A stretch of DNA of 64,000 nt, taken from assembly GCF_032854445.1 (NCBI RefSeq), contig NC_088305.1:23655400-23719399 (forward strand). The letters are read 5' to 3'. Every line of letters begins with the position of its first letter. Within the stretch, counting starts at the first letter, position 1. A program made the translations under genes and the position numbers. The notes beneath the pieces were generated by a model that was not told the origin of the DNA, did not search any database, and saw nothing but the letters and a program-made list of their open reading frames with translations. Positions 1 to 64,000 of the stretch are shown in pieces. Source of the DNA: Liolophura sinensis (Eukaryota; Mollusca; Polyplacophora; Chitonida; Chitonidae).

Positions 1-1065
1 TACCAATGACTTGACATTGTATACTGGATATCTCCCTAAGAACACTGCCAATGACTTGACATTGTATACTGGATATCTCCCTAAGAACACTACCAATGAC
101 TTGACATTGTATACTGGATATCTCCCTTAGAACACTGCCAATGACTTGACATTGTATACTGGATATCTCCCTTAGAACACTACCAATGACTTGACATTGT
201 ATACTGGATATCTCCCTTAGAACACTGCCAATTACTTGACACTGTATACTGGATATCTCAATGACTTGACATTGTATACTGGATATCTCCCTTAGAACAC
301 TGCCAATGACTTGATATTGTATACTGGATATCTCCCTTAGAACACTGCCAATTACTTGACACTGTATACTGGATATCTCCCTTAGAACACTACCAATGAC
401 TTGACACTGTATACTGGATATCTCCCTTAGAACACTGCCAATGACTTGATATTGTATACTGGATATCTCCCTTAGAACACTGCCAATGACTTGACATTGT
501 ATACTGGATATCTCCCTAAGAACACTGCCAATGACTTGACATTGTATACTGGATATCTCCCTAAGAACACTACCAATGACTTGACATTGTATACTGGATA
601 TCTCCCTAAGAACACTACCAATGACTTGACATTGTATACTGGATATCTCCCTTAGAACACTACCAATGACTTGACATTGTATACTGGATATCTCCCTAAG
701 AACACTACCAATGACTTGACATTGTATACTGGATATCTCCCTTAGAACACTGCCAATTACTTGACAATGTATACTGGATATCTCCCTTAGAACACTACCA
801 ATGACTTGACATTGTATACTGGATATCTCCCTTAGAACACTACCAATGACTTGACATTGTATACTGGATATCTCCCTTAGAACACTGCCAATTACTTGAC
901 ACTGTATACTGGATATCTCCCTAAGAACACTACCAATGAATTGACACTGTATACTGGATATCTCCCTTAGAACACTACCAATGACTTGAAATTGTATACT
1001 GGATATCTCCCTTAGAACACTGCCAATGACTTGACATTGTATATTGGTTATCTCCCTTAGAACAC
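1..1065. repeat. 45-bp tandem satellite array
   Basis: About 24 head-to-tail copies of a 45-bp unit (core TTGACATTGTATACTGGATA), still running at the left window edge. Copies differ by point changes (CTAAG/CTTAG, TACC/TGCC, GACTTG/TACTTG). One copy at 226-255 is shortened to 30 bp. It lies in the DLEC1 intron downstream of the last exon visible here. Confidence 0.97.
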
Positions 1066-1485
1066 TGACATTACTGTATAATGTTCTTGATTTATCTATT
1101 TACTTATTTATTAAATTGGTGTTTTTACACCGTACTTAAGAATATTTTGACATATATGACAATAACATTAAAACATACAATGGGAAGACTGGCTGTATGA
1201 AAATCCTTGAATTTTTCCCAACAGCTGTTCAATCGAACATCTTCAAACTCATCAGGTATACTGCTCAGGACTGAAGGATGAGCAGAGTTCATCAGGATTC
1301 AAAGTAGTGTGGTGTATGCAAATTGAACAATGTTGGTATCACAAACCAGTTGCTGGGTTGAAAGTGAAAGTGATCTGACCTGATCAATTTTTCCTGGGTG
1401 TACAACTGCAAAGTACTATCCTAATTAATAATGATTTTTATTACCTAATCCACCATTAGTAATGCGAAATGTAATAATCTCCTAC
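1066..1485. other. DLEC1 intron, nothing recognised
   Basis: AT-rich intronic sequence between the 45-bp array and the donor site of the DLEC1 exon at 1486. No exon, repeat family or RNA gene is apparent. Confidence 0.5.
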
Positions 1486-1669
1486 CTTTTACTTTGAAAT
1501 GTTTGACTTGACAGTTGTCACAGACCATGGTGATTTCCTCCGTGTACTCTCTAACTTGGGAGGGATGAAAAGCTACCTCTATGATGGTCTTCTGACCGGC
1601 TTGAAGTTCAAACACTGAAGGTCTCACTTCGAAGGGAGGTAATGACACTATGCCACTCTTCATCGAGGA
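1486..1669 (-). CDS. DLEC1: DLEC1 exon j (last exon in window)
   Basis: 184 nt, acceptor CTGCCATCAG, donor GTAGGA, phases 0 to 1. It encodes PPFEVRPSVFELQAGQKTII... and ...MVCDNCQVKHFKVK, matching the DLEC1 segment PSVFEL.PG......F.P...........MCDNCQ. The gene continues left of the window. Confidence 0.95.
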
Positions 1670-4600
1670 CTGATGGCAGGAAAATCAAACCACAATAATA
1701 ATTAAGCATCTTTATAGAATGAAAAGTTCATACAAAAAAGCAAGGTGAAAAAATCATTTTAATCAGGCCAAACAGGTAAGAGACATATTAACCCCTTCCT
1801 GTGATTAATGACAGGTAAGAGGCATAATTCTTTCTGTGTTTAAAGAGATAAGGGCAATAACTCTTTCTCTGCTTAGTAAGAGGGAAGGGGCATAACTCTT
1901 TCTCTGTTCACTGAGCATACTCCTCAACAGCACATGTGCCGCTCTCTAACTTTCGCTTTACATCACTGCCCCCTATAGCAAATTTTGGATAGAAATCTTG
2001 AACAACACCAATGTCAGGAGGTCAACGCTAAGGCAGGAAGTGATGTCAGAAAACACAAACAATCGGTGTCAACCTTCGTCTCCAATAGTACTTTATACAT
2101 ATGGATTCTCCTTACCTCGAGTGTGTGCAACATGATCCTAACCAAAATCTAAAACAATTTTACTGAGGGATGTTGATTAAACAGTTCCATAGGGGAGGAC
2201 AAAAGTGATGATGCTAAGACTAAACAAGTCTACAGGCTCCAAACTTATCTACTGATGGCAGTGACGTAAATCCAAAGGTAGAGAGCAGCACATGACCTGT
2301 TGAGGCGTATGTTTAATAAGAGGTCAGGGGTGTAACTCTTTCTCTGTGTAATGACCGGCCCGGATAGCACAGTTGGTAGAGCGTCCGCTTCGGGACCAGT
2401 AGATCCAGGATCAATCCTTGATCGAGTCACACCTAACACTTTAAAAGAGGAAGTTGTAACTTCCTCGCTTGGCGTTCAGCATGAAGGGGATAGTGCAACG
2501 ACTGGTTGACCCGTATCAGTATAATGGCTCGGGCGGGGTGGCTTACTAGCCTTCGGTAAGGCGTCTAAGTGAAGCAGCACTAAATAAAAGAGCGGTGGAA
2601 ATCCGTCCTGCAACAAGGAGGCACATTACACATGCATGCACCCTAAGGATTCCTTCATCGTCATATGACTGAAAAATTGTTAAGTATGACGTTAAACCCC
2701 AAGCACTCACTCACTCACTCTGTGTAATGAGAAGTAAGGGGCATAACTCTTTGTTCAATGAGCATTAGCAATATCAGAAATAGGGAAAGCTGGATTTGAG
2801 GCCTTATGGGGGCCATAGAGCAACAAATGCTGACGAACACAACTTTAGTCAACATTTGTTCTTACAATCATACATGTACTTTACTTTAAGTCTGTGGCTA
2901 AGCAGATCAATGTCGGCATCAGACAGTCTTAGAGAGCCACACTTTACCTGACATCTGTCATCACAGCCATACTTACCTTAAAGTTTGTGGCAGGCCAGAA
3001 CGATGTGGGCATCAGACAGTCTTAGAGAGCCACACTTTACCTGACATCTGTCATCACAGCCATACTTACCTTAAAGTTTGTGGCAGGCCAGAACGATGTG
3101 GGCATCAGACAGAATCGGCCGGGCCCTCCCTCATTGGTCACCAGGAAATGGGCGATATGCAGGTCTCCAACCAGACAGAAACCTACATCTAGCTCGGGGG
3201 GCACTGCCCGAAAAACAACACAGCACAACACAGGGGTACTAGATGTAGCACAGAAGGGGGCATCAGTGCATCCAAGACCATGTAAAATTATGTGTGATTT
3301 AATGGTAATCATAAAAGGTTAATCACAGGGCATGACAACTATGTTAAAAACTCCACAAAATTACAAGGATTTACATGAACGTTCATATTTCGTCATATTT
3401 CTCACAACTTCTTTCAAAAAATACATTGTCTAAGGTGTAGTGCCATAAGGCAATGTGATTTAAGTTAAGGTAACTTTTAAGGAAAGTTATAAAAAAATCA
3501 GTAAGAAAATGGGTCCAGTGCTTTGTCTTTTTTCAGCTGTAGAGAATGCTGTTATTGCTACACGTGAACAGTGAATACTGTAGCTGATCAACTCACGTGA
3601 CAAGACAGGTGGGGGTCTTCTTCCCTGAAGCTGGATCAACATGGGTCTTGAAGACTGAGTCTGTACCTTTATAACATCATCATAGTCCCCCAAGGAGTCG
3701 GGGTTAAACCTGATGGTGTAGTGACAGCTCATGCCCGGGGCAACCAATCCCTGTTCTCCAGGGAACTGTCCTGTAAGGAGGAAACTGGGCTTAATACAGC
3801 AGAAAAAATGAGCTTAATACACGAGATGGGGGATTAGCCTAATACATCTGGAATGCTGAGTTTAATACAGAGGGACAGCTGAGCATAATACTGAGGGAAA
3901 GCTGAGCTGATAGAAAATTGAATACAATGTTGAAAAACTGAGCTTAGGTAATAGGTAAAATTCAGTCCAATACAGAGTACAGAGATGATATTTACTTTAA
4001 TACTGAGAGCTTAATACAGAAGGGAAATTGAGCTTAATGCTAATGGGGAAAATGAGCTTAACACTGAGCCAAAGATGAGCTCAAGAAAGAGGGAATGCTG
4101 AAGGTAAACTGAGCTTAACACTAAGGGAAAATTGGACTTATTGAAAAGGAAGAATTAGGTTTAATACCAAGGGAAAATTGAACATGGTGTTGAAAAATGA
4201 GCTTAATAGGTAAAATTGAGTTCAATACAGAGAGGATATTTACCTCAATACTGAGGGGAAAATTGATACTAAGAGAAAATTAAGCTTAGCACTGAGGGAA
4301 CACTGAGCTTAATACAGAAGGGAAACTGAGCTTAATGCGAATAGGAAAATGAGCTTAATACGAATGGGAAAATGAGACTTATGCGACTGGGAAAATGAGC
4401 TTAATGCGACTGGGAAAATGAGCTTAATACTGAGGAGAAAATGGTCTTAATACAGAGGAGAAAATGGTCTTAATAAAGAGGGAATGCTGAAAGTAAATTG
4501 AGTTTAATACTAAGGCAAGAATGAGCTTATCGCAGAGAGAAAATTAAGTTAACATGGAGGGGAAAATTAAAGTTAATATGGAGGGGAAAATTGAAGTTAA

Positions 4601-7600
4601 TATGGAGGGGAAAAATGAAGTTAATAATGGAGGGGAAAATGATCTTAATACACAGGAAAACTGAGCTTAATACAGAGGAAAAATTGAGCTGAATACAGAG
4701 GGAAAATTTAGCTTACTACAGAAACGTGAGACTGCATCTAAGCGTGAGACTAAGCTAAGAAAACAAAAATTCTTACCAAGTCCAATGGAGAAGTATGGTG
4801 TGGTAGGGGGGAGAACTCTGCAGGGTCGTAAAACAGTTGTCACATTCTTCAGTTCTAACGTCATCTGTGACAAAAATCAGCACAATTCACGCTCATCTTG
4901 GTACAAATTTTCACCACACATGGTCTGTGTGTCTTCTACCCTGAGGAAGGTTGTTCTGTACCCATAACATTTTTTCCCATTATGATGAATACCGATATAT
5001 ACCATAGAAATAGTCATTTTATGTGAAAACTGACTGTTGACAGAACAGTGCAAAATATCAATCCTATAACAATAAAAGTATGAGTTCACTTTTTAAAGGA
5101 CTATAATTTTTCTTCACCTTTCTCAACTTGAAAACAAACATGACATTGAGAGACTTTACCTCGTAGACTTGTCCCTACAGCATATTGGGAAAACGTGACA
5201 ACTGGAGGAGAGGCAAGGAACACAACGGAGGGCTCTTTATGCCTGAAAAGTCAACGATTACAGCTACATGTACATACAGCAGTGCAGTTTGTCTCCAATC
5301 CTATCAGTATCACTGCGATTTTCAAAACTAAACTTCTTCCCCCAACAATGCTGCCAGAACAGACATATGTATGGGGAAGGACTCAAACAAAATGACATCC
5401 ATATATTACTACAATTGTCAGACTTGTGTTACCAGCCAGGTTGTGCAGGTACATCATGCACTGACGGGATTATTCAATCTTTTCGCATGTTTGCAAAGGT
5501 GTGTATTCAAGGCATTATTCTGTGCAGACGAATAAAACTATTTGCAAAGGTGTGTATTCAAGGCATTATTCTGTGCAGACGAATAAAACTATTTGCAAAG
5601 GTGTGTATTCAAGGCATTATTCTGTGCAGACGAATAAAACTATTTGCAAAGGTGTGTATTCAAGGCATTATTCTGTGCAGACGAATAAAACTATTTGCAA
5701 AGGTGTGTATTCAAGGCATTATTCTGTGCGACGAATAAAACTATTTGCAAAGGTGTGTATTCAAGGCATTATTCTGTGCGACGAATAAAACTATTTGCAA
5801 AGGTGTGTATTCAAGGCATTATTCTGTGCGACGAATAAAACTATTTGCAAAGGTGTGTATTCAAGGCATTATTCTGTGCAGACGAATAAAACTATACTTT
5901 TTGTGAAGCCCTGAAAGTGGCCAATCCAAAATCTAATAATAAATGAGCATAAATTGCACTGAAAGTTACTATTTCATATGTGAAAAGGTTGAGGAACTAG
6001 GGTATATGTACACATAGGTGTGAGTTTGTAGCATTCACTGGCCTTCATACGCAGGGATGACGACAAAGTGACATCCCAGTACAAAATGATATGACCGCTT
6101 TGTGCTACATGTAGGGCTACTTTCCTATCTTTACTCTTTGGCAGTATGCATTTTTCTTGGATAAAACATCAAGCAGAATATCATTATTTTCGCCATATTT
6201 GACAACCATAACCAATCAAGAAAATTTATGTACATGTAACCCAGGAGACACTTTCAGAAAATTCTGTAAGTCACATTTCTTGTAACTTTTTGAAGTTATG
6301 AAAAATTGATTTATGAAGTTTCGTGAAAGTGACCCCAGGGCTTTAATTTAATCCTGTATAATTAGCTTGCTATATTCTATATACCACCCCTTGTTAAAAT
6401 TGCCTGACCGAAAATACCATGCTGTAAACCTTGTATTCAAAGCAACAGTACCACACTGCAAAACAAAATCACTTTGTTGTGGTCAGTATGTCTTTCAAGG
6501 CAAGCATATCGCAACCAGCAACAGGCTTACTGGCTCATTACTATCCTGTTTGTACTCGCTATTTATTTATTTGTTTTATTTCATTTATTTGGTGTGCTTC
6601 ATGTTGTACTTAAGAATATTTCGTTTATACGATGGCAGTCAGCATTATGGTGGAGGAAAGCAGATGTAGCCCAGGGCAAACCCACAACCATCACTAGGTT
6701 GCTGAAAGACTTTCCCATGTATGGCTGGAGAGGTAGCCAGTATGAGCCAGCATGACTTGAAATTACGGTTTCCACATTGGTGAGAGGCACCTGGGTCATT
6801 GTGCCGCGCCAGCATGCTAAGCACCTAGGCCACGCAGGCCCCTTAAGAATTGGTGTATTGGCCAGGTAGTGGTAATTCAAAATATTTCTAAATGACTGAC
6901 AGTTATTTGAAAATCATGGCCTGCCAACAGCCTACAAACATACGTAAGGAACGCCATATGAATGGGCAAAAAAATAAAAATGAATCATTTCCCTACACAG
7001 GTTTTTCTGGCTTTGACTTGATTCCAATCTCTTTGGGCTTCTTCTTGCTGTGTTGAATGAGTGACCTGCCACCAGGGGGAGCTGACGGGGGAATGTGACG
7101 TGGGTTGCACATGAAGTTGACCTTGGACTCCAGATTTGCCATGTCTCGTTTGTCAACTTCTCTCTGCTCCGTGGGTAAGTGGTTCTGCCAGAGCTTGTTC
7201 AGGGGCACCCCAAGCTGCTGCAACACAGGGAAAGTAAATGTTTCTCTCTTCCTTTTGTGTCCTGAATACCTGCTGTATATTATACATATGTAAGCTTGGG
7301 GTTTTATGTTGTACTTAACAATTTATCAGTCACATGACGATGGGGAGTTACTTAATGCATACATATACTGTGTCTTCTTGTAGCAGGATTAGTCCATGCC
7401 CTCAAGAGATGCCGTCACTGAAGTATCATGCCACACACACCAGGCATGACAACCCACCCAGTCATATTATACTGACCCCAAGCCAACCTTCTTGTTTCCT
7501 TGCTCCGATGTCTCAGCAAGGCAGCAACAGGTACCATTTTTAATGTCTGTGGTATGACCCGACTGACCCAGGTTTGATCCTGGTTCTTCCGACTCCAAGG

Positions 7601-10600
7601 CAAACACTTACACCATTGGGTCACCAAAGCAGTCGGATATACCTTGCGTACATTGTACATGACCTACAAGTTCATGCAAGACTAATTTGCTCTCCTTTCC
7701 TTACTGATATTAGAAAGGTGTTTTGAGGTTTGTTTGGAAGGTAGGATGTCTACCAGAAAGGTGTTCCTAGGTATCAGAACCAAAAGTCATTTTCTTAAGG
7801 GCGGGAGGGATGGCACGAAACTTCAAACCATTTACAATGCATACAGAATGATTTCTCACTTATTTTTGAATCTGCAGAATAAATATACAGACGGTCTTTG
7901 TCTTAAGCTTGTTCTGCAAGCAAAAGTCCCTTGATCAGTTTGGATATAAAAATGAACAAAACGTACAATGCAGTCCAAGCTATGGCAGGGATGTGAAAAT
8001 GACACGACAACATGATCAACCAAATTAAATTGTGACCGACTGACAGATTAACAGACTGGAATACAAACCTTGAATGGTAATTAACAGGCAACTATTTATT
8101 TACTTGATTTATCTGATCAATGTTTTTATGCCATACCCAAAATATAACACTTATATGACAGGGGCCAGCATTACGTTGGGTGGAAACCGTGCAGAGCCCC
8201 AGGCAACTATTTATATATTATAAAGATATCAACATTACATTTTCTGCTGGACCATCTTGTCCCAGCTTCTCGTCCCCTCCCTCAGAAAGGCTGCTATCAG
8301 GGCTTGAGCCTTCACAACAACTGGACAAGCGAGCACACTCTTCCTGTTTCCTCTGGTAGGTACGCTGACTGGAGCTCAGAGTTTGTTCCAAGTAGCTAGG
8401 AAGGCCTGTGTCTGTGACAGAGAAATACATGGTAATTATAACACTAAATAAGTGTGTATATTTTTTTTCTCCCAGGACATGCAGGAGAAAGAGCTTTTAC
8501 AGTTTTTAGCATCTGTTGACTGGTATTTTTTTTTTTTTTTGGTGCATAATGACAGAAATACATGTGCAAAAAGTACAAGGGCAAATGAATGATAAGTAAA
8601 ACAAAGCACACGCGCTTAATTTTCCACCGTGACTAATTTGCCCAATTCTCATAGTTCAAATATTCAGATTCAGGTTGATCAGTGGTGGAAAGTGGAGTAC
8701 CTGATGAAGTACAGCAAACCTCCAGATCTGAAGCTGCTGCCAACACAGCGAGAGCTGGATTTGAACATGCTACCTTATTGGTCATGGCCTAGTAGTTACA
8801 GTGAACCTTAACGATCTGAGCCACAGAGGCCCTAGGTTTGTGTGGAAAAAAGGGTTCTATCTTACTTGGAAATTGTAAATGCATTTTATTTTGCCTCTAA
8901 AATTACACTTAATGCACAATAATCAACATTGGGATTTGAGCGAAGGACCCTGAAGACAGTCGCTTGCATATCCTGATGGATGCAACTGTAGGAATTATTT
9001 ATTTATTTCAAGATTATTTCGCCGATACGATGGCAGCCAGCATTATTACAGGAGGAAACAGGGCACAGCGTTAGGGGAAACATGCGTAGGTTGCTGCAAA
9101 ACCTTCCTATGTACAACTGGAGGGGAAAGCAGCATGAGCTGGACTTGAACTCACAAAAACCAGTGAGAGGCTTCTGAGTTATTACACTGTGCTGACACGC
9201 CAACAACTTGGTTATTGAGGCCCCTTGTAGGTATTAAGGTTTAGATTCTAACCGAGGAGAATTAAGGACACGCTTTAATGTATGGCCTAACCTTTTGGAG
9301 CCCTGACAGGGGACGGTTCTCTTGTGGAATAATCTTCGGGGACGATCAAGCCATGGCTTCTTAACAGGTCAGTGTCCAGACAACTGCGGAAGTGAGGGCG
9401 GCCTGAAATGGGAAACTTACAAGTTACATCACACATGTATTACATAAGCAGCTCAAAAGACATTCGCATTTATGAATGATGTTTATATGATGACATTCCT
9501 TCTCACACTTTGCATGATATCTTAATAATAATACCAAATTCTGCAAATGTCACTCAAAGCCAGAGGTTTTGTCAGCTAAATCACAGAGGCACTCTGGTTT
9601 TCTCCATTAACTAACACAATTCAAACAAACAAATACACAAATATTGCTACTCTCTTGCTGGACAGGCATGACAAATACTGTAAAGGCAGCGAGATCAGAA
9701 TCTAAATATGAGAACATGAAAAATCTGAACTTGAGAGTAGTATATTACCATTATCTCAACAAAAACAAACAGAAGCAATAGCACCATAGAGAGGTTAGCA
9801 TGTCAGCAAGGCGCAATGACTCACAAACCTCTCACCAATGTGGCTGCAGTGAGTTCATGTCCAGCTCATGCTGCCTGGTTTCCTCCCACCACAATGCTGG
9901 CTGCCATCGTATAAGTGAAATATTCTTGAGTACATCATCAAACACCAACCAACTAAATAAATATGTCAGATTTTTACACCTATCTTCAAACAAACAAAAA
10001 AAACAAATAATAAGGAATCCACATCTTTTTTCTTATTCTTAATATTTTTAGTCATTCAGCCCACCTGTTGGCAAACCAAGATCAAAGTAGTTATCACAGC
10101 TGGCTGCAGTTTTGTTTAGTTCCCTCTCGTCTGTAGACATGGCTCTGGCCTGGGCCTGCATGATGTGACGCTCAAGCATGGCACACTCTGCCATGCGACG
10201 CTCTCTCTCCTGGTAAATCTGACAATACAAACAGTTACAAACTGAATCAGTCAAGGGTGTTCAGGGTCAAAAAACCTGTCAAATACCCAAACTCTTCAAT
10301 CTTTTCAACCACCTCTGCAACCAATAGTTGGAATCATCCTGAGAGAGCTGTAGGGTGTGGAGAAATATTTAGCACAGTTTTATAAAGCTTGTATCTTCAA
10401 AAAATCATTTATGGTGTCATTTCCATAACAATTGAATAAATAAATTACACTGGAATTTGTCTTTTAGAGGTTCAAAAGGTTTAAGATTTACACTTGCTAC
10501 AAATTTGTTGTTTAAAAAAAAGGTATATTAAATGTACATGGAAATTACCCAAACCAGAAATCACATACATGGCACAGGACATATACATGCACATGTAAAT

Positions 10601-11473
10601 GGCTATCATACAGTACATACATCATGTAACAAAAGAGAAAAATTAAAGATATAAGATATCAACAAAAAAAATCAGTTTTTTTAAATTTTGCAGCAAGAAT
10701 ATTTCACATTAGCAGCCAAAAAAATTGCTTGTACAAGTACCTGGATGAACGGAGTCAGCAAAGCAAAACTTAATATGGGAGTAAACAGACCAAATCATAA
10801 GATGCCATATTTATAGGTTAATGAATGAGTACCTGCTGATGTGGAATAGTTCTAAATAAGTGGCATGGAAGTGTAACGAGTTAATTTGGGAGTCAGCATC
10901 AGCCGATATTCACTCATTAACATTCTGTAATATAAATCAAAGAATTTTCTGACCTTTATGGAACTTACAACATAATATAGTCACCAAAAATAAAAATTTG
11001 ATACCATTTTAGATATTAACCCTAGTAGTAAATATTTATGAATGGCATAATGGAATGTTCAGAGAAAAAAGGTGCAGGGCACTGAATGTTGTTATATTAA
11101 TGTCTGGTTGCCACTGCACTGCTATATACACACCACATGAACGTTGCTGATAGTGACATGCAATATAAACTATGAAACAGCCATAAAAAGATAGGCAACC
11201 ATGTGTAACAAACCTGCTGTAATGCATTGACATAATGCTTGTGATACGCATCGTCATTGTCCTTTGACACTGTGAGACTTTGGATTTTCTCAGGATCGAC
11301 CACATCACGCGTGAACAGCTCGCGAAATGTTTTGGTGAGGATGTGACGGATGTCTTGTGACCTGGCCGAGGACGGACGTTCTAGATACATCGATGGTTCC
11401 TGACCACTGGACTGTGTCAGCATCTCTCCTGAAGCGTGAAACATGATGCTGGTCTGATGTGACACTGTCCTAT
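1486..11473 (-). CDS. DLEC1: DLEC1-like ciliary ASH-domain protein (5' ten exons, partial)
   Basis: Homologue of DLEC1 (deleted in lung and esophageal cancer 1), a large protein with repeated immunoglobulin-like ASH/MSP modules found in proteins of cilia, flagella and centrosomes. Ten exons join in order: 11473-11214, 10218-10065, 9402-9292, 8411-8239, 7217-6997, 5242-5160, 4864-4777, 3770-3597, 3203-3070, 1669-1486 (1582 nt, about 527 codons). All have AG/GT borders. Phases agree at every junction except inside 5160-5242, where one extra base shifts the frame. Recognisable DLEC1 blocks, in order, are SARSQDIRHILTKTFREL, AMLERHIMQAQARA, DTDLLRSHGLIVPEDY, RVLPPTTPYFSIGLG, LVAPGMSCHY, GRRPPPVL, FCLVGD, PSVFEL and MVCDNCQVK. 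The human protein is about 1750 residues, so roughly two thirds lies left of the window. The true start is unresolved: the first in-frame Met in the first visible exon is at 11444, but that exon opens with a split codon, so an upstream exon may exist. It is divergent from the CYP4 gene. Confidence 0.93.
1780..2350. repeat. degenerate GGGGCATAACTCTTTCTCTG repeat, split by a SINE
   Basis: Loose repeats of a unit containing AACTCTTTCTCTGT occur at 1785-1915, again at 2310-2350, and resume after the SINE at 2718-2755. The 1920-2310 stretch between has no recognised feature. Confidence 0.55.
2355..2717 (+). mobile_element. tRNA-derived SINE, CACTCACT-tail family, full length with target-site duplication
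   Basis: The head carries a tRNA-like A box (TAGCACAGTTGGTAGAGCG) and a B-box-like GGATCAATCC. The body ends in TGACGTTAAACCCCAAGCAC followed by CACT repeats. The 13-bp CTCTGTGTAATGA flanks it exactly (2342-2354 and 2718-2730), a clear target-site duplication. It lies in a DLEC1 intron opposite to the gene. Confidence 0.92.
2850..3113 (-). repeat. 93-bp tandem triplication of an exon end and its splice donor
   Basis: Two near-identical 93-bp units and an older diverged third run from about 2850 to the 3' end of the exon at 3070-3203. Each newer unit holds the last ~40 bases of that exon (AACTTTAAG) and a GTAAGT donor, at 3069 and again at 2976. The oldest copy has lost the donor consensus. 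Confidence 0.9.
3070..3203 (-). CDS. DLEC1: DLEC1 exon i
   Basis: 134 nt, acceptor TTTTTCGGGCAG, donor GTAAGT, phases 1 to 0. It encodes LPPELDVGFCLVGD... and ...GRFCLMPTSFWPATNFK, the next ASH strand region. The last 40 or so bases plus its donor are duplicated downstream (see 2850-3113). Confidence 0.94.
3597..3770 (-). CDS. DLEC1: DLEC1 exon h
   Basis: 174 nt, acceptor CTCCTTACAG, donor GTGAGT, phases 1 to 1. It encodes QFPGEQGLVAPGMSCHYTIR, a DSLGDYDD segment and QGRRPPPVLS, the core strand region of an ASH/MSP module with the usual APGM.C.Y...F.PD.LGD.DD spacing. Confidence 0.95.
3775..4745. repeat. degenerate minisatellite (GAGCTTAATACAGAGGGAAAA)
   Basis: Nearly the whole intron between DLEC1 exons g and h is made of imperfect 20-30-bp units with the core GAGCTTAATAC followed by GAGGGAAAA. 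Period and sequence wander, so it is old. Confidence 0.9.
4777..4864 (-). CDS. DLEC1: DLEC1 exon g
   Basis: 88 nt, acceptor TTGTCACAG, donor GTAAGA, phases 0 to 1. It encodes MTLELKNVTTVLRPCRVLPP and then TTPYFSIGLG, the ASH-domain pattern L.N.T......R.LPP.TPYF, very close to vertebrate DLEC1. Confidence 0.94.
5160..5242 (-). CDS. DLEC1: DLEC1 exon f, carries a +1 frameshift
   Basis: 83 nt, acceptor CTTTTCAG, donor GTAAAG. It reads HKEPSVVFLASPPVVTFSQ in frame with exon e, as DLEC1 should at the start of its first ASH-like region. The GGG at about 5172-5174 (seen as CCC on the plus strand) has one G too many. With it, the conserved GQVYE falls into the next frame and the exon is 83 instead of the 82 nt needed to meet phase-0 exon g. 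Either a sequencing or assembly slip, a broken allele, or use of an in-frame GTAGGG donor a few codons earlier that would skip VGQVYE. Confidence 0.8.
5490..5895. repeat. 51/50-bp minisatellite, 8 copies
   Basis: Eight nearly perfect copies of a unit beginning TTTGCAAAGGTGTGTATTCA. Copies 1-4 and 8 have CAGACG (51 bp), copies 5-7 have CGACG (50 bp). The 51-bp period leaves a spurious open frame on the plus strand. It lies in a DLEC1 intron. Confidence 0.97.
5896..6559. other. DLEC1 intron, nothing recognised
   Basis: AT-rich intronic sequence with no exon, repeat or RNA structure that I can support. Confidence 0.4.
6560..6843 (-). mobile_element. tRNA-derived SINE, reverse orientation
   Basis: It reads tail-first on the plus strand: an ATTTATTT run, diverged TTACTTAAGAATATTTC, GGCAGTCAGCATTATGGTGG, then the head ending GCCACGCAGGCCCC. 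Old copy, many substitutions. In the intron between DLEC1 exons e and f. Confidence 0.85.
6997..7217 (-). CDS. DLEC1: DLEC1 exon e
   Basis: 221 nt, acceptor TGTGTTGCAG (a second AG three bases on would start it at 7214), donor GTAGGG, ends in phase 2. It encodes LWQNHLPTEQREVDKRDMA and ...NPRHIPPSAPPGGRSL, matching the DLEC1 stretch with the pattern NHL.P.RE.D and NPR..PP...GG.SL. Confidence 0.92.
7335..7640 (-). mobile_element. SINE of the GTAAGTGTTTGCCTTGGAG head type, reverse
   Basis: On the minus strand it opens with a tRNA-like head, GGTGACCCAATGGTGTAAGT, and a B-box-like GGATCAAACC. A body shared with the element at 27355 follows. The 3' tail is truncated. In the intron upstream of DLEC1 exon e. 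Confidence 0.65.
7641..8094. other. DLEC1 intron, nothing recognised
   Basis: Intronic sequence without a supportable exon or repeat. Confidence 0.4.
8095..8200 (-). mobile_element. SINE 3' fragment, reverse
   Basis: Diverged tail and body of the common SINE (TTTTATGCCATACCCAA, ATATGACAGGGGCCAGCATT). Head absent. Confidence 0.6.
8239..8411 (-). CDS. DLEC1: DLEC1 exon d
   Basis: 173 nt, acceptor TCTGTCACAG, donor GTAATG, ends in phase 0. The product (TGLPSYLEQTLSSSQRTYQR...) is Ser/Glu/Asp-rich and poorly conserved. It is placed by open frame, splice sites and matching phases on both sides. Confidence 0.82.
8412..8999. other. DLEC1 intron with poly-T tracts and a possible old SINE end
   Basis: Contains T-runs at 8461 and 8526. 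At 8750-8835 a relic reads GCGAGAGCTGGATTTGAAC ... GATCTGAGCCACAGAGGCCC, resembling the head end of a reverse SINE. Confidence 0.45.
9000..9226 (-). mobile_element. tRNA-derived SINE, reverse, diverged
   Basis: Tail (ATTTATTTCAAGATTATTTC), GGCAGCCAGCATTATTACAG, the region AGCATGAGCTGGACTTGAAC, and a decayed head ending GAGGCCCC. In the intron between DLEC1 exons c and d. Confidence 0.85.
9292..9402 (-). CDS. DLEC1: DLEC1 exon c (no Met, short)
   Basis: 111 nt, acceptor CCCATTTCAG, donor GTTAGG. It was found by translating between exons b and d: DTDLLRSHGLIVPEDYSTRE matches the DLEC1 segment around SELLRKHHLISPEDY. It begins with two codon bases and ends with one, so it fits exactly between its neighbours (phase 1 to phase 1). 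Confidence 0.9.
9791..9965 (+). mobile_element. SINE fragment with internal deletion
   Basis: Head part (GTTAGCATGTCAGCAAGGCG, CTCACCAATGTGG) is joined to body and tail (CACAATGCTGGCTGCCATCG, AAGTGAAATATTCTTGAG) with the middle missing. Confidence 0.75.
10065..10218 (-). CDS. DLEC1: DLEC1 exon b
   Basis: 154 nt, acceptor TATTGTCAG, donor GTGGGC, phases 0 to 1. It encodes a charged helical segment, probably coiled coil, starting IYQERERRMAECAMLERHI; the LERHI.QA.ARA pattern is the strongest DLEC1 signature here. Confidence 0.92.
10219..11213. other. DLEC1 intron, nothing recognised
   Basis: AT-rich sequence with short A/T runs and no exon or known repeat visible. Confidence 0.45.
11214..11473 (-). 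CDS. DLEC1: DLEC1 exon a (first visible exon)
   Basis: 260 nt; acceptor TTTTGTAG, donor GTTTGT. It enters in mid-codon (2 bases) and leaves in phase 0. It encodes the conserved N-terminal block RPSSARSQDIRHILTKTFRE and ends ...VNALQQ. A Met at 11444-11442 is the first possible start inside it. A GTAAGT donor-like site at about 12048 on this strand could end a 5' exon, but I see no convincing coding sequence there. Confidence 0.88.
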
Positions 11474-12479
11474 CTACAAAACATAGAGCACAAAGTGAAT
11501 CATGCTGGCAGATTTTAACAGTTCTGTTTCCTGAAATCTGATAGATACAGTCCCAGCTCAAATCAGAAGAACTTTATCCAGATAATAATATAAGCCAGCA
11601 TGTATAGCAAATTTGGAACTGCTGTGTGAAACGCCATGTTTTCTGTAGTGTTCACGTCAGTGAAACAGGCTATTTTCAGTTCAATGTCATGAATACCAAA
11701 AATCTGATCAAAGACAGCTCCAGTTTTAGGTCTAATTACATTTTCACACCCTTTTGTGTCCTACCTCATTCTTTGTTTATTTTCTTCTTTAGTAAACTAG
11801 CATGGAAATCAGAAATCCAGTGCATTTATCCTAAAATTTACTAGTATGATGTGTTAGAATGGTCCCAGAGCGTTCAACTAGAAATCTGCCAGGTAGCACC
11901 TGCAAGGTTTAAAGAGAAATCATTGATAACTTATTGGGTGCCCAGATACCGTTCTGGTTGTAAATCGATTGTACTTTTCGTTTAGTAACGGCACACGATG
12001 GCTCGTATTAGCTACATTTTGGTTTGCTTTAGTCATTTTACCTTCAACTTACAAAATTAGAAAGTTAGAAATGTCTGCAGATGGCCCTGAAATCAAACCG
12101 ATTCTTCACTGATCCCTGCGTTCGTTTGTTTCTTTCCGCATTTGTATCCAAGCCTTTTCCCGTCTTTAAACACATAAGAGTAGTGTACACAGAGTACTGT
12201 CCCCTGGCTACAAATGAAAACGTAAACATTGTAAATTTAACGATATTTACGTCTTCAGTAATAACCTATTGAGACTTGAAGTGTTAATTTTGTCTGTTGA
12301 TATGAAAACGACGAATTTTTTTCCCATTAATTATCAGGATGACACTTGAAGGTGATTTATATGCTTATAACTGTTCGGATTTACGTTTAAGTTCAGAATT
12401 CGGATAGACCCAATGAAACTTTGCACGCAACAACGCACTTGGAAGGAGAGTCAGGTAGAAACCCATGAACATCTTCATG

Positions 12480-12625
12480 TTACCTCAGGTTCCCATGTGC
12501 GACCAGAGGGGAGGCCAGCATTAGCTTGACTTGAACTCACAGCGGTAGCGCTGACATGATTGCATGGTGAGAGGCTCATGAGTCCTTGGTACGCTAACCA
12601 CTCAGCCACTGATCGAGACCCCCAT
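12480..12625 (-). mobile_element. SINE head fragment, reverse
   Basis: Shows AGCTTGACTTGAACTCACAG, GTGAGAGGCTCATGAGTC and the head end CTAACCACTCAGCCACTGAT. Tail missing. Confidence 0.75.
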
Positions 12626-12689
12626 AGGCCTACACTTTTGATTGTGATTTTTCACGGTTCAAATTTTAGATGACAGTGAATGCAGAACC

Positions 12690-12935
12690 GATCAGAGCGG
12701 TGCAATGACCCAGGAGCCTCTCACCAATGCAGTCGCTGTGAGTTCAAATCAAGCTCATTCTGGGTTTCTCTTCGGCTGTAGCCTACATGGGATGATCTGT
12801 CAACAGCCTGTAAAGAGTTGTCGCTTTCCCTCAAGCTGTGCCGAGTTTCCGCCCACCATAATGCTGGCCGCCGTGATATAAGTGAAATATGTTCTGTAGT
12901 ACGGAGTAAAACACCAATCAAATATTAAATAAAAA
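12690..12935 (+). mobile_element. tRNA-derived SINE, 5' truncated
   Basis: GCAATGACCCAGGAGCCTCT, GTCGCTGTGAGTTCAAATC, CATAATGCTGGCCGCCGTGA and the tail CACCAATCAAATATTAAAT are present; the A-box end is missing. Confidence 0.85.
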
Positions 12936-13174
12936 TATACTTATAATCAAATGCGGAGAAGATGATGTTTAAATACAACTTTTCACATTGCAAAAGATGC
13001 AATAAGATGGGCATCTTTAATTTGTATTTCTGTATTTTCATAACTCGATCTGTCATACAGTGGGCTCATACTAATTATGCTAACAATAAAATCTGTAAAT
13101 CATCACAAGTGCCACAAGTAATAAGCTTTGAATATTTACTACAGCTCACCACCAAACTCTCATTTAGGCTATAT

Positions 13175-13312
13175 GCAACAACCTGCAAAGGGTTGTAGGT
13201 TTCCCTCAGGCTCTACCCGGTTTCCTCCCACCACTATGCTGGCCACTGTCGTATAAGTGAAATATTCTTGAGTACAGCGTAATACACCAATCAAATAAAT
13301 AAATAAATAGGC
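13175..13312 (+). mobile_element. SINE 3' half
   Basis: Begins within CAACCTGCAAAGGGTTGTAG and runs through GTATAAGTGAAATATTCTTG to an AAATAAATAAATA tail. Confidence 0.85.
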
Positions 13313-13885
13313 TTTATGACATAAGGCTGTGACATCCGTAGGCCTATATCACAAGCATGACAAGTAGAAAAATCACCTGTTTAACATTATCAAATATACA
13401 CTTGTCAAACACATATACACGGTTCACTTCGGTTCTCTCCAGTTTATTTCACACATAAAAATATGTGATGCCTGAATATATAGGATGCCTGAATATATAG
13501 GATGCCTGAATGTATTTGAGACTGCAGACATTCACGCATTTGCCATATCACTAGAATCTAAATGCCTTCTGGCAGCGAGAATATTTTGTTATCAACATCT
13601 TACAACCTAACACAAAAACTCCAAGACATGAAAGATAAAAGGTCAAAACCGTGCTTCGTTTCACATTCACAATTTATGTCTGCTGTGCAGATTGTTCTGT
13701 TGTCTAGCATACTGTAATTTCATGTTATTCCTCAGAATATTTTCCATTCTTCTTATGGTGTGTCTTTCCATGTTATCTGTCATCTCGTCCTCTGCAGTCA
13801 TGCTATGCTCTGCCACAGGCGGGTGAAGTGTTTTTTTTTTTTTTTGGTTTCATTATTCAGGCTTGAGCTACATGTAGGTCGCAAG

Positions 13886-14050
13886 ATGTCTGTTGGCTAT
13901 AGTATTCTGGTTGTTGCGGTGACTGGATTTTTGGCATGGGCACTCTTCAAGCTATTGCCAGCATTGTTATCTCTAAAAGCCAGGAACAAGGCTATGGCCA
14001 AATTCCCATTCAGAAGTCCAGTTCACTGGTTGATGGGAAATATACCACAG
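13886..14050 (+). CDS. CYP4: CYP4 exon 1
   Basis: Residues 1-55: start [20 protein letters not shown], the hydrophobic signal-anchor, then the linker to HWLMGNIPQ. Ends in phase 0 at ACCACAG with donor GTAGGT. This junction is repeated many times in the following intron. Confidence 0.93.
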
Positions 14051-17000
14051 GTAGGTAAAAGATGTGCCACAGGTATTTTAAAGGTATGTGTACCACGGCA
14101 CGGCACAGTAAAAAATAATTAGTGTACCACAGGTTAAAGACAGAGATGAATAACCTAGTACTACGATATACATGTACGTGTGCCACAGGTGGTAAATGTG
14201 TACCAAAGTTAGGATCTGCTTATGTGTACCACAGGTAGATTAAAGACACATGCCACAGGTGGTAAATGTGTACTGTAGCTAGCGTAATCATGTGTACCAC
14301 AGGTAGGTTAGAGATGTGCCACGGGTGGTAAATGTGTACCAAAGTTACGGTAAGCTTATGTGTACCACAGGTAGAATAAAGACACGCGTTACAGAAGGTA
14401 ATTGTATACTAAAGCTAACGTAAGTATATGTGTACCACAGGAAGATTAAAGACACGTGCCACAGGTGGTCAGTGTGTACCAAAACTAGGGTAAGCATATG
14501 TGTACCACAGGTAAATTGAAGACTCATGTGCCACAGGCTTGCACTATGTGCCACAAGTTGGTAATATGTGCCACAGGTTGGTAATATGTACCAAAGGTGG
14601 GTTTAATTGTAAAGATACCTATACAGTGTACCACAGTTAGGTGTATATCTATTTCATATATGGCAATAGTTGGTAATATGTGCCACAGGTTGGTAATATG
14701 TACCAAAGGTGGGTTTAATTGTAAAGATACCTATACAGTGTATCACAGTTTGGTGTATATCTATTTCATATAGGGCCAACATATGTAAATACAGTAGATT
14801 TGTGAACATGTACATTCCTCAGGTACATGCATTACACGACATTTATTTCAAATGTACTTTAGTATGGCATTGAACAGCAGTCAGAGGAGTAATCAGGTAC
14901 CGGTATATGAATGCTGTACTGAAGAATGTCTCTATCTATATCGCTGAGCGAACCTCCATAGCTGAGGTGGTTAGCTTGTCAGCTTGGCACAATGACCTGG
15001 GAGCCTCTCACCAATGTGGTCACTTCCACTTGGTCTGTTAGTGGGAGTGTCTGTAAGCAACCTGCAGTTAGTCATGAGTTTCCCATGGACTACATGTATT
15101 TCCATGAAATATTCTTGAGTACAGCAAATCAAATATCAAACAGATAAATAAATATATCCCCTAGGCACGGTCTGCCGAAGGCTACCTGAAGTTCTGCACC
15201 GAGATGATGTTAGAACATGGCCGTGCCTTCTCCATGTGGTTCAGTACTACCCCTCTCCTGTACCTCTGTCACCCTGACACAATCAGAGAGGGAATCAAGA
15301 ACACCGAGGCCAAACCCAGATCTGGCCTGCTCAAAGGCTACGCCATGGTGGAACCCTGGATAGGTTAGTCAGTAGGATTAGGTGAACAGATGGATGGGCA
15401 ATATGTGGTGCTGTGGTTTATCGTAACTTGGCAAGTTTTACGAATATGAGGGTTGAAAGTTTTTGAGTTTTTGTCATTTCTAGTCAGTTGGTCAGTTAGT
15501 CAAAGGATAGTCTAGGAATTTGAGGAGTTGATGAGTGGATGAGTTTGGTTAGCTAGTTAATTTGAAAGGGTAAAAAATAAGTCACGTGTTAAAATGACAT
15601 TTAGAGTGGGTCTGTTTAGTAAGATTTATAAATGTGTCTAATAAATTGGTTATCTCATCTTAGAAAAATAACCTTCTGGAGAAAGAATACTGAAATAAAA
15701 TATGTGTTCATTGAAATAATTTTGAATTATTTCATAGGTGAAGGCCTTCTGTTAGCCTCGGGAGAGAAGTGGGAACGAAACCGAAAGTTGTTGACTCCAG
15801 CTTTTCATTTTGATATTCTCCGTCCCTACATCAAAGTTTATCAGGAAGCAGCGGAAAAGTGCTCAGTATGTAACCAATGAACCCACTGTAAATCCAACCA
15901 CCATTAGAAATCAGTAAAAAGGTGTCTTGCCTTTGAATCCCTAGAACACACAAGGTGGGGGATCAAACCCAGCATTGAACTCGGAATTTGCTGATTCCTT
16001 TTCTCACTATTTGTGAGGTCATGGTGACAATAAGCATCAAAATTTCATGTAACAGTAAACATCATGTGTCTTACACCAATCTGATATGTCAGAAGTGGGA
16101 AAGATGCCAGGGGCCTCCGTTGCTCAGTTGGTTAGCGTGCTAGCGCAGCGTAATGATCCAAGAGTATCTCACCAATGTGGTCACTGTGAGTTCAAGTCCA
16201 GCTCACACTGGCTTCCTCTCCGGCCATATGTGGGAAGGTCTGCCAGCAACCTGCGAATGGTCATTGTTTTTTCCTTGGGCTCTGCCCAGTTTCCACTCAC
16301 CATAATGCTGGCTGCCGCCATATAAGGGAAATATTCTTGAGTACAGCATAAAACACCAATCAAATAAATAAATAAATAAATACAGTAAGATACAGTGAAG
16401 TGGTTGCATCGTTTAGCCTGGGCACTCTGGTTTCCTCCATCAATACATCCATAAAACTAACTGCTTTCGTGTAAGTGGAAAATTCTTCAATATGGTATTA
16501 AACTACAATCAGATCAAATCATAAAGATCAATATGTATTGTCCTTTAATCTCCAGCAAAATAAATAAATAAAAAATTTCTTTTCAGAATAATTTTAAAAA
16601 GCTGATCGCAAAATCAGACAGTGACAGTGTGGAAGTTTCAGAACCTCTTGGTTTATGTACTCTGGACATCATGCTGACGTGTGCTCTGTCATTCCAAACA
16701 GACCTGCAGGAAAATGGGTGGGTACTAAAAGCTTCAGACAGGTCTGTTAGGATGTAAGAATAATAAGATTTATACATACTGAGGTATATTTAGTGATAAG
16801 GGCGAATTCGCAATAACTGCAACACCACACAAAAGGTTCATAGGTATATTAGGTGTGATTGTCAGCTTGGCGGACGTGTATTGATTGGGGCTAATGATGA
16901 GCACAAATTTGACCAGTCACTCCATGTTACAGATGATCAACCATCTGACTGACAGAGAGCTCTGCCCGCTTTCTGCCAACCTTAATTCTGGCCGCCGTCA

Positions 17001-20000
17001 TATAAGTGAAATATTCTTGAGTACTGTATAAAGCACAAGTCCGATAAATAAAAAATTTTAGTTGCAGTTTGCTCAAATTTATACAGTTGTAGTTTCTTTA
17101 AAGCACAAGACAATACCTGGCTAAGGCGAAAGCTTTATTATTTTAATGACATTTCACCGAATAACATGTAGAACAAAATGTCAATACTGCACAGTTTTCT
17201 TGTGTGAATCGAGGCAGGCATCTGGAGAATTTTATCCAATCAAACATGTTGCTATCAGATTATGCAGCCTGAGCAGTATCGTAGCCTTTACCTGCTCACT
17301 CCATGAAGTGACATATGATAACACAGAACTACTGCAGAAGACATCATTTTGAGATCGTGTAAAACAATTTAGTTACGTATAGCCAAGGGGCTACTTCACA
17401 CAGTGTAGTGGGACAGGTTTGTATCATTTACGGGCCACCACAGACATAAAATTAGTTGATTTACAAATCGTGTAATATTGAATAACGTTATCACAAATTA
17501 TGTCAGTCAATAGCATACCATTTTGGCCCAAACCACATTCATCTCCCCAGGTAGACCTAGGCCTACTCAGATATGCTGTGCAAATTATACAAATACAGTT
17601 TTGTCATTCATTTTATCATTTAGTCAGCAGTTTCTAAATAACAAATATTAGAGTCAGTGAAAAATTCGTTAGAGATGCACAAGGTTGATGGGAATGAGAA
17701 GACAGCATCTCTCCAGACAATGCTTGAAATTGATTAAATCTTATGAAATAATTTTTTTTCTCTAAATTTACAAGAATTGAAATATTTAACTTTTGCTCCT
17801 TTATCTTTCTTGGATAGAAGGGATGATTTTTCTGTTTTCTTTTATAAAATACAGTAAAATTATTGAAACGTTGTATTCAAGCCACGGGGCTTCTGACATC
17901 TGTGATAACTTTGTCAGCACTGCTCTCTAAACTGAAGCATCAAATTCAGCGATAGTGAAATGCCTAGATCAACCTCAGTGGTGCTTACATTTATTTCCAT
18001 TTCTTTTGGAACTCTGCATATCTAGTTGTACAACAGTTCTATTGTAATTTCATAAATATTAATAAGGGTCAAAATCACCAGCACATCCCCTCCGTACGCT
18101 TTGACCTGACCGGCTCCGATAACACAGTTGGTAGAGCATCTGGTTCGGAAGCGGTAGATCCAGGGTCAATCCTGGGTCGAGTCACACCTAAGACTTTAAA
18201 AGAGGAAGTTTCAGCTTGCTCACTTGGTGTTTAGCATGAAGGGATATTGCAACGACTGGTTGACCCGTATCAGTATAATGGCTCAGACATGCCTTCGGTA
18301 AGGCGTCTCAATGAAGCAGCACTAGATAAAAGAGCGGTGGAAATTCATACTGCAACAAGGAGAAACATTACATGCACTCTAAGGATTCCTTCGTCATCAT
18401 ATGACTGAAAAATTGACACTCACTCACTCGGACCTGAAGCAGGAATACCCCAGCCATGCATGTTTAGGCTACCTAAACTGTAAATGCAGCCTTACTATAT
18501 CAACAGTTCAAACAGTGGAAGAATTATCCTTCCAGTATGTCCAATTTCATAGAAAGCTATTTATCACTTGTACCTTCATCATCTAAGTCCACAACTTTTA
18601 ACTGCCATAGGTCACTGCTTTGAATATAACACGGACAATAACTTCAGAGAGCTAGAGTAAACGTGACGTCACCTTACTGTGGTTAATGGAAATGCACTGA
18701 AGCTGTGTGAAGAGGGTGTTAAGTGTGCGCTCAAAACCCACAGATGACTGGCTCAAATACCCAGCTGGTAAACCAATCAAGGTCACACTTGACCTTAACT
18801 CACAATAACCATGGAAATAGCAAAATGTATTTATTATTTAAACATCAGTGAAATCCCAATATTTCCTTCACTGATAAAAATGATATCTTCACTATTTAGA
18901 TATCACTTTTGTTATTACATTTTGCTATTACACTGCTGGAGACCTTGAACCTTCGTGGACCGCATCACAAGGCTGTGCACTTCTGTTCATGTGCTTAATT
19001 TACACAAATACCTACATTGCATTAGCATTAAGCACCTTTGTAGAATGTATAATTACTTAAAGACAGCATTTAAAACTGTAAAAAGTTTTTGTGAGCACGG
19101 ACATGAACAAAATTGCAGCGCGTATGAATAGAATCAGAAATACAAAGAAGATGGCACATTGTTTATTTCTTTCACGGATGCAACAGATAAACGGATAGGC
19201 ATTTATATACATGTAGAGAAAAGGTCAGGATATAAATAATAAATACAGTATTGTACTGTGAAGGTTGAATACCATAAATATTGTTCTCATGAAAGGTAGA
19301 AATGATAACCACTCGACGCTTCGCGGCTCCTGGGTCATTACTTCCACCTCTCACTCAAACAATATTTATGGTATTCAACCTTCACTGTGCACTATCCTCT
19401 ATGAGCTACACAGATACATGTATATGTGAATATACTGTGCTCAGTCATTTTCCTTTTTAGAGGGCCGGGGCACACTGATACTCTATGAATGGTATATTAA
19501 TCAAAAAAAAGCATACACCTGCAAAGTTTTTGTTTATTTTCTATTACAGATATTAATTTTACACACCAAAAAACGTGTATGTCATGTAGATGAGATACAT
19601 GAAAATGAAGTCATCTCTGCTAGTCAGTCACACATTAACTCACCAGATTCTCTTGTCAGTCTTAGTTGTCTCTACTATTCAGTTATTTATTAACTCACCA
19701 CACTCTCTTGTTAATCTTAGTCGTCTCTACTAACTAGTCAGTGATATATTAACTCACCAGACGCTCTTGTCAATCATAGTCATCTCTAGTAGACTCTCAC
19801 ATATTAACTCACCAGACTGACACATGAATGACACATGTTTTGAAAATCAGTTATTAATAGTGCTTACTGTTTTCAGGCATCCTTATGAAAAGGCTGTTGG
19901 ACGACTGATGGAACTTGTCAGAGAACGTTCAGTGTAAGTACACATACCAGCGTATTTGTGTACGCTCAGTGTAAAGTACACATACCAGCGTGTTTGTGTA

Positions 20001-23000
20001 CGCTCAATGTAAAGTACACATACCAGCGTATTTGTGTACGCTCAGTGTAAAGTACACATACCAGCGTACTTGTGTACGCTCAGTGTAAAGTACACATATC
20101 AGGGTATTTGTGTATGCTAAGTGTAAAGCACACATACCAGCATATTTGTGTACGCTCAGTGTAAAGTACACATACCAGCATATTTGTGTGTGCTCAGTGT
20201 AAAGTATACATACCAGCGTATTTGTGTAGGCTCAGTGTAAAATACACATACCAGCGTACTTGTGTACGCTCAGTGTAAAGTACATATACCAGCGTATCTG
20301 TGCACGCTCAGTGTAAAGTACACATACCAGTGTCTTTGTGTACGCTCTGTGTAAAGTATACATGCCAGCATATTTGTGCCAAAGTAGATACTCAGCCATT
20401 TGTTGCCTGTTCATATCTCAAAGTGAACCCCATTAACATCATTAACACAACAAGCAATCCTAACAAGCCATTCTAGGAAAAAAGGCAAGATAAAATACCA
20501 TTATTTATTTATAGTCATGACAAAGCTCTTGTCAACACAGTATCTCCAAAACTACATGGCATAATTCAAACAGAAATTTCATTTATGGGAACTTCGATGG
20601 GAAGGATTTTTGTTTTAATTTGATCCAATCAATATCAGTTTCTATAAAAACTTGTCTTATAGTCACAGCATTTTGTTTAGATAAGAAAAAAAAATGTTGA
20701 AAGTGTTTCACGAACCTGTTATTTCAAATTTCATATAGTACATCAGTTCTGTTAACCTAAAACATCAGTGAGAATTAACCCCATCTGTCTGCAATATATG
20801 TTAATATTTCGGCATTTATTTTGCCAGCCTCGGGATATATTGTGAAGCATAATTTAATTGTGCTGCCTCTATACAGGCACCCTTTGTACCTTGTGAACTT
20901 TATCTGGTGGCGATCTAAACTTGGAAAAGAGTTTCAAGACTTGTGTGATTACACTCACCAAATCTCAGGCAACGTCATCAAGGCCAGGCAAGAGAGTCTG
21001 GTAAGTTAATATGTGGTTGACTAGATTCTGGTGGGTAGAGATGACTAAGATTTACAAGAGAGTCTTTTGAGTTCTCACGACCGTGACTGACCAGGGAGTC
21101 TACTCTGAGTAAATATGAGAGTGACTGACGAGCAAATAAACTGTATGTGAGTTTCTGGTGAGTAGAGATGACCAAGGTTGACAAGAAGGTCTGTATGACT
21201 GAGTGACACATAAATCTGGTGATTGACAAGATAGTCTGGTGAGTGAATATGACTGTGATGGACAAGACAATGGTGAGTAGCCTATGTGATGTATTTTACT
21301 GTGAGTGAGAAGTCAGTCTGGAGAGTTAATATTTATGTATGTATTTGATTGGTGTTTTACGCCGTTCTCAAAAATATTTCACTTATACGACGGCAGCCAG
21401 CATTATGGTGGGAGGAAACTGGACAGAACCCGGGAGAAACCCACGACCATTCAGAGGTTTCTGGCAGATCTTCCCACGTAGAGGAGAGTTAATGTGACTG
21501 ACAGACAGGACAATGGTGAGCATACATTTGATTCTGAGTAAGAGATCAGTCTGGTGAGTAAATATGACTGTGACGCACAGACAAGACAGTGGTGAGTAGC
21601 CTATGTGTATATATTTGACTGTGAGTGAGAAGTCAGTCTGGAGAGTTAATATGACTGTGACTGACAAGTCAATGGTAAGTATACATTTGACTCTGAGTGA
21701 GAGATCAGTCTGGTGAGTAAATATGACTGTGATGTACAGACAAGACATTGGTGAATATATATTTGACTGTGGCTGAGATGTCAGTCTGGTGAGTAAATAT
21801 GACTGTACAGACAAGACAGTGGTGAGTATATATTTGACCTTGAGTGAGGAGTCAGTGAAGTGAGTGAGTGCTAGCTACCAGTGACACTGTACATATAGTC
21901 CAGGGTCACCGTACCAGAATAGACAGGCTCCTCAGGTGTGACTGAGTTAGTGCTAGCTGCCAGTGACACTGTACATATAGTCCAGGGTCACCGTACCAGA
22001 ATAGATGGGCTCCTCAGGTGTGACTGAGTTAGTACTAGCTGCCAGTGACACTGTACATATAGTCCAGGGTCACCGTACCAGAATAGATGGGCTCCTCAGG
22101 TGTGACTGAGTTAGTGCTAGCTGCCAGTGACACTGTACATATAGTCCAGGGTCACCGTACCAGAATAGATGGGCTCCTCAGGTGTGACTGAGTTAGTACT
22201 AGCTACCAATGACACTGTACATATAGTCCAGGGTCACCATATCAGAATAGACAGGCTCCTCAGGTTTGACTGAGTTAGTACTAGTTACGAGTGACACTGT
22301 ACATATAGTCCAGGGTCACCGTACCAGAATAGACAGGCTCCTCAGGTGTGACTGAGTTAGTGCTAGCTACCAGTGACACTGTACATATAGTCCAGGGTCA
22401 CCATATCAGAATAGACAGGCTCCTCAGGTGTGACTGAGTTAGTACTAGCTACCAGTGACACTGTACATATAGTCCAGGGTCACCATATCAGAATAGATGG
22501 GCTCATCAGGTGTGACTGAGTTAGTGCTAGCTACCAGTGACACTGTACATATAGTCCAGGGTCACCATATCAGAATAGACAGGCTCCTCAGGTGTGACTG
22601 AGTTAGTACTAGCTACCAATGACACTGTACATATAGTCCAGGGTCACCATACCAGAATAGATGGGCTCCTCAGGTGTGACTGAGTTAGTACTAGCTACCA
22701 ATGACACTGTACATATAGTCCAGGGTCACCATATCAGAATAGACAGGCTCCTCAGGTGTGACTGAGTTAGTACTAGCTACCAGTGACACTGTACATATAG
22801 TCCAGGGTCACCATACCAGAATAGATGGGCTCCTCAGGTGTGACTGAGTTAGTGCTAGCTACCAGTGACACTGTACATATAGTCCAGGGTCACCGTACCA
22901 GAATAGATGGGCTCCTCAGGTGTGAATGAGTTAGTGCTAGCTACCAGTGACACTGTACATATAGTCCGGGGTCACCATATCAGAATAGACAGGCTCCTCA

Positions 23001-26000
23001 GGTGTGACTGAGTTAGTACTAGCTACCAATGACACTGTACATATAGTCCAGGGTCACCATATCAGAATAGACAGGCTCATCAGGTGTGACTGAGTTAGTA
23101 CTAGCTACCAGTGACACTGTACATATAGTCCAGGTCACCGTACCAGAATAGACAGGCTCCTCAGGTGTGACTGAGTTAGTGCTAGCTACCAGTGACACTG
23201 TACATATAGTCCAGGGTCACCGTACCAGAATAGATGGGCTCCTCAGGTGTGACTGAGTTAGTACTAGCTACCAGTGACACTGTACATATAGTCCAGGTCA
23301 CCGTACCAGAATAGACAGGCTCCTCAGGTGTGACTGAGTTAGTGCTAGCTACCAGTGACACTGTACATATAGTCCAGGGTCACCATACCAGAATAGACAG
23401 GCTCCTCAGGTGTGACTGAGTTAGTAATAGCTACCAGTGACACTGTACATATAGTCCAGGTCACCGTACCAGAATAGACAGGCTCCTCAGGTGTGACTGA
23501 GTTAGTGCTAGCTACCAGTGACACTGTACATATAGTCCAGGGTCACCATATCAGAATAGACAGGCTCCTCAGGTGTGACTGAGTTAGTACTAGCTACCAA
23601 TGACACTGTACATATAGTCCAGGGTCACCATACCAGAATAGACAGGCTCCTCAGGTGTGACTGAGTTAGTACTAGCTACCAGTGACACTGTACATATAGT
23701 CCAGGTCACCGTACCAGAATAGACAGGCTCCTCAGGTGTGACTGAGTTAGTACTAGCTACCAGTGACACTGTACATATAGTCCAGGTCACCGTACCAGAA
23801 TAGACAGGCTCCTCAGGTGTGACTGAGTTAGTGCTAGCTACCAGTGACACTGTACATATAGTCCAGGGTCACCGTACCAGAATAGATGGGCTCCTCAGGT
23901 GTGACTGAGTTAGTACTAGCTACCAATGACACTGTACATATTGTCCAGGGTCACCATACCAGAATAGACAGGCTCCTCAGGTGTGACTGAGTTAGTACTA
24001 GCTACCAGTGACACTGTACATATAGTCCAGGTCACCGTACCAGAATAGACAGGCTCCTCAGGTGTGACTGAGTTAGTGCTAGCTACCAGTGACACTGTAC
24101 ATATAGTCCAGGGTCACCATATCAGAATAGACAGGCTCCTCAGGTGTGACTGAGTTAGTACTAGCTACCAGTGACACTGTACATATAGTCCAGGGTCACC
24201 ATATCAGAATAGATGGGCTCATCAGGTGTGACTGAGTTAGTACTAGCTACCAGTGACACTGTACATATAGTCCAGGGTCACCATATCAGAATAGACAGGC
24301 TCATCAGGTGTGAATGAGTTAGTACTAGCTACCAGTGACACTGTACATATAGTCCAGGGTCACCATATCAGAATAGACAGGCTCCTCAGGTGTGACTGAG
24401 TTAGTACTAGCTACCAGTGACACTGTACATATAGTCCAGGGTCACCATATCAGAATAGATGGGCTCATCAGGTGTGACTGAGTTAGTACTAGCTACCAGT
24501 GACACTGTACATATAGTCCAGGGTCACCATATCAGAATAGACAGGCTCATCAGGTGTGACTGAGTTAGTACTAGCTACCAGTGACACTGTACATATAGTC
24601 CAGGGTCACCATATCCGAATAGACAGGCTCATCAGGTGTGACTGAGTTAGTACTAGCTACCAGTGACACTGTACATATAGTCCAGGGTCACCATACCAGA
24701 ATAGATGGGCTCCTCAGGTGTGACTGAGTTAGTGCTAGCTACCAGTGACACTGTACATATAGTCCAGGGTCACCGTACCAGAATAGACAGGCTCCTCAGG
24801 TGTGACTGAGTTAGTGCTAGCTACCAGTGACACTGTACATATAGTCCGGGGTCACCATATCAGAATAGACAGGCTCCTCAGGTGAGACTGAGTTAGTACT
24901 AGCTACCAGTGACACTGTAGATATAGTCCGGGGTCACCATATCAGAATAGACAGGCTCCTTAGGTGTGACTGAGTTAGTACTAGCTACCAGTGACACTGT
25001 ACATATAGTCCGGGGTCACCATATCAGAATAGACAGGCTCCTCAGGTGTGACTGAGTTAGTACTAGCTACCAGTGACACTGTACATATAGTCCGGGGTCA
25101 CCATATCAGAATAGACAGGCTCCTTAGGTGTGACTGAGTTAGTGCTAGCTACCAGTGACACTGTACATATAGTCCAGGGTCACCGTACCAGAATAGATGG
25201 GCTCCTCAGGTGTGACTGAGTTAGTACTAGCTACCAGTGACACTGTACATATAGTCCGGGGTCACCATATCAGAATAGACAGGCTCCTCAGGTGTGACTG
25301 AGTTAGTGCCAGCTACCAGTGACACTGTACATATAGTCCAGGGTCACCGTACCAGAATAGACAGGCTCCTCAGGTGTGACTGAGTTAGTACTAGCTACCA
25401 GTGACACTGTACATATAGTCCAGGGTCACTGTACCAGAATAGACAGGCTCCTCAGGTGTGACTGAGTTAGTACTAGCTACCAGTGACACTGTACATATAG
25501 TCCAGGGTCACCATATCAGAATAGACAGGCTCCTTAGGTGTGACTGAGTTAGTGCTAGCTGCCAGTGACACTGTACATATAGTCCAGGGTCACCGTACCA
25601 GAATAAACAGGCTCCTCAGGTGTGACTGAGTTAGTACTAGCTACCAGTGACACTGTACATATAGTCCAGGGTCACCATATCAGAATAGACAGGCTCCTTA
25701 GGTGTGACTGAGTTAGTGCTAGCTACCAGTGACACTGTACATATAGTCCAGGTCACCGTACCAGAATAGATGGGCTCCTCAGGTGTGAATGAGTTAGTGC
25801 TAGCTACCAGTGACACTGTACATATAGTCCGGGGTCACCATATCAGAATAGACAGGCTTCTCAGGTGTGACTGAGTTAGTGCTAGCTACCAATGACACTG
25901 TACATATAGTCCAGGGTCACCGTGCCAGAATAGATGGGCTCCTCAGCTGTGACAGGCATCCAGTGGAAATCTGTAAGCCTATGTGTAAGAACATGTCTGT

Positions 26001-29000
26001 AGTGTTAATTTGAAATCTTCAAGAACGAGAACAAGATTGTATCAGTTGTCAGTATCTTTGTATATTTATTTGTTTGACTGGTGTTTTTCGCTGTACTCAA
26101 AAGTATCTCTCTTATATGGTGGCAGCCAGCATTATAGTGGGATGAAACCAGGCAGAACCATCCGCAGGTTGCTGTAAACCTTCCCACATACGGCCAGAGA
26201 GGAAGCCAGCATGAGCTGGACTTGAACTCACAGTGACCACTTTGGTGGGAGGCTCCTGGTCATTGTTCCATAAGGTGCGCTACCTCCCTAAGCCACGGAA
26301 GTCCTCCATTGCCTCTCCTCAACAAAGTTCTACCTATAGTTTTCTTTCGTGGCCAACAGAATTTGAGTGAAATCTTTTAACTGTTATGTTATATGAATAA
26401 CCGAATCATTGACAAAGCTCATTTAAATTCATGAACATCTTGCTTTCTCAAACCAAAATTTTGTTACATTTTGATATTTGTTGCGCAGAAAGACTTGCCT
26501 GAAGACGCAAAGAAGAGTCGTCACCTGGATTTCCTAGACATTCTTTTGACTGCTAGAGATGAAAATGGCACTGGTTTGACTTTTAAAGAAATCCGTGATG
26601 AAGTTGACACGTTTCTGTTTGAAGGTTTGGCTGCAGTGAATAAACATATATGCATTTTTAATAGAATTAAAGTGAACTGTGAGAACTTATAATACGTGTT
26701 GGAGGGGCCTCTGTGGCTGAGGGGGTTAACATGCCAGTGCGGCAAAATGCCCCAGAATCCTCTCGCCAATGCAGTGGCTGTGAGTTCAAGTTCAGCTCAT
26801 TCTGGCTTTCTTCCCGGCCATACAAGTGGGAGGTCTTCGGCACCCTGGGATGATTGTGGGTTTGCCCAGGCTCCAACCGGTTTCCCCCCACCGTAATGCT
26901 GGCTGCCACATCCAGAGTGAAGGGATGTTGACGTTAAAAACATAAAAAAAAAGACTTTAAAAATGACGTACTTGTTCACATACAAGTGTACCTCTGACAC
27001 GGAGGTCACAGAGCGATCTTTAATAGACTTAAGTCCAAATTTCAAATCTCTTTTAAATTCTTATGTAACAAGGTCGAAATATTGCATTACAACGTAAATT
27101 GTGGCTAAGTTAGTGTGAAACAAATTTCAGCTAAAATAATGGAAAGGAACATGCCAAGTTTAATGATTGCAATGTTGACGTAAGTGGAGATCGCTTTGTT
27201 ACCTCGGGGCCTGTCTGTTTGGCTTGCCATAACAACACACCTTGACCATTTAATATGTTGTTTATGTCAGAGAGTTTATTGGGTTTGTGTAAATGCCTCT
27301 TTGTCTGACACATGTACCATTGTCACATGTTATAAAATTATTTGTATGATATAGAACTTGGATTGGTGGCGTAATATTTAGAGTCGGGAGACCCGGGGAT
27401 CAAACATGGATTGGCTTATATCAGAGGCCTTTTAAAAACTGGTACTTCCTGCTGCCTTGCTTGGCGCTCAGCACTGAGAGGTTAGAGCAAGGAAACATGA
27501 CTGGTTGGCTCAGTGTCAGTATAATGTGACTGGGTGGGGTGTCATGTCTGGTGTCTTCGGCATGGTACTTCAGTGATGGCAGCACTTTGGCGGCATGGAC
27601 TCGCCCTGCCAAAAGAAGACACGATATGTGTACACACTAATAACTCCTCGTCGTCATCATATGACTGAGAAGTTGTTCAGTATGATGTTAAATCCCAAGC
27701 ATGCATGCATACATTCTTGTGAAATAGGGTGGCAAGAAGCACTTGTCAGTAATGATATTACAGATGAGATAGATCAGGTGGCTCTAACTATTGTGCACTC
27801 AGTGACATCAGCACTGGAATCCTGTGATATAGTGATACTGAATGAAAATATGGTGACATCGTTTAAAACTGTGGGTTGTTCGTAAGGCATCATTGAGTTG
27901 AACATTTAGGATTATTTTCAAATAAATTTCAATCAGTTTTAATATCTGGTTTCACTTTCCGTTGCGTAATTTAATATTTTAAAATCTCATCTGAGATCGA
28001 ACTGTTGCATCCGTATCAGTATTTGGGCTCGGTTGAGACGTCTGCCCGACCACAGACAATCGATGTTGATAAAACTTTGAGGATCACTCAGTGTCATGAT
28101 CATCTGTCTGTATTTGCATGCACTTTATGACAGCACTGAGCCAGTCTCTTGGATGCAGGAAACCACAATAGTTTGCCAGGTTGCTTTAAAACCTTTGACT
28201 CCTGCCGATAAACCTGAGAGAGATTGAGTAGCCTCCTTCAGTGCCCGAACTGTTGCTTCACTAAGTCCTAGTCCTCATTGGTGAAAGGCCAAATAAGGGT
28301 TGGCAGAAGCCAGTAGGTAGTGAGGACTGCTTGGTATGTTGTATCTGTGGTCAGATGACAAGGATGAAATAAAGAGACGAACTGAAACTATTGTAGAGCT
28401 CATATTTTAGGTCATGATACAACTAAGGCAGCTCTCAGCTGGTGCCTGTACTGCCTGGGCAAATACCCGGAGGAACAGCGCAAAGTCAGGGAGGAAGTCA
28501 TCCGGGTGTTTGCTGACAAACAGGAGTTAGAGTGGTGAGTATATGGTAACAAAGTGTAACAGAGATGTGTTAGGTTGGTGAGTTAGTGGTAATACATTGT
28601 AACAAAAATGTTAGGATGGTGAGTCATTTGTAATGCCGGGATGTGCTAGGATGGTGAGTGTATGCTAATACAGTGTATCAGAAATGTGTAAGAATGGTGA
28701 GTCAGTGGTAATACAGTATAACAGGGATGTGTTAGGATGGTGAGTCAGTGGTAACACAGTGTAACAGGGATGTGTTAGGATGGTGAGTCAGTGGTAATGT
28801 AGCAGGAATGTGTAAGGATGTAACAGAGATGTTAGGATGGCGAGGCCATGGTAATGCGGGGATGTGCTGGGATGGTGAGTGTATGGTAATACAGTGTAAC
28901 AGGGATGTGTTAGGATGGTGAGTCAGTGGTAGTACAGTGTAACTGAGATGTGTTAGGATGGTGAGTCAGTGGTAATGTAGCAGGAATGTGTAAGGATGTA

Positions 29001-32000
29001 ACAGAGATGTTAGGATAGTGAGGCCATGGTAATGCGGGGATGTGCTGGGATGGTGAGTGTATGGTAATACAGTGTAACAGGGATGTGTTGGGATGGTGAG
29101 TCAGTGGTAGTACAGTGTAACAGATGTTAGGATGGTGAGTCAGTGGTAATACAGGGATGTGTTAGAGTAGTGAGTGCATGGTAATACTGTGTAAAAGAGG
29201 TGTTTTGTGATGATGACTGAATGGTAATATTGAAATTTGGACAGTGTAACAGAGATGTTAGGATGGTGAGTCAATGTGGCATTAGGGTGGTGAGTGTGTG
29301 GTAATGGTGTGTAACAGCCGTGTGTTACAATGATGACTGAATGGTAATATTGAAATTTGGATGTGTTAGTATGGTGAGCGAATGGTTATACAGTTACAGG
29401 GATGTATTAGGATGGTGAGTCAGTGGTAATACAGGGTAACAAGGATGTGTTAGGATGGTGAGTGAATGGTAACTGTGTAACAGGGATTTGTTATGGTGAC
29501 GAGTCATTGGTAATACAATAGCAGGAATGTATTGTTTTCTGGCCTTCCATCAGTATGGCCGGTAACTTAATAAAGGTCAGTGGTTTTAATACAGCGGATA
29601 TTTCAGTTCCTCCACCAGTAACAATGCCACCATTGTTTATATGAAAAATAAATACTTAACACTTCTTCATGAGACATTCATAGCACAATTATAGTGTAGC
29701 CAAGAGGGTATGAGTTGTTCTGGAGATGTAATTCTCAGATCTTAAATAGAGGTGCGTATGTATAGGTATATTTTGAATGAGTGCTGATGTCTTTGTTCAT
29801 GTCTTTGTTGATATTTGTACTTCTATACAGTTTCCTATGTATGTATATTTTAAGGGAGGACATACAACAGCTTCAGTACACCAGTCTCTTCTTGAAGGAG
29901 GTGCTGAGGATGTACCCCTCTGCACCACAGATTTCTAGGGTAACAACACGCCCGGTTACCATTGACGGGATTGAGCTCCCAGAGGGCTCAACTATAGAGG
30001 TCCACATATATGCGTTGCACCATAACCCGCTAATCTGGAAAGACCCAGAGGTAGAAGATTTCTTGTTTTGCTTATGCTGTTTATTTACTTGTTTAGTCAT
30101 GTCTTTAGTTCCCTGCCAGCACTGACTTTGAATTTACCCTCGTTGGTCAGTTATGGGTTCATCACATAACATCAAAGTAAAACCATAGAACATTGTCCTA
30201 GTGATGAGCTCTTGGTTTGCTAGTGGTAAGATGAGGATGTGCTAGTGGTGAACTAGTGGTGAGCCTTTAGTGGGCTTGTTGATGTAGAGGTTTGAATTTA
30301 GTTGTGAGCCGGTGGTGTCCTAGTGGTGAGTAGAGGTGTGGTGATGTGCCTGTGGGCTAGTGCGTAGTGTGATAGGTGCTGGACCCCTGGTGTGCTTGTG
30401 AGCTATTGGTGTGCTAGTAATGATCTAGATGTGTGCTGCTTGTGACCTGTAGGTGTGCTAGTGATGAGCTAGATGTGTGCTAATGGTGAGCTGTTGGTGT
30501 GGTAGTGGTGAGCTGGAGGTGTGCTGTTGGTGAGTTAGTAGTGTGCCAGAGGAGAGCTGTTGGTTTGCAAGTTGTGTGCTCCTGGTGGGTTGTTGGTGGG
30601 CCAGTAGTGTGCTAGGTTTGTGCTGTTGCTGTGCTAGTTGTGTGCTGTTGGTGAGCTAGTGGTCAGATAGTGAGGAAGTGTTGGTGTGCTAATGGTGCGC
30701 TGTTGGTGTGCTGTTGGTGAACCAGTGGTATGCTGTTAGAGTGCTGGTGGTGTGCTGTTGGTGTGCTTAATGGTATCCAAGCATGGTGGTGTTGGTGAAC
30801 TGAAGGTGTGATAGTGGCGAACTGCTAGTGTGCTGTTGGTAAGCTTGTGGTGTGTTGTTGGTGAGCTAGTGTCATGCTGTAGGTGTGTTAGTGACATGTT
30901 GTTGGTATGCTAGTGGCATGTTGTTGGTATGTTTTTGGTGTGCTAGTATGCTGTCAGTGTGCTCGTGGTATGCTTTTGGTGTGCTAGTGGTATGCTCTGG
31001 GAGTGCTAGTGGTATGCTCTGGGTGTTTTAGTGGAATGCTGTTGGTTTGTTAGTGGTATGCTGTTGGTGTACTAGTGGTATGCTGTAGTTGTCCTAATGG
31101 TGTGCTGCTTGTGAGGCAGGGGTGTGCTGTTGGTGAGCTAGTGGTGTGCTGTTGTCGAGCAAATAGTGTCCTTTTGGCAGACGAGTGGTGTGCTGTTGGT
31201 GAGGTAGTGATGTGCTGTTGGTGAGCTAATGGGGTACATTTAGTGGGCTAGTGGTATGCTGTTGGTGTGCTAGTTGATTGCCACTGTGATCCTTTCAAGA
31301 GCAGATCTCATGTCACATTCTACATTTTCATTTTAGTTTAACATGGGATGACAAAATGAAAACCCTTGACTTATTAGCCAAGTGTTTGTCAATAAAAGTG
31401 AGCTATTTCAAGTTCTCATTGTGTCATTTTAACTTATTATATACATGATGTGTGAACCTCGCACGTGTTTTCTTTTCTATTGTTCAGACCTTCAAACCTG
31501 CAAGGTTCAGCCTGGAGAACTTTGCCAAGCATGACCCATATTCCTTCATTCCTTTCTCTGCTGGACCAAGGTAAATGTTTAGTATTGTTCTCCATGTATA
31601 TCCACACTATTCTGTGTTGACACCATGTATCTCCACACTGTGCTGTGTTGACACAATGTTTGTCCACACTATGCTGTCTTCACACCGTGTATCGCCACAC
31701 TATGCTGTGCTGACACCATGTATCTCCACACTATGTTGTGCTGACACCGTGTATCTCTACACTATGCTGTGTTCACACCATGTATCTCCACACTATGCTG
31801 TGCTGACACCATGTATCTCCACACTGTTGTGCTAACACCATGTATCTCCACACTATGCTGTGCTGACACCGTTTATCTCCACTCTATGCTGTGCTGACAC
31901 CGTGTATCTCCACACTGTGCTGTGCCGACACCGTGTATCTCCACACTATGCTGTGCTGACACTGTGTATCTCCACACTATGCTGTGCTGACACTGTGTAT

Positions 32001-32837
32001 CTCAACACTATGCTGTGTTGACACCATGGATCTCCACACTGTGCTGTGTTGACACCATGTATCTCCACAGGGTGATGTGTTGTCGGACATTCCATCGTTG
32101 ATTCGGTGTACATATTGAATTCCGTGAATTTCTGAATTCTTGTATTGATCTCCCCAGTGTGCTTTGTTGACTGACACCATGTATCTCTACAGTGTGCTGT
32201 GTTGATATCATGTGTGGCCACCTTGTGGAGTGTTCACAGCATGTATCTCCACACTGCTGTGTTCACACCATGTATCTCCACACTGCTGTGTTCACACCAT
32301 ATATGTAAACACTCTGCTCTGTTGACACCATGTGTATCACCACTGTGCTGTGCTGTGTTAACATATAAGCAAAAAGCTGTGCTGTGTAAATGTGAACTGA
32401 AAACATCAGGACATGAAATGCATGTAAGTATATAAAAATAATTTTCATACTCATTGCAGGAACTGCATCGGACAAGTATTTGCCCTGAATGAAATCAAGA
32501 CAGTACTGGCATGTTTGGTGAAGTGGTAAGGCTCTCTGCTTCGTCCTTGACCTCACTTACATGTATTATTGCATCAGCATTAGATCCGGCCTGCTACAAG
32601 AAGGCACCATTGTTATGTCATTGGAATTTAAAGCACTGTTGAATGCTAAGCAAACAAATATAATCCATGGTTAGATGAAAGATCCAGAAGGACAAGTATG
32701 TGAAACATGATTCTGCTCGACACCTAATATGTACCATAAATGTTTATACCAACAGATCCTTCTTGCCCCCAAGTCCATGCACGCTGAAAGGAGGAAAAAA
32801 GCATAAAAATGATGGTCTTTAATATTTTTTTGTGATT

Positions 32838-32876
<39 letters not shown>

Positions 32877-34032
32877 CAGGAGAAAATGGTATGTGAAAAT
32901 ATTTTTGTATGGTGGGTATTTGGGATTTATCGTCGTTGCATAATAATGTTGTAAATAAGGATGCGATGCATGTCAAATAAATTTATTTGAATGTAAATTT
33001 GTTGTTTATGTCCAAACATATGCATTTGATCTTTTTTTTTTTTGATTGGTGTTTTACGCCGTACTCAAGAATATTTCACTTATACGACGGCGGCCAGCAT
33101 TATGGTGGGTGGAAACCGGGGGAAACCCACGACCATCCGCAGGTTGCTGGCAGACCTTCCCACTTAAGGCCGGAGAGGAAGCCAGCATGAGCTGGACTTG
33201 AACTCACAGGGACCGCATTGGTGAGAGGCTCCTGGGTCATTACACTGCTCTAGCGCGCTAACCGACTGAGCCACGGAGGCCCCCCATTTGATCTTAATTA
33301 TGATCATATTTTATAAATATATTAAGAATATAAATATGATCAAAGTTCAGGTTGAAAAAAAACCAACTGTAGTGCACTTATATTTATTAAACATGTGTTA
33401 CATCCTCATTTTAAAGTGTTATTACACAACAACTGTATATACCAAAAGGTGGTCCCAAATACCCACCATACAAAATATATATTCACGTGTCATTTTCTCT
33501 TTAAAGAATAATCAATTGAAAATATTGAAGATCATATTCACGACTAATATTCCAAACTCTTCCATCTGAACTTAATGTTTATGTTTTCTCCGCGTTTAAG
33601 ACTTTAAATTAAGAAACATTGGTACAACTGTATCTCCCTTGATGCTTTATTACATGGTGTTAGTGTAAGACAGGTACTGGCTATCCTGGTGTCAGTATAA
33701 CGTGACGGGACTGGTTGCAATGGATGTCTTCTGCAAGCTGTACCTGTGATAGAGCCATATACAGTGTCCACATTGGTGCATGTGGTAGTGGTGTTGCACC
33801 AATGTTGTTAAAGGAAAAGACCTCTGAATATCGAATTATTACCTATAGCTTATCCATTAAATACTATATCCAATATCTTTTCTCACTAATGATTCAAACC
33901 AATATTTTACACTTTGTTTACAGGTTTGAGTTTGGCTTTGATGAGGCTCACGAAGACAAGGTTTTGCTACAGCCTCTAGGAACATTAAAATCCAAACATG
34001 GGATAAAAGTCCGAGTGACCCCATGCAAGTAG
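13886..34032 (+). CDS. CYP4: cytochrome P450 family 4 (CYP4F/CYP4V-like), complete 12-exon gene
   Basis: Microsomal P450 monooxygenase; family 4 enzymes typically hydroxylate fatty acids or eicosanoids at the omega end with NADPH-P450 reductase. Exons: 13886-14050, 15165-15363, 15738-15865, 16587-16717, 19877-19933, 20877-21000, 26489-26624, 28411-28534, 29855-30050, 31488-31570, 32460-32525, 33924-34032. All introns are GT-AG, all phases agree, and the CDS is 1518 nt, giving 505 residues, the usual family length. Features: N-terminal membrane anchor (residues 4-30), C-helix WxxxR at 133-137, I-helix FEGHDTT at 312-318, ExxR at 370-373, PARF at 424-427 and heme loop FSAGPRNCIG at 443-452 with ligand Cys450. 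Glu313 is the residue that in family 4 can bind heme covalently. The start is chosen because it directly precedes the anchor and has A at -3; in-frame upstream Mets lead only into poly-Phe sequence. Substrate cannot be told from sequence. Confidence 0.96.
14051..14770 (+). repeat. intron-1 minisatellite built from the exon-1 splice donor
   Basis: Imperfect units of about 60-70 bp alternate TGTGTACCACAGGTAGGTTA and GTGCCACAGGTGGTAAATGT. The first unit is the exon-1 end itself (TACCACAG followed by GTAGGT). Donor-like copies recur at about 14227, 14296, 14363 and 14503. A second 120-bp duplication (GGTGGGTTTAATTGTAAAGA) covers 14595-14770. Confidence 0.9.
14945..15158 (+). mobile_element. tRNA-derived SINE, diverged
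   Basis: Head (CCTCCATAGCTGAGGTGGTTAG), GACCTGGGAGCCTCTCACCA, shortened body, tail TATTCTTGAGTACAG. It ends just upstream of the CYP4 exon-2 acceptor. Confidence 0.8.
15165..15363 (+). CDS. CYP4: CYP4 exon 2
   Basis: 199 nt, acceptor TATCCCCTAG, donor GTTAGT, ends in phase 1. Residues 56-122 cover the A-B region ([23 protein letters not shown]). Confidence 0.93.
15738..15865 (+). CDS. CYP4: CYP4 exon 3
   Basis: 128 nt, acceptor TTATTTCATAG, donor GTATGT, phases 1 to 0. It encodes [19 protein letters not shown] and [15 protein letters not shown], the C-helix heme-contact segment and one of the most conserved CYP4 stretches. Confidence 0.96.
16108..16382 (+). mobile_element. tRNA-derived SINE, near full length
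   Basis: Complete head (GGGGCCTCCGTTGCTCAGTT), B box GAGTTCAAGTCC, body, and tail CACCAATCAAATAAATAAAT. In CYP4 intron 3, same strand as the gene. Confidence 0.95.
16587..16717 (+). CDS. CYP4: CYP4 exon 4
   Basis: 131 nt, acceptor TTCTTTTCAG, donor GTGGGT, ends in phase 2. It encodes the D-E region ([20 protein letters not shown]). Confidence 0.93.
16940..17055 (+). mobile_element. SINE 3' fragment
   Basis: Carries GAGCTCTGCCCGCTTTCTGC, GGCCGCCGTCATATAAGTG and a short A-rich tail. In CYP4 intron 4. Confidence 0.75.
17056..18108. other. CYP4 intron 4, nothing recognised
   Basis: AT-rich intronic DNA; the one 68-codon plus-strand open frame lacks any family resemblance. Confidence 0.4.
18109..18430 (+). 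mobile_element. SINE, CACTCACT-tail family
   Basis: Head GACCGGCTCCGATAACACAG with A-box CACAGTTGGTAGAGC and B-box-like GGGTCAATCC. The body parallels the element at 2355. The tail is shortened to CACTCACTCACTC. Confidence 0.9.
18813..18931. repeat. nested inverted repeat
   Basis: AATAGCAAAATGTA near 18814 pairs with TACATTTTGCTATT near 18917. Inside, ATCAGTGAA pairs with TTCACTGAT. A fold-back relic or an accidental AT-rich structure. Confidence 0.5.
19258..19385. repeat. perfect 28-bp inverted repeat, 72-nt loop
   Basis: 19258-19285 (GTGAAGGTTGAATACCATAA...) is the exact reverse complement of 19358-19385. The loop contains CACTCGACGCTTCGCGGCTCC. No flanking duplication was established. 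Confidence 0.9.
19610..19830 (-). repeat. inverted copy of the exon-6 junction minisatellite
   Basis: Nearly four units of about 58 bp containing TTAACTCACCAGA and GTCTCTACTA. The reverse complement reads CAAGAG...TCTGGTGAGTTAAT and matches the units starting at the exon-6 donor (21000 onward). It lies in intron 4, just before exon 5. Confidence 0.85.
19877..19933 (+). CDS. CYP4: CYP4 exon 5 (57 nt)
   Basis: Acceptor CTGTTTTCAG, donor GTAAGT, phase 2 to 2. It encodes [18 protein letters not shown]. Its 3' end (TTCAGT) and donor are repeated in the intron that follows. Confidence 0.9.
19926..20370 (+). repeat. 38-bp intron-5 minisatellite seeded by the exon-5 donor
   Basis: About 11-12 copies of a 38-bp unit starting CTCAGTGTAAAGTACACATA. 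The first unit is the exon-5 end itself (TTCAGT then GTAAGTACACATACC). Later units carry an extra A (GTAAAGT), which weakens the donor. Confidence 0.93.
20371..20876. other. CYP4 intron 5 remainder, nothing recognised
   Basis: AT-rich sequence between the minisatellite and the exon-6 acceptor; no repeat or exon seen. Confidence 0.4.
20877..21000 (+). CDS. CYP4: CYP4 exon 6
   Basis: 124 nt, acceptor CCTCTATACAG, donor GTAAGT, phase 2 to 0. It encodes [20 protein letters not shown] and VIKARQESL, the F-G region. Its 3' end (AAGAGAGTCTG) plus donor seeds the repeats downstream. Confidence 0.92.
20989..21861 (+). repeat. intron-6 minisatellite seeded by the exon-6 donor
   Basis: Irregular units of 50-130 bp with AGTCTGGTGAGTAAATATGA, GACAAGTCAATGGTGAGTAT and TTGACTCTGAGTGAGA. 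The founder unit is the exon end AAGAGAGTCTG with GTAAGTTAATATG. Most units keep a consensus GTGAGT donor. A SINE interrupts it at 21331-21482. Confidence 0.9.
21331..21482 (-). mobile_element. SINE 3' half, reverse, inside the minisatellite
   Basis: TATTTGATTGGTGTTTTACG, CACTTATACGACGGCAGCC, CATTATGGTGGGAGGAAAC and CTTCCCACGTA are present; the head is missing. Confidence 0.9.
21862..25953. repeat. 82-bp satellite array, about 50 copies
   Basis: A homogeneous 4.1-kb array in CYP4 intron 6, unit core GTGACACTGTACATATAGTCC then GAATAGACAGGCTCCTCAGG. Most units are 82 bp; some lack one G (CCAGGTCACC) and are 81 bp, which opens short in-frame stretches on the minus strand. Diagnostic variants (ATGGGC/ACAGGC, CCGTACC/CCATATC, TACTAG/TGCTAG) recur in blocks, suggesting expansion by multi-unit duplication. 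Confidence 0.97.
26060..26308 (-). mobile_element. tRNA-derived SINE, reverse, diverged
   Basis: Tail TATTTATTTGTTTGACTGGTG, middle GTGGCAGCCAGCATTATAGTG, GAGCTGGACTTGAACTCACA, head CTAAGCCACGGAAGTCC. Follows the 82-bp array in intron 6. Confidence 0.88.
26489..26624 (+). CDS. CYP4: CYP4 exon 7
   Basis: 136 nt, acceptor TTTGTTGCGCAG, donor GTTTGG, ends in phase 1. It encodes [16 protein letters not shown] and [12 protein letters not shown], ending within the I-helix just before GHDTT. Confidence 0.95.
26702..26920 (+). mobile_element. tRNA-derived SINE, diverged
   Basis: Head GGGGCCTCTGTGGCTGAGGG, AATCCTCTCGCCAATGCAG, CCACCGTAATGCTGGCTGCC; tail degraded. In intron 7, 77 bp after the exon-7 donor. 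Confidence 0.88.
27355..27715 (+). mobile_element. SINE with GTAATATTTAGAGTCGGGAG head
   Basis: tRNA-like head with B-box-like GGATCAAACATGG, a body also seen reversed at 7335-7640, and the tail ATATGACTGAGAAGTTG...AAATCCCAAGCATGC related to the element at 2355. Confidence 0.8.
27716..28410. other. CYP4 intron 7 remainder, nothing recognised
   Basis: No exon or known repeat supported between the SINE and the exon-8 acceptor. Confidence 0.4.
28411..28534 (+). CDS. CYP4: CYP4 exon 8
   Basis: 124 nt, acceptor CATATTTTAG, donor GTGAGT, phase 1 to 2. It encodes the oxygen-activation motif GHDTT and [19 protein letters not shown]. Its end (GTTAGAGTG) plus donor is repeated in intron 8. Confidence 0.95.
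28524..29515 (+). repeat. intron-8 minisatellite seeded by the exon-8 donor
   Basis: Around 20 imperfect units (about 45-60 bp) with GTTAGGATGGTGAGTCAGTG then GTAATACAGTGTAACAGGGA. The founder is the exon-8 end GTTAGAGTG with GTGAGTATATGGTAACA. Nearly every unit retains a consensus GGTGAGT donor. Confidence 0.93.
29516..29854. other. CYP4 intron 8 end, nothing recognised
   Basis: Single-copy intronic sequence leading to the exon-9 acceptor. Confidence 0.4.
29855..30050 (+). CDS. CYP4: CYP4 exon 9
   Basis: 196 nt, acceptor GTATATTTTAAG, donor GTAGAA, phase 2 to 0. It carries the K-helix ExxR ([12 protein letters not shown]) and [13 protein letters not shown]. Confidence 0.95.
30190..31275 (+). 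repeat. GT-rich degenerate minisatellite in intron 9
   Basis: Runs of imperfect 15-30-bp words such as GTGCTAGTGGTGAGCTGTTG and GTATGCTGTTGGTGTGCTAG. Not derived from the exon-9 end, but rich in GGTGAGC donor-like words. Confidence 0.9.
31488..31570 (+). CDS. CYP4: CYP4 exon 10
   Basis: 83 nt, acceptor CTATTGTTCAG, donor GTAAAT, ends in phase 2. It encodes the meander ([11 protein letters not shown]) and the first half of the heme loop (FIPFSAGPR). Confidence 0.96.
31590..32345. repeat. 31-bp minisatellite in intron 10, about 22 copies
   Basis: Unit ACACCATGTATCTCCACACT plus ATGCTGTGCTG; the array starts 20 bases after the exon-10 donor. It is broken at about 32072-32160 by a segment resembling the repeat at 34330-34480. 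Confidence 0.95.
32460..32525 (+). CDS. CYP4: CYP4 exon 11
   Basis: 66 nt, acceptor ACTCATTGCAG, donor GTAAGG, phase 2 to 2. It encodes [20 protein letters not shown]; its Cys is the heme ligand (residue 450). Confidence 0.96.
32837..32878. repeat. poly-T tract
   Basis: A run of about 40 T in CYP4 intron 11, abutting one arm of the inverted repeat at 32880-32925. Confidence 0.95.
32880..33505. repeat. inverted repeat flanking a SINE in intron 11
   Basis: 32880-32925 (with TTTTGTATGGTGGGTATTTG) is inverted at about 33452-33505 (CAAATACCCACCATACAAAA); weaker similarity continues beyond. Between the arms sit a SINE and AT-rich DNA. Confidence 0.8.
33030..33284 (-). mobile_element. tRNA-derived SINE, full length, reverse
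   Basis: T-run, GATTGGTGTTTTACGCCGTA, complete body, and head ending CGACTGAGCCACGGAGGCCC. Close to the copies at 49436 and 62236, so fairly young. Confidence 0.96.
33924..34032 (+). CDS. CYP4: CYP4 exon 12 (canonical terminal exon)
   Basis: 109 nt, acceptor TTTGTTTACAG, stop TAG at 34030-34032. It encodes [20 protein letters not shown] and a tail ending VRVTPCK. A paralogous exon of identical length and phase lies at 55097. Confidence 0.95.
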
Positions 34033-36320
34033 AGGTGGGCCATCACTAAAATATGGTTGACCAGCCCTAAGCTTTTATTGGGATCCTGTTACAAGTTCTT
34101 ATTATTTTTCTGTTCATGTTATTTTCTTTAAAATCCCTCCATTTTTCATAACCATCCATATTTTATTCTTGCAAGATGAGATGATTTTTATAGATAATTA
34201 AGGGGAGAAAAAAGGAATTTTATTTTTAAGGATACATGTACACTTATATATGTATTTTGTGCATGCTATACTTTTTAGCCTTCGTATGTTATACCCTGAG
34301 CGTCGCGATCGTGGCCCGGCGCGGCCACTAACAGCAATGTGAAACAAAATGTTAGAGGAGGTATCATAAAAAGTACAGCTGGTATTGAGAACAGGGTTTG
34401 AACACCTGTAGAGCACAATAGCATGAGGGGGATATTCCATCGTTGATTCAGTGTACATATTAAATACTGTAAATTACTGACTTCCTGACTTGTGTATGAG
34501 AATTAATGTTAAACAAAATGTTAGTGGTGGTATCTCAAAAAGTACAGCAGGTATGGACCTGAAGTTTAACGTGGATCTAAAACACAATGGGTATGTTCTA
34601 TCACTGATAGTCTCTGTGCATATTAGTTGCCGTAAATTACCCAATTCATAATTTCAGTACTTTCTGTATTCCCTTATCCTTAAAAGGTGCACTAGAGGCA
34701 TGCGTGTGGTACATCTGAGGAGTACCAATGGGCTGTAGAATGCCTGAACTTAAATATACTTTAGGTGTGTGTGAGGTGTACTCAAGGTGTATCTGAGTTA
34801 CTGCCAATTATGCAAATTAGCACCTCAGTGGAGGTGTACCCTGTAAATATTAGGTAAAAAATATGTCTGAGGTGTATCAGAGGTACAGCTGAGGTATATG
34901 CTTGTAGGCAAGGTGGATGTACACTCTTTTCACTTTTATTTTGATAGAAACAAAGCTCAAAACACTTAAATATTGGTTGTATAAATTATGGATGAATTTA
35001 AGTAAGTTTGCAAGGGCATGGTGTTCCTTGTTTACAGTATCTGTGTATCTCAAGTGATTTACAACAACAGAAGTCATATACGTTTACATCAGGCTTTCAA
35101 GCTGCTTGATCAAAATTTAGTGTACTCCTGTTTAGAACTGTTCATTTGCCCAAACATGTTACAAATTCTGTCCAAGGAACCATAAATCAGTGCATAATTG
35201 CATTGTTTTCCCACAGCCTGGAATATATATGCGCATTATTCAGGGCAGCCATCTTGGAATAATCAGGGCCAAATATATCTGTGCTGTGTGATTGGTCAGT
35301 ATTGTGCACACTGAATGGCAAGTCCATATAGGGTGAAACAAAGGCTTATATTTATTTAGTAAACATTTTTGGGTTTTTTCAGGTACATTGTATCATATTC
35401 ACAAACTGCTCAAAACTGTCAGTGTTTCTAAGGTGCACCTGAGACCCAGAAACACGATGTCATATCACTCGTACCTCACGCACACACATGGTTAAAAGGC
35501 AAAATAAGATTTGGGTGATGTCAGCAGAAACAGTCGCATTGTCAGGTTGTAGAAATAACTTGTGTCTGATTGGTAAAACTTGGTAACATAATGGCACTTT
35601 CAGTTTTCACAATCTGTCACTTTTTCTTCCCGTGAAATGCGATTTCTCGGTTATGCAAATCTTGAAAATACAAAAATGGGACATTTTTGAGACGCACATA
35701 TACATTTGGTGACGATTCCACAGAAGCATTTCTGACTCAAGTCAAAATTTAATTTTTGGTAGTGGAAGTTAAAATTTGGACACATTTGTCTTAAGATAAT
35801 ATTGATGAGATGAACACAATTTTATTTACTAAAGCCGAAAAATGAGTTTTAATATCTCATTTCAAATTCAGAAATGAAGTCAAAAATGCCTTTGAGGAAT
35901 TTGGCTTCTGGTCTAGTGTTGTCGTTTAAGTTTGTACACTGCTTCAGTTTGTGTACAGAACAGCTGGATCTTACCCATACATGGATGTAAGCCTTGACAT
36001 TTTGTGGTATAACTTGTAATTTTGCCTATATATATATAATTTACTTTAGTCTGAATAATTATTCTGTGAGGATTTTATATCAGATAATTGCTTGAGACAT
36101 ATTTTGAAACGTATTACCGGTTCTGAAATTTTGAGTTTTGCAACTAATCTCAGGGGGAAATTATGCAATGCGTAGTTTTGTTTAATATGATGACCAGCTA
36201 TTGTTAAATAGGGTTAATTTGCTCAAATTTTAAGATGTATAACTTGTAATGTATTATTAGTTAGATAATTAGTGTATTTTGCAATGCAATTAATGATATA
36301 CATTTAAAAATATTACTTTA
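34033..36320. other. CYP4 3' flank with a ~170-bp duplication
   Basis: Contains the presumed 3' UTR, though no clear AATAAA was located near the stop. Related segments at 34330-34480 and 34503-34660 share ACAAAATGTTAG.GG.GGTAT and CATATTA...TGCCGTAAATTAC-type ends. GAGGTGTA-like words recur at 34690-34900. The rest is AT-rich with no exon found. Confidence 0.55.
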
Positions 36321-36329
36321 TACTGTAAG

Positions 36330-36837
36330 CCACATATCAAGTGGGCATAAAAAATGGACCTTACTTTTGACACTCAGTATCTCCGAAACCCTCAAAAGCC
36401 ATTATATCCTAAGTATACAGACCACATTTCAATTTCATCTTTTAAGATTTCTGTTCATGGGACCAAAAAAACCATCTTGATTCAGCAAAACTTGTGCCTA
36501 TCTAGCAGAAGGGTTTCTCTGACACTAGAGCCAGACAATTTTTCCAGATGACACTTTCTGACACGTGTCAAACAGGTGCAGCGCACGCTCTACTCCTGAC
36601 ACCTGTAAGGTGATGCAATGTGGGTCACCAGAACGTGCGTTTTTGAGGCTATGTTTTCATTTTAACCCTTTCTACACACTACACAAGCTGTGACCTTGAA
36701 AATGGGTCATTATATTAACAAAATCATGCCATTTGAATGACTAAAGTTTGAAAGGGTTTGGATAAAGGATAATGGAGCAATGCAGCATCAAAGTACGGCT
36801 CATTTTTATGCCCACCCGATATAACATTATTTTAACT
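36330..36837. mobile_element. putative TIR element (MITE-like), ~500 bp
   Basis: About 30-bp imperfect inverted ends: left ATATCAAGTGGGCATAAAAA at 36335, right (reverse complement) ATATCGGGTGGGCATAAAAA ending at about 36832. The interior has no transposase frame, so it would be non-autonomous. A target-site duplication was not resolved. Confidence 0.6.
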
Positions 36838-37135
36838 CCTTATACACTTTTTTTTTGGCTATTCGTTGTAACAGTATTTGAAGGTAATGCAAACAAGTAA
36901 TCATGTATCATGCTTACATGTAGCTGTTTTGTCCACCACGCTTAAGTTGTACTTGCATCTGTTATTATCGGTGTATACATGTACTTACACTTATACCATA
37001 GATGGCTTTATATATACAATAAAGGAAATTTATCATTTAATTCCCAGTTTATTGGTCTCCAGATCAGCAAATCAGATGTCAAGTGATAATTTACAAGACA
37101 CAGACTGGCTTCAGAAGAGTCCTTTTTAAAGAGCA

Positions 37136-37376
37136 GATGCCTCCGTGGCTCAGTTGGTTAGCGTGCTAGCGCAACGTAGTGGCCCAGGAGCCTTCCACCC
37201 ATGCGGTCGCTGTGAGTTCCAGCCCATGCTGGCTTCCTCTCCGGCCATATGTGAGAAAGTCTCCAGCAATCTACGGAGCGCGGTTTCCTAAGAGGAACCA
37301 TAATGCTGGCCGCCGTCGTATAAGTGAAATATTCTTGAGTACGGCGTAAAACACCAATCAAATAAATAAATAAATA
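37136..37376 (+). mobile_element. tRNA-derived SINE with short body deletions
   Basis: Head GCCTCCGTGGCTCAGTTGGT, CGGTCGCTGTGAGTTCCAGC, CATAATGCTGGCCGCCGTCG, tail AATCAAATAAATAAATAAAT. Confidence 0.93.
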
Positions 37377-37507
37377 GGTGTAGGTTTGCGTCATAACATT
37401 GTTATATTGAATGGGTAAAGTGCACATTCGCCGATGGCGCAAATGCCAGTTGGCGGCGTTTGTTACAGATACAAACATGACGAACACGTAATGCAGCTGA
37501 CAGCTTC

Positions 37508-37860
37508 GAGGGGCGTAATGGTTAGAGCGTCCGCTTCAAAGTCGGGAGTCCTGGGATCAAACGTGGTCAGGTCATACCTTTGACTATGTTAGTCGTATAG
37601 CATAGTGACTAAAACCAGAGCAGCGACGGCAGTGTGACCGATGAAATATGGCCCCTTGTCGGTTTACCTCTGCGAGGGTTTTATTCTAACTGCTGGTGTA
37701 AATGCATAAATCGTAGCAACTTCCACGCTCCCCTAGCCCCATTGCGTCTGCACAATTAGGTAAAAAAAAAAAAAAAAAAAAAATGCAGTAATGTTCAATT
37801 GTTACTGAAAAATTGTTAAATATGACTCAACGCCCCAAGCATACTTATATACATGTACGC
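37508..37860 (+). mobile_element. SINE with GGGGCGTAATGGTTAGAGCG head
   Basis: A-box-like TAATGGTTAGAGCG, B-box-like GGGATCAAACG, and the tail GAAAAATTGTTAAATATGAC...CAACGCCCCAAGC shared with the element at 2355. A poly-A run sits at 37768-37783. Confidence 0.75.
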
Positions 37861-37944
37861 AGTACAAACACACACCCTATAGTACATCTGTGAATGCTTG
37901 GATTTTCGAAGCGGATGCTTAACAATTTTTCACTCAAATACATG

Positions 37945-40900
37945 TGTGCATTTCTTTCTTTATTGGTGTTTTACGCCGCACTCAATGCTGTTTCATTTAT
38001 CCGTCAGCATTACGGTGGGAGGAAATAAGCGGTGTATGAAATAGAACTAACTCTTAACACACTTTACCTAATGGGAAGAACATGTCGTTTGGTTAAACAG
38101 TGCTTAACCGGATAACACAGCTCCTTCATATATACACAGCCGATGATTACCGACGTTTACCGAACCTCGCCGCCGTGACGTTTCTAAGCATACCATGGAC
38201 ACATTACAATCCTAGAAACAAACGTTACGCGCGCACAGTCGATATCATGTAGAGTTTGGCTCTGGAAAGACGTCTATGGAGACAATTTTCTGGTGTATTA
38301 ATAATAATTTCAAGTAAACTTGCACGTAAGAGAAACTCCTAGCAGAGGTACTCAATCATACTTCAATTCTGGAGTGGGAATGTGTTTTGTGCCGAGCAAT
38401 GCCGACATGACGCGGCGTGACTGTGACGTCACAAACACAGCGTCACTACTTGTGCAGATCATTCTAGCGTTAAGTGATGCACTACACACACTGAGGCGAC
38501 TGATCACATGTGACAGGCGAGGTGTTTGATCTGGTTTTGTCAACGGTAGCCAGAATCACACCACCTGCTGACATTTTCACTGAAATTATCATGATGGCAT
38601 AGGACACGTTGATGATCAGTAAGGACAACAAACAATGAAAGATACCTTTTCAGAAAAAAAAATCTAGGAAATATGAGTTATCTACCTTTGTTGTCTTGTA
38701 CTGTTTATAGAAAGACAAAAATACTGGAAAATATGTTACGGTTTTGTGCCACTGATTTATTTATTTATCTCATCCACATGTTGTTTGTCTATATAGGTGT
38801 GTTTTGTCTACATACTTATGTTATAAACTAATGTATTCCTCTCGTACGCTGTTAGACAAGAGTGAGAAGTTGACACTTCTAGTCCGGCTATCATTATGTA
38901 GTCCAAATCACATAAACTTACAGAGGTTATGCACCGGAGATTTTTTGGCAAAACAATCCATATTCTCCAATTAAAAAAAAGTTTCTCTATTTACCATGCA
39001 AGGATAGTTAAAGTTTTTGCCTATTATTAATATCAGACTCGTATACCTGTACTATTTATAGCGTTAAATTGAGTTAAAAATTTGAATAACTTGTAATGGG
39101 AATCGTTTCAAAAACTTTACGAACTTGATTACCAGTATTGAACGGTAACACCTGTATAGGCGACTGCCCTATCAATGAATATCTACGGAAAATCGATGAC
39201 CTAAGAATAGGAAAAACGTTCAAAACCTTTATGGTGACATAAGCTAAGAAGAGTTGATGTAAAACACGTTCTACTGAGTCACTTCAGCTGAAAGGAACAC
39301 ACAAGATCAGATCGTCTTTTATGTTTGTCGGATTTTGGTCACAAGTCTCTTTCGACAGAATTTCAGTTATATCACAACAGTATCTTCCCGTATTAGGAGA
39401 TACTAGGCACGACACGGATTTTACCAAGTGTAACTGTACTGAGAGCTGACAGACAAGGACATGGCGTATCCTTTCATTGTGAGAACGCATCAGGGATCCA
39501 TCAACATTCTACGCCAACACTAAAGTCTTTAAAGTCACATGAGATTGACGTAGACTCTTTGCCAATTTGCAACATTATTCAAACAACCCTCACCCTCACC
39601 CCCAATCCAAAACCCACAAACACCACTATAACTTTAAGATTGAGTTCCTTTGTGTTTGGAAAACACTTATTAGATTTTAAATCCTCCATGTATGTATAGG
39701 CCTACAGCTTACAGGCGAATGAAACCATTTTTTTCTACATGATTGTCCATAGTGTTGGATGTTTTGGGATGACATAAAACAGTTTCTATGATTTACACCA
39801 ATTCTATATGTGCTACTTGTAGCTTTACAACTTCCTATCTTTTGATGTATCATTTTATTATATTTAATTCAAATATCTTTAGTCACGCAATCTTTTATTT
39901 TTCATGGTCTGACGTCAGTATAATTATAGACCTACATGTGCAATTAAATGAATCAATGAATGTTATAACTTACAACGCCACATCGACAGCAGGACAGCCC
40001 TATTATGACCAGAACTATTCAAATGGAAGAGGAGATATTTACAGTACAGTCTGTGTTGATATTTCTCAAATATACGATTGCATATCCATGTTGATCAAGA
40101 AGGAATTCACTTACTAGTATAGCGTGTCTTCATAATCGCATGAACACGCCAGTACCGCGTATGCGTTTTGCATTCAGGCAAGCACTTGACTGGTTAGGGT
40201 ACATTTGTAAATTTGCATTGAAACGTGTCACTGTTATACTTACACCATACACTTGGTGTTTATTAATTGGGTCGGTGTTTCACGCTCTACTCAAGAATAT
40301 TTCACTTACACAATAGGTGGGAGAAAATCGCTGGCAGAAACAAGGGGAAACTCACGACCATCCGCAGGTTGCTGCCACATTCCCATGTATGTAGACCGGA
40401 TAGGGCTTGAGTGTTCAATCCATGACTAAATTTTGTCCACATGAATCATTTCTCTCATCAAATGTGCAAGTGTTATAAACTGCTTATCATATCAAAGATA
40501 TTAAATAATAATGAGCATGCCTTATGTATACATAGAGTGTCCCCTTCATTCAATTAAATGAATATATGGTAAGACTGCAACAAGGCAACACTATTGTTAC
40601 GTATGGTTGGGTTTTCGACTCGTAAACTTTACAGTTTTTCACTGAAAAAGGTCTGTGCATTTATTTATTTCAATGGTGTTTTATCCCTCACTCAATAATG
40701 TTTCACTTATACGTCAGTATTACGGTGGGAGGAAATAAGCCGTTTACAAAATAGAACTAACTCTTAACACACTTTACCTAATGTGAACATGTCGTTTGGT
40801 TAAACAGTGCTTAATCTGATAACACATCTCCTTCATATCTGCACAGTCGATGATTACCGACATTTACCGAAGGTCGCTGCCGTGACGTTGCTAAGCATGC

Positions 40901-43900
40901 GATGGGCAGTTTACAATCCTAGAAACAATTGTTACGCGCACACGGTCGGTTATCATGTTGAGTTTGGCTGTGAAAAGACGTCTATGGAGACAATTTTCCG
41001 GTGTATTTATTATAATTTTAAGTAAATTTACACGTTGGAGAAACTTTAGGCGGAGGTACTCAAACATACTTAAATTCTGGATTGGGAATGTGTTTTGTGC
41101 CGAGCAATGATACACGACATGACGCGGCGTGACTGTGACGTCACAAACACAGCGTCACTACTTGTGCAGTTCATTCTAGCCTAAGACTGCTAACACATCT
41201 CCTTCATATATACACAGCCGATGATTACCGACGTTTACCGAACATCGCCGCCGTGACGTTTCTAAGCATACCATGGACACATTACAATCCTAGAAACAAA
41301 CGTTACGCGCGCACAGTCGGTATCATGTAGAGTTTGGCTCTGAAAAGACGTCTATGGAGACAATTTTCTGGTGTATTAATAATAATTTCAAGTAAACTTG
41401 CACGTAAGAGAAACTCCTAGCGGAGGTACTCAGTCATACTTCATTTCTGTTGTGGAAATGTGTTTTGTGCCGAGCAATGATACACGACATGACGCGGCGT
41501 GATTGTGACGTCACAAACACAGCGTCACTACTTGTGCACTTCATTCTAGCGTTAACTGATGCACTACACACACTGAGGCGACTGATCACATGCGACAGGC
41601 GAGGTGTTTGATCTGGTTTTGTCACCGGTAGCCATAATTACACCACCTGATGACATTTTCAATGAAAATCTGATGATGGCATACGACACGTTGATGACCA
41701 GTAAGAACAACCAACAATGAAGGAAGATTTTTTAGCAAAATATGTAAGAAATATGAATTATCCATGTTTGTTGTATTGTACTTGCACCAAATGTAGAAAG
41801 ACAAAAATATTGGAAATTATGTTACCGTTTTGTGCCGTTTATTTATTTATTGATCTCAATCACATTTTGTTTGTCTATATAGGTGTGTTTTATCTACATA
41901 CTTATACTATCCACTAATGTATTCCTCTTGGACGCTGACAAGAGTGAGAACTAGACGCTTCTAGTCCGGCTATCATTATGTAGGCCAATTCACATTAAGC
42001 GGTCATGCACCGGAGATTTTGGGTAAAACGGTCCATATTCGCCAATTAAACAAAAGTTTTTGTATTTACCACGCCGGAATAATTAAAGGGATTGCCTATC
42101 AATGAATTTCAGGGTCCTATACCTGTACGTTTTATAGCGTTAAAATGATTTTAAAGTTTGAAAAACGTGTAATGGACACGGCTTTAAAAGCTTTAGGAAC
42201 TCTTGAAGGTTAACACCAATTTTGAAGGTTAACACGCGCACAAGCTGATGTTTTGTGACAGATAATTATTTCAGCTATTCGCAAATAAGAGTTACAAATA
42301 GATTGGAATTGTGCCGATGTCTTCGGTAGATAGCCTCTTTAACTGATAATGTATACCAATAATGACGCAAAGACAAGTTGTTGTTTTTTGATAGAATATT
42401 CAAAGAGATCAACAAGTGACTAATTTTTAGCATTTCCTGCAGAACAGAGGAAATCCATGTGTTCCTTAAGATTTCCGATGACAGTGGCAAAGGGGAGAAA
42501 ATGGCACGAAGTGCCAGACGAATCCGATGTGAAGTGATGTAAAGTATCTACTACTGAGCCATTAATAGTAATGAGGTTTGTATCACACACGGCTAGTATG
42601 GAACAATCTAAAATGATGACGAGTGCTCGGTAAGTGCTCTGTCGATGAATATCCATGAAAAACCGAGAACCTGACAACGAAAAAACGATTTAAACGTATT
42701 ACGGCGAGATAGAGATTTGCCATTGAAAAGACGTCTTTGGAGACAATCTTTGATCGGCAACTGCCCTATCAATGAATATCTAGGAAAAATCGATGACCTA
42801 AGAATACGAAAGAAAACAAAAATGTTCAAAACCTTTACGGCGACAAAAGCTAAGAAGAATTGATGTAAAACACGTTCTACTGAGTCACTTTTATCTGAAA
42901 GGAACACACAAGATCAGTTCGTCTTCTTTGTTTGCCGGATTTTGGTCACAAGTCTCTTTCGAATGAATTTCAGTTATATCACAACAGTATCTTCCCGTAA
43001 TAGAAGACATCATGCACGACACGGATTTTACAAATTGTAATTCACCTTCATTGAAACATATAACGTATTACAACAAACAAGAAGTGCTTTAATTTTCTCG
43101 TCGATATTTTGCTCATCGAGGGTTCTAGAGATAACAAACGCTATATGTAGCCGTGAGATTATATAGACAAATCAATACTGTGTATAATAAACAAAGAGAA
43201 ATATATAATCCAGACCATTAAACTCTGACAATTGTGACATTATTCAAACAACCCTCACCCTCACCCTCACCCTCATCCCCAACCCCCACCTACACCACTG
43301 TGACTTTAAGGTTGAGCTCCTTGGTGTTTGGAAAGCACTTATTAGATTTTTAAACCTCCATGTATGTATACAGCTTACAAACGAGTGAAACCACATGGTT
43401 GTCCATGCTCTTGGTTGTTTTGGGATAACATTAGACAGTTTATGTGATTTACACGAATTCTAAAGTTGCTACTTGTAGCTTTACATCTTCCTAATTTTTG
43501 ATGTATCATTTTATTATATTTAATTCAAATTTCGTAAGTCACGCAATCCTTTACTTTTCATGGTCTGACGTCAGTATAATTATAGACCTACATGTACGAT
43601 TAAATGAATCAATGAATGTTATAACTTACGACGTCACATCGACAGCAGGGTAGCCCTTCTATCGCCAGAACTATTCAAATGAAAGAGGAGATACTTCCAG
43701 TACAGTCTGTGTTGATATTTGTCAAATATACGATTGCATATCCATGTTGATCAAGAAGGAATACACTTACTAGTATAGCGTGTCTTCATAATCGCATGAA
43801 CACGCCAGTGCCGCGCATGCGTTTTGCATTCAGGCAAGCACTTGACTGGTTAGGGTACATTTGTAAATTTGCATTGAAACGTGTCACTGTTATACTTACA

Positions 43901-46900
43901 CCATACACTTGGTGTTTATTTATTGGATTGGTGTTTTACGCTCTACTCAAGAATATTTCACTTACACAATAGGTGGGAGAAAATCGCTGGCAGAAACAAG
44001 GGGAAGCCCACGACCATCCGCAGGTTGCTGCCACATTCCCATGTATGTAGACCGGATAGGGCTTGAGTGTTCAATCCATGACTAAATCTTGTCCACATGA
44101 ATCATCTCTCTCATCAAATGTGCAAGTGTTATAAACTGCTTATCATATCAAAGATATTAAATATTAATGAGCATGCCTTCTGTATACATAGAGTGTCCCC
44201 TACATTTTATTAAATGAATATATGGTAAGACTGCGACAAGGCAACACCATTGCTACGTATGCTTGGGTTTTCGACTCGTAAACTTTACAGTTTTTCACTG
44301 AAATAGATCTGTGCATTTATTTATTTCAATGGTGTTTTACGCCGCACTCAATAATGTTTCACTTATACGTCAGCATGACGGTGGGAGGAAATAAGCCGAA
44401 TATAAAATAGAACTAACTCTTAACACACTTTACCTAAGTGTACATGTTGTTTGGTTAAACAGTGCTTAACCTGATAACACATCTCCTTTATGTATACACA
44501 GCCGATGATTACCGACGTTTATCGAATTTCGCCGCACCGCGACGTTGCTAAGCATGCGATGGGCAGTTTACAATCCTAGAAACAATCGTTACGCGCACAC
44601 AGTCGGTATCATGTAGAGTTTGGCTCTGAAAAGACGTCTATGGAGACAATTTTCTGGTGTGTTAATTATAATTTCAAGAAAACTTGCACGTAAGAGAAAG
44701 TCCTAGCGGAGATACTCAAACACACTTTAATTCTGCAGTGGGAATGTGTTTTGTGCCGAGCAATGATACACGACATGACGCGGTGTGATTGTGACGTCAC
44801 AAACACAGCGTCACTACTTGTGCACTTCATTCTAGCGTTAACTGATGCACTACACACACTGAGGCGACTGATCACATGCGACAGGCGAGGTGTTTGATCT
44901 GGTTTTGTCACCGGTAGCCATAATTACACCACCTGATGACATTTTCAATGAAAATCTGATGATGGCATAGGACACGTTGATGACCAGTAAGGACAACCAA
45001 CAATGAAGGATGATTTTTTAGCAAAATATGTAAGAAATATGAAATACCCATGTTTGTTGTATTGTACTTGCACTGAATGTAGGAAGACAAAAATAATGGA
45101 AATTATGTTACCGTTTTGTGCCGTTGATTTATTTATTGATCTCAATCACATTTTGTTTGTCTATATAGGTGTGTTTTATCTACATACTTTTGCTATCCGC
45201 TAATGTATTCCTCTCGGGCGCTGACAAGAGTGAGAACTAGACGCTTCTAGTCCGGCTATCATTATGTAGGCCAATTTACATTAAGAGGTTATGCACCGGA
45301 GATTTTGGGTAAAACAGTCCATATCAGCCAATTAAACAAAAGTTTCTGTATTTACCACGCAAGAATAGTTAAAGGGATTGCCTATCAATGAATTTCAGGT
45401 TCCTATACCTGTACGTTTTATAGCGTACGTTTTTTAGGAACTTTTGAAGGTTAGCACCAATTTTGAAGGTTAACACGTGCACAAGCTGATGTTTTGTGAC
45501 AGGTAAAATTATTTCAACTATTCGCAAATAAGAGTTAAAATTAGACTGGAATTGTGCCGAAGTCTTCGGTAGATAGCCTCTTTAACTGATAATGTATACC
45601 AATAATGACGCAAGTCGTTGTTGTTTTTTGATAGAATATTCCAAGAGATCAACAAGTGGCTATTTTTTAGCATTTCCTGCAGAACAGAGGAAATCCATGT
45701 GCTCCTTAAGATTTCCGATGACAGTGACAAAGGGGAGACAATGGCACGAAGTGCCAGACGAATCCGATGTGAATTGATGTAAAGTATCTACTACTGAGCC
45801 ATTAACAGTGATGAGGTTTGTATCACACACGGCTAGTATGGAACAATCTAAAATGATGACGAGTGCTCGGTAAGTGCTCTGTCGATGAATATCCATGAAA
45901 AACCGAGAACCTGACAACGAAAAAACGATTTAAACGTATTACGGCGAGATAGAGATTTGCCATTGAAAAGACGTCTTTGGAGACAATCTTTCATCGGCAA
46001 CTGCCCTATCAATGAATATCTACGGAAAATCGATGACCTAAGAATACGTAAGAAAACAAAAAAGTTCAAAACCTTTACGGTGACATAAGCTAAGAAGAAT
46101 TGATGTAAAACACGTTCTGCTGAGTCACTTCAGCTGAAAGGAACGCACAAGATCAGTTCGTCTTGTTTGATTTGTCAGATTTTGGTCACACGTCTCTTTC
46201 GAAAGAATTTCAGTTATATCACAACAGTATCTTCCCGTAATAGGATTTTACAAATTGTAGCTGTACTGTGAGCTGACAGACAAGGAAATGGCGTATCCTT
46301 TCATTGTGAGAAGGTATCAGGGATCCATCAACATTCTACGCCAACACTAAAGTCTTTAAAGTCACATGAGACTGACGTAGACGCTTTATCAATTTGGTTT
46401 ATAACACATAGCGATGATCTAAATACAGTCTGTTTTAAACTCGTTATGTTTTTTCGTTTAATTCACCTTTATTGAAACATATAACGTATTATGACAAACA
46501 AGAAGTGCTTTAATTTTCTCGTCGATATTTTGCTCATCGAGGGTTCTAGAGATAACGAACGCTATATTTAGCCCTGAGATTTTCATAGTAAAATCAATAC
46601 CGTGTATAATAAACAAAGAGAAATATATAATTCATTGCGCTGATCTAAATATCATTATTCAAAACATCCTTCCCTTCGCAGTATCCATTTGAAGGAATTT
46701 TAGGCACACAATCTGTTTTAAACTTTTGATAATTTCATAGTTGAGGATTCCAGAGATAACGAACGCTATATTTAACCCTGAGATTTTCATAGTGAAGTCT
46801 ACAAACAAAGAGAAATATATAATCCACCCCATTAAACTCTGACAATTGCAACATTATTAAAACAGCCCTCACCCTCACCCCCAACCGAACTCCAACTCAC

Positions 46901-49900
46901 ACCACAATGACTTTAAGATTGAGTTCCTTTGTGTTTGGAAAGCACCTGTTAGATTTTAAATCCTCCATGTATGTATACAGCTTACAAACGAGTGAAACCA
47001 TTTTTTTCTACATGGTTGTCTATACTTTGGGATGTTTTGGGATGACATTAGACAGTTTCTATGATTTCCACCAATTGCATATTTGTTACTTGTAGCTTTA
47101 TATCTTCCTAACTTTGGTTTATCATTTTATCATATTTAATTCAAGCTTCTGAAACAGTCCAGTAATCCTTTTATTTTTTTAATGGCCTGACGTCAGTATA
47201 ATTATAGACCTACATGTATGTTTAAAAGAATCAATTAATATTATACCGACAGTACGGCAGGCCTACTATGGCCAGAATTTGTGTAATAAACGAGGATATA
47301 TTTACAGTACAGTCTGTGTTGATATTTGTCAAATATACGATTGCATATCCATGTGGATCAAGACGGAATACACTTACTAGTATAGCGTGTCTTCATAATC
47401 GCATAAACACGCCAGTACCGCGTATGCGTTTTGCATTCAGGCAAGCACTTGACTGGTTAGGGTACATTTGTAAATTTGTATTGAAACGTGTCACTGTTAT
47501 ACTTACACCATACACTTGGTGTTCATTTATTGGATTGGTGTTTTACGCTCTACTCATGAACATTTCACTTACACAATAGGTGGGAGAAAATCGCTGGCAG
47601 AAACAGGGGAAACTCACGACCATCCGCAGGTTGCTGCCACATTCCCATGTATGTATACCGGATAGGACTCGAGTGTTCAATCCATGACTAAATCTTGTCC
47701 ACATGAATCATTTCTCTCATCAAATGTGCAAGTGTTATAAACTGCTTATTATATCAAAGATATTAAATAATAATGAGCATGCCTTATGTATACATAGAAT
47801 GTCCACTTCATTTTATTAAATGAATATATGGTAAGACTGCGACAAGGCAACACCATTGTTACGTATGCTTGGGTTTTCGACTCGTAAACTTTACAGTTTT
47901 TCACTGAAATAGATCTGTGTGCATTTATTTATTTCATTGGTGTTTTACGCCGCGCTCAATAATGTTTCACTTATAGGTCAGCATGACGGTGGGAGGAAAT
48001 AAGCCGTATATAAAATAGAACTAACTCTTTACACACTTTACCTATGTGAACATGTCGTTTGGTTAAACAGTGCTTAACCTGATAACACATCTCCTTCATG
48101 TATACACAGCCGATGATTACCGACGTTTATCAAATCTGGCCGCACCGCGACGTTGCTAAGCATGCGATGGACAGTTTACAATCCTAGAAACAATCGTTAC
48201 GCGCACACAGTCGGTATCATGTAGAGTTTGGCTCTGAAAAGACGTCTATGGAGACAATTTTCTGGTGTGTTAATTATAATTTCAAGAAAACTTGCACGTA
48301 AGAGAAAGTCCTAGCGGTGGTACTCAAACATACTTTAATTCTGCAGTGGGAATGTGTTTTGTGCCGAACAATGATACACGACATGACGCGGCGTGATTGT
48401 GACGTCACAAACACAGCGTCACTACTTGTGCACTTCATTCTAGCGTTAACTGATGCACTACACACACTGAAGCGACTGATCACATGCGACAGGCGAGGTG
48501 TTTGATCTGGTTTTGTCACCGGTAGCCAGAATCACACCACCTGATGACATTTTCAATGAAAATCTGATGATGGCATAGGTCACGTTGATGACTAGTAAGG
48601 ACAACCAGCAATTAAGGATGATTTTTAGCAAAATATGTAAGAAATATGAATTATCCATGTTTGTTGTATTGTACTTGCACCAAATGTAGAAAGACAAAAA
48701 TATTGGAAATTATGTTACCGTTTTGTGCCGTTGATTTATTTATTGATCTCAATCACATTTTGTTTGTCTATATAGGTGTGTTTTATCTACATACTTATGC
48801 TATCCACTAATGTATTCCTCTCGGGCGCTGTAAGACAAGAGTGAGAAAAAGACGCTTCTAGTCCGGCTATCATTATGTAGGCCAATTCACATTAAGAGGT
48901 TATGCACCGGAGATTTTGGGTAAAACAGTCCATATCCGCCAATTAAACAAAAGTTTCTGTATTTACCACGCAGGAATAGTTAAAGGGATTGCCTATCAAT
49001 GAATTTCAGGTTCCTATACCTGTACGTTTTATAGCGTTAAAATGATTTTAAAGTTTGAAAAACGTGTAATGGACACGGCCACAAAAGCTTTAGGAACTTT
49101 TGAAGGTTAACACCAATTTTAAAGGTTAACACGCGCACAAGCTGATGTTTTGTGACAGGTAATTATTTCAGCTATTCGCAAATAAGAGTTAAAATTAGAT
49201 TGGAATTGTGCCGATGTCTTCGCTAGATAGCCTCTTTAACTGAAAATGTATACCAATAATGACGCAAAGACAAGTTGTTGTTTTTTGATAGAATATTCCA
49301 AGAGATCAACAAGTGACTAATTTTTAGCATTTCCTGCAGAACAGAGGAAATCCATGTGTTCCTTAAGATTTCCGATGACAGTGGCAAAGGGGAGAGAATG
49401 GCACGAAGTGCCAGACAAATCCGATGTGAATTGATTTTTTTTTTTTTGATTGGTGTTTTAAGCCGTACTCAAGAATATTTCACTTATACGACGGCGGCCA
49501 GCATTATGGTGGGCGGAAACCGGGGGAAACCCACGACCATCCGCAGGTTACTGACAGACCTTCTCACATACGGCCGAAGAGGAAGCCAGCATGAGCTGGA
49601 CTTGAACTCACAGCGACCGCATTGGTGAGAGACTCCTGGGTAATTACGCTGCGCTAGCGCGCTAACCAACTGAGCCACGGAGGCCCCAATGTGAATTGAT
49701 GTAAATTATCTACTACTGAGCCATTTACAGTGATGAGGTTTGTATCACACACGGCTAGTATGGAACAATCTAAAATGATGACGAGTGCTCGGTAAGTGCT
49801 CTGTCGATGAAAATCCATGAAAAACCGAAAACCTGACAACAAAAAAACGATTTAAACGTATTACGGCGAGACAGAGATTTGCCATTGAAAAGACGTCTTT

Positions 49901-52900
49901 GGAGACAATCTTTCATCGGCAACTGCCCTATCAATGAATATCTACGGAAAATCGATGACCTAAGAATACGAAAGAAAACAAAAATGTTCAAAACCTTTAC
50001 GGCGACATAAGCTAAGAAGAATTGATGTAAAACACGTTCTGCTGAGTCACTTCAGCTGAAAGGAACGCACAAGATCAGTTCGTCTTGTTTGATTTGTCGG
50101 ATTTTGGTCACACGTCTCTTTCGAAAGAATTTCAGTTATATCACAACAGTATCTTCAAGTAACAGGATTTTACAAATTGTACCTGTACTGTGAGCTGACA
50201 GACAAGGACATGGCGTATCCTTTCATTGTGATAACGCATCAGGGATCCATCAACATTCTACGCCAACACTAAAGTCTTTAAAGTCACATGAGACTGACGT
50301 AGACGCTTTATCAATTTGGTTTATAACACATTGCGATGATCTAAATACAGTCTGTTTTAAACTCGTTATGTTTTTTCGTTTAATTCACCTTTATTGAAAC
50401 ATATAACGTATTATGACAAACAAGAAGTGCTTTAATTTTCTCGTCGATATTTTGCTCATCGAGGGTTCTAGAGATAACGAACGCTATATTTAGCCCTGAG
50501 ATTTTCATAGTAAAATCAATACCGTGTATAATAAACAAAGAGAAATATATAATCCATTGCGCTGATCTAAATATCATTATTCAAAACATCCTTCCCTTCG
50601 CAGTATCCATTTGAAGGAATTTTAGGCACACAATCTGTTTTAAACTTTTGATAATTTCATAGTTGAGGATTCCAGAGATAACGAACGCTATATTTAACCC
50701 TGAGATTTTCATAGTGAAGTCTACAAACAAAGAGAAATATATAATCCACCCCATTAAACTCTGACAATTGCAACATTATTAAAACAGCCCTCACCCTCAC
50801 CCCCAACCGAACTCCAACTCACACCACAATGACTTTAAGATTGAGTTCCTTTGTGTTTGGAAAGCACCTATTAGATTTTAAATCCTCCATGTATGTATAC
50901 AGCTTACAAACGAGTGAAACCATTTTTTTCTACATGGTTGTCTATACTTTGGGATGTTTTGGGATGACATTAGACAGTTTCTATGATTTCCACCAATTGC
51001 ATATTTGTTACTTGTAGCTTTATATCTTCCTAACTTTGGTTTATCATTTTATCATATTTAATTCAAGCTTCTGAAACAGTCCAGTAATCCTTTTATTTTT
51101 TTAATGGCCTGACGTCAGTATAATTATAGACCTACATGTATGTTTAAAAGAATCAATTAATATTATACCGACAGTACGGCAGGCCTACTATGGCCAGAAT
51201 TTGTGTAATAAACGAGGATATATTTACAGTACAGTCTGTGTTGATATTTGTCAAATATACGATTGCATATCCATGTGGATCAAGACGGAATACACTTACT
51301 AGTATAGAGTGTCTTCATAAATGGCATAAACACGCCAGTACCGCGCATGCGTTTTGCATTCAGGCAAGCACTTGACTGGTTAGGGTACATTTGTAAATTT
51401 GTATTGAAACGTGTCACTGTTATACTTACACCATACACTTGGAGTTTATTTATTGGATTGGTGTTTTACGCTCTACTCAAGAATATTTCACTTACACAGT
51501 AGGTGGGAGAAAATCGCGGACAGAAACAAGGGGAAACTCACGACCATCCACAGGTTGCTGCCACATTCCCATGTATGTACGACTAGATAGGACTTGAGTG
51601 TTCAATCCATGACTAAATCTTGTCCACATGAATCATTTCTCTCATCAAATGTGCAAGTCTTATAAACTGCTTATCATATCAAAGATATTAAATATTAATG
51701 AGCATGCTTTATGTATACATAGAATGTCCCCTTCATTTTATTAAATGAATATATGGTAAGACTGCAACAAGGCAACACCATTGCTACGTATGCTTGGGCT
51801 TTCGACTCGTAAACTTTACAGTTTTTCACTGAAATAGATCTGTGCATTTATTTATTTCATTGGTGTTTTACGCCGCACTCAATAATGTTTCACTTATACG
51901 TCAGTATTACGGTGGGAGGAAATAAGCGGTATATGAAATAGAACTAACTCTTAACACACTTTACCTAATGGGAAGAACATGTCGTTTGGTTAAACAGTGC
52001 TTAACTGGATAACACAGCTCCTTCATATATACACAGCCGATGATTACCGACGTTTACCGAACCTCGCCGCCGTGACGTTGCTAAGCATGCGATGGACAGT
52101 TCGCAATCCTAGAAACAATCGTTTCGCGCACACAGTCGGTATCATGTAGAGTTTAGCTCTGAAAAGACGTCTATGGAGACAATTTTCTGGTGTGTTAATT
52201 ATAATTTCAAGAAAACTTGCACGTAAGAGAAAGTCCTAGCGGACATACTCAAACATACTTTAATTCTGGAGTGGGAATGTGTTTTGTGCCGAGCAATGAT
52301 ACACGACATGACGCGGCGTGATTGTGACGTCACAAACACAGCGTCACTACTTGTGCACTTCATTCTAGCGTTAACTGATGCACTACACACACTGAGGCGA
52401 CTGATCACATGCGACAGGCGAGGTGTTTGATCTGGTTTTGTCAGCGGTAGCCATAATTACACCACCTGATGACATTTTCAATGAAAATCTGATGATGGCA
52501 TAGGTCACGTTGATGACCAGTAAGGACAACCAACAATGAAGGATGATTTTTAGCAAAATATGTAAGAAATATGAATTATCCATGTTTGTTGTCTTGTACA
52601 TGTACTGTATATAGAAAGAAAAAAATATTGAAAAATATGTTACCGTTTTGTGTCATTTATTTATTTATCTCACCCACATTTTGTTTGTCTATATACATAT
52701 AGGTGTGTTTTATCTACATACTTATGCTATCTACTAATGTATTCCTCTCGTACTCTGTAAGACAAGAGTGAGAACTTGACACTTCTAGTCCGGCTTTCAT
52801 TATGTAGGCCAAATCACATATACAGAGGTCATACACCTGAGAATTTTAGCAAAACAATCCTTATCCGCTAATTAAACAAAAGTTTCTGTCTTTACCATGT

Positions 52901-53024
52901 TAGAATAGTTAAAGTGATTGCCTATTAATAATTATCACACTCGAATACCTGTACTATTTATAGCGTTAAAATAATTTTAATGTTTGAAAAACACGTGCAC
53001 AGGCTGATATTTTTTGGCAGGTCA
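37945..53024. repeat. tandem segmental duplication array (4 long + 1 partial copy)
   Basis: Copies begin at the shared landmark TGTGCATTT at 37945, 40654, 44310, 47918 and 51841; lengths are 2.7, 3.7, 3.6 and 3.9 kb, and the last is cut at about 53024. Each starts with a SINE tail fragment, then GAACTAACTCTTAACACACTTT, a CRE-containing segment, an AT-rich middle, CACCCT runs, and a second reverse SINE fragment near its end (40255, 43915, 47515, 51450). Copy 2 has an extra internal ~370-bp duplication (40820-41550). Copies 3 and 4 are almost identical over about 1 kb (46400-47380 vs 50300-51300). I find no credible protein; the array lies between the two CYP4 terminal exons. Confidence 0.93.
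49436..49688 (-). mobile_element. recent full-length SINE insertion with target-site duplication
   Basis: T-run, GATTGGTGTTTTAAGCCGTA, intact body, B box, A box and head end GAGCCACGGAGGCCCC. Flanked by ATGTGAATTGAT (49424-49435 and 49689-49700). The paralogous sites at about 42525 and 45768 are empty. Confidence 0.97.
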
Positions 53025-53800
53025 AAAATGTTTAGCACAGCCCCCGGTGTCATGAATGACATTTTCAGTGCTGGGCAGTGCTAGCCAGACACACCTAGCT
53101 TAATATCGCTACCAAAAAGCTAAACTAGACCAGCTGGTCAGTTATCCTGAAAAAACTAAATTAAAAATGTTTGGCATAGTCCCCGGTGTCATTAATGGGC
53201 ACTGCCGGACATTTTCAGTGGTGGGCAGTGTAGGCCAGACACACACACCTAGCCTAATATCGCAGCCAAAAAGCTAAGCTAGATCAGCTAGTCAGTTATC
53301 CTGATAAAACCAAATTAAAAATGTTTGGCATAGCCCCCGTTGTCGTGAATGGGCACTGCCGGGCAGTTTCAGTGATGGACAGTGTTAGCCAGACACACCT
53401 AGCCTAATATCGCAGCCAAAAAAAGCTTAGATCTAAGCTAAGCTAGATCAGCTAGTCAGTTATCCTGATAAAACTAAATTAAAAATGTTTGGCATAGCCC
53501 CCGGTGTCATGAATGGGCACTGCCGGGCATTTTCAGTGGTGGGCAGTGCTAGCCAGACACACACACCTAGCCTAATATCGCAGCCAAAAAGCTAAGCTAG
53601 ATCAGCTAGTCAGTTATCCTGATAAAACCAAATTAAAAATGTTTGGCATAGCCCCCGGTGTCATGAATGGGCACTGTCGGGCAGTTTCAGAGGTGGGCAG
53701 TGTTAGCCAGACACACCTAGCCTAATATCGCAACCAAAATCTAAGCTAGACCAGCTTGTCAGTTAAGCTGATAAAACCGAATGGAAAATGTTCCACATAG
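53025..53800. repeat. ~150-bp tandem repeat, five copies
   Basis: Units of about 140-166 bp start AAAAATGTTTGGCATAGCCC and contain GCCAGACACACCTAGCCTAA and GCTAGTCAGTTATCCTGATA. The final copy is diverged. Follows directly on the segmental array. Confidence 0.95.
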
Positions 53801-54050
53801 CTCAAGGGATCATGAACAGACATTCCGGACGCTTACATCTCATCCAAAATGTAAGCCGTATTTGTCTTTTCAGATGTCGAATTTTTGGCCAACATGGCGG
53901 TTGTGGTTGGAATTTATCCAACTTCCACTATAGTTTCATGCTTGTGTGGAATTACTAGTGATGACACATTGGAACACCTACCTGGAATTGGTAGCTGAGA
54001 CAACTGTGACTACGGACAGACAAAGTGTTTGGTGCCTTGCAGTAGTGTAC
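53801..54050. other. single-copy spacer, nothing recognised
   Basis: No gene or repeat recognised. Confidence 0.4.
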
Positions 54051-54357
54051 TGAGTGAATGAGAAAGTGCTTTGGGTTTAACGTCGAATTTGTCAGTAATA
54101 TGACGACGAAAGAAATCCTTAGAGTGCATGTAACGTGCCTCCTTGATGCTGGACGGATTTCCACCGCTCTTTTATCTAGCGCTGTATCAATGAGACGACT
54201 TACCGAAGGCAAGTAAGCCGCCTCACCCGAGCCATTATACTGATACGGGTTAACCAGTTGTTGCCCTATCCCCTTAACGCTGAACGCCAAGCGAGGAAGT
54301 TACAATTCCCTCTTTTAAGGTCTTAGGTGTGACCCGACCCAGGATTGACCCTAGATC
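54051..54357 (-). mobile_element. SINE, CACTCACT-tail family, reverse, 5' truncated
   Basis: Tail-first on the plus strand: GTGCTTTGGGTTTAACGTCG, GAGCCATTATACTGATACGG, CTTAGGTGTGACCCGACCCA. The A-box end is missing. Confidence 0.9.
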
Positions 54358-55096
54358 TAAGCAGTATACTGAAGCCAGCAAGGGAAGTACAGAGGTGTTG
54401 ACGGTAAGTTTATGGAACAAGACAGGGCTGTAATAATACACATAATCACAGCCCTATATAGATATATCTCTGTGTAAATCCCTCTTCTATACAACGCCCT
54501 GGGTTACAATTCAGTCAACAACTGGGAATGTCTGCACAGACAATCAATGATGTAGGCTAGCCTTGTAAACATCATAAACACAGTCAAGTCATAAAAATAC
54601 ATTGGCCATTTACGGTTAACTGTTGAAAACACTGACTGTTGAGATTATGACTACACTACATCTGCGTATTTTTTATGATTATGTGCGAATTAATTACCAC
54701 GCCGGAAACTAAACCGTTTGTGAATATTTTTTGTTTTATCCCGAAGTAACAAACAAGGTTGATGTCGAACAACGGGGCATTTGTTGTAAGTTAGATATGT
54801 TTATGTGTGAATGTGAGTGTGTGTCACGGATCAGATCTTACGCCCATCATACGTGGATCCTACGCCCATCATACGCGGATGGTACACCCCTCTTGCCTGT
54901 ATGGTTGGTGTTAAAATCATATGATGCCATGGGAGTTATAATCAACTTACATTTTAGCCTTAGAGGGTCTCACACCCATGCAAGTTCATACCGTGGCGAA
55001 GTCGTACGTAAGATTCGCGTTATTCGTGTGTCATCAAAATATATTAATTACCAACTAGATGTATTATTACGACTTTATGTTTAATTTTTGTTACAG
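54358..55096. other. upstream of the second CYP4 terminal exon; no exon 11 counterpart seen
   Basis: Checked for the NCIG-containing exon and others; none found. Contains a short CTACGCCCATCATACG duplication at 54839-54881. Confidence 0.55.
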
Positions 55097-55205
55097 GTTT
55101 GAGTTTGGCTATGTCCCAGAACACGAGAATAACGTCATTCTTCAGCCATTAGGGACATTAAAATCAAAAAACGGCATTAAAGTGAAAATAACCTCACGGA
55201 CATAA
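55097..55205 (+). CDS. CYP4: second CYP4 terminal exon (alternative last exon or gene remnant)
   Basis: 109 nt with acceptor TTTTTGTTACAG and stop TAA at 55203-55205. It encodes FEFGYVPEHENNVILQPLGT and a tail ending VKITSRT. Length, phase and splice acceptor match CYP4 exon 12 (33924-34032), and 22 of 35 residues are identical, the differences clustering in residues 5-12 and at the very end. It is open, with conservative replacements, so selection has probably acted on it. It could be spliced from exon 11 (32460-32525) as an alternative 3' end, or be what remains of a tandem gene copy. Confidence 0.85.
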
Positions 55206-55474
55206 CCCAGTGACCAGACATGTTGTAACTGTATAAGTTTGCCAAGTAGGCCTGTGAGAGGCCAGGATTCAACCTGGCCGTCCAAAAGAATTTTGCACTG
55301 GACATAAAACTGTTTTGTGTGGAACGGCTAGTATCTGGTCAATCATTTGTAATGTCATGGATTTGTTTCTGTCGACGATTACCACATAGTGACAGGATCC
55401 GTGACAGCAAGGTTGTAAGTGTGATGGTTCATGTAAAAACTATCAAGAAAGAGTTGCAATATTAGATGGCAGTA

Positions 55475-55668
55475 AAATCTGACCATGCTGGCTTCCTCTC
55501 CGGCCGCAGGTGGTATGGTCTGTCAACAATCTGCGGATGGTTGTGGGTTTCCCCGGGGTTCTGCCCGGTTCCCTCCCACCTTATTACTGACCGCCGTCAT
55601 ATAAGTGAAATGTTCCTGAGTACGTCGTAAAACACCAATCCAATAAATAAATAAGTAAATATAATCTG
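55475..55668 (+). mobile_element. SINE, 5' truncated
   Basis: Starts in CCATGCTGGCTTCCTCTCCG, runs through GACCGCCGTCATATAAGTG to AATCCAATAAATAAATAAGT. Confidence 0.92.
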
Positions 55669-55939
55669 ACAACGGCCCTAACGATCAACACGCATACGGT
55701 ACCAATGTCCCTTTGATGGTTAGGGTATATAATCAACATCACATGAGCTCAGCTAATATCAAATATACATGTACATGGCACACTTGAACCAGGACAATAA
55801 TATTATCATTTTCAAATGGATGTCAAGCCGATTCCTGTCACAGTGTGTAGTTTTCAGTAGACAACAAGTGCATACATTTACAGGGTCTAAAGTTGTCCTC
55901 AGTTGTGGTTTTGGTGCTTTACGTCACATGACTTCTTTC

Positions 55940-56412
55940 AGAGGCATTTAGGAATTGGGGTGGTATAGACTGACAGAGGCATTACTTATGGATAACAACT
56001 CCTGGATTTATTGTGTTGGTGACGTTTCGATGTAGGTTCTTACATCGTTATTAAACCATCATTTTTTTTTTATAAGTCACTTGCTGGCTGTGTTAATAAT
56101 CTTCTTTGCTGCATGTGAATACACTGGACATTTCAAGGTAAGTCCATTGGGTGTCAGGTTGTTGTTCCTACATTTCATCAAAAAGGTGAAGTGGTTGCTG
56201 GTTTTGACATAGTTTTTCTCTGATTTGTTGAGCTTGTTGATGTCCACAATTGCCGCATCTCCATGTTGATGACGTATGGCTTCTTTCAGAGGCATTTAGG
56301 AATTGGGATGGTATAGACTGACAGAGGCATTACTTATGGGCAACAACTCCTGGATTTATTGTGTTGGTGACGTTTCGATGTAGGTTCTTACATTGTTATC
56401 AAACCATGATAC
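55940..56412 (-). mobile_element. Penelope-like retroelement fragment between direct repeats
   Basis: Two ~120-bp direct repeats (about 55940-56062 and 56283-56410) share GAATTGGGGTGGTATAGACT, AACAACTCCTGGATTTATTG and GACGTTTCGATGTAGGTTCT. Between them, on the minus strand, is an open frame (56295-56077) with the pattern NHFTFLMKCRNNNLTPNGL and AKKIINTASK, resembling the N-terminal region of Penelope-like reverse-transcriptase proteins. The catalytic domain is absent, so the copy is dead. On the minus strand each repeat has a GATGTA/TACATC hairpin followed by GAAACGTC, recalling the degenerate hammerhead motifs of such elements. Family assignment is inference. Confidence 0.5.
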
Positions 56413-56424
56413 TGTATCCAGGGT

Positions 56425-56520
56425 TATTTATTTATTTTTTTAATTGGTGTTTTACGCCGTACTCAAGAATATTTCACTTCTACGACGGCAGCCAGCATTG
56501 TGGTGTGATGAAACCATGTC
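56425..56520 (-). mobile_element. SINE 3' fragment, reverse
   Basis: TTTAATTGGTGTTTTACGCC, CTCAAGAATATTTCACTTCT, GGCAGCCAGCATTGTGGTG; head absent. Confidence 0.88.
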
Positions 56521-57160
56521 CGTCTACAGCTTGATTTCGCCTCACATGAACTTCACTTCAGGAACCTTGCTTTAATACAAGGACACCCTAAGGAAAAAAA
56601 CCTACTTGGGTTGGAGTGTCTTGTCTGAGGGTTCACAATGATTCTATGGTTAGGCAACACTATCGGCAGACAATAACATCTGAAGACAACTGCATTTAGA
56701 TACAAACTTCAGAGACTGGTCTACACAAAGCTACACTCTATTTCCTCAAAAGCCAACTTTATTGCTTTGTTCGAAGTACATGTACATGTACATGTACCTA
56801 CCAACATGTGATTCTGCATAATTTGTGTAAATTAACATGAAGTTTTGTTTATCACAGAGGGATTTCTATATTATGTTACAAAAACTTACATATGCATGTA
56901 AGTCTTGCTCTCTCAGTCAACAATTCCAGGACTGTCTGTACAAGTATAAACCTTTGTGAACACGCACAACAACGATATGAACACATGTACATTTAAACAC
57001 ACACATATACGCACAACGCCTGAGTTTTGTTGGCCTTGGCACAATTATCACAGAATCCCAATGAATGTGTACAAACACATGTATGAGACCACTGTATCCT
57101 TGGTAGGTGTTAATAATACTGTCGTCGTTAACGAATCCTGAACTGTGGTTTAAAACTAAA
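56521..57160. other. intergenic, nothing recognised
   Basis: AT-rich with a short GTACATGTACATGTACATGT run near 56777; no gene supported. Confidence 0.45.
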
Positions 57161-57164
57161 ACCA

Positions 57165-57398
57165 TGGGGTCTCCCTGGCTGATGGGTTTCGCGTGCCAGC
57201 GCGGCGCAATGACCCAGGAGCCTCTCACCAATGCAAGCTTCCTCTCCGTACGTGGGAAGGTCTGTCAACAACCTGCTGATTGTCGTGGGTTTCCTCCGGG
57301 CTCTGCCCGGTTTTCTCCCACCATAATGCTGGTCGCCGGGGCATGAGTGGAATATTCTTGAGTACCGCGTACAACACCAGTTAAATTAATAAACAATA
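57165..57398 (+). mobile_element. tRNA-derived SINE, diverged
   Basis: Head GGGGTCTCCCTGGCTGATGG, CAATGACCCAGGAGCCTCTC, internal deletion, then CACCATAATGCTGGTCGCCG and tail. Confidence 0.88.
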
Positions 57399-57904
57399 CC
57401 ATTCAGCAGCTCGTTAATTTATAGCAGTATATCTGCAAATATACAGTAAATCTGTTCTAAGCTAAATTTTAACATTTACAAAACATATACAGGCGAAAAA
57501 TGTTACCATACTGCTTGATACCAACGGCATCTATTAAATGAGCATGCTTTCCATGTCAAGAGGAACTTTAACTGTCAAAAGTAAGCTCAGGCTCACACGT
57601 GTTTAGACAATAACAGGAAAAACTTGATAATGTCAACACATATGTAACACTTTGAAATGAGTTCACGTAAGTGGAGTCTTAGTTACGATTATGCTTCTAT
57701 ATAGGCAATATCACAGTCCACGGTGCAAAGCCGACCTATATGCATGATACGTACACATCACTCGGACTTGGAGACGCCAGTGCGTAATGCCCATGTGGTT
57801 AGCAGGAAGACGTTCTACAGAGATAATATTCATATCAGACAAGTGTTCCCAGTTGTGATGATAAATCACTGTGACTATCATATCAGACAAGTGTTTACAG
57901 TTGT
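57399..57904. other. intergenic, nothing recognised
   Basis: No gene, SINE or array seen; lies between the SINE and the 53-bp repeat. Confidence 0.4.
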
Positions 57905-58100
57905 TGTGTTATGTAACAATGACTGTAGTCTATTACAATTCTCTGTATACACCATTGTTCTTTGTGTAACAAAGACTGTTGTCTATTACATTTCTCTGTA
58001 TTCACCATAGTTTTCTGTGTAAAAATGACTGTTGTCTATTACATTTCTCTATATTCACCATTGTTTTTTGTGTAACAATGACTGTTGTCTATTACACTTC
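57905..58100. repeat. ~53-bp tandem repeat, four copies
   Basis: Units containing TGTAACAATGACTGTTGTCT and ATTACATTTCTCTGTATTCACC. Confidence 0.9.
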
Positions 58101-58262
58101 TTTCTTTATTTATTTATGTACTTGATTGGTGTTTTACGCCATACCCAAGAATATTTCACTTATATGACAGTGGCCGGAATTATGGTGGAAGAAAACCAGG
58201 CAGAGCAACGGGGAAACCCACGACCATCCGTAGGGTGATGCCAGACTAACTGATATACATGT
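58100..58262 (-). mobile_element. SINE 3' half, reverse
   Basis: Tail ATTTATTTATGTACTTGATT, GGTGTTTTACGCCATACCC, GTGGCCGGAATTATGGTGG; head replaced. Confidence 0.88.
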
Positions 58263-58379
58263 AGGACTGGAGATGTTGTTCTTTGTGTATCAACAACCAT
58301 ATGTGTCACCAATCAAATAAATTAATTTAACTGCACCCTACTAACATGTGTATCTCACCGTTCCTTAAGGTTATAGGCT

Positions 58380-58583
58380 TCATCCAGAAAATGTGCTGAC
58401 TGAATTTCCTTCTAGTTCCAACACTAAGTTTCTATGCTGGGATGGAGAGCTTGTCAAACCTGATCTGGTCTGTTTGCCCCTGGCTTTAATTCCACGCCTT
58501 CTTCCAATCTGATTGGATGATGGACTGTTACTGGTTACCGGGTGATCCCCTGGATGGTTGCCAAGAAAAAGTTCTTCTAAAAC
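58380..58583 (-). CDS. unidentified gene, terminal exon z
   Basis: 204 nt including the stop, acceptor CTTATTTGTGACAG, phase 0. Encodes VLEELFLGNHPGDHPVTSN, IGRRRGIKARGKQTR and the C-terminus LVLELEGNSVSTFSG. Confidence 0.85.
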   Translation of the reverse strand, partial: VLEELFLGNHPGDHPVTSNSPSSNQIGRRRGIKARGKQTRSGLTSSPSQHRNLVLELEGNSVSTFSG

Positions 58584-61500
58584 CTGTCACAAATAAGAAA
58601 AAAAAAAAAGAAAATAAAAGAAAAAGCCATTTTTTTTTTTTAAAAGAAAGCTTTCAATGTCATTCTTATCACATGCAGCAAACTCTCCTCTAAAAGTAAG
58701 AATGAATGAAGGAGAGGAGTTAACCCCCACGCTGACAGTATGTCAGCCTTACTGATCTAAATGTACGACAGAGGCAAAAGCATAGCAAAATGCCTGAATT
58801 AAGTGTCTCTCAATTACCCGAATGAGGGTTACACACAGCCAAGTCCTCACCAGTACTAAATGTATACGTATATATGTACTGCACAGAGCTTGTGGAAACT
58901 GTAGAGACTCTGTAGACTTGAAGAGGACAAATCTTACAAAGCACCCACAAAAATTACACACCTACACTGCCAAACTATGATTACAGGTATGGTACTCTGG
59001 TGTAAATACTCCAGTCTTGCTACAGTTTATACACATACACAAACACTGGAAATTAAACAGTGTGGTGCCAACATAAAATTATCCCTCACTTCTGAAAAGG
59101 TACAACCATTTAAGACCTGTAAATGTTATCAGTTGGCTGTGTACAGTGACAGTCAGATGTGTGTAAAGATGCTGTCCTCAGTGACAGTCAGATGTGTATG
59201 CAATGTTGTCCACAGTGACAGCCAGACGTGTGTACAAGTGTTGTCCTCAGTGACAGTCAGATGAGTGCATAAGTGTTGTCCTCAGTGACAGTCAGATAAG
59301 TGTACAAGTGTTGTCCACAGTGACAGTCAGATGTGTGTACAAGTGCTGTCCTCAGTGACAGTCAGATGTGTATGCAATGTTGTCCACAGTGACAGCCAGA
59401 CGTGTGTACAAGTGTTGTCCACAGTGACAGTCAGATGTGTGTACAAGTGCTGTCCACAGTGACAGTCAGATGTGTGTACAAGTGCTGTCCTCAGTGACAG
59501 CCAGATGTGTGTACAAGTGTTGTCCTCAGTGACAGTCAGATAAGTGTACAAGTGTTGTCCACAGTGACAGTCAGATGTGTGTACAAGTGCTGTCCTCAGT
59601 GACAGTCAGATGTGTGTACAAGTGTTGCCCACAGTGACAGTCAGATGTGTGCACAAGTGCTGTCCTTAGTGAAAGATAAGTGTACAAGTGTTGTCCACAG
59701 TGACAGTCAGATGTTTGTTCATGTGCTGTCCACAGTGACAGTCAGATGTGTGCACAAGTGCTGTGGACAGTGACAGTCAGATGAGTGTACAAGTGTTGTC
59801 CACAGTGACAGCCAGACGTGTGTACAAGTGCTGTCCTCAGTGACAGTCAGATGAGTGCATAAGTGTTGTCCTCAGTGACGGTCAGATAAGTGTACAAGTG
59901 CTGTCCTCAGTGACAGTCAGATAAGTGTACAAGTGCTGTCCACAGTGACAGTCAGATGTGTGCACAAGTGCTGTGGACAGTAACAGTCAGAAGTGTGTAC
60001 AAGTGCTGTCCTCAGTGACAGTCAGATGTGTGTGCAATGTTGTCCACAGTGACAGCCAGACGTGTGTACAAGTGTTGTCCTCAGTGACAGTCAGATGAGT
60101 GCATAAGTGTTGTCCTCAGTGACAGTCAGATGAGTGCATAAGTGTTGTCCTCAGTGACAGTCAGATGAGTGCATAAGTGTTGTCCTCAGTGACAGTCAGA
60201 TAAGTGTACAAGTGTTGTCCACAGTGACAGTCAAATGTGTGTAAAGATGCTGTCCTCAGTGACAGTCAGATGTGTGTGCAATGTCGTCCACAGTGACAGT
60301 CAGATGTGTGCACAAGTGCTGTCCACAGTAACAGTCAGATGTGTGTACCAGTGCTGTCCACAGTAACAGTCAGAAGTGTGTACAAGTGCTGTCCTCAGTG
60401 ACAGTCAGATAAGTGTACAAGTGCTGTCCACAGTGACACTCAGATGTGTGCACAAGTGCTGTGGACAGTAACAGTCAGAAGTGTGTACAAGTGTTGTCCT
60501 CAGTGACAGTCAGATGTGTGCACAAGTGCTGTCCAGTGACAGTAAGATGTGTGTACAAGTGCTGTCCTCAGTGAGGGTCAGATAAGTGTACAAGTCAGAA
60601 GCTGTTTACAATGACAATCAGATGTCCTGTATAGTGGTTGACAGACAGATATGAAGATGTGGCCTCATTGGTTAGAGGCTTGCAAATCCCCAAAAACTCA
60701 CTCCAGCACTGTATGTACATGTAGATAGTCTGGATGAGGCAGTGACAAAAGATCTAGCTTATTTACCAGGTGGTGACCCCCTGATGGTTGCTCCCTTGAT
60801 GAGGATCGCGTACGAGACGGTCCGCCACTGGCTCGTGTAGACTCAGAATGAGGCAAGGAGTTGGTTCTGTGTAGTGAGCGCCCTCTATGGTCAGTAACTG
60901 TCACCAAAGTACATAAAATCAAGGGAGGTACCACATAGCCAAGAAGAAGGATTAACAAGGGCTAATGTAACAAGATTACATGTAAGTATGTATTTAACTT
61001 TTAAATGTCAAGCCTCTGTTAGAGCATGAAATAAGACTTCCACAGGATTTTGTGCACTTTTGATAGGGGTTTTATGTGAATATGTTTAATACTTTAATGA
61101 AGGCTACCACATTTACGTATAGAGGAAACCGGAGTCTGGAGGAAACCATAGGATGGAAGAAATCACAGTCTGGAAGAAATCACAGTCTGGAGGAAACCAA
61201 AGTTTGAGGGAAACAAGATTCTGGAGCAAACCACAGTTTGGAGGAAAACAAAGTCTGGGAGAAACCAGATTCTGGAAGAAACCAGAGCTTGGAGGAAATC
61301 AGTTTGAGGAACACCACATGTAGCACTTGATCCTCATCCAATTCCTTGTACAGCACATGTGCCACTGATCACTTTACACCAATGCCACCACTATCAAGCT
61401 TGACGTTTGCAGCCAGGTCTGACGCATTTTGGCTTGTTTTGTAACAGGCTACTGTGTTTAAACCCATCAAAATTGTTTCATGCAGCTAGACATGCGACAT

Positions 61501-63339
61501 GTTGCACAGATACCATGGATAGACAAAATGTATGTGTATCAAGTGACAACAGATGTAAATGTTCAGGTAGATTTTTTTCTGACTTTACACTCCCATCCTC
61601 ATCACAGCTCCCTCAGTGAGTCTGGCATTGTTTAAAAGTTCTGCGCAATTTTTCTATACAATTTGCCATTGTTGGCGAATGATGTGAACTAAGCGCAGAT
61701 GGTTTGTTTACCACCAAGTATCTGACTGTATAAACCTGATCCCGATGGTGCACAACCAACTGGAACTGGATTAAAACAATCAACCTTAATCATTAATGAA
61801 TCTATTGACCTGTTATGTATAACTCAATAAGCTATAATCTAAAAATTAACCAATGCACTGGCCTAAGACGTCTCTAAACTTCGCCGAGTCTTACACAGCT
61901 AACACCTGTAACATTAGGAATGCCCTAATACACTTACCATCAGGAGTTGTCTGTGCTTTCGGAGGCCTGCCTGCCACCCGAGGGCCTTGTGCACCAGCAC
62001 ATTGACTGGTGGAGAAGCCCGCTGAGATGCCATCCAATCCGTGAGGAGCCGGGATTGATGGTGCCACGGGATCCACATGTATCCGCTCAGAGGGAATGTT
62101 AGCCAACTGTTGACTGATCCGCTTCCTGCGTATCCGAGCTCTAGCCAGCAGCCTGTTGCCTAAAATGCTGTCTGACTCGTGATTTCTGGAAGATGTTGTT
62201 ATCTCCCCTGATGGCCTAAAATTACAAAAAGTATCATTTATTTATTTATTTATTTATTTGACTGATGTTTTACGCCGTACTCAAGAATATTTCACTTATA
62301 CGACGGCGGCCAGCATTATGGTGGGGGAAACCCACGACCATCCACAGGTTGCTGGTAGACCTTCCCACTTACGGCCGGAGAGGAAGCCAGCATGAGCTGG
62401 ACTTGAACTCACAGCGGCCGCATTGGTGAGAGGCTCTTGGGTCATTACGCTGCGCTAACGCGCTAACCGACTGAGCCACGGAGGCCCCCACAAAAAGTAT
62501 CAAGTGACATATGCAAAGGTGCAGATAAGCTGGTGTTTACACAGCAAACAATAATACATAAAATGATATAAAATACACAAAATTCCTACAAGCACATGTA
62601 AACCCCTAATCGCACAGTTCAGTATCGGAACTCAAGAGAATATGATGGACAAGACAAATGAAAATATACTCTATTTCATCAGACGTGCTCAGATGGTGCG
62701 ATTTATCAAATTCTACACATTCTATGAAACTGCATTCGTCTGTGTCAATTCAGCATATCTGGGCTTAACTACGTGTACATGTGTGTATGATCCCCTTTCC
62801 TGCCTACAGACACAATGATTCAGAAACTGCCTCTGTAAGACTCTTTATGACAAACATGTTTGTGGGCCTATTCACAGGAAATGTTTTATCCAAGTGTGAT
62901 GCTAAAATGAAAACTGATATATGTCATATTTGAAAGGATGTGCTTGAAATTTAAAAGTCATATGTTCACATAAAAGGAGGCATATCATAAATGATACAGT
63001 TACTTTTCCTTTCGTACGTTAAATATTGCTCGTTAAGCTATGTAGAATATATAACATGGGCATTTCATCCTGCCTACTTCATGCCTCTGTCGCCTAGCTC
63101 TGTCATACCCAGAATTTCCTGTGAGGGCTGTTCCATTCAGGCCAAACAGTATTCCTGACAGTCCTGTTGGCACTTCCCCATCCCTGTAGTTGGGTATGGT
63201 GGGGCGTGGCCTGTGGCTTGATGGCTCACTCTGTGAGGGTGAAGCAGGACCCCTAACCCTGCTGCCTAATGAGTGGAGCCTGGCCAGCCCCACCCCTGGG
63301 ATCTCCAGGTGGCCTGGATCAGAGTGAACAGAACCCTCC
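58380..63339 (-). CDS. unidentified Ser/Arg/Pro-rich protein, C-terminal four exons (partial)
   Basis: Four exons on the minus strand: 63339-63109, 62215-61938, 60897-60767, 58583-58380 (844 nt, 280 codons plus stop). Every border is AG/GT and phases agree (2/2, 1/1, 0/0); the last exon ends in an in-frame TGA at 58382-58380. The protein looks mostly disordered: Ser-, Pro-, Gly- and Arg-rich, with a basic helix-like stretch LLARARIRKRISQQLANIP and a second basic patch IGRRRGIKARGKQTR, which may be nuclear targeting or nucleic-acid contacts (inference). I do not recognise the family. The first exon shown opens inside a codon, so the N-terminal part lies to the right of the window. Confidence 0.8.
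58584..59124. other. intron of the unidentified gene, nothing recognised
   Basis: A-rich near the acceptor (58597-58625); otherwise single-copy sequence without exon signals. Confidence 0.4.
59125..60595. repeat. 35-bp minisatellite, about 40 copies
   Basis: Unit CAGTGACAGTCAGATGTGTG plus TACAAGTGTTGTCCT (or CCA). Variants GATAAGTG, GATGAGTGCATA and AAAGATG recur in blocks. In three copies CTGTCCACAG is replaced by its reverse complement CTGTGGACAG (59761, 59971, 60459). In an intron of the unidentified gene. Confidence 0.96.
60767..60897 (-). CDS. unidentified gene, exon y
   Basis: 131 nt, acceptor TTGGTGACAG, donor GTAAAT, phase 1 to 0. Encodes DHRGRSLHRTNSLPHSESTR and SRTRSSSREQPSGGHHL, an Arg/Ser-rich stretch with possible phosphorylation sites. 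Confidence 0.82.
61125..61312. repeat. ~20-bp degenerate repeat (AGTCTGGAGGAAACCA)
   Basis: Around nine imperfect units such as CACAGTCTGGAGGAAACCAA and CAGATTCTGGAAGAAACCAG. Confidence 0.88.
61313..61937. other. intron of the unidentified gene, nothing recognised
   Basis: Single-copy sequence with no additional exon found. Confidence 0.4.
61938..62215 (-). CDS. unidentified gene, exon x
   Basis: 278 nt, acceptor TGTAATTTTAG, donor GTAAGT, phase 2 to 1. Encodes SGEITTSSRNHESDSILGNR, the basic segment ARARIRKRISQQLA, and a Pro/Gly-rich end (RVAGRPPKAQTTPDG). Confidence 0.85.
62236..62488 (-). mobile_element. tRNA-derived SINE, full length, reverse
   Basis: ATTTATTTATTTATTTATTT tail, TTTTACGCCGTACTCAAGAA, complete body, head end GACTGAGCCACGGAGGCCCC. 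It is 20 bases upstream of the exon-x acceptor, on the same strand as the gene. Confidence 0.96.
62489..63108. other. intron of the unidentified gene, nothing recognised
   Basis: AT-rich intronic sequence; no exon or repeat supported. Confidence 0.4.
63109..63339 (-). CDS. unidentified gene, exon w
   Basis: 231 nt, acceptor AACTTTCAG, donor GTATGA. Encodes HLEIPGVGLARLHSLGSRV and TIPNYRDGEVPTGLSGILFG. Enters with one base of a split codon and leaves in phase 2. GC-rich compared with surrounding introns. Confidence 0.82.
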
Positions 63340-63594
63340 CTGAAAGTTTACATGTAGGAAAGAGATAATATAAGAAATGAAAGCCATAATGACAAATTCT
63401 ATTCAAAGATCATCAAAGGCTGGGCCAACCTGACCAACAATTACATACACCTGCAACTTCAGGTATGACAAAATTAGTAATTATTTACTGTTCCCAATAT
63501 TTCAACTCTAGTATTAAGGATTACTTTGTGTTATACTTTTACTGTAGGTACAGGAACATGTAGCTCCATGGCATATATTCTGTTGGCATATTTA

Positions 63595-64000
63595 TAGAGA
63601 TTATCACAGCGGTGTGCGATCTGTGATGATGTATCACAATAGCGTGCGATTCGTGATGATGTATCACAATAGTGTGCGATTCGTGATGATGTATCATAAC
63701 ACTCTGTGATCCGTGATGATGTATCACAACAGTGTGTGATTCGTGATGATGTGTCATAACAGTGTGTGATCTACGATGATGCATCATAACAGTGTGCGAT
63801 CTGTGAAGATGTATCATAACAGTGTGTGATTCGCGATGATGTATCACAACAGTGTGTGATTCGTGATGATGTATCATAACAGTGTGTGATCTGTGAAGAT
63901 GTATCATAACAGTGTGTGATCTGTGAAGATGTATCATAACAGTGTGGGATCCGAGATGATGTATCACAACAGTGTGTGATTTGTGATGATGTATCATAAC
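63595..64000. repeat. 30-bp minisatellite with internal dyad, reaches window edge
   Basis: At least 13 units of GTGATGATGTATCATAACAG plus TGTGTGATCT. Each holds the dyad GTGAT-N5-ATCAC or its near variant. The 30-bp period keeps a minus-strand frame open with a His-rich ten-residue repeat (IHHHESHTVV); this is taken as a by-product of the period. Confidence 0.95.

Follow-up and report, generated by a model that had tools for sequence, protein, structure and literature searches.

Tandem arrays in several introns of a CYP4-like cytochrome P450 gene of the chiton Liolophura sinensis start not within the intron but at the end of the preceding exon and its 5' splice site. This arrangement raises the question of whether a process acting at splice donors seeds such arrays, or whether ordinary tandem duplications that happen to span a splice junction would leave the same picture behind. 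We addressed it in a 64,000-nucleotide stretch of contig NC_088305.1 (assembly GCF_032854445.1, positions 23,655,400 to 23,719,399), hereafter the window, and in a sample of exons from the genome.

Donor-crossing arrays of the CYP4-like gene

The translation of the gene (Table 1) is matched by the Pfam p450 model (3.3e-109), and CYP4B1 is its top match among solved structures (E = 1.9e-104). Arrays cross four of its 11 donors, those of introns 1, 5, 6 and 8, and none of its 11 acceptors, their units comprising the last 9–14 exon bases together with the donor. When the junction sequence (-20 to +25) was aligned to the remainder of its own intron, 10, 11, 12 and 21 matches were obtained at donors 1, 5, 6 and 8, respectively, compared with 0, 0, 3 and 5 when the query was reversed; the other seven donors gave 0–1 matches each. 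Homology reaches into the exon for 10, 14 and 11 bp at donors 1, 6 and 8 by an ungapped measure and for ~9 bp at donor 5, where that measure fails and the value comes from the junction-query alignment. The first-pass annotation had held that the first unit of each of the four arrays is the real exon end plus its donor and that several separate events, with differing units and periods, occurred within this one gene; the junction queries and the exon homology bear out the former, and the latter holds as well.

Table 1. Features of the window, with positions counted from its first nucleotide
Feature	Position	Strand	Remarks
CYP4-like cytochrome P450 gene, 12 exons	13886..34031	+	stop codon at end; joined exons translate to 505 aa
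CYP4-like gene, exons 1-6	13886-14050, 15165-15363, 15738-15865, 16587-16717, 19877-19933, 20877-21000	+	
CYP4-like gene, exons 7-12	26489-26624, 28411-28534, 29855-30050, 31488-31570, 32460-32525, 33924-34031	+	
Intron 1 donor-crossing array	14041..14776	+	TACCACAG|GT or TGCCACAG|GT in units; ~10 exon bases copied
Intron 5 donor-crossing array	19925..20378	+	38-bp units, 12 copies counting exon end; later units GTAAAGT, not GTAAGT
Intron 6 donor-crossing array	20987..21860	+	degenerate units with GTCTGGTGAGT; interrupted by dispersed repeat at ~21330-21480
Intron 8 donor-crossing array	28524..29517	+	~43-bp units with TTAGGATGGTGAGT
Fifth donor-crossing array, DLEC1-like gene	2877..3112	-	93-bp unit, 43 identical exon bases + GTAAGT
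Inverted copy of exon-6-tail/donor array, in intron 4	19609..19818	-	four junction-like units, reverse complement

Probes made up solely of the final 8 exon bases (at most one mismatch) were less clean than the junction query. The tail of exon 1 matched 20 times in its own intron, five times in intron 4 and once each in introns 7 and 8; that of exon 5 matched six times in its own intron and twice in intron 7; that of exon 6 three times in its own intron and once each in introns 1, 4 and 7. The exon 8 probe is non-specific, because introns 6 and 7 yield three matches each, like its own intron. Once six donor bases were added to the tails (at most two mismatches), exons 1, 5, 6 and 8 matched 10, 0, 1 and 13 times in their own introns, the zero for exon 5 being due to the extra A of the intron-5 units in this ungapped test, and there were no matches in any other intron of the gene.

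Two further arrays were found in the window. One crosses a donor of a DLEC1-like gene, the other exons of which are matched by Ig_Dlec1_1 (E = 1e-13), with no Pfam match for the array-crossed exon itself; it is younger than the CYP4 arrays. The other is the inverted copy in intron 4, which aligns with a score of 110, whereas 200 letter shuffles reached no more than 50. Unit lengths in the window range from ~38 to 93 bp, and the median for arrays of the genome sample is 35 bp.

Donor and acceptor crossings in a genome sample

If splice donors were duplication hotspots, for instance through R-loops or co-transcriptional breakage, arrays would be seeded preferentially at them, as the restriction of crossings to donors in the CYP4-like gene, with a fifth donor nearby, would suggest. 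The frequency of crossings was estimated from 157 exons. Thirty-seven were P450 exons, drawn from 85 matches, outside the window and at >=40% identity, roughly best E-value first, several later ones at 40–49% being omitted; 40 were the first of 81 myosin matches, and 80 were taken in list order from 132 kinesin matches, with long open frames and many-stop hits removed by hand. Ten donors and 13 acceptors were dropped on their splice-site score, leaving 147 and 144, and the sampled exons are not fully independent, because some stretches contain neighbouring exons of one gene.

Arrays cross 8 of the 147 donors and 9 of the 144 acceptors (Fisher p = 0.81), the donor L142 having been set one unit too far downstream in the crossing, start-density and core-conservation figures and corrected only for those on decoy frames and unit distances. 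Strong crossings, a label applied after the crossing list had been seen, number five on either side (p = 1.0); not counted among them are the single-hit donors L054, L071 and L153, the single-hit acceptors L029, L033 and L069, and L172, with two hits. Swap controls produced 12 crossings in 3000 at donors and 16 in 3000 at acceptors, so that the three single-hit crossings on each side compare with expectations of 0.6 and 0.8, respectively. A first pass at a lower threshold over 77 exons had given hits at 7 donors and 12 acceptors, with no donor hits among the 37 P450 exons. The CYP4-like gene, with its 4/11 donors, stands out from the 5/147 strong donor crossings of the sample (p = 0.0014), in a post hoc comparison of a gene chosen for its arrays. 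The stretch of exon overlapped by the arrays is shorter than a uniform distribution would give (mean 0.37 of the period; KS p = 0.018, from 16 hand-entered values, several of them approximate).

Motif searches over the whole genome point in the same direction on both sides of the intron. Triple AGGTRAGT arrays outnumber those of the reversed motif (1790 vs 929), with the single motifs nearly equal (50,973 vs 47,894), and acceptor-like motif arrays exceed their reversed counterparts as well (682 vs 144, a count of arrays only). We read the AGGTRAGT excess as arrays sampling real donors. Among the matches listed for the first 6.95 Mb of contig C1, at least 18 distinct triple-AGGTRAGT loci were counted by eye, against at least 6 for the reversed motif, a difference that a hotspot would also produce. 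Among 18 loci found by pattern, two are filled by the array, and seven of the other 16 show, by reading, an open frame of >=54 codons that runs up to the first array donor. Family or structure matches were obtained for L079, L085, L093 and L094; those for L086 and L083 fall below the Pfam cut-off, and L095 has no family or structure match. The SNF2-like exon L085, the matched entries of which are named helicase-like protein and for which 'Mot1' is a putative name, lies ~12 kb on C1 from L086, a HEAT-like exon, both being donor-array loci.

Where arrays start

Array starts do not peak at the junction itself. On the donor side, their density is 5.8e-4 per bp over the exon edge (-60 to 0) and 6.6e-4 over intron positions +15 to +150; on the acceptor side, the corresponding values are 3.5e-4 and 6.7e-4. 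Together, by one criterion, 8 starts in the 60 exon-edge bases compare with 24 at +15 to +150 (ratio 0.70, CI 0.27–1.61); this stricter start criterion places the beginnings of L015 and L019 within the intron as well, leaving 8 edge starts. Tandem coverage, taken over 77 of the 157 exons and again over all usable exons, drops towards the junction.

Array placement along introns is nevertheless non-uniform, since starts are 2.7-fold denser at +15 to +150 than at +150 to +330 (p = 0.006), the deep zone being slightly less visible in the kinesin exons, with their 450-bp flanks. The exon edge itself exceeds the deep intron 1.9-fold (CI 0.67–5.2). Past donors, starts in the zone between the exon edge and +150 are 3.6-fold denser than at +150 to +330 (CI 1.2–14, p = 0.017); at acceptors, the corresponding excess is 1.8-fold (p = 0.22). 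The exon-proximal zone is thus denser than the intron beyond 150 bp, and some near-exon clustering remains. Uniform placement predicts 7.05 crossings, compared with 8 observed by the same criterion (P = 0.41) and 10 strong ones (P = 0.17); all 17 crossings, set against 7.05 plus 1.36 expected by chance, give P = 0.006, a comparison of unequal detection rules with an expectation taken from the stricter one.

The donor-specific duplication mechanism suggested earlier finds no support in the equal share of acceptors, in a sample of limited power, or in the edge-start ratio of 0.70, and we regard donor hotspots as unlikely to be the main cause, despite the CYP4-like gene, the C1 loci and the 3.6-fold excess near donors. 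As for the expectation that minisatellites begin at 5' splice sites more often than chance would allow, the 157-exon sample yields no spike over the adjacent intron and no difference between donors and acceptors, but the excess over the deeper intron and the count of all crossings do favour it. It is conceivable, if doubtful, that tandem duplications are preferentially seeded in exon-proximal intron sequence and, for some genes, at the donor itself, and that a transcription- or splicing-linked process acts in a subset of genes hidden by the 157-exon average.

Decoy donors within the units

Under a second alternative, the arrays owe their retention to decoy donors that bind U1 and so shield long introns from premature polyadenylation. 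Judged by our own position matrix, decoys whose score lies within 1 bit of that of the real donor make up 2/8 in intron 1, 5/10 in intron 6 and 15/18 in intron 8. That units of introns 6 and 8 largely keep their donors, as previously noted, is accordingly true of intron 8 and of half the decoys in intron 6. For intron 5, the corresponding 8/10 cannot be relied on, the extra A having been gapped out in the alignment; the GTAAAGT of these units was described as inactivated, which is too strong, the GT being kept and the donor weakened. Strong donors in many units of introns 6 and 8 are what U1 protection would call for, yet decoy donors are kept no better than the flanking unit sequence: across ten arrays and 88 units, mean identity is 0.90 for donor cores, 0.90 for the exon part and 0.87 for the intron part. 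Since acceptor arrays are, moreover, equally common and intron 5 carries weakened donors, retention for U1 binding, as first proposed, is very improbable.

If used, all 75 GT-bearing decoys checked in ten donor arrays would truncate the protein or shift its frame. Selection for an in-frame stop ahead of the decoys was considered and rejected, since for the first decoys chance would yield such an outcome with P ~0.46. Judged from the coding sequence only, it is the exon-proximal copy that represents the authentic exon edge, the other copies being intronic: the frame matched by family models reaches it, and a stop or frameshift lies between it and every one of the 75 decoys. The exon-proximal splice site is probably the copy that is spliced. 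In ungapped pairwise comparisons, where indels inflate some distances, the exon unit is farther from the other units than these are from one another at donors 5, 8, L063 and L142, and not more distant at donors 1, 6, L055, L107 and L121, a mixed picture as regards homogenisation of inner units with exclusion of boundary units, as in mirages.

Origin of the units

The arrays of introns 6 and 8 consist of private sequence. In a genome search that passes over simple repeats and very frequent words, the intron-8 stretch 28500-29250 matched its own locus only, and the intron-6 stretch matched its own locus plus one embedded dispersed repeat. Family models identify the exon tails as coding sequence: kinesin and myosin exons run directly into arrays, as do exons that match 2-oxoglutarate dehydrogenase, an SNF2-type helicase and Fe-hydrogenase. 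By our donor calls, the paralog exons L005, L027 and L029 share the codon position at which exon 8 ends; intron 8 is therefore older than its array, and creation of a new intron by AGGT tandem duplication was not found there. Although intronic arrays are common in general and a dispersed repeat sits within the intron-6 array, these own-locus matches, protein-coding exon ends and the shared exon-8 position make it highly unlikely that a dispersed satellite or transposon landed by the exons, or that arrays already in place supplied the exon ends, and for introns 6 and 8 we reject such an origin.

Discussion

The reading we favour, with a probability of roughly 75%, is that the arrays are ordinary short tandem duplications, of which those spanning a splice junction survive as minisatellites. 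A duplication with a period of ~20–95 bp, arising by replication slippage or unequal exchange, would have an intronic breakpoint and an exonic one, the latter within a few dozen bases of an exon end, and would thereby copy the splice site. The exon-proximal copy would retain the whole exon, so that the protein would be unchanged, and such duplications would survive because exon and splice site are left intact. The remaining copies would become near-neutral intron sequence, free to expand, diverge and sometimes be inverted or interrupted. No special tie to 5' splice sites would be required, given that acceptors are equally affected and that edge starts are no commoner than those in the adjacent 150 bp. 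An intron array that begins at a donor does not call for a donor-specific mechanism, and the acceptor side serves as the control. Ordinary duplication leaves the 2.7-fold denser starts at +15 to +150 of introns, relative to +150 to +330, unaccounted for.

The closest known parallel is provided by the 'mirages' of amphioxus, minisatellite-like tandem duplications of exon–intron boundaries described for Adh3, the globins BflGb6 and BflGb9, troponin C and PGBD5 (PMC3087553, PMC3902484). Splicing is reported to be undisturbed there, as is length or somatic instability to occur; the units measure 10–160 bp, a range that the chiton units fit, and many copies keep AG/GT (PMC3087553, PMC3902484). In both animals each unit extends across an exon edge together with the splice site, and 5' and 3' boundaries are affected (PMC3087553), in the chiton across the genome sample, whereas the CYP4-like gene itself has donors only. 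The present arrays differ from those of amphioxus in belonging to a mollusc, in affecting several donors of a single gene and in having a per-junction rate that was measured; they are known from the DNA of a single haplotype.

Human IFI6 (6-16) also has a donor minisatellite, reportedly described by Turri, Cuin and Porter in NAR in 1995. According to PMC4526556 and PMC2572611, this minisatellite provides multiple splice donors, two downstream units of which are used to give alternative mRNAs. Both are donor-containing minisatellites, but the 75 chiton decoys checked, which we know as DNA only, would truncate the protein or shift its frame. Variable internal tandem repeats at human exon–intron boundaries, which affect gene structure, lie within exons of recent paralogs as possible new introns (PMC2812944), whereas in the chiton the intron receives copies of junctions that already existed. 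Intron gain from AGGT-containing exon segments, the Rogers model exemplified by potato RdRp (PMC4974935), likewise involves a tandem duplication that crosses a splice junction; unlike in that model, chiton intron 8 was not newly created, its position being common to paralogs.

If it is true that, in line with the sample, 3–6% of splice junctions in a chiton bear tandem copies of themselves, they would form a large natural set of competing near-identical splice sites beside an intact exon, and the choice of the spliceosome among many equal donors or acceptors would become directly testable. On the best reading, the chiton arrays belong to the known amphioxus 'mirage' type and extend it beyond amphioxus, the new elements being the mollusc, the several junctions in one gene and the per-junction rate.

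Arrays at the donors of the CYP4-like gene

The 12-exon CYP4-like gene encodes a 505-aa P450 (Pfam p450, E 3.3e-109), with CYP4B1 as the closest solved relative. When junction queries (-20 to +25 around each donor) were aligned to the remainder of their own introns, donors 1, 5, 6 and 8 yielded 10, 11, 12 and 21 matches, respectively, compared with 0, 0, 3 and 5 for reversed queries and 0-1 at each of the other seven donors. The arrays in introns 1, 5, 6 and 8 thus copy the exon end together with the donor, as the first-pass annotation had held, and the exon homology runs ~9-14 bases 5' of the donor; exon-only 8-mer probes were less specific than junction queries, that of exon 8 having no specificity. 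The same annotation had proposed repeated separate events in one gene, and the unlike unit sequences and periods of the four introns point to this. Under the rule of the genome sample described below, 4/11 donors of the gene and 0/11 acceptors are crossed, that is, spanned by a tandem array whose units carry exon bases and the splice site.

Searched against the genome (609,464,459 bases, 632 contigs), the intron-6 and intron-8 stretches had no match elsewhere, except for a dispersed repeat within the intron-6 array. The intron-4 and intron-6 arrays are complementary and lie on either side of exons 5 and 6; their pairing in the pre-mRNA could favour circular RNA or skipping of exons 5-6. A fifth donor-crossing array, younger than the CYP4-like cases, resides in a DLEC1-like gene, where the crossed exon ends in FWPATNFK, followed by the repeat unit, and other exons match the DLEC1 Ig domain (E 1e-13). 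The intron-9 and intron-10 minisatellites are in-gene examples of arrays missing the junction. Elsewhere in the window, an isolated CYP4-like fragment is possibly a gene remnant, and recurring ORFs suggest a tandem series of larger repeats.

Repeat arrays and other features of the window
Feature	Position	Location or strand	Description
Inverted copy of exon-6-tail array	19609-19818	intron 4	score 110 vs maximum 50 in 200 shuffles
Exon-6 donor array, direct	20987-21330	intron 6	
Short dispersed repeat	~21330-21480	inside intron-6 donor array	~90% identical copies on many chromosomes
Minisatellite	21861-25953	intron 6	82-bp unit x50, 94% matches; apparently no relation to splice junction
Minisatellite	30393-31274	intron 9	begins ~340 bp 3' of donor, donor not included
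Minisatellite	31592-32069	intron 10	begins ~20 bp 3' of donor, donor not included
Similar recurring ORFs	~40000-53000		every ~3.2-3.9 kb
Examples of recurring ORFs	41434, 44666, 48274, 52199	minus	frames with KPDQTPRLSHVIS
CYP4-like fragment	~55095-55193	plus	67% identity to CYP4 protein residues 470-502, near the end
Fifth donor-crossing array		minus, DLEC1-like gene	93-bp unit, 43 identical exon bases + GTAAGT

Donors and acceptors across the genome

The genome sample consisted of 157 exons, each with flanking sequence, from P450, myosin and kinesin genes and was drawn without reference to arrays; 147 donors and 144 acceptors, called by open frame and consensus score, were usable. Junction-crossing repeats were found at 8/147 donors and 9/144 acceptors, a like rate that argues against the donor-specific seeding initially envisaged. 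Strong crossings (at least 5 copies or near-identical copies, a label set after the list was known) comprised five donors (sampled loci L055, L063, L107, L121 and L142) and five acceptors (L015, L019, L068, L071 and L099). Queries exchanged between exons scored in 12/3000 cases for donors and 16/3000 for acceptors, so that ~0.6 and ~0.8 single-hit crossings are expected by chance, compared with three observed on each side. Acceptor arrays are no less striking than donor arrays: at L071, a myosin intron end repeats CGTTTCTTGTCTGCTGTGTTTGTAG/GTTTGAG, and the 400 bp inspected there contain 13 crossing copies. Two loci ~10 kb apart on contig C13, L018 and L022, have an identical called donor sequence and matching arrays, and are probably recent paralogs.

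Genome-wide, three AGGTRAGT at 20-50-bp periods occurred 763+1027 times vs 532+397 for the reversed motif (single motif, 25,372+25,601 vs 24,161+23,733), and the acceptor-like TTTYCAGG, counted as triples only, 389+293 vs 89+55. Such an excess of both splice-site motifs over their reversals is expected if arrays sample real junctions. Among 18 triple-donor loci fetched, 16 were resolvable, of which, by our reading, 7 begin directly at an ORF of at least 54 codons; matches include ankyrin, SNF2-type helicase, Fe-hydrogenase and 2-oxoglutarate dehydrogenase.

Array starts and decoy donors

Tandem coverage of the flanks of 77 exons is 11-21% beyond 100 bp and lower toward the exon. Under a single criterion for all zones (loci L001-L077 and L096-L175), starts per bp on the donor and acceptor sides were 5.8e-4 and 3.5e-4 within the 60 exon bases at the junction, 6.6e-4 and 6.7e-4 at intron +15 to +150, and 1.8e-4 and 3.2e-4 at +150 to +330. 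Hence, the idea that arrays begin preferentially at the 5' splice site is not borne out: by this criterion, start density shows no junction spike relative to the adjacent intron (ratio 0.70, CI 0.27-1.61). Starts are 2.7-fold denser in the nearer than in the farther intron zone (p 0.006, sides pooled; clearer on the donor side), a gradient to which lower visibility near kinesin flank ends may contribute. Uniform placement, derived from adjacent-intron density and periods, predicts 7.05 crossings. The count was 8 under the same criterion (P 0.41); the junction test gave 10 that were strong (P 0.17), and the total was 17 (P 0.006 once chance hits are allowed for, the detection rules being unequal). 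Overlap with the exon tends to be less than a uniform distribution would give (mean, 0.37 period; KS p 0.018, from values entered by hand), a pattern expected from either harmful long exon copies or decay of homology.

It had also been suggested that decoys, the donor copies inside array units, are kept for U1 binding. GT is retained in 79/88 aligned units of ten donor arrays, the required alignment across the junction favouring kept sites, but donor cores are no better conserved (0.90) than flanking unit sequence (0.90 and 0.87), which speaks against this function. Use of any of the 75 GT-bearing decoys examined would truncate or frame-shift the protein, a result near chance (P ~0.46, calculated for each array's first decoy). 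Because core conservation resembles that of the flanks and disruption is near chance, decoys in the donor arrays appear neither purged nor maintained. Judging from the conserved proteins, the exon-proximal splice site is presumably the one normally used.

Relationship to known mirages

The rate per junction and the comparison of donors with acceptors originate here, no earlier figure having been found in the portions of the literature covered. A mirage, as boundary-duplicating minisatellites are called in amphioxus, was reportedly described in amphioxus Adh3 in a 2002 paper. Other sources describe minisatellite-like duplications of both 5' and 3' exon-intron boundaries in amphioxus globins, with normal splicing suggested to be undisturbed (PMC3087553), mirages in amphioxus PGBD5 and troponin C (PMC3902484), and a human IFI6 minisatellite that is a source of usable donors (PMC4526556; PMC2572611). 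Given these amphioxus precedents, and with no earlier mollusc or chiton report of intron-associated minisatellites of this kind among the matches listed from the open-licence literature, the chiton arrays belong with mirages, a phenomenon already known from amphioxus.
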